From Gaertneriomyces semiglobifer (taxonomy: Eukaryota > Chytridiomycota > Chytridiomycetes > Spizellomycetales > Spizellomycetaceae), in contig JAHLKF010000028.1 of assembly GCA_025558075.1 (NCBI GenBank), positions 1 to 64,000 of the forward strand: a stretch of DNA of 64,000 bases, given 5' to 3'. Below the pieces are notes generated by a model. The model made no database searches, was not told the origin of the DNA, and saw only the letters and a list, made by a program, of their open reading frames with translations. Positions 1 through 64,000 of this stretch are shown piece after piece. The translations under genes and the position numbers were made by a program. Numbering within the stretch: the stretch's first letter is position 1; every line of letters starts with the position of its first letter.

Positions 1-55
1 CTCTGCGATGTGACAGGTAGCTGGTCGCATGTAAGTTTTCAGGACAATATCTTCA

Positions 56-601
56 CTACTTTCCGGAAGCTCTTGGTCCTCTTGTGACATTAGAAAAGTA
101 AGAAACCGACTTCTTGATTAGAGAGCAATCACAGTCCTTGTCCTCACCATCCGGCCGTTCAAGAAGGCCTCTTAAATTCTTGACTGCATTATCAATTGCG
201 TTATCGACAGCAGGCTCAATGATATGCTTTAACCTCTCCATCATGACACAGCTCCCATAGGTGTCATTGAGTAAATAATGCACTTCTGCTTGGAGGGCGA
301 GGGCCAAGGGCCAGTCAGGGTATTTTTCGACGAACGGCTCCAGTTCACGATGGCGTATCGCAGCAAGAACTGACTGCTTCGCAACCCCTTCGACAGCTGG
401 CGCTATTGCAAGGGAGTGGGGAAACGATCGGCAGATTGCCGTCCATGTGGCATCCTCCTCTTGTGACAGGTTCGGGGAAGGAGAAGAAACCTGTAAACGA
501 TCAAAACTGTCAATGTGAAATTGTAACCGGGGTGAATATGATGTACCACATACCACAGGACCGTTAGGGCTAAAGAAAACGGGATTCAGCTCCCACGACA
601 T
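56..601 (-). CDS. Unrecognised small protein (181 aa)
   Basis: An open frame of 181 codons whose most likely start is the ATG at 601-599; the frame stays open upstream to 772, but the upstream part is glycine-rich and low complexity. I do not recognise the family. The middle (about residues 95-150) is predicted helical with alanine/leucine-rich stretches such as WPLALALQAEVHYL, which resembles a TPR-like helix pair, but no repeat is clear. The last residues look unlike the rest, so the final exon may lie left of the window and the stop at 56-58 may be intronic. Function unknown. Confidence 0.4.
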   Translation of the reverse strand: MSWELNPVFFSPNGPVVCGTSYSPRLQFHIDSFDRLQVSSPSPNLSQEEDATWTAICRSFPHSLAIAPAVEGVAKQSVLAAIRHRELEPFVEKYPDWPLALALQAEVHYLLNDTYGSCVMMERLKHIIEPAVDNAIDNAVKNLRGLLERPDGEDKDCDCSLIKKSVSYFSNVTRGPRASGK

Positions 602-879
602 TTCGCCTCTGTGCGTCTGCTGATACTTGGTTGAAAAACAGTTGATCGGATGCAAGTTCACTAAAAATGAACTGTGGGAAACCAAGAAACCAACCAGACC
701 ACCCGCTCCCCCCCCTTCCCAAAGCTCCAATTTATCAAGCACGCAAAGAGCAAAGATGCCAGTTCGCGCCATATTTGCTGCCTCGCTGGCTGAATTAAAA
801 CGGCACGTGACTACTTAATGATTGTGCCACAAGCGTAGTTGTTTCATCGAAGTTGTTGTTGTTATTAGTGCTGTCAGCC

Positions 880-1200
880 GGCCATGGCCAAGCCATGGCT
901 CGCTGAATACCCCTTAATTTTAAGCTTAGCCATGACTCCCATGAGCCATGGCTCGAATTGTCGGTGCGCCAGGTTTGGCTTGTGTGAAATTTACATAGGT
1001 GACATAAGCATTGATCATGTGTGTGGCTATTTAGCCCTAACCTCGCTTACGTAACTCTAAGTAACTTGCACGACTTCGATGTCACTTATACTGGTGGCAC
1101 AGTTGAAGCACAGTCATTAAGGCAGTCATGTGACATTTTAATTTAGCCATCGAGCCGACTGGAGCCAAACCAAGCCAAGCCATTTCCCAGGCTCAATCTA
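880..1200. repeat. AGCCATGGCT-type degenerate repeat patch
   Basis: Several copies of AGCCATGGCT or close variants (AAGCCATGGC, GAGCCATGGC, AAGCCAAGCC) are scattered over about 300 bases, partly palindromic. No open frame of note is present. This looks like decayed repetitive intergenic DNA; I cannot assign it to a known element. Confidence 0.35.
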
Positions 1201-1645
1201 GTGATCTGATGCATTGCAATCAAGGGAGAATCCATCCAACGAACGAGACAACCAAGCAGGGGACGAGCACACGTCGGCTACGGTGAGGTCCAGACAAGCC
1301 CGCATGGGAGGAATCCCTTTGCCAAGCAAATCCTATGATGGGTGAAGCTGTCAGCAGAGCATCTGTCCGGACACGGTTCCCCTTTATGCAGGCGGTCGAA
1401 ATCCCCATTGTACCCGAGATTGCTCCGGTTTATTGACCAAGATTACCGACCCCTCAGGTTCGCTACTTCTGACGGTGCTCACTCTTGGAACTTCAACTGG
1501 ATCATAGTATGGCATGAGCTAACTTACGCATGCCAAGCTTCCTACGAATAGGCCGTGGGTGGTGCGCTAGGATTGATTGCCCCAATTGCGTTAAGAGAAC
1601 TTACTACTGCTTAGCTGCGGTTGCAGGGGTGCTATTGCCCGGAGA

Positions 1646-1703
1646 CTCTAACTCGAGCAATGGGTCAAGACTCTTGGGGTTCGACCCATCGCTCGAGTTA
1701 GAG
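1646..1703. repeat. 21-bp inverted repeat (hairpin)
   Basis: Left arm 1646-1666 and right arm 1683-1703 are reverse complements with one mismatch in 21 bp, separated by a 16-base loop. Each arm contains a CTCGAG core. It lies beside coding relics in a gene-poor stretch and could be the end of a foldback or MITE-like element, or a transcribed hairpin. Confidence 0.6.
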
Positions 1704-1782
1704 GAGCATAGGGCCAATGAACAAAAGAGAAGCAGACATGAATTCAAACTTAAGCCTTCACTGGGTATTCCTGGGCAGGCAC

Positions 1783-1989
1783 TCACTGAGCCAGCAAGCA
1801 CGCCATGCGTTCGATCTCCTCGTCCCGCTGTCGCTCCCTCTCCGCCGTCTGGCGCTTCTCCTCCACCAGCTGCCTAATCCTGTGGTATGCCATCTGCCGC
1901 CTCTTTCGCTCCAAAGCTCGTAGCCCCGCAATCCTCCTCCCTACAGCCCTTACTTTACCTGCGGGCCATTGTGTGTGGAGTGTTCTCCT
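1783..1989 (-). pseudogene. Coding relic, basic coiled-coil end of an unknown protein
   Basis: An open frame of about 68 codons without a start, bounded upstream by TAA (992-990 of this kilobase) and ending at TGA 1785-1783. It reads as protein rather than noise: a WPAGKVRAVGRRIAGLRAL-like stretch followed by a highly charged helix rich in Arg, Glu and Gln (ERKRRQ..., EKRQTAERERQRDEEIERM). The composition suggests the C-terminal coiled coil of a larger protein whose upstream exons are absent or decayed. A TATA-like TATAAAGG lies at its upstream edge. Family not recognised. Confidence 0.35.
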
Positions 1990-2098
1990 TTATATCGGAT
2001 TGGTACTGGTGTTGGTGCGCTCATGGCTGAGACCGACTCTTCATCAGGCAAGCCGGCAACTCTAAAGGACAGGCTGATCCCGACGCGGCGGTTCATGA

Positions 2099-2272
2099 TG
2101 GGACTTCGAGCGAGAACAGCTCAACCTCAAGCGAAAGATGTTAGCAATTGAGGCGCGCGCAAAGGCGATCGTCAGGATGGGGAACTGTTCAAAGCTTTTG
2201 GACCCCGCTGATCCGAATGTTAAAGGTGCTGCCGAATTAATTTTGAAGAGATTGACAGAATTGACAGCGTAA
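2099..2272 (+). pseudogene. Coding relic, charged helix of an unknown protein
   Basis: A 57-codon open stretch on the plus strand ending in TAA 2270-2272 and preceded directly by an in-frame TGA. It reads as a charged amphipathic helix (FEREQLNLKRKMLAIEARAK) followed by a short leucine-rich end. Neighbouring DNA has no supporting exon. It faces away from the other relic at 1783-1989. Probably a fragment of a lineage-specific or transposon-derived gene; function unknown. Confidence 0.3.
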
Positions 2273-3600
2273 TGCGAAGTATAGTAGGTACAGTTGTACA
2301 CACGTTGTATTAACAAAAACATTACAAGTTGTTCAAAATAACTTGTCTAACTCCTTGAGGAACGACGGCTGGACCTGATCGCATACTGAGAGAAGATCTA
2401 GAATTGGTAAAACCAAAGGTGCTTCAAGCGCAGCGCGCTCTGTCTAAACAATCTGCCGATGTTCTCAGTCATGCGCCACGTTGGACATTCAAGCCCTGGA
2501 AAGCAGTCAGAAGCGGATCTGGTAGTCTATCACTCACCACATTGAGTCTTTGAATAGTGCTACCAGTGTGGCCGTCGATATGGCCCTCGGAATTATGGGC
2601 TCTGGGGTTTGAGTAAGTATGTGGTTTCAGGGTTGGACATGAAACCGCTGTCGAGGTTGGTACAGGCCGGAGTGTCGCTCCGGGTGGCTGCCTCGTTAGC
2701 GGAACTTAGGATCAATGCACTGACAATGTTGTGAATGAAGGGAATGACTCCCGTGGACGTAGAGCTGCAAGCGAGCTACTTGCTGATACCTCTTATGGCG
2801 GACCCGTTTCATCGTTGCCAACCAACCACCCGCCGCCAGGATTCATACGTGCTTTGAGATTCAGCTCAAAAGATAGCTATCTTCTCCCAATCGGTTACTG
2901 TGGCCCTAGCAAGAAGCGCGCCTCAGTGCGCCGTGAGAAGTGTACTCGGGAAGTCGTCTACTCGAAAGGTAGACCAATCGATACGTCAGTGTATGCACAA
3001 ACGCTAGAGTCATTCGTCCTTCGCAGTATCCCTTGGAAGACACGCCCATCGCTAACTCGTAAGCCTCTATCAGCAGCAAACTGCCATACTTGTTGGCTGT
3101 AGGCCTTGCGGCCGTTGAACTCAATCCACACCACGCCCAGTAGTCAACGTATTTGATGTGTAAGCCCTTCGAGGCGCTTCACCAGAGGGTCAACTACATT
3201 GCATTATCGCCACGCCGCCGTAGGAAATGTAGCAAAGAGATCACCTTGATGTAATTTACACAATACCATTATGATCAAGCGGAGCGCATTTTCTGGGCCA
3301 ATTCGGAACAGGACCCAAGAATGTTGAGCGATGGACGCGTGAGAACAAGTCGGACTTTATGCGTTACGTAAACATGCTTACCAGATGTGCTTACATACTC
3401 AATGTAATATAGTGAGATGTTATTGATAGACCTGGTCGATTGGAAGGGCAAGGCCTTTGTTTCCCCTTCGACGAGTTGCAGAAGCCCAAGTGCAGAAGGA
3501 CACGGACGAGAGACATCACCCGGCAGAGCAGAAACAGCAGTAGAGACAGAGAGAGAGAGAAGTATAGAGGGCAGAGGGGATTGGATCTGGTTAATCCAAG
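2273..3600. other. Gene-poor stretch upstream of SIN3
   Basis: I see no convincing gene here. Open frames on both strands at 2731-3102 and 2906-3124 overlap in opposite directions and lack recognisable domains. The last about 150 bases before the SIN3 start contain purine runs (GAGAGAGAG around 3545-3560), probably 5' leader or promoter. Confidence 0.4.
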
Positions 3601-6600
3601 ATGAGTGCAGGTGGTGGTAGTAATCCGCTGCCTCCGCCGAACGTTGCCGTGAATGGGAGTGGTGATCCGTGGCCGTCGACGAGTGGACAACTGCAGCAAG
3701 GTCAGGTGGGCGAGATAAATCAACTGCCGCCGCCACCACCGTCTTCATCGGCCGTACTGAACGTCCAAGGTGGACAAAGTCAGAACCTGGGGCCGCAGGG
3801 GGCCGGTTTGCAGTTTGGGTACGGTGTGAGTAGCGGGTAAGTATTTCCTGTTTGAGATACTGGAAACAAACGCGTACTGATGGAACTTAATGGTGACGGT
3901 AGAAGTCCCCTACCACCGCCTCCTTCCATCGTCCTTCAAGATCCTGTTCTTCCAGTACCCATCCCGGTTGCAACCCCTATCCGCCCGCAGCCAGCATCGC
4001 AGCAGCAGCAGCAGTCACAGCACCCACCTGAAGTCCAGCAGCAACCTGTGCCTCCAGTTCTGGCTGATATTATTGCACCATCTTCGTCTTCAGATCAACA
4101 GCGGGGGATTGGGCAACAACAGCAACATCAACAATTACCACCCGAATTGACACCAGCGGAATCCACTGCTCTGGGAGCGTCTCAACAGTACAGACCGTTG
4201 AATGTAAAAGACGCGCTTTCGTATTTAGATCAAGTCAAGATCAAGTTCAGTGATCAACCTGAGGTGTACAACCGCTTTTTGGATATCATGAAGGACTTCA
4301 AAAGTCAAGCGTGAGTAGTTGAACGTTGGGCATGAAGCGATTTCACTCGATCCGTATTTTAACCTTACGGTTTTGTTCACTAGTTTGGATACTCCTGGCG
4401 TGATTGAACGCGTCTCCACACTCTTTCGTGGCAATAACTCGCTCATCTCCGGATTCAATACCTTTTTACCCCCTGGCTACAGAATCGAACCGGGCCCAAA
4501 CGATACCGTCAAAGTGACGACTCCCAGAACGGATAATCCCATGTATCACGTCAATACGAACCCAGGTTTGCATTCACTAGGGGAAGGCGCGTCGTCGCTG
4601 AGCGGCAACCCTGTTAACCCCCCACATGCCATGCCACCCTTTTTGGGTCCGTCGCCAGGATACGCTCAGTTTCCATTGCCTTCGCTAGGCCCGCAACACC
4701 CACCTGGGCAACCCTACAATGCCGCCTTGGCCAGTGCCAACATCATCAGTTCCATGGGCGGTGCGCCCATTCTTCCTGCTGTACCTGGCGGGCGAGGTCC
4801 AGGAGTTGGAGTAGGTGTGGGCATAGGCCCTGGGGCGGAGAGGAGGAACGGACCCGGAGCTCCTGTTGAGTTCAACCATGCGATCAATTACGTGAACAAA
4901 ATTAAGAACCGGTTCTCCGGCGAGCCGGATACGTACAAAATGTTTTTGGAGATTTTGCAGACTTACCAAAAGGAGCAGAAGCCCATTGGGGAGGTAAGAA
5001 ACGAGGTCGTAGTGAGTGATGTTTGACGCATGAGAATAAATATCTGATCTAACTCGTCTTCTGCTTGATTGGTGCATCCAGGTATACGAACAAGTCCGCG
5101 TCTTATTCCGATCTGCACCAGACTTGCTTGATGAGTTTCAGCAGTTCCTGCCGGAGAACGAGTTGAAGGGGTTAGCTGGCGTGAGTGCCAAAACCGGCAC
5201 ATCTGTTCCGCTTTTAGGAACGACAGCCGATGGAATGGCTGTTCCTCAAATGGGTAGCCTACGAGGGCCCAGCGGTGTTGCAACTAACGCTGCCGGCGGT
5301 AAGAAGACCAAACGCCCTGCAAGTGGAGGTAACAGTGCCGCTACCGGCCAGCTACCGCCCCCTCAGAAGAAAAAGAAGATGAGGGGTAGCAATGCTGCCG
5401 CCACGGTTGCCGCTGCAGCGACAATCCCCAGCACAGGCGGAACGGCGAACATGGAAGAGCTGGAGTTCTTTGAACGCGCCAAGAAAGTGATCAATAATCG
5501 GACAACTTATAACGAATTCATGAAGATCTTGAACCTTTTCAGTCAAGAGATCATTGACAATCGCACTTTGATCCAAAAGGTCAGCCCGTTTCTCCATAAA
5601 TCACCCGAACTGCTGGAGTGGTTTAAGCGGTTTGTAAGGTATAACGACGAGGAGCTTGATATCATTTGTAAGTATGACATTGTCATCCATTTAAAAGCAC
5701 CTGTGCGGATGTGCTGATAGTTGTATGTTATTAGGCAATATTCCCGCGGAAGTGCCAGACTACGATCCCAACAGTCTCCGCAAAGTCGGACACAGTTACA
5801 GACATTTACCCCCGGGCTGGTCTCAACCTGTCTGTTCGGGACGCGACGCCATCGCCAAGGAGGTCCTCAACGACGAATGGAAGTCTTTCCCATTTTACGA
5901 ATCCGAAACTGGGTTTGTGTCGCACCGCAAAACCCCTTACGAAGAGACGCTGCATAAATGTGAAGAGGAGCGGTATGAATTTGATATTCATATCGAAGCC
6001 AATCTGCATACCATTGCCTTGTTGGAGCCCATTGCGAAGCGGATCATGAGTATGACCGCTGATGAGCGGGCGAGGTTTCGGCTGCCTGTTGGGTTGGGAG
6101 GTACAAGTAAGACCATTTACCAACGCATCATCAAGAAAGTGTACGATCGCGAACGCGGGTTGGAGATTATTGATGCGTTGCATAATAACCCAGCAGTGGC
6201 GGTACCCGTTGTGTTGAAGCGGTTAAAACAAAAAGACGAAGAATGGAAGCGAGCTCAGCGCGATTGGAACAAAGTGTGGCGGGAGATTGATTCCAAGAAC
6301 TTCTACAAAGCGTTGGATCATCAAGGGATATCGTTCAAGTCCAGTGACAAGAAGACGATGAGTGCGAAATGCCTGATAGGTGAAATAGAAGCCGTGTATC
6401 GCGAACAACGGGAAAAGATGGCGTTGCAAGGGAAAAGAGGCCAAGAGCTTTACCAGTTTGATTTCTCGTACAAGGATGTCGAGATATTTACGCATGTACG
6501 GAAACTGTTACGGTTCCAGATGGAGATGCACAGCAGTCTGAGTGATGCGGAGCAAAGGCGGGTGAAAGAGTTGATTCGAACGTTTGTCACACGGTTTTTC

Positions 6601-8709
6601 TGTTTGCCCGGGCATGAACGGATTGTTGGGGGCATGACTGCGTTGGAGGACGAAGAGGGAGAGAAAAACGGCAGCGATGAGGAGGACGAGGGAGAGGAAG
6701 GTGAGGGGATAGAGACTGACGGGGACGAGAGCGGACGGGAAAGGGATGCGAAGGGGCCGAGGCCAAGGGGAAATAGTTTGAGACGCAGCGTGTTAATGAG
6801 GGCAGGGTTGAATGGCGAAGGGGCTACCTCCGATGAAGAAGGAGAGGGAGAAAATGGGAGTGAGAGTGGGTGGGGAGGGAACTCCGCCGCTGGTAGTGGA
6901 GCAATGAACCGGGATGGTATGAATGCGGGTGATGAGAGTGATACTATGGATATGGACTTTTCATCCAAGGTGAGCGATGAGGAGGATACCCAGTCTGCCG
7001 CCAACCATACTGGTGGGTCCACGACGAATGCGACATCAACAGCGGCAGCTGGGGCGACGGCCCCGAGAGCGACCTATGTTTTCTATGCCAACAACGCGTT
7101 TTACGTGTTCTTGAGACTCCACCAAATGTTGTATTCGCGGTTACTCAAAATGAAGGAGCTCTCGGAGAAACTTGCACAACATCCTCCGGAAAGCCGCAAA
7201 TCTCGGATAGCTTTGGAATTAGGGTTACAGAAACTCCCCAAGCCTAGCGTGAGTGGCCAAGAAGGCAGTACGACGTTGCAGCACCCTCAACTTCAGCAAC
7301 AGCAGCAGCAACACCAACAACCACAGCAACCCAGAGACCGATACAGCGAGCTTCTAAAACTCGTTTTCGCGCTCCTCCAAAACGAAATCGATTCTTCAGA
7401 GTACGAAGAACGCGCACGATCCATGTTTGGCACATCAGCCTACCTTGTATTCACAGTGGACAAACTGTGTCAAGCGATTGCCAAAGCAATGCAAGCCATC
7501 GTAATGGACAGCAAGAGCATGAAGCTCCTGGATTTATATTTCAAAGATCGCGGGGTAAAAGACAGTGGAGCACGTAGCGAGGCGCTTTACCGGATCGGAG
7601 CGGAACAAGTCCTGGGTGATGAAATGGGGTATCGCATGGAATGGTTTGTACAAGAAAAAGTGTTGACGTTGCAAGTGCTTGGCAAGGAAGACGGTGGGTC
7701 TCCTTCCGCGACCAACGGCGGGACCGGGGAGGATGAGTATGGGTACACCGGTCCCGATCGCCATAGCGGATTGAGCCATGATGATAAATGGTCATTGTAT
7801 GTGGACACGTTTATCCAACTGCACACGCCCATGCATCAGCGGTCATCGTTCCCGCGGTTACCGTATCTCCGACGGACGTTACCGACAAATCTCAAGCCGG
7901 AGGATTATGATGTGAAACCCAAGTTCCCAGTGTTGAGCCGGAGCGGGCTGGAGATGAAGATCTGTGTGAACACGTACAAGGTGTTTTTCGTGGATCATAC
8001 GGAAGATTGGTATTGGCGGTGTCAGAGGGGAGAAGGACGGGCGGAAACGCGGAGGGAGAGGAGCGAGAGGTGGCGAAGCGTTGAGAAGCAGTTGAAGGAG
8101 GCGGGATGGGAGAGGCCGAGTAGGAATGAAGTACGGAAACCCGATGATGAAGATGACGAAGATGCGGACGACGATAATGATGAAGAAGATGAAGAAGATG
8201 ATGTGGATGCCCGAGTGTTTGATCGGGTGGTGAGTGGGTTGGAGGTTGTCAAGGACAAGGACGGGTGCAAGTCATATACCTTTTCGGGACGGGGGTCAGG
8301 GTCACAGAACGTGAAGCCGACCGAGGATGTGACGACGTCCAGTGGTCTTGGTCATGTCGGTAGTAGTACAACCACTCATCTGACCGACAGTGGTGGTGAT
8401 GCTGCTACTACCAAGGTTACGCCAGTGAGTGTGCCCGACCCCATATCAGCACCTATTGACCATCCCACCCCCATGGATCAGGACCCGTCGACATCAACAA
8501 CAGATCATACCATGGCCGTTCCCCCACCACCACTGCCCCCACCCCCACCTACACTCACCCCAAATGAACCTTCTACGTCAACTACTACTGCTGCGGCAGC
8601 GGTGGATACCACTCCAAGACACCCACTGGATACGACCACGCAAGACGCAATGGAGATGATGGAAGGTGTGGAACCCAAAGACCAAGACGTACAAGGTTCA
8701 CAAACTTGA
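3601..8709 (+). CDS. SIN3: SIN3 transcriptional corepressor (1604 aa)
   Basis: Scaffold of the Sin3/Rpd3 histone deacetylase complex in the nucleus. Five exons: 3601-3836, 3903-4310, 4384-4993, 5082-5667 and 5735-8709; all junctions are GT-AG and keep phase. Three paired amphipathic helix domains follow a Pro/Gln-rich N-terminus: PAH1 about residues 176-248 ([12 protein letters not shown] signature, split by intron 2), PAH2 about 373-450 (split by intron 3) and PAH3 about 542-605. The HDAC-interaction region follows ([14 protein letters not shown], about 625-720). An acidic Ser/Gly-rich linker of about 150 residues separates it from the Sin3 C-terminal domain, which begins near 1059 ([15 protein letters not shown]). 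The tail is acidic, then Thr/Pro-rich. Length is close to that of yeast Sin3. Family call is firm; the exact start is less so. Confidence 0.95.
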
Positions 8710-9332
8710 TGATGAAATGATGAATGATGAAGTGATGTAGAGAGTGTTGAAATGATTAAACATGGTTTTCCTTTTTCTTTTGTTTTTCTTGCTGTTTTTT
8801 GTGTCGTTTGTTCGCAAGGGTGGTTGCACACACACACACCCACACACACCCACACCCACACAGACAGACAGATTCGTAAACGCTCAAACGCTCACACACA
8901 AACACATGCACAAACAAACACACAAACAGACACACCGTACCCAATGTGTGTGTAATGAAGGGATGGTTCGCGTTTAGGTCCAGTGTGTGCGTTCCTCCCT
9001 TAATTTAGTTCGTGTCTCTTCCTTTTGTAATAAAAGCAATAGGGTTTCCCAGGATGGATTTTCACACAGCAATCAAACGAAACAAAAAGGTAATACCAGT
9101 AGGGATATAGCTTATGTATATATAAAGAGAAACAGGGGGAATGCATATGTGTGTATACAGAGAGAGAGAGAATCAACTCGGAATCCATAATAAAGTGTGT
9201 GCAGACACGCTTCCTATTAAAAACTAATAAAACCACCTTAACGAAAATAAACTAAAAAAAAGAATCACCAGATAACCCCACAAGCAAATATCAAAACCCC
9301 TCCCCAAAAAAAAAAAAACGGAAACCCGGATT
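8710..9332. repeat. Convergent 3' flank with CA-rich repeat
   Basis: SIN3 and the desaturase gene converge here. An imperfect CACACA/CACAAACA tract spans about 8825-8935, followed by short GA and GT runs near 9155-9172 and an A-run near 9307-9318 just beyond the desaturase stop. No gene is seen; the short open frames are products of the repeats. Confidence 0.6.
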
Positions 9333-10511
9333 TTACTCATCCTTGGCACGATCGCATTCCGGAATGTCACCAGCGACTTTTCCAAACCGCATATGCTGCA
9401 TCAAATTACGCGCCGCATTATGGTGATTATACACGCCTCCATTAAACGAGACGGTGACGTCCCGTCCAATAGCAGATTTCAAAAAGACGCGGCCGCCGGG
9501 ATGAAGGTCGATGAACTGGGCAACATCATAAATGACGTTTTCAATGACCAACAACTGTTTAGACTGTGCGAGATCTTGGAACTCGGACCAGGTGTAGGAC
9601 GGGAGAGAAGCAAGGGGTTTCCCGTAATCGAGTTGTTGTTTGATAGCGAGGATTTTCTTTTCCTGCATTGCAATGCGGCCTTTTTGGATTTCGTTATCGG
9701 GAAAGGTGTTGAGGTTGTAGGTGAGACCGAATTTGGAGGAGAGCCAGATAAGCCATTTGGTGGGGTCGTATTGCCAGAAACGGATGGCGTTACGAAAGTC
9801 GGAGGGGAATTCGTGGTGAAAGTTGTGGTATCCTTCGCCGAGGGTGACGATGGCGGTGAAGAAATGGTCACGCGGGGTTTGACGGTCGTCGTAGGTATGT
9901 TCACCGAGCCAGTGAGCGAGAGAGTTGACGCAAAAGGTGGCGTGGTGGAGAAAGACGAGACGAACGATGCCTGCGTAAAAGTATCCGCCTTTCCAGTCGC
10001 CCCACCCGAGACCGGCGACGAGGGTTGGGAAGACAAAGCCCATGAAGAGCATGAGGGGGACAAAGTTGCGGTGCTGCCAGTTGACGACGGGATCGCGTTT
10101 GAGGTCCGAGATGTCTGCTTTGCCGTTGGATCTGGACGGGTCCTTGATCATCATCCAGAGGATGTGGGAGTGCAAAAAGCCGCGGTGGGCTGCATAAGGG
10201 TCCTTGTCGGTGTCGGTCCATCTGTGGTGGGCGCGATGGTGACGGGACCACCATTTGATGGACCCTTCGACTGCGCCCGCGCCAGCGAGGGCCATCCAGA
10301 CTTGGAAGGGTTTTGCGGCATCGTAGGAGCGGTGAGACCAGTATCGGTGGTAACCTGCGGTGATACCGAATCCGGTGATAAAGTAGTATGTCAGTGCCCA
10401 GATGGCGGTTTTTGGGACGATGGGGACGGAAAGGAGGGCGTAGATGGAGAGGAGGGGAGTGATAGTGAGGAGACCGGACGACAGCCAGTCAATATCTTTG
10501 ACCGATACCAT
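9333..10511 (-). CDS. OLE1: Acyl-CoA delta-9 desaturase with cytochrome b5 domain (392 aa)
   Basis: Endoplasmic-reticulum enzyme that inserts the delta-9 double bond into palmitoyl- and stearoyl-CoA, using electrons from its own C-terminal cytochrome b5 domain. The three histidine boxes of the di-iron centre are present: HRYWSH at 55-60, HRAHH at 92-96 and HNFHH at 229-233. Hydrophobic membrane segments lie at about 13-50 and 150-195. The b5 heme motif HPGG is at 337-340, with the second axial His near 363. I chose the ATG at 10511-10509 because the longer frame (to 10613) begins in a translated (GT)n repeat. It is shorter than yeast Ole1 (510 aa), mostly at the N-terminus. No intron. It converges with SIN3. 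Confidence 0.95.
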   Translation of the reverse strand: MVSVKDIDWLSSGLLTITPLLSIYALLSVPIVPKTAIWALTYYFITGFGITAGYHRYWSHRSYDAAKPFQVWMALAGAGAVEGSIKWWSRHHRAHHRWTDTDKDPYAAHRGFLHSHILWMMIKDPSRSNGKADISDLKRDPVVNWQHRNFVPLMLFMGFVFPTLVAGLGWGDWKGGYFYAGIVRLVFLHHATFCVNSLAHWLGEHTYDDRQTPRDHFFTAIVTLGEGYHNFHHEFPSDFRNAIRFWQYDPTKWLIWLSSKFGLTYNLNTFPDNEIQKGRIAMQEKKILAIKQQLDYGKPLASLPSYTWSEFQDLAQSKQLLVIENVIYDVAQFIDLHPGGRVFLKSAIGRDVTVSFNGGVYNHHNAARNLMQHMRFGKVAGDIPECDRAKDE

Positions 10512-11828
10512 GATGTGGCGTGTGTGTGTGTGTGTGTGTGTGTCGTGTTCTGCTCGCTTTGTATGTGTTCTCTCTCTCGCTGGTGTGTGATATGCGATTG
10601 TCAGGGTATCCAAGTATCGATGCTGCTAGTGCTGCTTGCTTGCTGTGTATGGGGGGGTATCCCAAATGAGGTTCGGTCCTGTTTATATATATTCTCAGCG
10701 TTGTGTTGCGTGCATGGATGAACTGAACATGAAGCAGAGGGACGTTGAAAGAGGATTCTCCGGGACACCCGTGTCTTTTTATCCTTTTTTTTTTTATTCG
10801 TTCATTCGCACTGCCAAGATTGCATTGCATTGCGTGTTGCGATTGCACACCCTTTCTTATCCCTGCCCTTCAATCTTCAATTCACCAATGCCAGCCACGC
10901 ACGGCACGCAGCAACTTCTTTCGCTCGCTATGCATATGCGCTAGCGCTACGCCAGCACAAGCACATGCATGGTGCATCGGCCGAGTTGTTCATCCGCGTC
11001 GTGTGCGAGTGTGTGTGTGCGAGTGTGCTGCTGTCTCGTTGTCTATCTCTCTCTCATCTTCTCTCTCTCTCTCGTCATGGTGCCTAGTAGCAGGATAAAA
11101 AGAACAGCAGAATGGTAGAACTCACCCCCCAACTTTTTTATCGCGCGTCGTTTTTGTTGTGTTCTTTTTATTCATTGCTGAGCTGAGTTTGTGTTATTGA
11201 TTATTAATATTACGCGTCGCTGTGTGTGTCACAGTGTGTGTGTGTGTGTCATATTCATTACATTACTATGAATTTGAAGCACGGGTTGGCAATGAATGCT
11301 ATTAGTAATAGTTACTCTTGGCTGTGCGAAACCCCTAACCCTTGATAATGACTCTGAAAAACACATGTAAAAACATTGTATATACAAAGAGCTTATCGAA
11401 TAGCAATTTTCCAATTACAATATACAAATTTCGGTCGAGCAGAAGTGGGTATAATGAGGACTCTGTCGACGACCCTTGTATTCTTGACCGAGATATCAAT
11501 GCTGCCAGCGCATCCTTGTGGACATTACAGCGCACGGATATTATGGATCTACAATCCGTATTCCATATTCGCGCGCTGTTACGTTCCCAAACAGTCCGTG
11601 CAATGGGGTCCCTCAAAGGTTTTCGCCTCTTTTAGCAAGGTGCTGGCAACCTTGTCTACGTTCTCAACGTCCGCTCCGGCCCTTTCATCACGATCCTAAT
11701 TCGGTTCCCCCACTTGGCCGTAGTAGCTATTCTCCTGCCCGACAAGATCCAGTCAAGATGATGGCCTTCAGTTTTTGGGGTCGCATCAATGGCCGACTGT
11801 CGGCGAGTCGTGACGCTTCGAACGGGTA
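10512..11828. other. Intergenic region with simple repeats
   Basis: Upstream flank of the desaturase gene: (GT)n at about 10519-10543, a T-run near 10784-10796, a CT-rich tract at about 11041-11080 and (GT)n near 11229-11249. No convincing coding region is seen. Short overlapping open frames on both strands derive from these repeats. Confidence 0.5.
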
Positions 11829-11905
11829 TATTGGAGATGGGATTCGAACCCATATGTTTGTCTGCACAGAGACATCGACACCCGTAACCATTCCGGCACT
11901 CCTCC
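11829..11905 (-). tRNA. tRNA-like element, probably degenerate
   Basis: A perfect T arm (5-bp stem ATGGG/CCCAT around TTCGAAT, a consensus B box) sits 3' of a D-arm-like segment (TGCCGGAATGG, close to an A box). Acceptor pairs 4-7 form (GGAG/CTCC), pair 1 is G-U, but pairs 2 and 3 are mismatched. The presumed anticodon stem TGTCT/AGACA encloses only six bases (CTGTGC), and about seven extra bases precede it. No T-run terminator follows. It is therefore more likely a pseudo-tRNA or tRNA-derived repeat than a working tRNA; the amino-acid identity cannot be assigned. Confidence 0.4.
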
Positions 11906-12137
11906 CTCCTACTCGTGTCGGCGGGGGTGCAAAACAACGCGCCGGGAGGTGAACTCAGAAACTGACATCCTTGTTCTGGACGTAATCCGAAACGCGCTAA
12001 GCATCGTCCTCCGTATGGAAGTGTGCGAACCACATACCCCTAAGAACTAGGTTTTAGCCACCAGATGAACAAATGGGAACATGAGCAGCCACATACTTTT
12101 TCTGTGAAACATGTAAATTTGCAGGCAACCCCAGAAC

Positions 12138-12260
12138 AGCTTATGGTGATGTCTCTGGGAGGCGATGCCTTTTTGGCGATGCCTCTGGTGAGGCGGCGAA
12201 TGTCTGAGGAGATGCCTTTATGGTGATGCCTCTGAGCGGCGACACCCTATCTTAGGGCTG
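12138..12260. repeat. Degenerate GGCGATGCCTCT tandem motif
   Basis: Five or six imperfect copies of a roughly 20-25 base unit with core G(G/T)CGATGCCTCT or variants (GGTGATGTCTCT, GGCGATGCCTTT, GGTGATGCCTCT) run in one direction. It lies between the tRNA-like element and the MSH6 gene; no coding function is apparent. Confidence 0.5.
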
Positions 12261-12779
12261 CCACTACCCGCATCTCAAGGACATGGGCCATGACCACCAT
12301 ACAGCGGTGTGCGCTGTCAGTTTCGAGGTAGGTTCGCGCATGAAATCCATTTCGAAGAGCGACTGTCACTGACGGATTCCTTCCCTCCACCGCCTTGTTT
12401 AGATTACACCCCGGGACTTGGAAATAGACAACGCTTTTATGTATGGATTTGCGGATTCCGAAGTGGACGTCTGTCTGACGTACTACCAATAGTATTGCTG
12501 TCCGCTTTTTGACACTTAGTATCAGTTCACCGTTCATGTTCACATTCATTAATTCACGTTCTCCCGGGTGACATAAGCAATGTATGTGATAACAGAATGC
12601 ATTGTTAAAGTGTGTTGTCAATAAGTGTTCATGTCTGATCTGGGTCACGTGAAGTGCGAGGGAATGTCCGGACGGAGGTGAGAAAGATGCATGCGTGGCC
12701 GAGAGGAGAGTGAGAAAAGTGAGCAGCTAGCGGTGGTAGCAGGTTAGCAGATAGTCATATACACCCTTATATACACACA

Positions 12780-15700
12780 ATGACGGTCAATGACGAGAAT
12801 AGAACTCCACCACCACCAGTGAAACGCAGCCGCAAAGCATCCTCGTCGTCGTCGTCTGCCACCACACCAAAAGTATTAACTCCACGCGTTCAGATGCAGA
12901 CGACCTTGACCTCCTTCTTTGGGACTCCAAAGGAAAAGTCTTCTGCTACGGCGACCGCGGCGAATACGGCTACGGCTGCTCCTGCTCCTTCCACGGCAGA
13001 GAAGAAATCAACCCTTCAACAAAAGGGGTCCGTCACCCCTAGCACGCGATCATCGGCAACCACCACAACAACAACAGCAGCGACAACGCCGCATCATAAT
13101 AATAATAATAACGCTGCATCGCCTTTCGATTCCCCCGCCGTTCGCAAGTCCTTGGGACTTCATTCTCACATTGGCAGAATACGTCAACCCGATTTCACTC
13201 CCAAAGCAAGCACTCCAAAATTTGGAATTCAAGATGACGAGGCAAAGGACGATGATGAGGAGGATGATGATGAGGGTGATGTGATAGGCACACCTTCTTC
13301 TAGAAGGAGACTACGCAAACGGAGGGCAGGATTCTATCGAGAAGATGACAATGACGATGATGATGATGACGACGGTGAAAAAGACCACGGCAAAAAGTTG
13401 ACGCCTAAACGTCGAAAAGTCATCACTCTCAGCGACGACGACGACGACGACGATGATGATGATGGGGACGGTGCTTGGAAGCCTGACGATGCTCAGCAGG
13501 TGGATCACGACGACGACGATGATGTAGATGTAGAGGACGATGCTATGGATCTGGACGAGGATGAACCAGAACCAGAACCAGAGGATGCGGATGACACGGA
13601 TGAGATCATTAGTAGACCACGGTCTCGTAAAGGCCGCGGTGCGGGTGCGGCGGCTCGATCCACTCAGATACCCAAAACGCCACGTACTCCGAAACACCAA
13701 TCCACCACATCCAACTCCACTCCCACTTCTTCCAACAACCTCGCCCGGTTCGCGCTCTCTCCCAGAACACCCACTCAATCGTCCAGTCCCTTTACAACAA
13801 CGGCAACAACAACAATGTCAAGAACTTCGAGTCCGACTCCACCGACCCCTTCACGCACAGCTCAGTTCAAAGAGAAAAATGAACTGCGCTACGCATGGCT
13901 TCTCAACCCATCCGACGCGGACGGCCGACCTCCCACCGATCCCTCGTACGATCCACGCACACTGTTCATTCCATCCCACGCCTGGCGCACATTTACGCCG
14001 TTCGAAAAACAATTTTGGGAGATCAAGTCCAAACATTGGGACACGGTGGTCTTTTTCAAGAAAGGGAAATTCTACGAACTCTATGAAAAAGATGCCGATA
14101 TCGGGCATCAGCAGTTTGACCTCAAGCTGACCGACAGAGTCAACATGCGCATGGTCGGTGTTCCCGAATCGAGTTTCGAGCATTGGGCCGCGCAGTTTAT
14201 TGCTAAAGGATACAAGGTAGCACGGGTGGACCAGGCAGAGACCGCCGTCGGCAAGGCGATGAGAGAGCGAGAAGCCAAAGAAGCCGGTAAGAAAAAGGGA
14301 GAAGACAAGATCATTCGCCGCGAATTGACCTGTGTCCTGACCGCGGGGACACTCGTGGATACCGGCCTGTTGACGACCGATATGGCAACATACTGTATGG
14401 CGTTGGTGGAACGCTCCTTTTTTGCTTCCGATACGCGTGTGAGCGCTACTGCTCCTATCGGATCTGTTCCCGTATTTGGTGTTGCCTTTGTGGACACATC
14501 AACATCCCAGTTTCATATCTCTTCCTTTATCGATGACCCCTCACTGACCAAACTCGAGACCCTCCTCCTCCAGATCTCGCCCAAAGAAATCATTCTCGAA
14601 AAGGGCAAGCTGTCCCCGCTCGCCATGAAGATGCTGAAAGCCGTCGTTCGGGATGTCCAGATCACTCAACTGGTTGCGGGACGCGAGTTCTGGAACTGTG
14701 ACACGTTGTGCGATGAAATTGTCGCAAGCCAGTATTTCGGAGCGGACAGCGCCGATCGCAGTACATGGCCTCCTGCACTTGCCACCACTGCGACCACTGC
14801 TACCGCTAGTGATGCCGGTCAGGGTGTTGCGGTCTCTGACGACCATCGCCCCGCCGTAACCACTGCCGCAGCGGCCATGGACGCCCTGGGCGGCCTAGTC
14901 TCCTACCTTCGCACCCTCAACCTCGACGTTCAAACACTCGCCTGCAAGTCCATCCAACACTACGATCCCGCCCACTCCACAACGCTCTGTCTCGACGCCC
15001 AAACCCTCTTAAACCTCGAAATCTTCCAGAACGCGTATGACGGGAGCGACGAAGGAACCGTGTTCAAGCTCCTAAGTCGCGGAATCGTGACGCCCATGGG
15101 ACGACGGATGATGCGACGGTGGGTGTGTCACCCGTTACGCGACCTGTCTCGGATTCAGGAACGGTTGGATGCACAAGCTGTGTTGTGGGAGTTACGGGGC
15201 GAGTGTGCGAGGGTGAGAAAAGTGTTGGGGACGGTTGGGGATGTGGAGCGGGGGATCAGTCGAGTTAAGAGTGGGAGTGGGGTGCGTGTGAAAGAGTTTG
15301 TGGGTGTGTTGGAGGGGTTTCGGGTTGTAGATGAGGTGTTTGTGGGGATGGAGCATGTTTTAAAAGGAACTCCTATTGGTGGTCAGAGTGAGAGGTTGGC
15401 GGTGTTGGTGAAAGACGGGGTAGGGGAGACGTTGAGAGGCATGTTGAAATGGTTTGAAGAAGCGTTTGATAATGAGGTCGCTAAACGGACGGGAAATATC
15501 GAGTTGCGAAGAGGGTATGATGCGTATTTGGATTCCACGGTCGACGAAATGACGAGGATAGAAAACGAGTTGGAAGGGTTAAGGCAGGAATATGAGCAGG
15601 TGTTAAAGTGCAAGATCAAGTACAAGGATATGGGAAAAGAGCTGTTTACGATCGAAGTGCCCAAGAGCGCCGTGTCGCGCGTTCCCAAATCGTGGAAGAT

Positions 15701-16991
15701 ACGTAGTCAGACAGCGCAGTGTTGCCGGTATTGGAGTGAAGAGGTGGAAGGGCTTGTCAACGAATACGTCGAGGCGAGGGAGAGAAAAGAGGGTGCTCTG
15801 CGGGAAGTGAAGGAACGGTTGTGTAAGCGGTTTGGGGAAGGGTGGGAAGCGTGGCGGCGTGTGGTGGAGCGCGTTGGGGAGGTGGATTGTTTGATGGCGT
15901 TGGTCGAGTGGCGAAGGATGTGGGGAGACAACGACGTGTGTCGACCTGTGTTTGTTAAAGCGGATAAACCGACGTTGGTGTGCAAGGGGGTGAGACATCC
16001 CTGTGTGAGTGTACGGGAGACGGGGTTTGTGACGAACGATGTCGTGTTAGGAACGGCAGCGGCGGCGGGAGTATCAACACCTTCCTCCTCAGAAGAAAAG
16101 GAGGCGAGGATCTTGTTACTGACCGGGCCGAACATGGGTGGGAAATCGACGCTTCTCCGGTCAACCTCCCTCGCCATCCTCCTCGCGCACCTCGGCACAT
16201 GGACACCCTGCACCTCCTACACCTCCACCCTCTTTGACCGCATCTTCACACGCCTCGGCGCCTCCGACTCGATGCACACCAACCAATCGACGTTTCACAT
16301 GGAGTTATCCGAGACAGCGACGATCTTGAGGGAAGCGACGCTGTGGAGTTGGTGTATTGTGGATGAGTTGGGGAGGGGAACGAGTACGTGGGATGGGACG
16401 GCGATTGCGGGTGCTGTGTTGGAGGAGTTGGGGCGAAGGGGGTGTTTGGGGGTGTTTGCGACGCATTATCGCGGGTTGGTGTTGGGACATCACCAACAAC
16501 ATCAAAATCAACAGGCACAACATCAGCATCAACAACAGCATTCGCAACAGCATCAGACGAGAATGGTGATGAATCAAAGCGCGGAGAGAGACCACACGGG
16601 GATCGTATGTGGGTACATGAGTTATCTCACAGGATCCACAACCGGGAACCCGCCACAGCAGCACACATCAGCAACAGGCGATGCTGATGATGCAACGCGA
16701 TCCGATAAACGAGCAAAAAAGACTGAGGAACGCAATGTGACGTTCCTGTATACCCTCGTCCCTGGCATTTCACCAGCGAGTTTCGGGATGAACGTGGCGT
16801 GTATGGCTGGCGTGCCGTTATCGGTTGTTGAGAGTGCGGAGCGGGCAGCTGGGAGGATGGAAAACGGGGATTGGAGTGTGACTGTGAGTAAGGTGCCGGG
16901 AAAGAGTATGGTGTTGAGGAGCTGGGTGGAGGAAGGGGTGGGGAGGGTTTGGAAGAGGGTGGTGGAGGGTGGGACTGCCAAGCGCGGGTAG
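12780..16991 (+). CDS. MSH6: MSH6-type DNA mismatch repair ATPase (1403 aa)
   Basis: Nuclear MutS homologue that pairs with MSH2 to recognise base mismatches and small loops. The N-terminus carries a PCNA-binding PIP box QTTLTSFF at 40-47, then a long acidic/low-complexity tail with nuclear-localisation-like basic patches; no PWWP domain, as usual in fungi. The mismatch-binding Phe-x-Glu motif (FYELYE, from residue 431) is characteristic of MSH6. Walker A GPNMGGKST is at 1116-1124, Walker B and signature VDELGRGTSTWDG near 1192-1204. After the ATHYRGL segment an unusual Gln/His-rich insert of about 80 residues interrupts the ATPase domain before the conserved FLYTLVPG region. Single exon, start at the first ATG after a TATATA-rich leader. 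Confidence 0.95.
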   Translation: MTVNDENRTPPPPVKRSRKASSSSSSATTPKVLTPRVQMQTTLTSFFGTPKEKSSATATAANTATAAPAPSTAEKKSTLQQKGSVTPSTRSSATTTTTTAATTPHHNNNNNAASPFDSPAVRKSLGLHSHIGRIRQPDFTPKASTPKFGIQDDEAKDDDEEDDDEGDVIGTPSSRRRLRKRRAGFYREDDNDDDDDDDGEKDHGKKLTPKRRKVITLSDDDDDDDDDDGDGAWKPDDAQQVDHDDDDDVDVEDDAMDLDEDEPEPEPEDADDTDEIISRPRSRKGRGAGAAARSTQIPKTPRTPKHQSTTSNSTPTSSNNLARFALSPRTPTQSSSPFTTTATTTMSRTSSPTPPTPSRTAQFKEKNELRYAWLLNPSDADGRPPTDPSYDPRTLFIPSHAWRTFTPFEKQFWEIKSKHWDTVVFFKKGKFYELYEKDADIGHQQFDLKLTDRVNMRMVGVPESSFEHWAAQFIAKGYKVARVDQAETAVGKAMREREAKEAGKKKGEDKIIRRELTCVLTAGTLVDTGLLTTDMATYCMALVERSFFASDTRVSATAPIGSVPVFGVAFVDTSTSQFHISSFIDDPSLTKLETLLLQISPKEIILEKGKLSPLAMKMLKAVVRDVQITQLVAGREFWNCDTLCDEIVASQYFGADSADRSTWPPALATTATTATASDAGQGVAVSDDHRPAVTTAAAAMDALGGLVSYLRTLNLDVQTLACKSIQHYDPAHSTTLCLDAQTLLNLEIFQNAYDGSDEGTVFKLLSRGIVTPMGRRMMRRWVCHPLRDLSRIQERLDAQAVLWELRGECARVRKVLGTVGDVERGISRVKSGSGVRVKEFVGVLEGFRVVDEVFVGMEHVLKGTPIGGQSERLAVLVKDGVGETLRGMLKWFEEAFDNEVAKRTGNIELRRGYDAYLDSTVDEMTRIENELEGLRQEYEQVLKCKIKYKDMGKELFTIEVPKSAVSRVPKSWKIRSQTAQCCRYWSEEVEGLVNEYVEARERKEGALREVKERLCKRFGEGWEAWRRVVERVGEVDCLMALVEWRRMWGDNDVCRPVFVKADKPTLVCKGVRHPCVSVRETGFVTNDVVLGTAAAAGVSTPSSSEEKEARILLLTGPNMGGKSTLLRSTSLAILLAHLGTWTPCTSYTSTLFDRIFTRLGASDSMHTNQSTFHMELSETATILREATLWSWCIVDELGRGTSTWDGTAIAGAVLEELGRRGCLGVFATHYRGLVLGHHQQHQNQQAQHQHQQQHSQQHQTRMVMNQSAERDHTGIVCGYMSYLTGSTTGNPPQQHTSATGDADDATRSDKRAKKTEERNVTFLYTLVPGISPASFGMNVACMAGVPLSVVESAERAAGRMENGDWSVTVSKVPGKSMVLRSWVEEGVGRVWKRVVEGGTAKRG

Positions 16992-18242
16992 TTTTCTGTT
17001 TTTTGGGGGGAATGGAGTTGTCTGACACCACCACTATGATGCGTTTGTATATGTATATCTGTAAATCGTGTGTTGTGCATAATAGAACTCTTCATAATAA
17101 AAATCGCAACTTGTGTGAATACTTTGCAGGTCCTTTCCAGTTTTCGCATTTTTTTACTCTTTCGAAAAGCACGGTTTCCATTATTCAGAGTTTGTTGGCA
17201 CCCCATCGACCACCTTTTCGAAAACTGTTTATATTGTTTTTTCGGGCAAAAGGCGTAACTGCGAGGTGGATCCAACGGAACCCAACTTCAACTCATTCCG
17301 TTTGGGAGATGAGAGAGTCCATGTACCGTTCAACCCACACAAAAAACCAAGGAGGGAAGGAAGTGACGAATGGCTTTCGCATGGAAAGCATTATCATTGG
17401 CGGTTACAAATTGCTGTGGTGCTTTTAATTAAAAGTTAAGGTTATTCTCAAACGGGTTCCTGTTGGGTCGTATCTGAGAGCAGCATGTCAAGGGCGCGTT
17501 GTTTAGTAATTGATTAAGAGATGTGTTATTGATTTACGAAAAGCCGTCTGTGGTGGGGAATATTGATGCGGTATGAATCTGAAGTGTGCAGCTTGTTGGG
17601 AACACGAAGTAAAATCAAGAAGAGGAATGAAAGAACGAAGTTGAAGAAGGAGTAAATGTAAAGGGATGGGTTGAAAAGCTACTTGAGTGGTTCCGACTTT
17701 TCTTTTCTGCGTGGTGTTTTTTTTGGGTGGTCAGGTTTTCTCTCAAGATATGTGGTTGTCATCACGCGTAGGTACGCTAAACGACCGAGTTCTTCCAACC
17801 ATTATTTCAATCACTTATTGGGATGGATAAAAGCATGGAGACGATGTGGTGTACGAGGTATTGATCGGACATCGTTTTTACTTTGAGAAGTGATTTTGTG
17901 GGGCAGACGGTTTTCCTTTTTTGCTTGATATGCTCAAGGGCATTGAAAACCCGAACATACTTTCATTCTCGATGATCAAAAACAATAAAACGCGGAGGAT
18001 AGATCAAGGTATCCTCTTAGAAGGCCGAAAAGGTTAAAGCACCAAAGTATTCCGTTGCGTTCAGCAAACTGACGCGGTTTTGTTAATTACGCCTGTTTCC
18101 GTTAACAATAACGGATTCGGACTTGCAAGGACGTGTTTCTGCCAGTTTAAAAAAGCAGGCGACTTCATAAGATCCGTAAACATGATTCCCGGCGTTTGGG
18201 GCAAACGACGCACAGAGTAATCGGTTGAGTGTTTCCGCCCCC
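16992..18242. other. Intergenic region
   Basis: 1.25 kb between two plus-strand genes, AT-rich near 17050-17110 with AATAAA-like signals that suit the MSH6 3' end. I see no gene, RNA or repeat that I can support. Confidence 0.5.
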
Positions 18243-21200
18243 ATGTTTGCGCCTTCACGTTCAGGCCCGCCTTCGCGCGGCAAGCCTGCGAAAAAGAAGG
18301 GGAAGCCGAGACTATCGTCTGGAGGAACGGTGAGCTACCGAACCCAACCCAGCGCGTTTTCCAAAACCTATAACCCCTCCAATAACACGCATTTCGAAAA
18401 CCACTTTTTTTTCATTTGTTGATTTCCACTAAACCCAGGAACGACATTTGCATCTCGAGCGTATCCTTGGCTCCACCATTCTTCGCCAATCTTCGCTCGC
18501 CGTCAACCCATCCCCGCAGTCGCACGTCGTCGCATATCCCGCAGGAGCGGTCGTTGTCCTCTACAACTGGAAGCGGAACCGACAAGTCGGGTTTTTGAAT
18601 GCCAATGTACAGGATGGAGATAAACATGTTGTCAAGCGGGGAACGGCAATAAACGCAAAGGCGATTTCGTGTTTGGCGTATTCAAGTGATGGGGAGTACC
18701 TTGCGGCTGGTGAGGTGCGTTCGGCGCGCGCCCTACTTTTTGCTGCCAAACCCCTCCGCTTTTGAATACTGATCGGTTTTGGTGTCCTTGAATATTCCTG
18801 CAGGCTGGACATCAACCCCGCGTTCTTGTATGGCAGGGGAAAAAGATTGTGTCCGAACTAGTAGGACATAAGTACGGTGTGCAGAATGTCGTGTTCTCGC
18901 CTGACATGAAATGGCTGGTGTCAGTCGGGTACCCGGTAAGCCTTTGCATGTGTACTTGATACGGGCATTGTGCCGCTGGTGGTTTACTTAGCTGGCTTTG
19001 CTTCTTAGCACGACGGGTTCATATACGTCTGGAACTGGCGGACCGGGCAACGGTTCGCGTATGGAAGAATCACTCAAAGGGTGAGTGGAGCAGCATTTCT
19101 TTTGTATATTTTGTATGGCCGCGTCAATTGCGAATGTTCTAACACGTTTAATGTGTCGTCAGATAGAGGCAGTGTGCTTTTACCCCGACAGTTCCGCTTT
19201 CGTCACCGCCGGGAAAGCGCACATCAAACTGTGGACACTGGATCTGCCGCGATTATCGACGCTCGGCAGGGTAAGTAGTTGTAGGCCTGTCGCGCCATTG
19301 TAGCATAACTTTCTCTGCATACTGAGCGCTTAAAGGGAATTTCTCACCATTCAGACGACGAATGCGAAGCCCGTTTTCATGCTCATAGAAGGCGCGAAAG
19401 GCACTGTGGATCCCCATCATGCCAGTCGCACCATTGTCGACTTGGAAAGTGTCGTGATCGAGGACCGTGTTCGAGTCTTCGCGGTCACAGATAACGGTTA
19501 TATATTACATTTCGACGATACCCTTTTCGAAGACACCTGGCTCGAACTCAAGGTAGGGCTTTGCTGCATCTACCATGACATGTCGCTGTGTCTTATCGGA
19601 CGTTCCGGGCATACAGATGGATACATGCCGATCACTCGCTATTGCTAATGGCCATATAGTTACGTGTGGATCCAACGGATGTATTCGACTATTCAAAGCA
19701 AACAATCTACAGCACTTGGTGACACTGCCGAAACCTCACCCAATCGATGTAAACGTGCACATGAGCACGGAAAAACGAGTCGGGGTATACCCAGCTGTCG
19801 TCGCATCCAAATTTACTGCGGACGGAACAAAGCTTGTGTGTGCGTACAGTGATCGCAGTTTCTTTGTATGGGATCTGCACGATGTGGCTGGCGCTAAATT
19901 GCAACGGCACTTCTTATGGCACAACGATGCTGTCTGGGGTGTAGAGGTAGGATCCATCGTTTTCTCTGATACCACCTTGCATTACCCAGACGAATGAAGC
20001 CCCCATTTGGTTTGTTAGATGATACCTACAATATCTATGTCACCTACAACACGCACGGCTCAAGGCTTACCACCCAACTCCTTTGCAACGCATTCTGCCG
20101 ACGGCACCATTCGATTCTGGAACCTGGAGACACTGTATGCTCCGAAAGATGATTCACTCTACCTGCCGTACTTTAGAAATAACAAATACTCGAGAGAACT
20201 GGTCCGGACTTTGTATGTTGACCGCACGGGAGTTGAAAAGCTGAGTAGAGCCAGTATCAGCGGTAAGGAGGATGACACGCCAGAGAAGGCAGGTGTGAGA
20301 GCGTTGGCTGTGAGTCCGGATGGACGCTTCATGGCGTCCGGGGATCGACTCGGGAATATTCGGTTAGTACACTTGCCTACGTTTAGAGGTTTGGCGAGTC
20401 TGGTGATCCTTGGTATCTGACTTTACTTTGCGCATAGGGTGCACGAGCTTGGCCAGTTTCAGCAAATACAGTTTTTTTCGGCGCACATGGGGGAGGTTTT
20501 GAGCATAGATTTTAGTGATACCAGAGATGGCAGTGAGTAAATCATGGCCACAGGCATCCGCCCGTTTTTTTTTGTGATCATTGCAATGCTCACGCACGTA
20601 CTGTGTAGATGCGTTGATGATGGCGACAGCCAGCCGAGACCGCATGATCCATGTCTTTGACGAAAACTTCGCGGTAGCAGAGACACTCGACGATCATACG
20701 TCGTCCATTACTGTCGTAAAATTTTGCGATGGGGGAAGAAAACTGCTCAGTTGCGCAGCTGATAAGTCGGTCAAATTTCGAGTGAACGAGGATGGCGAAC
20801 AGTATCAGGTGTATCATAACCTCGCTACCCGCACAACGACGTATGACCTTGCCGTGGATGCTACCTCGAAATACGTCGCGCTTGCTTCGCAGGATCGACG
20901 CATCAATATACATAGTATTGCAACCGGGAAACTCGTCAAGTCGCATAAACCAGAGTTTGACGATGCTGCCGAAGGAGGATTCATCAAAGTGTGCATGGAC
21001 CCGTCTGGATTGTTTATTGCGACAAGTGCGGCGGACAAAGTGATACGCATCTTCGACTTCTACACTGGTCAATGTGTGGTTCGCATACCCACGGGGCATT
21101 CGGAGATGGTCACGGGTCTTGCATTCATGCGGGATTGCGAGAGGCTCATATCCACGAGCGCGGATGGATGTATATTCGTATGGCGTTTAGGCAAGGAGAT

Positions 21201-23190
21201 TGTCGAGAGGATAAAAGCACGTTTTGGGATTGACGAGGATACCATTGGGACCAGCTCAAGCAGTATGCCTGAACTGAGAGACACCAGCATGCATGAAAGT
21301 CCCACGAAGAGCAATGATTTGTACTGTTACCAAGAAGATATGCGGTCTGATACTAATGAGACGTCGTTGAGTGAAGAGTATGAGAAGGATGTGCCTTTCC
21401 GGTACAGCGAGTCCGGGTTACCCGCATGGGCCCGAAGTGCAAAGAGTCAGGAAGAGTTGTTTTCTCGAAAACGATACGTGCCTACACCCAAAGGACGGTG
21501 GGCGCAACGGGTTGGCAACGAAGGTGTGCGCCTGTTTTCGGAGGTGGAAGATATTCAGGAGCCGGTTGCGACCTTGGATGAGAATTTGCGAAGGTATACC
21601 CTTGCTCCAGATCAGTCAACTGAGGAGGAGGACAAGCCTGATGAGGCGTCTGTCGTTACAAAGCCGGAAACGTCTTCCGCCATGGGCCCAGGCATTGAGA
21701 AACCGCTGACCGAGGAAGGTGATTTGGTGGTTCAAGATGTAGAAAGCTCCGTCATGGATATCACCTTTGACGATGAACCGACCGAGGAGGATGGGTCGGA
21801 TTCGGAGGAAGAGGAACCCATATCTTTCGCGCAAACTGTCGATGATCAAACAGAAAACGATGATACATCATATAATCCAATCGCACACAAGGCCCAACCT
21901 GTTCCATTGCTCTCAGCAGCGACGTCAGTCGCAGATCTCACAGAAAATGACGAGCTATCGGAGAGTAGCGTGGTTGAGCTGGCGCACTTTGAACGAGCCT
22001 TCGAGCAAAAGTTCGATTCGGCGGCGGTTCCGGTTTCGGTTTCAGATGTGGAAGGTGTTAAACGAAGTTTGAGTTTTGATGATTATCTGAGACAGGTGGA
22101 AGAAAATGTTCCGGTTGGCGCAGGTGGAGACATGCGCAAGAGTATTAGCGCGAGACACTTGGCGGGAATTGCCGCAAGAGGAACGGACCTACCGCCGGAC
22201 ACCCAAGGGTCGGATGTGGTCGAGCACAGTATCACCAGAGATAGCAGTGCGTCTGCCACATCTGACACCGTAGACTTTGACGGGTCTATTTCGGTAGATC
22301 GACCACATCAGTTGCCCACGGCGGAAGACGTCTCCCATACCCGAAATATATCTGAGACGTCTGAAGCACTGGAAACGCCCAGAGCGATCAAACTCGACCG
22401 GCCGACCATATCGCGCAGCTCTTCTGATTCAGTAGCGTCACTCGAAGAGCGCAAAGCGGCCGCTGCGTTGCAAGTGGCGAAGGTCCGGGAACGCTTGATG
22501 GCATTGGGAATCAGTTGGCGGACTAGCAATGAAAATGGAAATGGTGGAAATGGTGGAAACGAACAGGCGAGTCAGCCTTCAGAAGATCAAATGCGGGAGC
22601 AGGACAAGGATGCGCCGGAATATGTGGAACAAATAAACGAGAAAGTCAGTGCCATGGGCGATGATATCGATGTGGACCATAAATCCTCGGCGCATGTGCG
22701 CCATGATACCTCCCGAACCCGATCTTTGAGCCCCAAAGCGGACCGAATAGACGAAGCCGCCCCTGAAGGTCTGAACTTACCACGGGAAACCGTTCAGCCG
22801 GAAGAATTGCACTCTAGTTTGAGTTCCCCTGTGAACCTTGACAGTGATGATGGAAGCAGAAGCGTCAGTCCTTTTCGGTTATCAAATGAGCGCTTACCGG
22901 ATACCCAGCTTTTAGAAGCGCTCGCATCGAGATCAGCAAACATACTGCTAGACCTCGTCCGAACTGATGACACATTGAGCTCTGATGATCAGAGTACTGT
23001 TGAGCACCTGCATGCAACTTTGGGGAGTGTGCATCGTGAGACGGGCATAGCTTTGGCCCTAGTGAACGAGCGGATGGGGCTATCGAATGTGGAAGAAGAG
23101 AAAGTATTTTCGAGAAAGGATGTTGTAGATATGCTGGAAAAGTACAGCGATATTTTAGTGGGTGTTGTTAGAAACAAGGTTAGAAGTTGA
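18243..23190 (+). CDS. WDR62/MAPKBP1-like WD-repeat scaffold (1407 aa)
   Basis: Homologue of the animal WDR62/MAPKBP1 family, which scaffolds JNK signalling and acts at centrosomes and spindle poles; the role in this fungus is inferred only. Ten exons, all GT-AG with consistent phase: 18243-18329, 18439-18714, 18804-18935, 19009-19080, 19163-19270, 19355-19552, 19617-19946, 20019-20362, 20438-20532, 20609-23190. The family's opening (LERILGSTILRQSS, VAYPAGAVVVLYN) is followed by two WD propellers to about residue 740, with diagnostic pieces GEAGHQP, SVGYPHDGF and MATASRDRMIHVFD. The remaining half is acidic, Ser-rich and disordered. A predicted helical coiled coil closes the protein (about 1345-1405), as in animal members where it mediates dimerisation. 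The start is the ATG at 18243, just upstream of a basic Lys/Pro-rich segment. Confidence 0.88.
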
Positions 23191-23489
23191 TTACTGTTCA
23201 TTGTTCATGTGAATACATATTCGTTGCCACTTGCATGCCTTCACTTTGAGATGTTCAAGTGCCAAAGTGGATTATCAAATCTAGCTGAACTTGGATAGAA
23301 GCGATAGGTCGACGCAAGCTGGCTACCCGCACGACGAGATACACAGATCTTCGCAATTCATACAGACCATCAACTCAATTAACTGGTGACTTTTCCGCTG
23401 TAACTAGGACCGGTACAGCAGATAAATAAACTATATATGACAAAATCGCACTTCGTTTATCAAGCATCTATGCAACAGTTCTTCTTTTC

Positions 23490-24233
23490 TTACATCCGCA
23501 TGCCCTGTGCAGCGTTCGCTTGAGATGTCATCATCTGGCCAACTTTCACGTTTACTTCGAAATATTTTGAGACGCAACTGTCAAGTGAAACAAAGGTCAG
23601 GGCCTACGTCGTTGACAGAATGAAAAAACCCAGGTTCCGAATGGAGCGGTATTGATCTCCAGTTATTGGCAATCTCCGCAGATGAAGAGTCTTTCCCTTG
23701 CTCAGCATGCCCAATTTCTCGCCCATGCGTCCCGCGAAGGGGAGTGCCTTTCGTCTCAGTCGGTCATCCACCCTATCCGCTCAGAGCCTAAAGCGAGCAG
23801 CTACCAGACAGCGGACGTTCCCAAACTCACCGATCAATGCACACGCTTTCGCCCTTGTTCAATTCAGAGTCGTGGTAATTCGTCGGAATACATTTTTGAT
23901 GGCAGGCTGAGACGAGGTTGTTGAAGAGGGTTGTTACCATTTCCTGTGATCGTAATCATGTAATGGACCGATTGTCCGATGCGGGAAGGGAAGAATGGAC
24001 GAACATGGGCGGCGGGGTTCAGCATCAGCGATGGTAAAAGACGAGAGCGGTTTCCGGAGAGTGTATTGAATGGGTAGAGAATGGTTCAGGTTAGTCTCCA
24101 GTTGCTGACTGCTCACCAGCAAAACAGCTGATTGAATCACTTCTGAATGAACACGTACCAACTCTTGTTCTGCCATGCTCATGTTCATTTGACTTTGCAT
24201 CTGCTGCTGCTGTCCGTACATTCCGAAAGACAT
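23490..24233 (-). CDS. TIM10: TIM10 small translocase chaperone (91 aa)
   Basis: Mitochondrial intermembrane-space chaperone that works with Tim9 to escort carrier and other membrane proteins to the inner membrane. Three small exons on the minus strand: 24233-24159, 23943-23831 and 23577-23490, joined by GT-AG introns of 215 and 253 nt in phase. The spliced product has the twin CX3C motif, C39-HQK-C43 and C60-IDR-C64, with 16 residues between the pairs, and the expected AEQELEMVTTLFNNLV first helix. The N-terminus is Gln/Met-rich. Length matches the family. The gene is easily missed because no exon exceeds 113 bases. It shares a roughly 300-bp divergent promoter with ELP2. Confidence 0.93.
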
Positions 24234-24529
24234 CTTGATTTTTTCCGTTTGGAGAGATGAATGAATACTGGGGCTTTTATATCTTTGTTGCGCAGTAAAG
24301 CCAACGGAAATTCGAGGATAGTGTCAGTGCTGGTATGAAATGGTACGGTAACGTTAACGTTGCAGGAGATGTGTTTGCCGTGAGTTTTCAAAGTTTTGGA
24401 CGAGATCTGCGTTTTTTTTGTTGACATGTCTTTCAACGCGAACTATGCGTCGGATTTGAGAACATCAACTTGCCTGTGGAGCCCAGCAGCCTATAACAGT
24501 AATTGTGGAGCGTTTGTATTCGATGCACC
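24234..24529. promoter_or_regulatory. Divergent TIM10/ELP2 promoter
   Basis: The 296 bases between the two start codons must hold both promoters. An upstream ATG at 24426 opens a short plus-strand frame that overlaps the ELP2 start in another frame and could act as an upstream ORF if the transcript starts that far upstream. No named factor site is claimed. Confidence 0.4.
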
Positions 24530-27032
24530 ATGCCATCCTCATCGCTCGCCTTCGCCTCCATATCATGTAACCGATCGTCTCAGTCGGTCGACTGGGCTTT
24601 CTGCCAACTCAGCGCAACGCAACAGCCCACCCCTTTGCTCGCTTATACAGGCGGTCCATTCACTGTCCTAGTTCGCCCAATCACCTCTCAAAATGAACCC
24701 ACCCTCAAGGTAATCAATCTCCTGAAAACCGAAGCGCAAACAACGGCACTACGATTTATACATCGGAATGGGCTTGACAATCCTGCCACGCATCTACTGA
24801 CGGCTAGCGGAAGGGATTTATACCTATACGACCTCTCTTCCCCCATCATCAATGCCAGAGTGCTCAAGGGGCACGAAGCTTCCATTACTTGTGTTGCTGT
24901 ACCAAAGGGTTTAGGGAATACAGGTGCTGTGGCCAGCTTGGTTGCGAGCGCTGGGTCTGATGGCACTGTCCGAATATGGGACTTTTCTCGACCCGCTGGA
25001 GAGGAGAGCGTGCAAGTTATTAACGTCGGTCCGAAGATGGTCATGAGTCTCGCCCTAGGGACGGTTGCTGAGACACCGGTGTTATTCACAGGTGGGGTGG
25101 ATAAAAAGATCAGTATGTACGTAGGAGATAACAAAGGATCATTCGAGAAGAGGCTTGAATTGCAGGGTCATACGGACTGGATACGAAGTTTAGAATTAGC
25201 TACATGCACAGTGGACCAGCATGGTTGGAAGCGTGGGGATGTAATGCTGTGCAGCGCCAGCCAAGATCGATACGTTAGAATTTGGAAAATCAGCGTACTG
25301 GAAGAGAAAGTGGAGAAAGGCACTAACGAGGGAGCGGCAACGTCGCTCCAACAGCAAATGATGAACGCTTTATCTGAAGGGAGTGGAAAACTGTCTACAA
25401 AAGCTCACATCCTATCCATTTCCGATCGGAAAACCGTCCTCATGTTTGATGCCCTGTTGATGGGACATGATGATTGGGTTTTGAGTGTCGCATGGGAATC
25501 ACCGCGATTGAACACTGTCACCAACCAATGGGAACAACCCATGAGACTAGTCACTGCCTCTAGCGATAAGAGTATCATGGTATGGAAGCCCAGCGGAATG
25601 GGAGTGTGGATAAATACAACACGACTGGGCGAAATTGGTGGAAGCACGCTTGGGTTCCATAACGCCTTGTTTGCGCCGGACGGTCAAGGTTTAATTGCAT
25701 GTGCATATCATGGTGCTATACAGTACTGGACCAGTGCTAAGGATGGAGAAGACGAATGGACCCCGCGACCGGCTCTTTCTGGCCACTCTGCTGAGGTGCG
25801 CGACCTTAAATGGGATCCCCTGGGAAGATGGTTCATGACCACGAGTAAAGACCAAACGACGCGTTTGTGGGCGAGCTCAACAGCATATGATTGGCATGAA
25901 CTCGCACGACCGCAAATTCACGGCTATGATTTGAACTGTCTTGAACCGCTACAAGATGGCTTGACGTTCGTATCCGGCGCTGATGAAAAGGTCGTCCGAG
26001 TGTTTACCGCACCTCAAATTTTCCTCTCCACTGTTCGGAATGTGCTGGGGATTGCAGTGTCAGATGCAGGCAAATTGCCACTTGGCGCATCAGTCCCAGC
26101 CTTAGGCCTTTCTAACAAGGCCGTCTATGAAAACGATACCACATTGGAGCTCACGACAGAGTTTAGGAATATGAGCGCGTATGCTGCTGCACCGGCCCAA
26201 CTCACCGGACTCGACAAGCCACCACTAGAACAGCAATTATTACAGGGGACATTGTGGCCTGAAGTAGAAAAGCTCTACGGACATCAATACGAGATATATT
26301 CTGTTGGTGCCGGTCATGGGGTGGTAGCCAGTGCAAGCAAAGCGACCACCGCGAAAGCAGCACAAATCCGCCTTTGGGATAGCAAAACATGGAGACCAAC
26401 TGGGTTACTGGAAGCACATAATTTGACTGTGACACATCTCGCCTTCTCACCGCACACCGACCCCGAGCAGCAGTATTTACTTTCAGTGTCCCGCGATCGA
26501 TCCTGGGCTCTTTCTGCTCGCGCTGGAGGGGAGTGGCGGATACTAAAAAAGCAAGAAAAAGCGCATGCTAGGATCATTTGGTCGGCAAAGTGGCTCACAG
26601 AGAGATTGTTTGTTACTGGTAGTCGGGATAAGACGATAAAGGTCTGGGACGTGGAAGGTCGAATGATTGGGAGCGTCAATGGAGATGAAGGTGTGAACAC
26701 ATTAGACGTTTATCATCAACAGAAGAACGGCCGGTACGTGCTTTGATATTTGCAGACTGATAGTACTGTGAGACTTACAAGAGTTGCCTTTTAGGTATAT
26801 TCTGGCCACTGGATCAGAAACCGGTCATGTTGCGTTCTATAGTCTCGTATGTCCACCGTCTAACGATCTAGAGGCCAAAGCTTCTTTCGTCTTCCTGTAT
26901 TCCGTGCCGGACGAACACATTCATGTGGGTGGTGTCGCGAAGGTCCAGTTCGGCCCCACGCAAGATGGGCAACTTGTCCTATCCACATGTGGCGTGGATG
27001 GAAGTGTGAGGATCTTCCATGTTATTCTATAG
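24530..27032 (+). CDS. ELP2: Elongator complex subunit 2, WD repeats (813 aa)
   Basis: Core Elp123 subunit of the Elongator complex, which modifies wobble uridines of tRNAs. Two exons, 24530-26733 and 26795-27032, with a GT-AG intron of 61 nt near the 3' end. Two seven-bladed WD propellers are visible; recognisable segments are LKGHEASITCVAV, ELQGHTDWIRSLELA, GHDDWVLSVAWE, LSGHSAEVRDLKWDPLG, YGHQYEIYSV and GSRDKTIKVWDVEG. The order and spacing match Elp2, and the length is typical (yeast 788, human about 826). I chose the ATG at 24530 because the segment SCNRSSQSVDW, expected near the Elp2 N-terminus, follows directly. The start is the least certain part. Confidence 0.93.
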
Positions 27033-27352
27033 CATATGAAGGTCGGTAGCTCATAGATCAGATAATGTATCATAGATGGAATAGGTGCCAGAAAAGTATG
27101 ATAATATTGCCGTGCTCACGGCTGAACCACACGGTGCAATGAATGTGAATCCTACCCGACGCTCGCAAGGTGAAAATGTTCATCATCGAACTAGTGGCGG
27201 GGGTTTTGCCGTATATACAGGAGTCATCTGTCCATGTCTGACCGTACTTCTGCCGGGTGTCACGTCATTGATTCGAACTCAAGGTAGTACGATGGACAAC
27301 AATTCATTCAGAAGCACCATGTGTCTCAAGGTTGTTGGGGACCAAAGTCTGG

Positions 27353-27862
27353 TCAGTCGACGCTTTGTCCGCGCATGATCCACAAAGTCGGCGGAGCCAT
27401 CCATTCCCTTAGTGCTATCGTATCTGATGATATGCTAACGTCCTGGTGGACAGACGGCAAGCCGAACGGACTTGGTAAGTTGGCGACCGACACTGATGGT
27501 GGTGCGGAAAAAGGCATCCAGTACAACGGACAGCGGGAGCAAACGCTTAGAGCAGAACTAGTGAGAACCCTCACATATGAAGCCATCCCATCCTCGCAAG
27601 ACGTGCTGCGCAAAAGCGCTGGCAATGGCGAGCTATCCTTCGCTGAGCATATGTGGCGTGTCCGACCGTCTTTGTGGCTGTAGGACCGTCCGCAGTTTTG
27701 GCACTCGTATTCCTTTTCGGAATGGACGGGTGTGTAAATGCTAACAAGTGCAGCAGCAGACAGACAGCGATTGGTATTTTGCAGATCGGGTAGCTGGGAC
27801 ATGATGAACCATGAAGGTGCCCTACCCTTCTCAGATCGTGGAAACCCGGAATAATGCAACAC
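27353..27862 (-). pseudogene. Open frame with a zinc-finger-like Cys cluster
   Basis: A 169-codon minus-strand open frame containing YECQNCGRSYSHKDGRTRHIC. The C-x2-C pair followed by twelve residues and a His resembles a C2H2 finger, but the second His is replaced or displaced (H-I-C), so a canonical finger is not complete. It overlaps other open pieces in different frames, and the surrounding 2 kb is decayed. Best read as a remnant of a DNA-binding or transposon-encoded protein; function unknown. Confidence 0.3.
27757..27801 (+). repeat. Inverted repeat, left arm (partner 27996-28040)
   Basis: These 45 bases are the reverse complement of 27996-28040 with three mismatches. Both arms encode the same peptide in opposite orientations: SDWYFADRVAGT here on the plus strand, SDWYFSDWVAGT on the minus strand at the partner. 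Weaker similarity continues outside the arms, so this is an inverted duplication of a coding fragment rather than a chance hairpin. Confidence 0.65.
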
Positions 27863-27899
27863 AAGAATGGCATCTCATCTTCTTTGTTAAAGCCAGAAC

Positions 27900-29300
27900 C
27901 GTCGTTGTCTCCGCCCAACAAGTCATCGGTGCATTTCCACACTCACACCCGTGAAATGTAGAATGAGATCGCGTAGGTGCCTTCCGAGTGAATGTTGTCC
28001 CAGCTACCCAATCTGAAAAATACCAATCGCTGGCTGTCTGCCGCTTAGTGCCTTTGGTGACGGCATCCGTATACTCCGTAGCACACGGATTCGGCAAAAA
28101 CCGACCCTTAGTCTTAGTTGAAACACGATCAGCGGTCCACTCTGAAGGATCGTGAGGATATTCGAACCATCTAGAACGTAATTGTCGTAGTTGGCGAATG
28201 CTGCTTCTGATATTCTCAACCACTCTTGATCGGCCTATAGGCATACGGAGATGCCGGCGAGGAATTCGAAGCAACTCTTAACAAAATATCGCAAGATGCA
28301 TGCGTCAACTTGTGATATTGACTTGCGGTTAACAAAGAACTCCTCATTTTTTATGTCCGTTAAAACGTCGGCAACTGTCCATCGTCTACTTGAATTGCGT
28401 TCAATGATTCTACTGGTAATTCTGAACCACGGGCAAGTCTGCAAAAGCAGCAGTTAATCAGATGTACCAACTCACACAATAGCAAACCAATTCCAGCTTA
28501 AATGATCTGGGCAACCGGTGGGAAGCACTGGTATCAGCCGGGGTAGTGAGAAAGAGCTGTGAATAGCTTGACAACCGTCTACCAGTCCCTGCGGCCGATG
28601 CATAGTTGTGTGCGCGGTACTGGTTGAGGGGCGTACATCGCCTTTTCCACCCCGGCCGATACCAGTGCGTCCGCTATACGACCGACGTTGCCACGTCCAT
28701 GCGGCCAGTGCTTAGTTGAAAGCCCGGCGTACGAGGTCCATCGTATAAAGGACATAGGGCTCCCATCACAAACATCGATACGCTCACGTTTGACTTCTCC
28801 GCATCCAGACCAGCCTTGGCATCTTCACCAGCGTCGCCCAGCATAGTGGCAACGGATGTAAGAAAGAGACCTTGCGCAGTCAGCCGCGTCAATTTTCTCG
28901 TCAGCCACCCAAAAACAATGCACCCAAATTTTCGGTTACTTTACGCTGATCCTGTTCCTTCGTCTTGTTTTTCGCCACAGCACGCGAGCCCTCGAACCAC
29001 ACGACAGGCAATCGCGAGGGGAACAGCAGGTATCCAATTCCATCAGCTTTGCTGCCTCCTCTTGGGATTTCGCCGTGTTGGTAGTCAATCTCCGCGAACT
29101 CCTAACTCGCGAATATCATAGTAGGGTGAAAGTAGTTGTTCAGGTGGACATGCTCTGGCGTGTCCGAACGCTTTAAGGGATTGTTACCGCCAAGTGCAAA
29201 GAAGTTCAGACTGGACCGAGCAATGCTCATCAGCAATTTGGCCACTGGGTCAAGCAAACGTACAATGCGTGTACTTACAACTCGGGCAATGTCATACTGA
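27900..29300 (-). pseudogene. Decayed multi-piece gene of an unrecognised family
   Basis: Minus-strand pieces in register-breaking order read as protein. (1) 29270-29106, including FALGGNNPLKRSDTPEHVHL. (2) 29105-28905, including IPRGGSKADGIGYLLF and LPVVWFEGSRAVAKNK. (3) 28892-28674, ending in a stop. (4) 28438-28290, preceded by a good acceptor (TTTTGCAG). (5) 28219-28140, including RISEAAFANYDNYVL. (6) 28100-27940, including SDWYFSDWVAGT. Frame changes and stops between pieces (for example TGA near 28895) argue for decay, although a few could be introns. The D...E-x-S pattern of piece 2 resembles a PD-(D/E)XK nuclease core, but this is weak. No function is claimed. Confidence 0.4.
28525..28668. 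repeat. 20-bp inverted repeat with internal duplication
   Basis: Arms 28525-28544 and 28649-28668 are reverse complements with one mismatch (core GCACTGGTATC). A partly matching direct repeat of about 35 bases (GTCC(C/A)TGCGGCC core) occurs at about 28587 and 28696. This nested pattern fits rearranged repetitive DNA inside the decayed region. Confidence 0.55.
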
Positions 29301-29339
29301 CCAACTTCTTCGCACTTTGTAAGGCATGGCTATCTAATT

Positions 29340-30140
29340 CGCTAGGAGTCAATCGAGACCATCTTATTAGATGTTCGGACACTTTCGCGCAGGTGGCTTA
29401 ATCGATTAAGCCAGAGCTCCTGCTTTGTGGTTTGATTGATAAACATTTTGAATAACACAAGTTTGACCGAACGGCATGTGACGCAATATGGCGTTTTGCG
29501 TTTGCCCGACATTCCCCGCTCCCCCCTCGCCCACACACACACACACACACTGCACAGGCTTCAATCATTATTCCGCGTGACCCCCCAACTGCCCGCCCCT
29601 GCCTTTGTTGACATTGATTGACATTGATGAGTATAAGTATGTTTTATTTAGAAACCGGTGGTTATGCCATAGGCGAGACTTCGAGAGGGTGATCCAGTTG
29701 CTATTCCTGTTACCCGTTGTTCATATTCATAGTACTAACTGCAAATGGGGGAACGATGTATGCATGCATCCCAAACGTTCGCCACGAAAGTTTATGTGGG
29801 TATAAATTTGGTATCAACCTCAAGGTGGAAAATGAATGTAAATCCTACAGCGGGACCTTTAGCCGTCGGTCACACTGCCCGCGGCCATCACCGGAGGGCC
29901 GTGCCATGCAGCCCGATTTTATATAAAATCCCAGCGCAAGCACTTTAACCCACTTTTTGGCACAAATTGCAAACTTGATAACCCGGTTATTCCATATATT
30001 TCCTCTCAGCAAACTCAAGGCCTTAATTCGACCAGCGTATTCTCATCTGCGAGCTCAAGCCAACAACTTTTGTCGTCACTTTCCCAACTCAAAAGTCGCC
30101 TGAACCCCGTCAACCGCACAACTCTTTCATAAAGGTGCCC
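29340..30140. other. Gene-poor stretch
   Basis: Contains a short (CA)n at about 29533-29550 and a promoter-like segment with TATAAA near 29803 and TTATATAAAA near 29920, upstream of the small open frame at 30141. No other gene is supported. Confidence 0.4.
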
Positions 30141-30356
30141 ATGCCTCTTGTCGCCCCACCACCCGCAGCTGCCCCTACCGTTGGCTCCATTGATAGACCG
30201 CAACCCTTACCCTCTCAAGCACTAGCAGCGCAGAATGCTACCCCGAAAACACCAAACACCATCGACACCAAAGAACTCAATACCCGCAAAGTCACCATGA
30301 CCATGTACGAAAGTCACGACGTACATCACGATATGGACCACCCGATAGACCACTAG
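30141..30356 (+). CDS. Possible short Pro/Ala-rich protein (71 aa)
   Basis: A 71-codon frame beginning PLVAPPPAAAPTVG and ending in a His/Asp-rich tail (HDVHHDMDHPIDH). It is supported only by context: a TATA-like box about 220 bases upstream and an AATAAA signal about 140 bases downstream (near 30497). The His/Asp end could bind metal, but there is no family match I recognise. It may also be a chance frame. Confidence 0.25.
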   Translation: MPLVAPPPAAAPTVGSIDRPQPLPSQALAAQNATPKTPNTIDTKELNTRKVTMTMYESHDVHHDMDHPIDH

Positions 30357-31195
30357 ACAGATGAAGCTGCCTTACTGGAGCGCCATGAGGTTTCCCACGC
30401 CAGTTTTTCCCCTTGGCGGGCCTGATGGTATCATTTCGAGTTTCATTGAGACTCAAAGCTGAGCCATAGTCGGTAGTATTGCTCGGGCTACCTTTATAAT
30501 AAATACAACTTTTTGACCCCGGTATCACCCTTTATCCTGCCTGCGTCTTTCTATTGGTCCTTGTTTAGTCACCGCGGTTGCGTGCCGACGTCTTTGTCCA
30601 TTTCGGGCTGGCTATTTCCACGAATTACCCCCGTCTGCGCAAGTCATTTCCGCGGAGTTCGGGCCACGCTTGCCGTTCTACATTTGCAGTAGAATTTGGA
30701 ATGTAGAACTTTCCTTGATGGATGTCGGGGTAGATTTATGTTACTCCTCCGCGTAACACAGCTTTGCTCAGCAGGCTATCCCATCAGAGCAACTTTATTT
30801 TAGTTGAAAGCTCACACTGAAATCCCGCGCGGCACTCATCCTGATACCATACGTTTGCTCAAACCTCCGCTTCTTTGGAGCTTGGTATGACTGTTCATTG
30901 GAATACACAGATCAGTCAGCAGCAATCCATCATATTCTCTTAAGTGATCTTCTTTTAAGGAGCTGTATTCACACTGCTTCTGTCCACCGTGCCAAGTTCG
31001 ACGTTCTACCAATTTCACGCCTCGGTAATCGGTCGCAGATTCGCTCAATCTATTGCAGAGCCAAAGCTCACATTGGCCCACACAGAGTCGGCATATATAC
31101 AATAAAGTTAACGGTTCACTTAAATCTCCTTTGCCTCGGGAGCTGCACATAGGATGATCGTTAGCGACATCCATCAGCACACCAAACACAACATA
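30357..31195. other. Intergenic region
   Basis: About 840 bases downstream of the RPL38 stop (which is on the minus strand) and of the small plus-strand frame. Opposing open frames at 30836-31189 and 30898-31152 overlap without domain content. Nothing further is supported. Confidence 0.4.
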
Positions 31196-31668
31196 TCACA
31201 TACTCGGGGGCAAGCTCTGTTTAAGCTTCTCAGCCTTGTCGGCATCAGCAACGACCAAGGTGTACAGGTACTTGGAGCACCGGACCTTGAACTTGGTCTC
31301 AGAGGCGTTCTTCTTGATCTTGATCGACTTGGCATCCTTTCGACGCGCAACCTTCAAGAAGTCCTTGATCTCTGTGATTTGCTTGGGCTAGGATGTACGA
31401 GAGGCAATGAGAATCGCTGAATGCTGTAATCATCGTGGGTGCGACTGAGTTCGCGCGACGGGATTTTCACCATCAACGTCTGATTATAATCTTTGCATTT
31501 TGCAACGTTATCTACTATAATACGCTCCCCGCTGATACTCTAGCCATCCCGCTGAAGGGTTCATCAGTTCTGCGAGTCTTCGTCGCAGCTCGCTCGCGTA
31601 TTTTCCACAGCAAATTCCCAGTCACCACGTCCTCCTTGCTAGACAGCAAAAGTGATGGGACTTACCAT
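31196..31668 (-). CDS. RPL38: 60S ribosomal protein eL38 (64 aa)
   Basis: Large-subunit ribosomal protein. Exon 1 is only the start codon (31668-31666), followed by a 278-nt GT-AG intron (GTAAGT donor); exon 2 is 31387-31196. The product starts [12 protein letters not shown] and carries the family signatures [22 protein letters not shown] and EKLKQSLPP. It is about six residues shorter at the C-terminus than animal eL38. The family call is firm because these signatures are almost invariant. The plus-strand frame across the same DNA is its shadow. Confidence 0.95.
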
Positions 31669-31784
31669 TTTGATGTGCTGTGCTGTCTGCGACCTTTTTG
31701 ATTAAGATATCGCAGCGCTGTAGTACTAGTCGTCCTGTTGATGTTGTTTGCAGTCCAACTCAAACACGACTGTTTCTTCCTAAA

Positions 31785-31793
31785 GGGTTAGGG
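31785..31793 (-). promoter_or_regulatory. Telobox-like motif upstream of RPL38
   Basis: GGGTTAGGG (CCCTAACCC on the gene strand) lies 117 bases upstream of the RPL38 start codon. Telomere-repeat-like boxes bound by Tbf1/Rap1/Myb-type factors are common in fungal ribosomal-protein promoters. A role here is inferred from position only. Confidence 0.4.
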
Positions 31794-32260
31794 TACCTGC
31801 ACAGGCGCGTTCTGAACTGCTGAACTGGGCACACGAATAAAGTCGCAGCCATATTACGCCTGGGGAAGATCGGAACGTTGATAGGTCTTATGCGCCTTTG
31901 TAGTTTGCTGATGCAGCGACATGGTAGTGCTGTGTTGTATGAGTATATGCATTTCCAACTCTGTGTTGCAGAATGTATTATTCCATTCCTGAAAGGATGG
32001 TATGTCGCAGAACTACATCCCGCCGTTGTTTTGCAATGCCGGAAGATATGGTAGGAATACACATCCCAGGCAGGGGTGTCGGATTGGCGGCAGAAGGGTG
32101 GTGTCGGCATGTCAAGAAGCGAGTATTGGCACGCTGTCTCTTCAGGACCATCTGGCAGGTCCGCATGTTGTTGAGGCGATGCCCTTGCTACCCGTTAAAA
32201 GGGCTGTCCTTGCACGCAACTTGAGATAGTCGAACGCATCAGCAAACCCTCCTATAATAT
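31794..32260. other. Intergenic region between RPL38 and GEP4
   Basis: About 470 bases between the RPL38 promoter and the GEP4 stop. The open frames on both strands (31760-32110 minus, 31973-32224 plus) overlap and show no recognised domain. No gene is called. Confidence 0.4.
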
Positions 32261-32899
32261 TCAAGTTGGTCTCTCCAAAACAATTTCGGTCAAGTTCACG
32301 CCAGTAGGAGGCGGCTTTACTCCCCACTGCTGCAGAATTTCGACAAGCTTCCACTCCACTCGCCGTATCTTTGCTGCGAACCAATTATCTCCCTTCTCAG
32401 TTACTATGTCTCTGCACCAAATGGTTACCATCCCGCCGAGATTTCCGTACACGATATCTGTTAGCACCCGGTCGCCAACCACAGCTATTTGATCTCCTTG
32501 TAGGCCAAAATGGCTCGACGGTACAGAATAATCAGCGGGCTTCTTCAATTTGTGTCGTAGCACCGGAATGCCCAAGGCATCCTGAATCTTTTCTGCCTGT
32601 ACATAGTTCTGATCGTCCGCAGTTCCAGCAGAATTAGACACAACAACGACGTTTTCTTGCCCAAAGTGCTTCAAGCAAACAGACCAAGCAGTTTGAAATG
32701 GTGAATGGATGGTGTCCACGTATGGTGCAGTGAGAGTGTTGTCCTTGTCAAAAACAAGCGCTTTTATACCAGACGCCCGGAGGGCTGGAAAGTTGATGTA
32801 GTTAACGGAAGGAACGGTTACGTGTGGAATTAGAAGGGACGGATTCAACAGAACCCGAGGAAGGAAAGCCAAAGACGATCCATTGAAGCTTTGGACCAT
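32261..32899 (-). CDS. GEP4: Mitochondrial phosphatidylglycerophosphate phosphatase (212 aa)
   Basis: HAD-superfamily phosphatase that converts phosphatidylglycerophosphate to phosphatidylglycerol in the cardiolipin pathway at the mitochondrial inner membrane. The N-terminal part resembles Gep4 (LLNPSLLIPHVTVPSV), and the catalytic HAD motif I is FDKDNTLTAP, with D51 as nucleophile and D53 as acid/base. Later motifs are VVSNSAG (motif II), the Lys of LKKPAD (motif III) and VVGDRVLTDIVYGN (motif IV). No intron. I chose the ATG at 32899; the frame continues upstream to 33055 but that sequence is not Gep4-like. It shares a 385-bp divergent promoter region with DOP1. Confidence 0.93.
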   Translation of the reverse strand: MVQSFNGSSLAFLPRVLLNPSLLIPHVTVPSVNYINFPALRASGIKALVFDKDNTLTAPYVDTIHSPFQTAWSVCLKHFGQENVVVVSNSAGTADDQNYVQAEKIQDALGIPVLRHKLKKPADYSVPSSHFGLQGDQIAVVGDRVLTDIVYGNLGGMVTIWCRDIVTEKGDNWFAAKIRRVEWKLVEILQQWGVKPPPTGVNLTEIVLERPT

Positions 32900-33284
32900 A
32901 ATGGGTCTCTCAGGTTCCAGAGCGTTTCTTGCGTGCTTGATCTTGACGGTCAACGGGTTTGTGACGAGCACACGCGAAGACCGTTGTTCACAGTACAACC
33001 CACTTCCAACGAGCACCATAGGAAGAAACCATGTCAGTGCGGGTGCAGAACACAAACAGTAGCAATAGCATTTAACTTACTAGGCCTTCTACATCATTGG
33101 GTCCGACGTTTCCAATCCATATCTCTTGACCGAAAACATTGCTGTTTGGTGAGCATTTAGAAGATTCCTACGAAAGTCCACTCATTCGATTCTGACGAGC
33201 TTTTCAATGATCACAGCAGGTTTTCCCTATGACAATAAGCCTTCTTTCCCGTCAGAGAATTGAGGAAGTCATATTGAGCTCAAG

Positions 33285-36200
33285 ATGACTTCGTCGCCGT
33301 CGAAAAACTCCCTCCAACCCCCGAGCGTGAATGAGTCGGGCCTGAAGCATTCGGGATCCGCCGATCTAAGCAGTCTAGCGGAAGAGGGCAATCTGAATCT
33401 GGAAGGTGTGATATTCAGCGTTGAGAGGGCTCATTTTGGTTTGGGATTCGCTCATACTGGATGGTGTCAACCCCTCAGAGCTCAGGAAGGACCCTAAATA
33501 TCGGCGATACGTACACTCAGTTGATAAAATCCTGCAGAGTTTCGACACTATAAGCGAATGGGCGGACGTTATAGGGTTTCTAACGAAACTGGCAAAGGCA
33601 AGCCATTGAACCGTTGGTTGCATCCCCGCATGTCAGGGCTAATAGCTCGTGCCTTCCAGGTATTACAAGCTCATCCCAACCCGAACCCACCGCTACCGCG
33701 TAAGCACCTCATAGCTAAGCGCCTTGCTCAATGTCTCAACCCAGCCCTTCCGGCTGGAGTCCATCAGAAGACGATAGAGGTGTACTTTCTGATTTTCGAG
33801 AAAGAACGAGACGCAGTGGTTGACGATCTCGGCCTATGGAGTCTCGGAATCTTCCCCTTTCTCAACGATGCAGGGACGAATGTGAAGCCTCAAGTGCTGT
33901 CTTTGTACCGAAAGCACTATCTGCCTTTAGGCCTAAAACTGAAACCCTTGCTAAAACCTTTCATCATTGCTGTGCTACCCTTGCTTGAAGAGGAAACGGG
34001 TGAATTCTTTCAAGACGCATTGGCGCTGTTAAGCCAGGTTTCTACAGGTGTTGGACAGACCTACTTTTACCATTGCTTATGGTTAGCTATCATCACGGCA
34101 CCGCATCATCGTCTTGCTGGACTCAACTTTCTGTTGAAGCGAATGCCCAACGTAAAGAATGCTGAAGACGTAGCGGTAGTTCTTGGAAATGATACAAGAC
34201 TGCTCGCACGTGCTATTGGGTGTTGTTTGGAGGATGAGAGGGTGCTCGTCTGTCGGGGAGCGTTAGAAGTACTCGTTGGCTGGTTTCCAATCGAGCGTAA
34301 GATCTTTGGTGAGCCGGATTTACGGATGCTGCTAGGTTCGGCGGTTGGAGTTGTGCTGCGAAAGGACATGTCGTTGATGAGACGACTGAGTACGTGGCTC
34401 CTAGGCAGCTCAGGCGCTAACTCAAAAGTAATGCCGGCAGAAACCAGGAAATTGGTTGGGGAGGCAATAAAGCACTTGTTGAGGCAACCGAGTCCAAACC
34501 CATATCGGATACTCATCTCATTGCTGGACCGAGAAGAATTGGGTATCATCGTTTCGGATGTGATGCCGTCTGTGCTACACGCTATCAAGAACACATCCAG
34601 CGACGAAGCGCGAAAAACGGGCGAAATGGTGATCCGGGCTGTCGAAGTTAGTTGGGTATGGAAAGCATGTTATCTGGAGGCTCGTGGAACGGATTATGAC
34701 CTCCTCGAGTTTGTCACGCGAAATCTGGACATGAAGTGGGAAGATGAGGAAAGCCGCAGGATATGGATACCGATTTTGGGGTGGTGGTTGGCCGGCAAGG
34801 GTCTCGAACTGGTTCGGCAAGGTGACAAGAGTCAGGCGGAGAGAGTTTTTGGCGTTCTGGAGGGCATCGTGGGATTCCTTCACGGATTGAAACCCACCTC
34901 ACCAGAAGTATTAGACGAAGTTCCTGAAGAAGAAATATCAACGACGATTATGTCATTTCTTCAAAACCCTGGAACAGACATTGCACTGCCTACTGATGTT
35001 ATTCTGCGCTCATTCCTCAGGCGATGCGGTGGCGTTGTCAGCGAAGTCCGGAGACAAGAGTGGGATGGATGGAACCAAGTGTTGCAAGGCGTCGTAGGTG
35101 GCGTCCGGGGCGTTTGGGGAGTTGTCGGCTGGACTGCGGATACCCTCAACGGTGGAAATGCAGATTCCCGTTGGGCGGAAGGCTTACAATCACTCATGGA
35201 GGCGGCTTGGAAGCCTTCTGATCCGCGAATAAGCGAGTCGCTCATTTGGCTGATTTTATTTTTGCTGCAGCATCCTACCCGCCCCATTCGGAAACCCGCG
35301 GGGTTTACGATGTGGGTAGAGAACGTGTTGCACAGCGTGTGGGAACGGTTAGAAGACAATGTGGAGAATTGCACAGCGATAATATGGGCATTGTGGGAAG
35401 TCGATGCGTATAGCGTTTTGGATGTTGTAAGCGCATGCGTCAAGAAGGACTTGGACACGGGACGCATCGGCAGGACGAATGCGTTCTGGCGTGGGAGTGG
35501 TAAGTGAATAATGTAATTTACTGGAGAATGCACAACCGGTATGCTGATTAATTTTTGTTTTGGCAGAGGAACAGGGCAAAGATCCGTCGCTGCATTTTGA
35601 CAGGATTATATTCCTCATCACTCAGCTCGATGATAAGATGTTGGAAAGGTTCTTGACCAGCGTCCGTGGTTACATTCGGTAGGTCATTGACTGCCTGGAA
35701 GCTAACGCAGTGATACCCGTGTTGATACACAATGTGTTCCGTAGACTCTTCGATCCGTTCATCACGATTCTGCTCCGCACGGTGGGTGAGCTTCAGCCAC
35801 TAACAGCAGTTGTTCGAAATATGGAAATAGAGCTTGTGACTATCCGAAAGTGGGATTGGGAGCAGATTGCGTGGGCGTGGGTGATCATTGGAAAACTGTG
35901 CGGGAAGGATCACCGTGGACGCGGATGGAGCGTTGTTGGCGTACGATGCGAGTGGAGAGGCATATGGCAAGACGTGAAGCCCTTTGCTGCCGAGGGGACC
36001 ACGTACTTAGAAGCGTTAGTATTGCTCGCTCGGCGATTCATGCAGCTTGCACCCTCTGCAGCAGAGGCCACGCATGTCCATATAGCCGTCTCGACCTTCC
36101 TCCGAAATGTAATCACCTCCCATTCTTTAACCGATAAGGTGCGCTCGCTCATGTTGGGAACCTGCATCCGACGACTGGCCTATAACGTATTTGCCTCGGA

Positions 36201-38491
36201 AGAAGCTGATATCAATGTTGAGCCCGGGCTCTTGTCAGTTATTCGACAATGTTCTCCAAAGTCGTATGACGCGTCGACGGAATCCGATCTGTTGGTTGCC
36301 ACACTTTTGGAGGCATTTCAACGGCGAAGGAGCACTGTGCTCAAAGAATGGTTGGAATTTTGGGTTTGGAGTCTCAGCGCGATTGGACGCGACATGGGAA
36401 GACGAGGATTAGAAGTCGTTTGTGAAGTACTGGCTCAGCGCGATGCCGGACACAAGATTAAGGAGGATGACATTTTGGTTCTCCTTTGGTCTATTGAGAA
36501 ATGTCTCGGCTGGTACGTGGGGGGAGCTCCGCCTGCGACGAGCGCGCAAAACGGCTCCGCCCTGCCAGCATCTGCAGTCACCACCGTCGCTGGGAGCGTG
36601 ACGTCTAATATTGCGTCCGTGACTAGCTGGGCGAGTTCAACAATATCCAGCGCGATGGGCGGCGGGCAGCCTATTCGCCCGGATGCCGCCAAAGAGGATT
36701 CGCTAGTAGTTGTTTCCCTTGTTTGGGATGTTGTGGTTGATATTTGGAGCGGGACGACGGGTCAAGATGGTTACTGGAGAGAGCGGACACGAGGACGATT
36801 ACGGCGGTTGTTGGAAGGCACTTGGAAAGTCAGACCTGGTGTGGTTGTGGAGGGCGCGGTTATAAGTTGGGTCGGGGTGAGTTTGCGTTCACAACCTCGT
36901 CACTAGCAGTTGCTGATCGTCCCGCGCGACCAGGGCAAAAATTTGATGAAGGTTCTGGAGTCCGTCCCAATGATTGACCCAAAGAACGTCGTTTCCCGCC
37001 TATTAGATGCAGTTACTCAACGCAACGTGAAGTCAGTAGCCGATAGCTCCCTACTTCGATTTTACGAGCAGTACGCTCAGGAGGTTTCCACCGAGGTATT
37101 GAAGGAAACGGCGGCGGGGTTGGTGAACCTTGCAAGGGATATCCTCAACGCCCCACGTGGCCGATCAACAATGTTCGGCATTGGCCGCATCATGTTTGTG
37201 TACTTCAGCAGGCTGAATGGAAAAATCGATGATCGGCGAAGCGAGGAAGTGCTTCAAAAAATATTTGAAAGCATCATTACTGGCGTAGGCAAAGAAGATG
37301 AGAAAGAGGATGTCGCTATCGTGGCTTGGTTCCGAGAACTGGTCGTGCCAAACATACGGAATGCCCTAACCGATCAAGACAAAGTGATGGTTGTGATGGG
37401 CAACTTGGGATATTACGCGATAGGAACATGGCTGAGGCAAGGACCAAAGTCGGGAGCCAAGCTGTCTGGTGAGATGCTTGAACTTCTATTGGCCATGACT
37501 CGTGTTTCAGGGTCCCAGAAGGCTTGGAGGCGAGAGGTATGGGATTACTTCCTTGATATCAAGTTTTTTGAAAGTGGAAATGTTGAACGAGAATGGGGGG
37601 TTATTCTGGGTGCCCTAATATCAAGCGAAAGCGAGCGAATGACCGAGCTTATCAACCGTGTATCAACAATGTCTTCGTCCGGCTTGTTCACATCCAGAGA
37701 TCAGGAACTCACAAACAGAGCCTACGCTTTGCGTCGGCTGACCTTGGGTGTATTCGTTGGTGCAAAAAATCAGTTCATTTCGGTGCTGCCATCGATTCAG
37801 GAAAAATTAGTGGAGGTTTTCCGCCATGGGCATAGCGTCATGGTTGCTGAGGCCCTTTTCTGCTTGAGAGCCCTAATATTGAGAGTAGATGAAGCGCGAC
37901 TAAATAATTTCTGGCCAATGGTCGTCGTCGAATGTGTCCGAATTCTAGAACAAGCCAACGATGTTAAGAAGGTGGAGGCGGTATGCAGATGCTTGGATTT
38001 AATAGCGGTGGTTGGAGTTGAGGGGTGGCAATGGCAGGTGTTGAAAAGTCTATGCGATGCTTGTCTCTCGTTGGCTGACGTCGACCATTTTTAGGCATCA
38101 GTGGATGTTCATAACGGAAACAGTGGATACCTTGTTGGAAAGTAGCAAGCCAGACACCCAAAGTCAACAAGTTCCTACGCTTTCATTGACAGCCAGACTG
38201 GCATACACTCTTAGTGGCGTTAACGACATATCGGAAGTTGATTTTGAATCTTACTTGCCGGCGACGGACTCTGTTGTGAACACACCCATTGACATGCATC
38301 CAAGCACGGAACCGAGATTACGTGTTCCATTGCTACCACCTACACCAATAAGCGACCTCAATCAACTCCTACCGTTTTTGAAGAATATAGGGAAGGTCTC
38401 TGTGGAGGCTGTATATGAAGGGCTAGACGTGGACTGGGCCAAAATTGACGAGATGATGTGGAAGGAGTTCTGGGTCGGACTGCGACTATAA
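33285..38491 (+). CDS. DOP1: DOP1/Dopey endosome-to-Golgi transport protein (1605 aa)
   Basis: Large leucine-zipper/HEAT-like protein that works with the MON2-type protein and the Neo1 flippase at the Golgi and endosomes. Seven exons: 33285-33405, 33479-33597, 33660-35499, 35567-35678, 35745-36876, 36934-38037 and 38102-38491; phases agree throughout. The second intron (33598-33659) has a GC donor (AAG|GCAAGC) with a normal CAG acceptor. The Dopey N-terminal domain is clear: DPKYRRYVHSVDKILQSFD, EWADVIGFLTKLAK, VHQKTIEVYFLIFE and FPFLNDAGTNVKPQVL. The rest is helical with an Ala/Ser-rich linker near 36530-36680. Length is near that of yeast Dop1 (1698). Confidence 0.93.
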
Positions 38492-39084
38492 GTATCATGA
38501 AAGATTGGCCCGTTGTATAGGATTGTGTCTGAGACTTCATATTTTGATACCAAGCGACATCTTTGAAATTCATGTCTATAGTTTTTTGGAAATCAGAAAC
38601 AGATGTGACAAACGAGGGTCGCTTCAATACGTTCCTAAAGTGCATTTCAATCGTATAACTCATTTCCCAATTCCAAGTAAACGGACACTTCTTGTTGGGA
38701 AGGGTATAGTTTGTTTCTACCGGCACGGATGATGATTTGCAGTGAGAACATCCAGTGCGAAAATCGCGCCGCGCAAGCTGTCAATTTCACCACGTGACTT
38801 GTTACCATGCACCCCGCTGGATCTGAGATGCCGAAGTGTGGAGAACTAACACGGCGAGCACGGACGGACCCCCACACGAACACCCCCACAGACGCAGGCA
38901 GGCAGACTGACTGGTTCACGGGGCTCACAACTACGACGAGGAACATTTCGGAAAGAGAGAAGGACTCGTCTCTTGCATTACCCCCACCTCACTCACCTTT
39001 AGTCGCTCAGTGAGTAGGACCTCACTGCTTGAAGTGCGGCGGAACACGGTGTTGGGTTGCTAACCAGGTGTCGCTACAGTAGAC
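38492..39084. other. Intergenic region, DOP1 to MPP-beta
   Basis: Tandem plus-strand genes are separated by 593 bases. No gene, RNA or repeat is supported; the last 100 bases should hold the MPP-beta promoter and leader. Confidence 0.5.
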
Positions 39085-40654
39085 ATGTCCTTCTTGAGGA
39101 GCACATCGGTGGCTGCGGGGCGTTCTGTGGTTAGTTTGCAGCAGCCAGAGCGATACGTTGCCCGTAACTAACAGTGCAACGTTTTGTAGTCTCGCCTTGC
39201 CAGCCGTAAAGGCCTCGCTACCCTCACCCAGCCTACCCCGTCACTCAAAACTCTGAAGTACACCTACCCGCAATCGCTAGGCAATGTGCCTGAGACCAAA
39301 GTGACCACCCTCGCCAATGGCCTCCGCATTGCAACCGAAACGAACCCGAATCACCAAACCGCCACTGTCGGCGTGTGGATCGATGCCGGATCTCGCTTGG
39401 AGTCTGACGCCACCAACGGTGTCGCGCATTTCTTGGAACACATGGCCTTTAAGGTGCAGTTCGTTTGCCGCTACAGGTTTTGGCCGACAAAATGCTAATA
39501 GTAGATGACTACAGGGCACCAAGAGTAGGAGTCAGGTCCAGCTTGAAACTCAGATTGAAAACATTGGGGGACACTTAAATGCATACACTTCTCGTGAACA
39601 AACGGTATATTACGCAAAAACTCTCTCGTCGGACGTCAACCAAGCCGTGGAAATCCTCTCCGACATCCTCCAAGGGTCAACGTTGAGCAGAGACGCCATT
39701 GAGCGTGAGCGGGATGTTATCTTGCGGGAAGCTGAGGAAGTTGATAAGCAAAAGGAAGAGGTTGTTTTCGATCACTTGCATGCATCTGCTTTCCAAAGAT
39801 CAGCTCTTGGACGCACCATCCTGGGTTCTACTCGCAACATCAAAACCATTACTCGTGAAGATTTGGTGAACTACATTGAAGCTAATTACACTCCGGATCG
39901 TATGGTTCTTGCGGCGGCTGGTGGTGTTGATCACGACGCCCTCGTAGCAATGGCGGAGAAACAGTTTGGCTCTTTGGCTCGTGGCACAGTTCAACAGAAA
40001 CAGCCCAAGGCAACCTTCTTTGGGTCTGACGTTCGTGCCCGTTTCGATGATCACCCCACCGCTCACGTTGCCCTTGCTGTGGAGGGTGTCAGCTGGACAA
40101 GCCCTGACTACTGGGCTCTTCTCGTTGCGCAGTCCATCATTGGCAGCTGGGACCGCTCCCTTGGCGCTGCTCCACACGTCTCCTCGAAACTCGCACAACA
40201 GCTCAACAAGTGGAACTTGGCGAATTCCTTCATGTCTTTCAACACATCATACACGGACACTGGTCTCTTCGGCGTGTATGCGGTGACATCTGATCGGATG
40301 CACCTCGATGATCTTGTTCACCACATTCAGCAGGAATGGCACCGTCTTTCTTCGAATGTCAGTGAAGCCGAGGTATTCCGTGCCAAGAACCAATTGAAGA
40401 CTTCCCTTCTCCTTGCATTGGACGGCACCACGCCAGTAGCTGAGGACATTGGTCGTCAAATGCTGGTCTACGGAAAGCGTTTGACGCCTTGGGAGGTTGA
40501 TGGTTTGATCGAGAAGGTTACTGCTCAGGATGTCATGAAGGTTGCGGAGAACTACATCCATGATAAGGAGGTGTGTATGGTTGGATACGGTCCGATTGAA
40601 TCACTGCCGGATTACAACCGTGTGCGTTCTGCTATGTCTCCGATCTACACGTAA
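39085..40654 (+). CDS. MAS1: Mitochondrial processing peptidase beta subunit (482 aa)
   Basis: Catalytic subunit of the matrix protease that removes presequences from imported proteins; M16 metallopeptidase. Three exons: 39085-39129, 39190-39453 and 39515-40654, GT-AG. The N-terminus is a typical Arg/Ser-rich presequence. The inverted zinc motif H95-FLE-H99 ([11 protein letters not shown]) is intact across the second junction, and the distal acidic helix ([19 protein letters not shown]) supplies the third zinc ligand. The GG-rich flexible loop of the alpha subunit is absent, and an intact HxxEH argues for beta rather than the core bc1 subunit, although in some eukaryotes one protein does both. 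Confidence 0.95.
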
Positions 40655-40916
40655 GAAGAGTGACTGGATATAACGGACTGGGTGCATGCATTCAAAGGGC
40701 GGTGTGAAGGTGTCTCTTTTTTATCTTTTATAATACCATTGTGTTTGAAATTCTATGGTTGTCTACCTAATTGAGATGTGTGCTGTTAAGGCCTGAGAAG
40801 CGAAAGATACTTGGCATGGAGGATAGGGGCGAGTAATACCTGCCTGTTTCATCCCCTCGAATGAACGTGTACTAGAGGTGCTCAGCGGCAGTATAACTGC
40901 CTAATTGAAAATATCC

Positions 40917-41562
40917 TCACTCTCCGTGTTTAAGTACTCTAGTCCAAACCGTGTAGTCAAAAATGTTTTCTTTATCTACCGGCGCACCCTTGAACATAAT
41001 ATCAACCTCCTCATCAGTGAACCGGTCGCCCATGCTCGTCATATATTCACGCAGTTCGTCTGCATTGATGGTGCCAGCTTTGCTTTCGTCAAAACATTCA
41101 AATGCCTGGAGAATCTCGTGCTCTGGATCCGTTCCACTCATTTTCTCACCCATGAGCGTTAAGAACATGGTAAAGTTGATAGATCCTGGAGCCTCGCCCA
41201 TCATATCATCTGTCAGTTTAGGCAAGTTGTAGTTGCTGTTAAGCCTAATAACGTGGTCAAAACCCATGTTTCTTAGCGTGAACGTACCAATGTACTCGTC
41301 GGTGGGCTGCTGACCCAGACTCGCTAACATGTCCTTCAAATCCTCCTTGTCAATGAAGCCATCAGAGTCATGGTCTATCATTGAAAATGCCTCTTTGAAT
41401 TCCGCAATTTGCTTTTGGTCGAACATTGCGAATACGTTCGAGTTCTGGCGAACTGCTCGCTTCTTCTTTTTTTGCGCGCGGGCGGACTATTAAAGTGACA
41501 CTAGAGTGAGACATGGTCGAAAGAAAAGAAGGCGTCCTGACAGAAAACGATAGGCTCACCAT
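40917..41562 (-). CDS. Myosin regulatory light chain (164 aa)
   Basis: EF-hand light chain that binds the neck of type II myosin in cytokinesis and cortical contraction. Exons on the minus strand: 41562-41560 (only the ATG), 41486-41288 and 41209-40917. The first intron is GTGAGC...TAATAG; the second is 78 nt and stays open in frame. The spliced N-terminus [20 protein letters not shown] aligns with animal light chains, with Ser17 at the position of the phosphorylated Ser19 and an Asn where Thr18 would be. EF-hand 1 has a full calcium loop ([12 protein letters not shown]); the later EF-hands are degenerate, as usual ([25 protein letters not shown]). It ends RVLKHGE. Confidence 0.92.
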
Positions 41563-41857
41563 GGTTATATTCAGAGCTTCAGATTCTGTGCCGACTTAGT
41601 ACAGTCTGGTTATGCGTTCCTTATGAGTAGTCTCAACGCGTGTCAACATCGGTCGGGAGCAGATTACCTCAGCACCGTTTTATCAATAATGATATCCCCT
41701 TGGAGTCACTTAGAGTCACTTGTGACACTCTCGCGGAATGTCCCGTTCAAGTCCAGATCGTCGTTGAGCACCTCGTCCATCTCAACAAAAACTCAGGAAG
41801 CATATCTCCCTGCAGCAAGCAACGGCATTGTTCCTTACCGCGACACCACCTGCCATC
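41563..41857. promoter_or_regulatory. Divergent promoter, myosin light chain / enoyl-CoA hydratase
   Basis: The 295 bases between the two start codons must carry both promoters. No TATA box or named site stands out. Confidence 0.4.
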
Positions 41858-42836
41858 ATGTTCACAAGGTTTCTCAGCCGCCAGGCATGCGTTCGCCCGT
41901 CCATGGTGCGGATGTATTCGACCCCCGCAACCTACCAGTACATCAAAACCGAAACCCGAGGCCGTGTAGCAATCGTTACGCTCAACCGCCCGAAAGCCTT
42001 GAACGCTCTTAGCACTCCTTTGATGACCGAGGTGAACAGTGCGCTTAAGGCGTTTGACAAGGATGAGAACATTGGCGTGATGATCTTGACTGGAAGCGAC
42101 AAAGCCTTTGCTGCTGGTGCAGATATCAAAGAGATGGCCAGTTTGGACTTTGTGAACAACTTCAAGAAGAACTTTATTGGCGACTGGACTGGTATTAATG
42201 ATATCCGCAAGCCGATCATCGCTGCTGTCAATGGCTTTGCTCTCGGAGGCGGTTGTGAATTAGCAATGATGGTTAGTTGTCCGTCGCCCATTTGCTGAAC
42301 CGGCTACGGATTGCTGATAGTATTGCCATACAGTGTGACATTATATATGCCGGTGACCGCGCCAAATTTGGTCAGCCCGAAATCAAGCTCGGCGTGATCC
42401 CTGGAGCTGGTGGCAGTCAAAGGCTTACCAAGGCCATCGGCAAGTCCAAAGCCATGGAACTTTGCTTGACCGGAGAGATGATCTCTGCTCAGGAGGCTGA
42501 AAAGGCTGGACTTGTCGCTCGCGTGTTCCCCAGCGAGCAACTCATGGAGGAGGCTGTTAAGAAGGCAGAGATCATCGCCAGCATGAGCTTGCCGAGCGTG
42601 TTGATGTGCAAGGAAGCCGTCAACAAGTGTACGTATACAATTTGCGTAGTCGTAACATGGAGGACATGGAGGACGCACTTCTTACCGTTCCTTCGTTTAT
42701 AGCTTTCGAACTGTCACTAAGCGAAGGTCTTCACCTTGAACGCCGCTTGTTCCACTCCCTCTTTGCCACCAAGGACCAGAAGGAGGGCATGTCAGCGTTT
42801 GCAGAGAAGCGGAAGCCGGAATGGAGCCACGAATAG
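41858..42836 (+). CDS. Mitochondrial enoyl-CoA hydratase (280 aa)
   Basis: Crotonase-family enzyme of mitochondrial fatty-acid and branched-chain amino-acid oxidation; hydrates 2-enoyl-CoA. Exons 41858-42271, 42334-42628 and 42703-42836. The first about 20 residues form an Arg/Ser-rich presequence ([17 protein letters not shown]). Core motifs are [12 protein letters not shown], the oxyanion region [10 protein letters not shown], the first catalytic Glu in ALGGGCELA and the second in [19 protein letters not shown], as in animal ECHS1. It ends [14 protein letters not shown], the short-chain hydratase C-terminus. Length is normal. Assignment as ECHS1-type is firm; exact substrate range is inferred. 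Confidence 0.94.
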
Positions 42837-43153
42837 ATACCAAATACATTGTGTAATGTTTCCTTCCGTATCCCAATACTTCTGCCCCAGTTGCACAACC
42901 TCACAGGCTTGACGGTTCAGATTTTTGTCTGCTTCATCAGCAGCCTCTCGGCTGGTTGTCACTCCTGTACACATGCAGCGATTGCTACCTCATCAGACTG
43001 CTCCGCCCACAAGCTCATGCTGCTTCTGGAACGGCAAGTGTACAAGTCCATGAATGAGTATTCCATCATATGCAACAGATTATAAGGGAATAACTAATCG
43101 CTAGAATCTAAAAGAATATCCAAAAAGCCGACGAACTCAAAACTCTACAGCAT
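42837..43153. other. Convergent 3' flank
   Basis: 317 bases between the converging enoyl-CoA hydratase and FHIP-like genes. No feature is supported. Confidence 0.4.
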
Positions 43154-45445
43154 CTACAAATGTCCTATCTGTACACCACCCTCTCGCATGACCATAGTTG
43201 CCAACAACTCCTTAGCGAACTCCTCAAGAACGACAACATTCTTCATAAATTCGGTTTCTGAGTCAAACGTCGCGTCAAAGTCGATGGATCCAGAGCTCTG
43301 CGAGTTCTTGACCTGGTCTCTGATGAATGCAAGGCGTTCATCAAAATCAGGAATTTGTGGACGGCGCGTAGATACCTGTGCGTAAAGGGCTTGCAATAGT
43401 GTGAAGAAGGAAACCCGCTCGGCGGTCTCGGTTTTCAACCGATCCATCTCCAAATCACCATCAAACAAGAATATGTACAGTGTCGCTGCAGGAGCGGCGC
43501 TCGCAAGTGCGCTCAAAAATCCAGTTAATGCAAGATTGATCCTGAAGCTGTGGCTGAAGAAGGTTCTCAACTTTAGCAAAAACTTTTGCAGCGTCACGTC
43601 ATTGGCGAGGCGCGCAATTGACGGATGGGGTTCTGATGCAGGTTCGACGGGTGGAGCAGGCGAAAGAGGTGTGTCAACGTCGCTAAGGGAGTCTGCGGGT
43701 TCGTCAGCGACGTTGTTCACGGGTGCCGCGTGCGATTCGTGCAATGCCACGGACATTTCCGCATCTGCAAGGTATTCTTCGAAACCCTCTACGCTTCCGA
43801 CAAGGCCAAAGTATCTCTTAATACGGTTGAGATGTCCGTTTACCGTGTCGTAATCTACGCCTGATGTACCGTTTGCATATTCTTGCAATGGCTCGAAAAG
43901 AAGTGGAAGGGACCGGTCTCGGTGAGCGGGCGAAAGAAGCTGCTGGAAAAACTGCAATATCGACTGAACCACTTCTTCAGAAAGCGACGACAACTTTGAT
44001 AGAAGGATGTCTCGCGGTTGAAGCCGCAACGAAACTTCTCTCGCTGGAATCGCCATCACTGGTCCCGACGGATCATCTTCATCCTCGGCTCCTGGTTCGT
44101 TCTCAGAACCGACGACTTGCTCTTCAGATATGCTCTGATCAGCTTTCGCTATTCCATCATCACTTCCCAGTAAGAATTCAATCAGTATACGAGAAGCATG
44201 TCCATCCTGCAATGTTTCGAGTACTCTCGTGAGATAGTGGAGCAGACTGATCACGCTTCCGTCAAAATCACTTCCATTTTCAAACATGGGCTTGATCACG
44301 GCCTCAAGAAACCCTGTACGAAACTCGCTTAGGACGTTGTCTCTGACGGCGTGAGCGTCCGGGTTGACGTCGGTGACTCTCACGATGGATTCCACAAAGC
44401 GAACCGCCTCAAGCATGGATTCGACATCTCTTGCGAAAGTGATGCGCCCATAGCTGTTACTTGTCGCCGGATTATGCCCCAGCGGGGGTAGCTGATGTGG
44501 TAGTTGACTAAAGGCCCCACCGATGCCAGCGACGCAGATAGCAGCGAAATCTGTGCGAGAGACGTATTGATGCATGTCCTTTGCAGGCACCTCAAGCAGC
44601 AGAAGACATGACGCGCGCGCAATGTCTGCCAGGCGACCCTCCATGTGGAGGTAGCGGATCATGTGGTCGAATAGCGGGAAGGTATAGGTCGGGTTATGAC
44701 CTTCAGATGACCCGACAAGCCCACCAACACTTGATGATGACACTGCCGAAGCTGGTACATTCTTGGGAACAATGGGTTGGTAGAAGAAGAGGTTGAGTAG
44801 CGGAGGGAGCTCATGAATTTTGGTAGCAATGTTGGACTCCAACTGTTAGAGCAGCAGACGAAGACATCAGCATCAACAGTGCTTTGCAACAATGCTCCTC
44901 ACAGAAATGACACTCACCTCTAAGATTGCTACTTCCCATTTCGAATCCTCTTTCATGAGCAGTGCAGCAGCCCCGTTTATGCTCTTATGGAACAGACTTT
45001 GACCCTCCAACAAGCTCACCAGACTACTCAGAAAGTTGATAACCTCTCTGCGGAAGCCAAATGGACGGTCATGTTCACTCATTGTGACCAGCTGCCCGAG
45101 CATATCCTTGTTAAGGAATTCTTCTGCACATATCCCCGTAAACTGCATCTGCATGTCAGGCCGTTGGATGTAATTTTGCTCCTTGAGAAGAATATCAATC
45201 ATGCGTTGAAGAGATGTCGGAATGTCGGTATCGGCGACGTCCACGTCGTAATAACCTTCTTGGTACGTGCGCACAATCCTGTGCCAACATGTTCTAAACT
45301 GTTGTGAGAAAGGCCAACCGAACTTTCAGTTTCCTCATTTACGTTTGAGTCGAATTACTCCACGAGACTCTACCTTGTCGAACAAATCATCCTGAGTGAC
45401 AGTTATGGCCTCCACCTTTGCCTTGATGCGGGAAAAGAAGTCCAT
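43154..45445 (-). CDS. FHIP-family (FTS and Hook-interacting protein) homologue (713 aa)
   Basis: Homologue of the FHIP/RAI16 family, which links FTS and Hook proteins to cargo for dynein-driven early-endosome movement. Exons 45445-45374, 45298-44918 and 44842-43154, GT-AG. The N-terminus MDFFSRIKAKVEA and the following FRTCWHRIV fit the family start. The conserved core is LPPLLNLFFYQP, FPLFDHMIRYLHMEGRLADIARASCLL and ISLLHYLTRVLET. An acidic, low-complexity linker sits near the middle, and the C-terminal helical region ends in VVLEEFAKELLATM. The family call rests on the core segment; no catalytic activity is expected. Confidence 0.82.
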
Positions 45446-45855
45446 GATGCCGTGTGAGCTAGCACTCGCCTCGTCTCTAGCTCCTTGTCATTGTCACTGC
45501 CAAATTCTCACAACACTTTTGACCTACGCCGTTTGGCGCATCCATCCTGTTATGAATAAACTGGCGCGGCTTTTGAACGCACGCGTCTTGACGTTCAAAC
45601 ATCCCATGGCCTCTTAACTTACATAAATGGTGCGATATATACTGTAAGGCCAATGGCTTCCGCCATGTCCGTGAGGTGAGGGCAGACATTTTCTCAGTTA
45701 GTAGCGTGCAATAATTCAACGTGCACGCGAAGTTGCTTCAACAAGTTATATTTACATGAATATCAGACTAAATACATATGCTCCAGCCATCCACGGCATC
45801 CGCAGATTCCTTAATATCGCATGCAGCCGTACGCGCATTACGCCCAGACTCATTC
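45446..45855. other. Intergenic region
   Basis: 410 bases between two minus-strand genes. It should hold the FHIP-like promoter and the end of the coiled-coil gene's transcript. No further feature is supported. Confidence 0.4.
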
Positions 45856-48287
45856 TCAATTGCATCCAGGCACGGTGACATTGCTTCGAGTTTCCTCGCC
45901 GTGCTTTCCGTCCGCGAATGCATGCCCCTGTCCTAACGATTTTCCCTTCTCGTCCTGTGGCTCCTCGACGCCCAATGCGCAAGCGTACATCTGTTGAACA
46001 ATATCCGCAGAGTACTCACCAGCGTCATCAGCTGAAAAGCCGAAAATGGGGTTGTCGTCCCAAGGATCTGGGCTTCTTACATTCTAAAAACATCCGAGGA
46101 AGTCAATACTTCATCTACCTCGATGAGATCGTTTGCTCACCGCCAACTAATCATATCATGCCTACCAGCTTTTTCTCTCCATTTGGCTCGACGTCGAGGC
46201 TAGCATGTTGCGCGTCGAATGTAGTGTCGTCCGCTCTCCCACTTTGCATCCACGCCGCGTCATACACCCACTGATCGGAATTTGTAGGATTCAACACCTT
46301 ATTTTCTTGAGTTTCAAGACTGTCTACTACACTTGACCGCTTGCTGGTGTTGTTTGCAACAAGCACCCCAGAATCCCATTTGTCTACGACAGCTTGGTTT
46401 CCATGACTGGAGATGACTTTACTGGAAGTACCCCGGTCGCCATCCAGCATGGCACGCAATCGAGACGCCTGGCGTTCCAGTTCAGACAGTATATTGGAAA
46501 TATGATCCTGCATTGCCGGATCTGCCGTCTCCCGGCCGGACCAGATCAGGCTCTTGTCAAGCGTTGAAACTTCTCTCTACAGTTGCGCAATTCAGCATAT
46601 GCATACCTGCGCGAAGCACGGTGAGCCTATCATTCCCCATACCTGTAGTTCTTCGGCCCAACTCTCTGTCCCGTCACGAAGATCGCTGCTTTGACTGCGA
46701 TTCTCCTTTAAAGCCTCTAGCTCTGCAACCCGCCTCGTTAACGAGGAGGCTTCGGCGACAAGATGCTCCCGCTCTTGATTGAGCTTCCACACCAAATGAA
46801 TAAGTTCGTCTCGAGACTTGCTCATAAGCGCCTCCGGCTCAAGCATGCCTTCATTCAGAGTCGCCATCTCAGCGCCAGGTTCCACCAGCATGCGGGAACG
46901 CGTAGATTCTTGCTGTACCGAATGTGAACTGCGGTGCTGAAGGTTTAACTCAGTGCGAAGAATGGCAACTTCTCGCATAAGCTCTTGAATCCGTCGCATT
47001 GCGGAGGCAGGACCACCCGAGAAATCACTTGCCTGCTCTGGCGGCCTCAACTATAAGTCTCATACTTATTAAGATACGGTTGAGCGTTTGCACGGGAGTT
47101 GAAAGGTTACTCACGGCATATTTCTCCTCATACTGCCTGCGCAAACTCTCTTCGGCCTCAAAAACTCTCTTTCTCACAGCGCTCTCCATCAACTGCAACC
47201 GTCGGTTATGCTCAGCTGCAAAGTTTCTCTTTTGTGCTTCTAAGCGCAACGTCAGCTCGCGCCCGTATTCTGCTGCAACCGCTTCTGCGAAAGCTAAATT
47301 CGTCCGCATCTGGTGTTCCAGGAGAGCCTTCGTACGCATTACCAGGGAATCGCGCGAGACAGCGGGCTCCTGTTGAGATGCCGGAAACGATGTGGGCGGT
47401 ACATTGGGAGTTCCTCCATATAACGAATTGCGGCGGACGGGCGAAGGATTTGGGGTTGCGTAGGTATGAAATTGTGCAGCGCTGGCCGCTGGCAATGACA
47501 GGGGAGCCCCGGTCGAGCGGGGTATCAGTGTGTGAGGTATGGCATAGGTCGATTGCGGTGAGGGTTGCACCTGTGCGTCGTACCATTTGACTGATCAGTA
47601 ATAGACACCGATAAACCCACATGCAATCACTGCTAACCGATGCATCCGCGGTAAGGCTGTCTCTTCTCTTTCGGTCGAGATTTAAATTAATAGGCTGTAG
47701 CCGCGGTCGCTGCTTTTTGTCCGCGGCAGCATCCGCAAAATCCGATGCTTGGACGTCCCAGATATCCTGCGGCGACAACTGCCCATACGCCATACCGCCG
47801 ATGGATGTCGCTGCGGTGCTCCCATTCGGCGCGATAGATGTTTTATGTCGAGGTTGGTCATTCTCGTGGACAGGGGCAAATTCGGGAGCGTCGGGGTTGA
47901 GCTCGAAATTTCGAGCTTCATCCGTAACCGACAAACTCCAGCCGGGCATAGTAGGCATAGTGCTCATGGCAACTCCTGACATGCCAAACGCTCGAGGCTT
48001 TTGCTGTTAGGAGCCCAAAAGGAAGTAAAATTACACTTTGAACATGAGCAAGTTTATCGGAACGGGACCGATCCACAACCAGACCAACTCCTACGCACCA
48101 AGGCATTTTCATAACCCGCCTCCAATGTCAGTCTTCTGTAAGATTCTTGTCCGGGAGAATCTGTAACGCCTCTCCCTTGAAATGATTGAGAAGGTTGTGT
48201 TTGCTGCATGCTGACGCTGGATTGAGAAGAACGAAAAGTCGAATAGGAAGAAGCCACAGCCGGTGTGAACAAGGATGGATCTTGCAT
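45856..48287 (-). CDS. Unrecognised coiled-coil protein (685 aa)
   Basis: Six exons on the minus strand: 48287-48099, 48003-47638, 47570-47115, 47050-46643, 46576-46166 and 46083-45856. Every exon is a whole number of codons (all introns phase 0), which makes the model more credible. The first about 240 residues are Ser/Gln/Pro-rich and disordered. A long charged helix follows (about 255-337, with EYGRELTLRLEAQKR and RKRVFEAEESLRRQYEEKYA). A second coiled coil occupies about 345-470 (RRIQELMREVAILRTELNLQ, RDELIHLVWKLNQEREHLV). The end is acidic and includes SPDPWDDNPIFGFSADD. No known domain is recognised; a structural role at a spindle pole, basal body or cytoskeleton is only a guess. Confidence 0.7.
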
Positions 48288-49866
48288 AGTCAACCGGAGA
48301 CTGAACTGGCTGCAGTTTAGAAAAGAGATGCCAGATTGTCAATAGTCTTAAGCCACTGTCAGTGTTGAAGGGCTTGTTATCCGAAACTTTAATATATGAT
48401 CTGTGATGGGACGTCGAACGCACGGTTTACCTTTGGGAACACCAAACAGGCAACGTTGAACTGCGGAAAATACCACGCAACCTAAAGGCTGCGTAATCGG
48501 GTCGGCTGCAATGTGAAAGTGGGGGTGCAGCAGCGGATTCACACGGACGTATATAAAGCACGGAAACAGAAAACTCGGCACTCTTGTTCCAAAATCAACA
48601 ACTGGCAGTGCTAACTCTCCATCATCAATCTGCCCGCACCTTGTTATCCTCCTCCTCACTCCCCTTTAAAGTCAACCCGCCTGCTGTCCGTTGCTCAGTA
48701 CTATTCCACGCACCCACTCGTTTATCCTCAATTAATTAATCCCATTTCGTGGCCGTCCGCGCGAGAAGCCCCTCCCACGCGTGTCGTAACCCTAACACTG
48801 ACGCGCCCTGTCATTGACTTGATATAATTGCAAGTAGCCTCACCTGCGAGGACGCTCATGAACGTTTCGCTGCGGTGTAGCCAGAGGGGACAAGATTTAC
48901 ATTGACGTTACTCGGCTTCTATGTGGTCCACCTAATTTACCAGTATGGGCGCTTTGAAGATGCCGTGGAACGTGCCTCTGAACGCCCGCGTACGCGTAAT
49001 CTCAATGTTGGGTTCACTTTTTCGTAGCTTGTAAGCCCAAACTGCGGAATCTAGAGTTAGAGGCGATTGCTGGAGACGAGTCATCCCAAATAGAGGAAGT
49101 CTGAGAAGAACTAGGGATAATGTATTCATTGGATGGATGGAGGTGAGAGCACACCATGCAAAAAGCATAGTGGGTAAGAAAATGTGAGTTGTGTGATATT
49201 TTCTACTATTAGACCAGTTCTCTAGTCGTCGAGTTACTTCGGGCTTTTTTCGGAGTGATAACTTTCGAGAATGCGTAATCGTGCGAGCTAAGCGCATGTG
49301 TAGCCTCGAAGCGATCTACTTGGAGAGACATGTTTTTATTCACCAGCTGAACGATAAGCTTTCGGCCGCTCATCCGTTTGGAATGGCTTTTCCCGGTTCG
49401 CGAGCCCAAAATTCTTTCTGTCCAAAAGCGCCGCAACTTTAAATTCTTTTGTTTGCTGTCAAAAGGGATGCGCGTTCCGGAATTAATTTCCGACCTGTGG
49501 CGCACCTTGAACGCCACTGAATATTTTCGCACCTTCGATTGCCGATTCTATCATTCAACACAATTCTGCTACAAAAAGCAGGACGTAATGTGACAGGAGG
49601 TCTTCACAAAGCAGGTCCCTCTCCGGGGATTCGGAGCTTTTTTTACTGCAAGATCTTCAATTCAGACCCTGGCGCGTTGGGAGTTTGAAGGTCCCGCGTC
49701 GGCTCTTGCTATCATCTTGCTCTGCATTGGGCATTGCATGCGACGATGATGCTTAACACCGATCAACATGCGGGCTCGAATTTCTTATAAAAGCCAGAAA
49801 TGATGGACGGGAGCACTCATCCGCACATTTCTCTCCACTGTCACAGTACAACTGTCAATTCGTACG
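48288..49866. other. Divergent intergenic region
   Basis: About 1.6 kb between the divergent coiled-coil and LPMO-like genes. A single telomere-like TAACCCTAAC occurs near 48788-48797. A TATAAAAG box at 49786-49793 lies 74 bases before the LPMO-like start codon and is the clearest promoter element in the window. No gene is supported. Confidence 0.5.
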
Positions 49867-50874
49867 ATGCACGCCTCTTCCTTGCTTCTCACCCTACTGG
49901 CCGGAGCAGTATCCGTGTCTGCTCATGGCCACGTCTCCTCACCCCCTCCTCGCCTGCCGGGTCCAGCCATGCGTGCCGCATGCGGCGACCAAATCTTTAA
50001 TGTCCAGAATCGGGACAACGGAGGCCCCATTCAAGACCTTGAAAACAGGCGCGGAAGAGGATTTGACGCTAGCAAGTGCAATTTATGGTTGTGTAAAGGT
50101 TATCAGTTTGACGATAACACGCAAAACCTGCAACGCTATCGCGCTGGCGAGACCATTGACTGTGAGTTATAGTTGTTTTTTCATCTTGTGCAATGAACTG
50201 TGTCCTAATACCCGATTTTCTCAGTCAAGGTGGACATTAGAGCCCCACATACTGGCACGGCCAACGTCTCAGTGGTGCATACAGCGTCGAACACGCTTCT
50301 CAGCCAGCCTCTGATCTTCTTCAACGACTACGCCAGCTCCTCTCGGCCCATTCCCGACTCGAACAAGAACTTCCGGGTCACGATGCCCAACCTCGGCAAT
50401 CAATGCACTCAGCCTGGAGAATGTACGCTCCAGTTCTACTGGGATTCCAGAAGCGACAGGCAGAGCTACGAAAGTTGCGTGGACTTTGTCAATGCCGGAG
50501 CGGCCCCTCAACGTCCTGCCAGCGTTCCTGCGCCTCCTCCTTCGGCAAAGACTAGTTCTTCCGTGCGGGCTGTTCCCACCGCGACGAGGGCAACTTCTGT
50601 ACCTAATGTCCCTACACCGGCGGCGACAACCTCAAGTTCCAGGATCCCTCCCGCAGTTAGGACAACCTCAGTTGAAGCGCAGGCAGCAACTGTGACCGCG
50701 GCCACACAAGCCCCCACCTTGTCGGCGACCCCAGCCGTTCAAGTTGTTACCACCGCTGCATCTCAATCTACCGCTACCACTACCACTCTGGCGGTTACGA
50801 TCCCTACCAATCGCCCCGCACAAAACAAATGCGTCGTTGCTGGTTTAAACAGACGCTCCTATAGATCTTGTTAA
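49867..50874 (+). CDS. Secreted LPMO-like (chitin-binding type-4 fold) protein (314 aa)
   Basis: Probable copper-dependent lytic polysaccharide monooxygenase or related copper-binding secreted protein. Two exons, 49867-50161 and 50225-50874, GT-AG. A signal peptide of 19 residues ends ...SVSA, so the mature protein would begin with His (HGHVSSPPPRLPGPAM), as an LPMO histidine brace requires; a second candidate His is in the APHTGTANVSV segment (about residue 107). Several paired cysteines (AACGDQ, KCNLWLCKGYQ, QCTQPGECTLQF, YESCVDF) suit the disulfide-bonded fold. After about residue 205 a Ser/Thr/Pro/Ala-rich, probably O-glycosylated tail runs to a short basic end. Substrate (chitin or cellulose) cannot be told from sequence, and redox activity is inferred. 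Confidence 0.75.
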
Positions 50875-51209
50875 AATCGTTGACATGCCCCATAGAGAAC
50901 CATAGACTTTTTTTTGGATGTATGCGGCTGGTCCGCTACGGCTTTTTTTTAGATTGGGCTACAGCAGATTTGTAATTAAATAAAAGACAATGAACGATGT
51001 GCACATATGATTGACCGGATGTCATCACCCGTATACCATATCTTAGTGTTGGACCGCAATATAAAGAAAGTTGTTGGTGATGCAATGGTGGTTTCATTCT
51101 AAATCAGCTTTCTATATTGATCAATCTTGGTATATAGGCAGGAAAGGTTGGAATTTCAGTCGTCCATTCCCAACATTCCACGCGATTCTTCTCAGTTCAC
51201 TTCAAAAAT
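50875..51209. other. Convergent 3' flank
   Basis: 335 bases between the converging LPMO-like and NAT9 genes. It has an AAATAAAA-type signal near 50979 for the LPMO-like transcript. Nothing else is supported. Confidence 0.4.
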
Positions 51210-52087
51210 CTACCCTTCAAAGGCTGTTTCGCGTAAACCATGGGTCTTGTTCGCCAAGAACTCTTTAAATGCGTCATCAACCCTCCTCTCCAAGGTGACC
51301 TCCTGAAATACTTCTGACACGCTGACTTCCATGAACCCAAGCTTATTCTTGAAGAGTGCCAGGCTGGACGAGTTGTTCAAAGATATTTTTGTCGTAAACG
51401 TTGTCACACCCAAATTTGTTACGGCGTACTGCACCATTAGCAGTGCTGACTCCAGACCAAGTCCCTGACGCCGACATGATTGCTCTACATGAGGCAACAT
51501 CGCTCAATGAACGGACACCCAATGGCCACTCAATAGAGGTGAGACATACCAGCAATCATAAGCTCAATTTCTGCACTATGTATATCGTCGTGGTCATTGA
51601 AGAACAGGTTGACGTCTCCTGCCATTCCTCCCCAATTGGCGGATACACCAACCCGGTTCCTCTCCAGTGTAGGTGAAAGGACAATGAATGTGCACTCTGC
51701 AGGGATGCAGAAGCATATTAAGTTAATGCTCCGCCAGAAAGCTTGAGTTGCCCGTGAGCGCACCGTGCCATGCTACCCACTCTCTTCATCCTCAAACCAC
51801 GATCTCTGCATCTCATATTCTTCTTCGAGGGACAGCGGCTCCGACGCCGTCATTTCTAAATCAACATGTTGTTTAATAGATTATTGGGAGAATTTGGGGA
51901 AATGAACATAGCAAACCTTGAAGAAATGGATCTTTCATCCACTCGTGGTAAGTAGCCACATGTTCATGTTTGTACGGGACAAGGACGACCTTGGAACCTA
52001 GAAAAGCCGGAGATTAATACATCGACCGGGCAGTGGAACCGAAGGATCGAACATGCCCACTATTACGGTATTAGAGTTCTTTTTCAT
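51210..52087 (-). CDS. NAT9: N-acetyltransferase 9-like GNAT protein (202 aa)
   Basis: GNAT-fold acetyltransferase of the NAT9 family, linked to microtubule stability in animals; the substrate here is unknown. Five exons on the minus strand: 52087-52057, 51997-51917, 51855-51781, 51696-51550 and 51484-51210. The first intron has a GC donor (G|GCATGT) and a normal TAG acceptor; it is needed to join MKKNSNTVIVG to SKVVLVPYKHEHV in frame. Family signatures are YHEWMKDPFLQEMTASEPLSL, MAGDVNLFF and EIELMIAE, then the acetyl-CoA loop RRQGLGLESALL and LGFMEVSVSEVFQEVTLE. Length is typical (human 207). Confidence 0.9.
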
Positions 52088-52470
52088 GGTTTCCAGATGG
52101 AATGTAACGCCAGATAATTCCAATAATCTCCAAATAAAAACTCGAGTTGCCAATTGAGTACCTCACGGGTTACAGGCTACCGGTTAAGCTACCGTAGTTT
52201 TTAGATTTTCATTTAAACAACAAACGACTGCAGAGGCACCTAGGTCGGTGTATGAGTGGATGCTGCACAGCTACCGTTGTGCTTCAGCAAGGAAAACTTC
52301 CTAGTTCTCCCGTCTGGATTCACGCTTATAGACTGGTGTGCAAGCATCGAGTCCTACTGAGGCAGTATCGTGGCAGTTACACATCTCCCAACTTTCTCTG
52401 CTTTGGTAGATCTGGATAATCATTACGCAAGACTACGCCAGGTGCACACTGGAATGTGTCCATTCCAACG

Positions 52471-52821
52471 CTATGTCTCATTACTTTCAAGTCGAGCGAT
52501 CATAAGGAGGGTTCGATTGGCCTTCCAACACGCATGACGGCACTGATTGACCGAGTTTACATGCGAAGATATCCAAGCGTTAGCAGATGCACTCACAATC
52601 ATCGCTTTGACTCGCACAATGGCACCATTGACTGGCAACAGATACCCAACACAGGTAGTATGACAGGATGACTCACTATCTGACTTCAAGCCCGCATCAT
52701 ACAACCCCAATCCAACTGGCAATCTCGGCTTTCGTTTATCTCGTCGATGCGACTTGAAATTGAGGTAGGTTGCAGATCTCAGAGGCCGCGGAGATCGGAT
52801 TTGTGACACACTCCGGAGCAT
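52471..52821 (-). CDS. Doubtful open frame (about 116 aa)
   Basis: A minus-strand frame from an ATG near 52821 with a basic segment (FKSHRRDKRKPRLPVGLGLY) that looks more protein-like than the rest. GTGAGT at about 52676 could be a donor ending an exon after that segment. No family is recognised and no partner exon can be proved. Confidence 0.2.
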   Translation of the reverse strand: MLRSVSQIRSPRPLRSATYLNFKSHRRDKRKPRLPVGLGLYDAGLKSDSESSCHTTCVGYLLPVNGAIVRVKAMIVSASANAWISSHVNSVNQCRHACWKANRTLLMIARLESNET

Positions 52822-52978
52822 GTGAGAGCGGCAAACCGTTTCCCGATGTGAGTTCAGCGAGCAGCTACCCCTGATTTGTGTCCGAGCGTCAGCTTCCAAA
52901 CGTATTTCTCCGCATTCATCGCACCATCAACAACCCATCAAGCAAGCAAACAATCAACACACACAACAACAAACTTTT

Positions 52979-53600
52979 TTAATGAGCATCCAATCCATAT
53001 CGCAAGAACTTCACCACCGGATCTCCGGTGTTAATAAGATGGATGGTTGCGCTCTGCCCTGACCGAACCGACGACCGTAATTGTAACCCGCCATTACCGC
53101 AGGCGCCTTTACCGTAACGCCACTGTGAAGAAAATGAACGGCACCGCTTTGCCTGTGTCCTAAAAATTGTGACCGCGCGTCGGTGTTTGGTATTACATAA
53201 GCAACTTGTGCGCGCGTCGCGCGTGTTCCCCACCGACGAAAGCAGAGCGTTGGACCAGAAAAGGAGCTGCAAAAAGGAAAGCAAAAACCCAAAATACGCA
53301 AGGGCCCAAGAGTCGGGGGTTGTATATGCGTGTTGTGTGTTGTTGTGTTGTTGTGGGTTGTTGTGGGTAGTAAGGTTCGTGTGTATGGGCGTAACGAAAG
53401 GGGGGTTTGTTTTCTTGGATCGTTTGTACTCGGCACCCCCCCGTTGGAGGCATGTCCGTTGTTGGAACGGCTGTTGGTATCTTCGTCCTCCCATCCGTTG
53501 CTTGTTTCTCTTTTTCCCCCGTTTTGCAAAAGACCCCCTCATAAACCTCCACCACCCACACCTGCTTACGGTTTAAACGCCGTGGAAAAGACAAGGGAGC
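52979..53600 (-). other. Overlapping long minus-strand frames over low-complexity DNA
   Basis: Three minus-strand frames stay open together across 53011-53540, partly because of a (TTG)n/(GTT)n stretch at about 53325-53370. A short plausible coding end is MAGYNYGRRFGQGRAQPS... at about 53091-53011 after an acceptor-like TTTTTAG. I cannot decide which frame, if any, is real. Confidence 0.2.
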
Positions 53601-53970
53601 GTGACAGTCTTTGGTTCGTGACAGAGTTGTGTTGTGCGTGATTGTTAGGAACCCTTAGTGTATCAGAGATCGGCAGACACTATTACCGGCCTCACATACA
53701 CCGCGGGGAGTGTGAGGGGAACAAGCTGTGTTGTTCGCTCTGGTCGAATTAACATTGCATCGGATGGGCAAGAGCGGTGGTGGAGGTGGTGGCGAGTTGC
53801 TTTGGGAGCCGAGTATTAGAGTAATATAGTTGTACGTAGATGCCCTTGGTACCTTTTAACTACCAGCAAGAGCCAGCCGGGTATATAGATAGAGCTTGAC
53901 TGAACATAGTATTCCCCTTGAGAGGTTTTGGGAGAATCCTGATTGAAAGCTGTGAGCACACTCGATCCCC

Positions 53971-55275
53971 ATGAGCGGAAGACCGCGAAGTCGCTACCGA
54001 CTTCATCAGAACTACACAAAACTATTATTGTTGATACTGGCACTGGGCCTGACCGGGAACATCTGCGGTGCTTTGGCCGAGGCGAATCCTCAAGTACTGT
54101 GCATCTGTCCTAGAGGATTTGAGTGCATAGTTTCCCGAGGGGTATGTATCTGCGCCTTCTCTGTATGTCAACCCTGGAGTGTGCTGACGAACGGTATTGC
54201 ACTATAGGAGTTCTTTTGTATTCGGGAAATTCCACAACCCACCACAACCTCCCAGACTAGCATCATATTCTTCCCGACAAGAACACCAGTACAATCCAAC
54301 CCACCTGCCACGACGACACCGACTACACCACCACAACCGACGACCTCGAGTCCACCCATCACATCGTCTCCGCCAATCGTTACCAGTCCTACTGGCGCTG
54401 GAACTACGCCTATCAATCGTGAGCCGACACCGACATCAACGTCGATATCCGACTCAGAGGTAGTAAAACAGGATGCACAACAACGAGCAGCTCCCAACGC
54501 TGGAGTTGTTGCGGGCGCGATAACTGCAAGTGCGGCCGCCGTAGGCGTGATAGGTCTTTTCGTGACCTATAAGCGGAGGTCTAAGCTTGCGGGCCGGTCG
54601 AACACTGTTGACTATAATCCGTTAAAGACGAGGTCCATGAGAATAAGTCCTACCGACCGTGGACTGGAGGCAGGCCAACATGATGGATACGAGAAGTTGT
54701 TGCCACCGACTCCGCTTACTTCACCACCGCCGGTAGCGACTTCTCCCATCGCCACCGTTCGCTACGGAGACTTCAATAGCCCGACGCATATCTCGGTCAG
54801 GATTGCATCTCCCAGAATGTCTACGCCGTATCTAGATATTGATATTGACCAACTAATGGTGGCCGCCCGGTCACCACCTACTATGGGCCGGACAAGCCGG
54901 TCGATTGGGATACCCAATTCTGGAACGATACCTGCGGAACGCACACCGCTCCGCACAGCTGCTGTTCGGCAGGAAGCATCAGTTTCTCCTACAACACCTA
55001 CCGCCGAGTCACTGAGCCTTCAGCTTCCCGTTCCTCGTCGAGGAAGCTCATTCCACTCTCCAATAACCGCGCCACCACCAGCTGCCGATGCTCCACCGCT
55101 GCCGAGCCCTGTGCCTCCGCGTCGTCTTGCAGTTCCGCCGCCCACACCCGTCGACACGAGTCTTGGCCGCATTTTCAGGACCACATCTTCAAACGTGCAG
55201 CGACAAGCAACACGAGGCACTGTGGCCAGCGACGACAACTTCTTCAGCTGGATGCAACGACGTGGAGAACGATAA
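53971..55275 (+). CDS. Mucin-like single-pass membrane protein (412 aa)
   Basis: Two exons, 53971-54141 and 54208-55275, GT-AG, phase 0. A signal-like hydrophobic segment lies at about 17-36 (KLLLLILALGLTGNICGALA). A short Cys-bearing ectodomain follows (VLCICPRGFECIV...EFFCI), then a Thr/Pro/Ser-rich stalk of about 80 residues likely to be O-glycosylated. One transmembrane helix is at about 155-176 (AGVVAGAITASAAAVGVIGLF), followed by a basic stop-transfer KRRSK. The cytoplasmic tail of about 235 residues is Pro/Ser-rich with PPTP and PPPxP-type segments. The layout resembles fungal surface sensors of the Wsc/Msb2 kind, but no domain proves that; function unknown. Confidence 0.65.
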
Positions 55276-57626
55276 CGATGATCGAGTCATAGTAAAGTCA
55301 GAAAGTGCGGCTCAGCAAATCACTTCCCATCTGTATATATATCCTTGGACCTCCGCTACATTAGGTAGATTCTGATACCGAGCCTGAACCCTATGAAGAA
55401 CATAGCTAGTTCGAGATAATAATAGTCATCAATGCTATGAAGAAGAAATAAAGAGTTACGTTAACCAAACAGCACACACTCTTGAACAATGGCGACACCA
55501 AATGCATATTTTTCAGAGATTCGTATCTCTGCTGGTTAGCCCACGTGTGTTGCATTGGAATGCAAGATTTCGAATATAGCAAGGTTTGTTGCAACATAAG
55601 CCTTACCATCGTTGATTATCTTGCATCTTATCTGGGCTCAACGTGCCAATGTCTCCCGCCATGCCGCACACTTCCAGGCACCATGGCGCAATCATTTTGC
55701 AGAAATGGATCGATAACATATCTTTTCTGACCTAAATTTAATTTTAAAAAGGATTCTCACCACTTGGAAGTTGAACCACACATCATCTCCTGCGGGGACA
55801 TCTTTCATGAAGCTAATGAAATCGCCTGCACTATATTGGAGTAGTTAAATTCCGATAACCGTATCGGTAGACTGAGGTTTGAATTGTTTATCAATTGTGA
55901 AAAGGTTACAAAAACACCAATGCAAGCCCGCTGTGACGGGCCAAATCGATAGACGGTCAAGGTATTAAAGGAAGTGCGGCTTGGGACTACCGGTAGAGTT
56001 TAAAGCCCCCAAAAGTATCCAACGTATCCGTTAAAAAGGCGTACTCCAGCGGCTTCTAGAAGATACGTCATGGTTCGACGGTTCAACAACCCTAAAAAAA
56101 ATGAAAATGCAGAAAGCCCGAAATGAACTGATGTCATGAAAACGGAGATGACGAGGCTTAGACTAACTAGGCTCCGCAAACGGTCCCGAAAAAAGTCAAA
56201 AGATGGGGAGCCAAGCCACTGCTTACCCCGCGGCACCGGTTGGCCGTTGGCCGGAACAACAACACAACTTGGGAATTTGGACACGTACCCAAGAATGAGT
56301 AATCAACGTGTCATGCACGTTCGGGAAGTGCAAGTCAAAGCATATTCCTGTGACAACGCAACGGGTAGCGTAATAATGTTTGGGCAAAATACGATCCGAA
56401 CGTTAGCTTGATCGGGGCTTGTTCACATTGCTCCGTTGGATACCAGCTGTGACAAGTTACCAGCATCAGGAACGAGACAGACGGAGATAACTTGGCTTTG
56501 TACAGGACGTGCACGAGAGATTGGCAATCCGACCTGCCAATGGCGACTTGGCCTCACTTCATTTATTGGTAATCACTTGGCTTAAGTTGTCGCTGGCCAA
56601 TCAATTTGTACGAGTCATCCGCTCAGTCACGTTTCGCAATCGGCAACTGATTGGTGTTGAATGGTTGGACGCGTTGTTTATCCGCTCAGTGTTATGGAAG
56701 CTCCAGTATCATATCGGGAGAAGTGAGTGAATCGAAGGCTTTGTTCGAGTGGCCCCCCAGCCAAGTCTGATGATTCACCCCCCCCCCCCCCCCCCCAAGC
56801 CAAATCCGGGCCTTTTGGGCGCACGCAGGTCATCCATCTCAGCTCACAACACCCACTCACCAACACACCCATTTTTCCCGAATGCGTTTGTGATCGCGAC
56901 TTGCGGGGAAGGCGCTGATGAATGGCGTCCCACGCACAATGCAAACGTTTTCTTGCCAATTGCCAATGGCGGAATCCAAATGACTAACGTGCGCTTACAC
57001 ACAGGTTGGGAACTGCGATAGGGCTGGGAACAAATGCAATCGGGAAAAAGTATAAATTCTGGCCAGGTTTTTGAGAACCTCCTTTCCCCTCCAGCTTCAC
57101 ATCCAACTCAGCGACCTGCCACCGCATCTCAGCAACAAAGCTAGTTAGTATCTAGCTCTATCTACGCAAGTCTTTAATAAGACTGGCCATCCGGTTCGTT
57201 GCTGATCACGCACACGTCGATCCACGGTCTCCGGTTTCCGATATATTTGTCCGCCGTAATCTGGCTACGACGCAGCGCCCAATTCACAAACAAAAAAAGG
57301 AAGATACGGTCTCGCCGGCCCTGCTGATCTGAACAACGTAATTATATAAAACCACGGCTTGGCGCAACATTACGAAGGTCACACGTACTTGCACACACGG
57401 TCACTCCAAACCCACACTCGATCAACACACAACCAGCCAGCGGACACACACCACACACACACACACAGTCAGTCATACTCACCGTCACCTCCGAGGAAAA
57501 AATATAAAATATCGGTCCCATTCAAACTCCCCCTCCCACAAAAGCCTGCCAAATTCCATAAGTCTGAAAAGCACTGACTGACTACACTACCCGTTCCTTA
57601 CCCAACGAGGATTAAAACTGCCAGCC
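55276..57626. other. Long intergenic region with a 19-base poly-C run
   Basis: About 2.35 kb without a supported gene. A run of 19 C occurs at 56778-56796. A (CA)n patch and CACACA leader lie at about 57427-57465. Promoter-like ATTATATAAAA near 57340 and GTATAAATT near 57048 precede the Ecl1-like gene. Confidence 0.45.
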
Positions 57627-58055
57627 ATGGATATCCCCGCCGACTTTGGCCTTGATATGGAATACTGCCTTGCTGGTTGCGGTCAACATACCCAGAACGG
57701 GGCCCTTTACTGCTCTGCCACCTGCCAACAACAAGACTGCTACTCTTCTAAACGCATAACTTCGTCGATATCACACCTATCGTCAAGTCCGAGTCACAGC
57801 CCGGCCTTTGGCAGGTCATCGTCGCCTTACCACGACGCATCATCAATAGATAACCGTCGAGCGTCAGTGCAGAGCGACACTTCAATAGACTTTCCCGCAT
57901 CGCGCGTCGGCCGCTCCGCGTCTCCTTTATCATCGCCAGAATTGTCTCCGATATCTGGGAACGCTTTCGGCTACCTACAGTTTCGGAATCGAGGCGGAAT
58001 TCCAAGGTCCCCGTCGCCACCCTCAGCTGGCAGCATATGGAGCGCCATGTCATAG
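57627..58055 (+). CDS. Ecl1-like Cys-cluster protein (142 aa)
   Basis: A short protein with an N-terminal cysteine cluster, C14-x3-C18...C29-x3-C33-x4-C38 (EYCLAGCGQ, ALYCSATCQQQDC), followed by a Ser-rich, disordered remainder with several SP sites. The spacing and the LYCS element resemble the Ecl1/2/3 family, zinc-binding fungal proteins that extend lifespan and respond to nutrient limitation. The match is by pattern only and the first pair is C-x3-C rather than C-x2-C, so the call is moderate. Single exon, with a TATA-like box about 280 bases upstream. Confidence 0.5.
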   Translation: MDIPADFGLDMEYCLAGCGQHTQNGALYCSATCQQQDCYSSKRITSSISHLSSSPSHSPAFGRSSSPYHDASSIDNRRASVQSDTSIDFPASRVGRSASPLSSPELSPISGNAFGYLQFRNRGGIPRSPSPPSAGSIWSAMS

Positions 58056-59330
58056 TCATTCGCTGCTGCGCAAACGAGGTCCATTGAAATTCTTTTGGGC
58101 ACCCGAAAACAGACGTGCGATGACCGCGACAAGTTCGCTCTATACCATACATGAATAGCCCTTTTGTGGTTTCGGGTTGCGCTTCAAGTTTTTGTGTGCT
58201 TGATTAGAATTGCTTGTATGCTCTGATGGGGTTGTTCACAACCTGCTCTTTTTGATCATTTCTACGTATATATGAAACTTCTTGATTTTGGATCTATCTA
58301 ATATAATAACGACTCGGTGTACATAACACAGCTGCTGTTTGCCCCTCTATGCCCGGTATTTGGTTCACATGCTCTTTACATGCTGACCTTCAAATGAGCA
58401 GCTTAGCGGCTGAATGGCGGCCAGGTCAACCGCATGCCCAGTCTGAGACAAATTTAAAGGTAGGCCAAGTCATCGCACATAGCTCTCGCGAAATGCGGCG
58501 GGGAACAGGGCGACAAGGTGGATAGTATAACAGCATCCCCCGTACTACGGAGGTCATTGTTCCAAAGTCTTAATTTGGAGGATTACGTTTAAATTTCGCA
58601 AGAGGTGCACCTGACATGGTAGAATTGCCTTAAGATTGGATGGCTGAAAAGCCAGTAAGGCCGGCGCTGGTTATAAGTGCGGTTGCAACGCTGATTGAGT
58701 ACTTTGCCATGTAGCCAGACGTAAACACACATAATCGCTCCGTTTAAAACAACGGCACGTAATAGGAAAAACTTTGCCGCGATAGTCAAGTGGGACGGTC
58801 GACGATGGAGATTGAAAGCTTGTAGGCCTAATGTCTTACTCACTCATGGAGCCACCCACTTTGTGCTCTCGCCGTCGTGACCATTAAGTAGAGGAGGCGG
58901 TAATAGCAAAAGAAAGGACTTTCGGACGAGCCGAGAAACGATGTGTTTTTCTTACAGACTGGAGATTTCCAAAGTCCCATGTGCCCAAATGAAGGATTGT
59001 GGATGCTTACCCACCTTCGTTCTTCCTCTTTTTTCGAGTTTCGCAGAGAAAATGGTACCACATCCCGCCGCGAGTTTCACCCACTATGATCCCGATCAAC
59101 GAAACTGCGAGAGGAATGGGTATAGCATATCGAGAAATCATTAAAGGAGACGACTGTTGGTCTTTGATGAGTGTGTGGTCTAATTGACTCTGTTATTGTT
59201 GGTTGAAGACCGCTGTAACGTGTAGGATATGTGGCCTAGAGATTTTTGAAATCACAAGCACAATTTGGCCATGGCTATGGCAAGCCGGCCCAGCCATTTG
59301 ACAGCCTGTGGCGGCAGCGACCGTCGAGCA
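58056..59330. other. Gene-poor stretch
   Basis: About 1.3 kb. Opposing open frames at 58589-59187 have no recognised domain. No gene is supported. Confidence 0.4.
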
Positions 59331-59339
59331 GTTTAACTA

Positions 59340-60180
59340 CATGAGCAGCCTCGGCTCGTCGCCAAAACTTCACGCATACTTATTTCTAACCCAACCCAAC
59401 CTTTATTTTTCTTTCCAAGATGAGTTTTTACTCTTGTGTGCGGTCTGCCGGCGTTTCCTTGTTCGATGGATCTATGATGGCCTCGAAAACGGCGAATATC
59501 TGGATCGTGAGGATTTTGAAATGCTTGTACGGGACAGGCGTTTTAATGAGACAGGACGTTGTGTGCTGCTGGCCGACGGCACTGTGTCCATGTCAGGCAA
59601 CTTAGCGGACTGGCTATGCGGACAGTGATAAACGAAGAGCAGTATTCATCGACCGATGGCTGGCACAAAGAAGATCATCCATACCAGTATTCCCATGATC
59701 TCCTTGCCAAATGTTGTCCTGAAGATGAGTACGTGATGAAAGAGTACGATATCAGTTTTTGTGGATTCTCAAAGTACCGCGATACTAAAGAAATCGGGAT
59801 TCTATGCACTCTATTTGTGGGAAATTGCTGGTTGAAGCATTGAAACGGCGACTTGATGTGAAGGGCCGCGAAGTCTTCAGTCTCCATTTGGTTGTGCGAT
59901 GACAATTTTACCGACTCCTACCCGCTGAGTTTGGTACCGGTTGATGGTATGTACGCAGGAATTGAGAACGTTCACGGTGACGGGTTTGAGCTCGTTAGGA
60001 TCCTATTCCCGGAATCTCATTTGTCGTATCGTAGAAAAAAAAAGCGGGACAGCTGTTGGACAACGACAAATCTTTGGAACCCAATGTTTTTTTTTGGTCT
60101 GCCTCGGAACGTTGTATTGCTGATACTGAATTCACTGGATTATCAAGACCTACTGAATTTTTGGAGTATATGAATAAATC
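59340..60180 (+). pseudogene. Decayed F-box-like gene
   Basis: Three plus-strand pieces in different frames read as protein: about 59410-59620 (CAVCRRFLVRWIYDGLENGE, REDFEMLVRDRRF), 59610-59843 (EEQYSSTDGWHKEDHPYQYS) and 59892-60173, which ends in GLPRNVVLLILNSLDYQDLL, close to an F-box core. Stops (TGA 59626-59628, TGA 59841-59843, TGA near 60172) and frame changes separate them. An F-box normally opens a protein, so its position at the end suggests fusion or rearrangement. Family of the first pieces unknown. Confidence 0.3.
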
Positions 60181-61936
60181 CATGTCGAAACTGTTGTTGT
60201 CTCACTAATATGTCGGGGTTTGGAAATAACTGACATCGAGGAAGATATCCAATTTCACTATTGAAAGGGCTACAGGACATAGACTGGGAAACTGTACAAA
60301 CATTGATATCGTCCAATGCACGTAACCGGGCACGATCACGGAAATTATTGAGGATATCTTAGACGAAGCAGCGTATTAAGATAAAAAGCGGAGAAACCTA
60401 ACTGCAAGTAGAATATATAGGGCTGGCGGCCGTCACACTGATAGGATCTTGATAAGAAAGCCGAGAGTGAAGCGAGGTCCCTCACTGGAGGCCTGTGTTA
60501 TGCCGAAGGTTGAACAGAAGCAGTACTTGGTTCAATTTGGTGTTCAACCGGGCAGTGTCTCGGGGCACCCAATTGGTTTCCGAATCAGTGGGCAAGTTGC
60601 GCCCAACAGTAAATACAAGCAAGGAAACGAGATGCGGACCGCTCGCTGCCGTCGAGCCCGCATGCCCAAAAAAATAACGTCTTGGAGCCGCCTGCGAGAG
60701 GGCGAGGACTGCAGCGAGTTTTTTTTTTCTTATTTTTAAAGAGCAGCGTCCAACATGGTTTTGGGACCTTCCAAGACCTTCCACAAGATCGAGCGGACTG
60801 TCGCTCGTTCACGCCCATAGGCCGACATACAGCTCGAGAATACCCTTGATGGTATTCGTACCTTTCATCGCGACGAACATGAAATGATAACGCATTGAAG
60901 CCCTTAGAGAGTGAGCGCGCATCGATTAACGATTTATATGTGAGACATATCATTCCAGGTCGGGTTCGAATAGTAACAGAATTGACCAGACATCCTCGGT
61001 GTCATATTCGTACCCATTTCCGCTGAGCTGTCATTCGACCCTGCGTTTGAGAAAGCAGCGATGCGGATCTGGATGAAACGCCATCAATTCGGAGTCTGAC
61101 GGAGTTCTTATACTATACGCAATTGGTCAAAACCAGGTCAGGACATCTTCTATGTCTTTCCTATGTGGTCGATAGTGTGCCTTTCGTCGCTTTCGTTTCA
61201 GGCTGACAGTTCGGTAGTTCCGCTTGATTAGTGTCGCTCCTGACGGTTTTCCATCCGCAACTCCATCAGAGACCAAATCAAACATCAACTATTTCTGCGG
61301 TTGTTACTATAGATAATGGAAGGAAGCATACAGTAGGTCATTAAGTAGAATAAACTAAAGCTCGGTTTGTACTGATGGCTTCATTCATTCATTACCTCCC
61401 TCCCTGCCAAGCAGGCAGGAAATGGGTTTTAACCACTTGTTTATGAGAAGACGTAGTTGATACTGATACGTCTGATCGTCCTTCACGAAGTGAATGTGCA
61501 GTGGCTCAGAAAATGAGTCGTCCGACATCTTGTTGCAGTATGTGCAGTGCCAAATGGTCACCAGCTTATCTGTCAGCTCTGAATAACCGAGCCATCATGG
61601 CTCTATAGATACCAGTCAGTGGAAGATGTTGGTTTGGAGAACTCTGCTAGAAAACATTTGTAAGAAAAGAGTAGGCCCCAGCTGGGAGTAAGGCCTAAAA
61701 GCCATTGTTCTTGCTAGCTCCTCAACTTGATAGAGTCGGAGGAAGAACAGAGGATCAGAGATACAGAGGTAGGTAGAAAGTGGTGGAGACACTTCTACTA
61801 AAGGACACGCCAACTCCTCGCAAACGCAAATCTTCACCATGACTTCTGATTCAGATGATGATTGGCACTGGGCTTTCCTTTCAGAAATTGTTTGCCGACA
61901 GGCAGTCAACACTTACCTTCCGGCACTCATTGAGGC
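60181..61936. other. Gene-poor stretch upstream of the Crinkler-like gene
   Basis: About 1.75 kb with no supported gene. Frames at 60449-60953 on both strands overlap and are basic and low-complexity. T-rich and A-rich short runs occur near 60667 and 60720. Confidence 0.4.
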
Positions 61937-64000
61937 ATGATAAATGCAGAATTATCCCTTTTCGAAGCCATCTCTGGCGCAAGGATATCTAGAGTGCGCC
62001 TCTCAAGAGACGCTCTCATTGCCGACTTGCAGGAGCAAGCTAAGGAATGCTTCTTGGACCTGTTCGGTGCCAAGTATCCCCCATCCGCTATCAAAGTTTA
62101 TAACGTATGTACATTCTCTTTTTTCCCCCACGCACTCATTCATCGGGCTACTGACTGACACTTGCCTTGCACTCATCGCTATTGCCGCCATGGTTTTCTG
62201 ACGATGTTCGATTGCACAATCTATCCGTAGGGACGGACTTGAGTGCCTTGGGTCCCAGCCTGAGTGCTTTGGACACTGTTTTGGAACACTTTGCGGAGAC
62301 ATCGGGCATCGCAAAGTGTGTACATTTTGTGGTGGAGGGTCCCAGTGTAGGAGTGAAGCGTAAACTGGAACTGGCGACAGGTAGGCGTCTTCTGGCGAGG
62401 TTCGGTTTTCTGTTTAATCGAGCTAAGGCTTTGAATGTCACATGCAGCCGAAGAACCCCGTAAATCTCAGCAACGGTACAGGAACAAAACAATCAGCGTT
62501 TTAGCTCCCGTGGAGCCTGAGAAACACTTAGTTGTCCCTTTTGACACAATCAGAGCATATGATGACGCTTTGACCAACTTGCTGCCTTCGAATCGCAAAG
62601 TTGGGCCTTTGGTAGTGATTCATGGGCCTTATGCAACAGGAAAAAGTTCTCTGCTGCAACAAATCATGGCCAAATTGGAACATTTGAACGATTCAGTCGT
62701 GTGTTTTTACGATGCAGGAGATATCGTTTGGCCACCATCGTTGACCGCCGCAACATTTTGGGAAGCCATGGGAAGGAATCTAACCGGTGACGACCTAAAG
62801 TCGCATACTGGCGCCGAAATTGCGGAACGGATAAGAACCAAAATGGGTACGCCTGTACTTGATTCTTGCTTTACGATATCACGTCTGATTGTCCGTCTTC
62901 GTTCGTTCAGCAAACAAGCGGTGGTATCTGGTGATCGATGAATTGGGCAACCTTCTGGCCAACGATGTAGCGAGAACAGAGTTTCTTGGATTTCTGAAAG
63001 GAATAACCACATATAGCCAGAAGAACGTATTCTTTGGCGGTTTCCTCGGAGCTGGAACCCATTCGCTCCAAAATCTCTTGCGGACGCCAGATCCCACTCC
63101 CACACCAACACCGGTTACACAAGGCAGCACACCGACTCCTGTGGAATTAGTAAAACAACTACATGCACTGCCAAACATCTTTAAACGATCACCCTTTTAT
63201 CATGCGGAGTTCATCGCGATGGAGTTATTATCTTTGGAGCAAGCAGGCCACTACTTCGGAAGTGTCATGAAGGAATTTAATATGGAAATCTCGCCAGATG
63301 TCCAATTTGATGTTTATCAGTTTACTGGTGGGAACGTAGGATTGCTCTCGGCCTGTGCTTTCGTGATTACTAAGCAGCAATTCAAAACGATTACTATGCA
63401 AGAGTGGGAGCAGGTAACTCATATACATGTTGTCACTTTGTCATCGCAACCCCTCATCTCATTATTTTACAGCTCAAACTGGTTGATGTTTTTGATTTCC
63501 TTAGACTCTGCAACCGAATGGTCATTAGAGTCATTCAATTTTTGAAAAGCATTGATGCAGGTATTCGGCAATATATTTCGATGTTGCTTCAGGCGGACGA
63601 TTCTGTTTCGGCCGACTCCGAAGATAGCGAAACCATTGATCTACTTCAAGAAGCTGGTATAGCGCAAAGGCGTGCCGGTGGACGTTTGGCACTTTCATCC
63701 CCATACATGAAGATGCTGCTTCTTTCTTTGCTCTTTGACGACATTCATCCGGTTCAACAAGTCCTCCCGACGCTTCCATCAGGTGCTCTAGACCCATACG
63801 GTATTCTGACCTTGGCAATCCGTCTGATTGATGCGAGTATGTGCATGCTTGGACATTACGAGGCGAGGATCAGAGTACTGACGGTTCATAACAGGTGTGA
63901 TATCGTCCGCGTTCACGGCAAACCGGGAGAGTCCTTCGGAATCGGTTTTCCAAGTAGAACTCTATACTGCATTGCGGAAGCTAGGCAAGGGCGGCGATGT
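61937..64000 (+). CDS. Crinkler (CRN)-like protein with AAA-type NTPase, 3' end cut by window
   Basis: Multi-exon gene: 61937-62108, 62231-62380, 62448-62846, 62911-63413, 63473-63836 and 63895 onward, all GT-AG and in phase (the first donor, GTACAT, is the least certain). Residues 1-95 look like a CRN N-terminal ubiquitin-like header: a short leading strand, a charged helix (ALIADLQEQAKECF), an IKVYN strand and a closing HFVVEGP that matches the HVxVxxP boundary motif. Then a P-loop NTPase: Walker A GPYATGKSS at 167-175, Walker B YLVIDE near 246-251 and the FLGFLKGI / GTHSLQNLL / FTGGNVGLLSA pattern of the ATPases found in CRN proteins. After a helical region the last visible exon begins a FQVELYTALRKLG segment, expected to open a PD-(D/E)XK-like nuclease domain. 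No signal peptide is seen. Cellular target unknown. Confidence 0.75.

Follow-up and report, generated by a model that had tools for sequence, protein, structure and literature searches.

The question raised by this locus is what a gene of Crinkler (CRN) type does in a free-living fungus. The window, ie the whole stretch of DNA analysed here, is made up of bases 1-64000 of contig C28 (263,468 bp) of Gaertneriomyces semiglobifer, order Spizellomycetales, whose genome amounts to 20.86 Mb in 66 contigs. A preliminary description made from the letters had correctly guessed at a chytrid. G. semiglobifer is a soil chytrid, and in the available part of PMC9024642 it is handled as saprotrophic.

The gene at the right-hand edge of the window is real, and extension of the contig to the right, as the preliminary description had proposed, completes it at position 64331. 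It occupies C28 61937-64331 in six exons on the forward strand. Exon 1 (61937..62108) encodes the first part of a header of about 95 residues, with IKVYNV at residues 52-57, and exon 2 (62231..62380) encodes the header end, HFVVEGP (residues 89-95), followed by a basic linker, KRKLE. The NTPase occupies exon 3 (62448..62846), with the Walker A motif GPYATGKSS, and exon 4 (62911..63413), with the Walker B motif LVIDE and the motifs GGFLGAGT, RSPF and FTGGN. Exon 5 (63473..63836) contains a winged-helix region, and exon 6 (63896..64331, of which the part in the window ends at 64000) contains the PD-(D/E)XK nuclease and a TAA stop. The introns are 122, 67, 64, 59 and 59 bp in length, and all junctions from the start at 61937 onwards are GT-AG and consistent in phase. 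GTACAT (62109) was taken as the first donor instead of GTATGT (62105) because, of the two, only the former agrees in phase with the acceptor at 62230.

In all six exons the frame of the gene had the best codon score of the six frames. The score of exon 2 was reached by 0.7% of null stretches (stop-free, from the flanks). That of exon 1 was best in its own frame but weak, being reached by 21% of null stretches, and exon 1 is weakly supported as coding sequence. P0008 (494 aa), an independent public model of this gene, agrees with the present reading at the junctions of exons 3-6; it starts within exon 3, and hence is without header and Walker A. Since Walker A is kept in all five genomic copies described below, P0008 is most likely truncated. 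The public model of a relative from Rhizophlyctis rosea, P0010, also begins downstream of Walker A, and both models look truncated. An upstream ORF of 33 codons (61839-61940) with a CACCATGA start context ends in a stop that shares bases with the start codon of the gene (ATGA). It scores positive for codon usage, at a level that 12% of null stretches reach, and might be a uORF with a regulatory role.

Exons 3, 4 and 6, each used as a query against the genome, all matched at least five places, on C2, C3, C16, C19 and C28. NTPase, winged-helix region and nuclease are collinear in all five copies, which are 31-46% identical over exons 4-6. The copy on C2 has a public model, P0009 (Gaertneriomyces BC832DRAFT_165835), whose first exons are the same as those read here; it has the same core as the public model of the window copy, with 37% identity. 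P0010 (Rhizophlyctis rosea HDV00_001806) also shares the core, with 41% identity to the same model, and lacks the N-terminal part.

An AAA/STAND-like NTPase had been proposed from the letters, and this is well borne out. Exon 3 matched the Pfam family AAA_16 with E = 6.3e-06 (27.2 bits, below the cut-off of 32.6), Walker A and Walker B are kept in 5/5 genomic copies, and the winged-helix region of exon 5 is present in each of the four others. In the structural model of P0009 that region (residues 386-460) runs helix-helix-helix-strand-strand-helix. With both Walker motifs and the winged helix, the NTPase is of the P-loop AAA+/STAND-like kind. The structural matches listed fall on the AAA+ and winged-helix part of the protein, and the best of those for the NTPase are ORC/Cdc6, as would suit a chromatin or replication factor, namely an AAA+ protein of ORC/Cdc6-like type that carries a nuclease as an accessory domain. 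However, AAA+ cores resemble one another widely, P0009 reaches only 12.2 bits with the ORC-CDC6-like family (cut-off 27), and paralogs with a changed header and only 31-46% identity are unlike core replication genes, so that we consider such a role very improbable. Alignment of the structure to an NLR superposed poorly. The matches to PADLOC models were weak and lay for the most part at the P-loop (E = 0.00052 for the best, mad8); they were set aside.

Read past the window edge, the last exon shows E...RLDL...FELK...QAxxY, a PD-(D/E)XK pattern. In an alignment of eleven nuclease sequences D55 is found in ten, E69 and K71 in all, Q87 in ten and Y91 in ten, and residues 510-631 of the P0009 model contain the elements of the PD-(D/E)XK core (helix-strand-strand-strand-helix-strand). 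The D...ExK active site, the predicted core elements and the QxxxY motif place the exon in this superfamily. The nuclease module expected in the last exon was therefore found, the pattern continuing to C28 64331, as a match of pattern and of predicted structural elements that no curated HMM or solved structure recognised: no nuclease model in Pfam was matched at E <= 5, and the one match among PDB sequences (E 0.3) was to an unrelated molecule. In the C2 paralog (L018 3388-3786, P0009) the catalytic D of RLDL, present in four of the five copies, is replaced by S with E-x-K kept, and because of this replacement that paralog is possibly inactive.

The same nuclease follows a SGLIYRIC..VFPRRN segment in P0001 and P0006, and through P0002 and P0004 the nuclease family extends to Tirmania and Rasamsonia. 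A search for full-length relatives by the nuclease region alone returned only the window gene itself. Viral contigs gave 37 pattern matches with the nuclease alignment and 72 with the NTPase alignment, and the one prokaryote genome scanned gave 34; there was no relative among them.

A module of NTPase, HTH and REase is described for CRN proteins of Phytophthora in the available part of PMC5289972. Set against published descriptions of CRN proteins, the C-terminus of the window gene is of that composition, with the motifs in 5/5 copies (the catalytic D in 4/5) and the order of elements seen in the P0009 model. The CRN-type C-terminal module of NTPase and PD-(D/E)XK nuclease, also part of the preliminary description, is thus present throughout the family.

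The header is a different matter. It had been read as a divergent CRN header, ubiquitin-like in fold and closed by an HVxVxxP-like boundary. Within the 95 residues of the spliced header, IKVYNV (at 52) comes before HFVVEGP (at 89), both of them CRN-like landmarks. The former resembles the LxLWKV motif of Rhizophagus CRNs and the latter the HVLVEPP boundary of RiCRN1 (both from the accessible text of PMC6131194). The boundary is rare by shuffling, the HFVVEGP-form pattern occurring in 2 of 20000 header shuffles in its strict form and 18 of 20000 in its loose form, with residue classes set after the motif had been seen; with these post hoc classes, open frames totalling 123,584 residues contain it twice, window copy included. 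An IKVYNV-form pattern occurred in 866 of 20000 shuffles and both landmarks in order in 0 of 20000, again with patterns drawn after seeing the sequence. A motif of the form described is present at the boundary. The ubiquitin-like header did not fare as well: the Crinkler header family PF20147 was not matched by exons 1 and 2 apart or by the spliced header.

No PF20147 Crinkler header was found elsewhere in the genome. One candidate, L023 4441-4710 on the reverse strand of C4, scored 19.4 bits; it reads by eye as a ubiquitin-like domain, which we take to be that of a ubiquilin/Dsk2-like protein, and was rejected as a Crinkler. Judging by its score, a weak match to PF20147 can mark no more than an ordinary ubiquitin-like domain. 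Exon 1 alone, half the domain and folded without an alignment, was modelled at low confidence as two helices and no strand (pLDDT 70.2); this model had no PDB match at E <= 0.001 and no credible structural match. Among PDB sequences the best matches to the spliced header were unrelated enzymes (E 0.92), and at E <= 10 a genome search with exon 1 gave nothing beyond exon 1 itself. At best, the window header is CRN-like in sequence.

Upstream of the four other cores lies a short two-exon segment in place of the window-type header. Four of the eight half-SAM pieces into which these segments divide, one per paralog, matched a SAM family with E from 0.00073 to 0.16, all below the Pfam cut-offs; the junction between the two SAM exons of the C3 copy was read provisionally. 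Residues 3-60 of P0009 matched SAM_2 with E = 0.015 (15.9 bits, cut-off 20.5), and the model of this region has four helices with block pLDDT of 48-70. Exon 1 of the window copy matched nothing in Pfam, SAM included, and was unmatched in a pairwise test against the SAM halves (p 0.32-0.60), a test in which some SAM halves of the sibling copies also fail to match one another. A SAM domain concealed in the upstream ORF 61839-61940, suggested by eye from YLPALIEA, had no match to SAM in Pfam, was not significant against the SAM halves (p 0.07-0.99) and was discarded. By sequence the window header is not a recognisable SAM domain, and it differs from the SAM-like header of its four siblings; at this level there are two kinds of header on one core.

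These results bear on the view that the gene is a true Crinkler effector, in which a divergent ubiquitin-like header would carry the NTPase-nuclease out into another cell. The likeness of IKVYNV and HFVVEGP to the Rhizophagus motifs in the same order (PMC6131194, as far as available) speaks for export, as does a gene-poor setting like that of the CRN genes of Bd, reported in the accessible part of PMC5364385. Against it, PF20147 is not matched, whereas the unrelated ubiquitin-like domain on C4 reaches 19.4 bits with that model; the model of exon 1, folded alone and unaligned, has no strands; and the host is saprotrophic. The SAM-like headers on four sibling cores favour an intracellular role over that of an effector. 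An effector is in our view unlikely, although it is the most serious of the alternatives.

An unrooted FastTree tree of seven sequences over exons 4-6, with local supports only, grouped the window copy with C2 (0.97), C16 with C19 (1.0), and C3 with Rhizophlyctis rosea and P0011 (0.81). Taken exon by exon, window plus C2 was supported by exon 4 (0.97) and exon 5 (0.67) and was not grouped on exon 6, and C3 plus R. rosea received 0.88 on exon 6 and 0.20 on exon 4 and was absent on exon 5. As SAM-like headers occur in all three groups, the simplest view is that of an ancestral SAM header, which the window copy, within a SAM-headed family, has probably exchanged for another. With the root on the window branch, the window header would be as old as the SAM header and the case for replacement would be weakened.

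The surroundings of the gene were described at the outset as a gene-poor block with a decayed F-box gene and other relics. Coding-like coverage, calculated with a codon table built from the window's own long ORFs, is 0.17-0.38 in all seven two-kb bins from 48 to 62 kb, compared with 0.58 over 1-58000 and 0.82 over the window gene. A poor block is confirmed, with the qualification that values as low also occur before 48 kb, in 5 of 24 bins, and that two long ORFs (50209-50874 and 54208-55275) lie inside it. The gene-dense part contains ordinary genes, namely Sin3, MutS-type mismatch repair, Dopey, M16 peptidase and a desaturase with cytochrome b5, at 5695-8706, 12723-16988, 33528-35504, 39509-40651 and 9336-10625 (reverse strand). 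Beside the locus, pieces of a decayed F-box gene lie in several frames of the forward strand (59302..60460). The F-box fragment itself scores 16.1 bits, below the cut-off of 20.5; the piece at 59862-60170 shares 43% identity with an open frame of 369 aa on C1 that does pass (23.0 bits), which upholds the F-box reading, the other pieces being matched by eye only. Downstream, at C28:64454-64855, lies a piece with 50% identity, along 51 residues, to an open frame of 228 aa on C26.

A search for the terminal repeats of a transposon found two inverted pairs within 10 kb, one of them with an arm in exon 5. The other, 61879-61896 / C28:64932-64949 (18 nt, 1 mismatch), flanks the gene and has, among the matches listed, one further match in the genome, on C28 with 2 mismatches. 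The 18-nt pair was not accepted as transposon ends, there being no extension and, by eye, no target-site duplication.

With pieces on both sides related to frames that are open elsewhere, and with a truncated public model, the gene might itself be in decay, as one more dead accessory gene among several in the block. We consider this improbable, as every exon is open, the junctions are in phase, the catalytic residues are kept and the own frame scores best in six exons out of six. Placed between the F-box pieces upstream and the C26-related piece downstream, the window gene looks intact beside decayed pieces.

In its domain order (NTPase, winged helix/HTH, PD-(D/E)XK), its HVLVEPP-like boundary and its gene-poor setting the gene resembles the Crinklers of oomycetes, Rhizophagus and Batrachochytrium; it differs in having no PF20147 header by HMM, in the SAM-like header of 4/5 paralogs and in its saprotrophic host. 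With fungal NLR/STAND proteins it shares a P-loop STAND-like NTPase with a winged helix, and a family with swappable N-terminal domains, which in those proteins include Crinkler and SAM. The C-terminus of an NLR is a repeat sensor, whereas that of the window gene is a nuclease. Among the papers listed by our literature search there was no report of SAM-headed CRN-type nucleases and none on chytrid NLRs; the one paper found to treat SAM together with Crinkler deals with NLRs. Crinkler and SAM domains are listed among the interchangeable N-termini of fungal NLRs in the accessible part of PMC9815663, and signal peptides are given for only 2 CRN-like genes of four chytrids in that of PMC5364385. 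From these two reports together, an intracellular protein of adaptor, switch and nuclease, with swappable headers as in fungal NLRs, would be the best reading.

With moderate confidence we therefore favour a reading in which the gene is intact and its product is a nuclease of the Crinkler/CR NTPase+HTH+REase kind, which would act inside the cell under NTP control and whose header was probably replaced in a SAM-headed family. The domain order, the conserved catalytic motifs, the five paralogs and the two header kinds on one core are directly observed. The header would act as an adaptor or as a sensor/oligomerisation part and the AAA+/STAND-like NTPase with its winged helix as a switch; when the switch fires, the C-terminal PD-(D/E)XK domain would cut nucleic acid, as defence or as self-restricting conflict within the fungus. 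The window copy would have arisen in the SAM-headed family by replacement of the header.

A broader proposal, which we put forward tentatively as a possibility, is that in chytrids the Crinkler-type NTPase-nucleases serve within the cell as resident immune-type receptors, their SAM and CRN-like adaptor headers being swappable, and that their use as effectors in oomycetes and Batrachochytrium was a later co-option. If so, both types of header would occur on a single core within one free-living genome. The results suggest that this NTPase-nuclease family would escape a search based on the CRN header; in the public model of the window gene, header and Walker A are both missing. Five members with one core, four of them with SAM-like headers, in a culturable saprotroph make up a small, tractable set for testing intracellular action, and bear on the question why free-living organisms keep Crinkler-type proteins.
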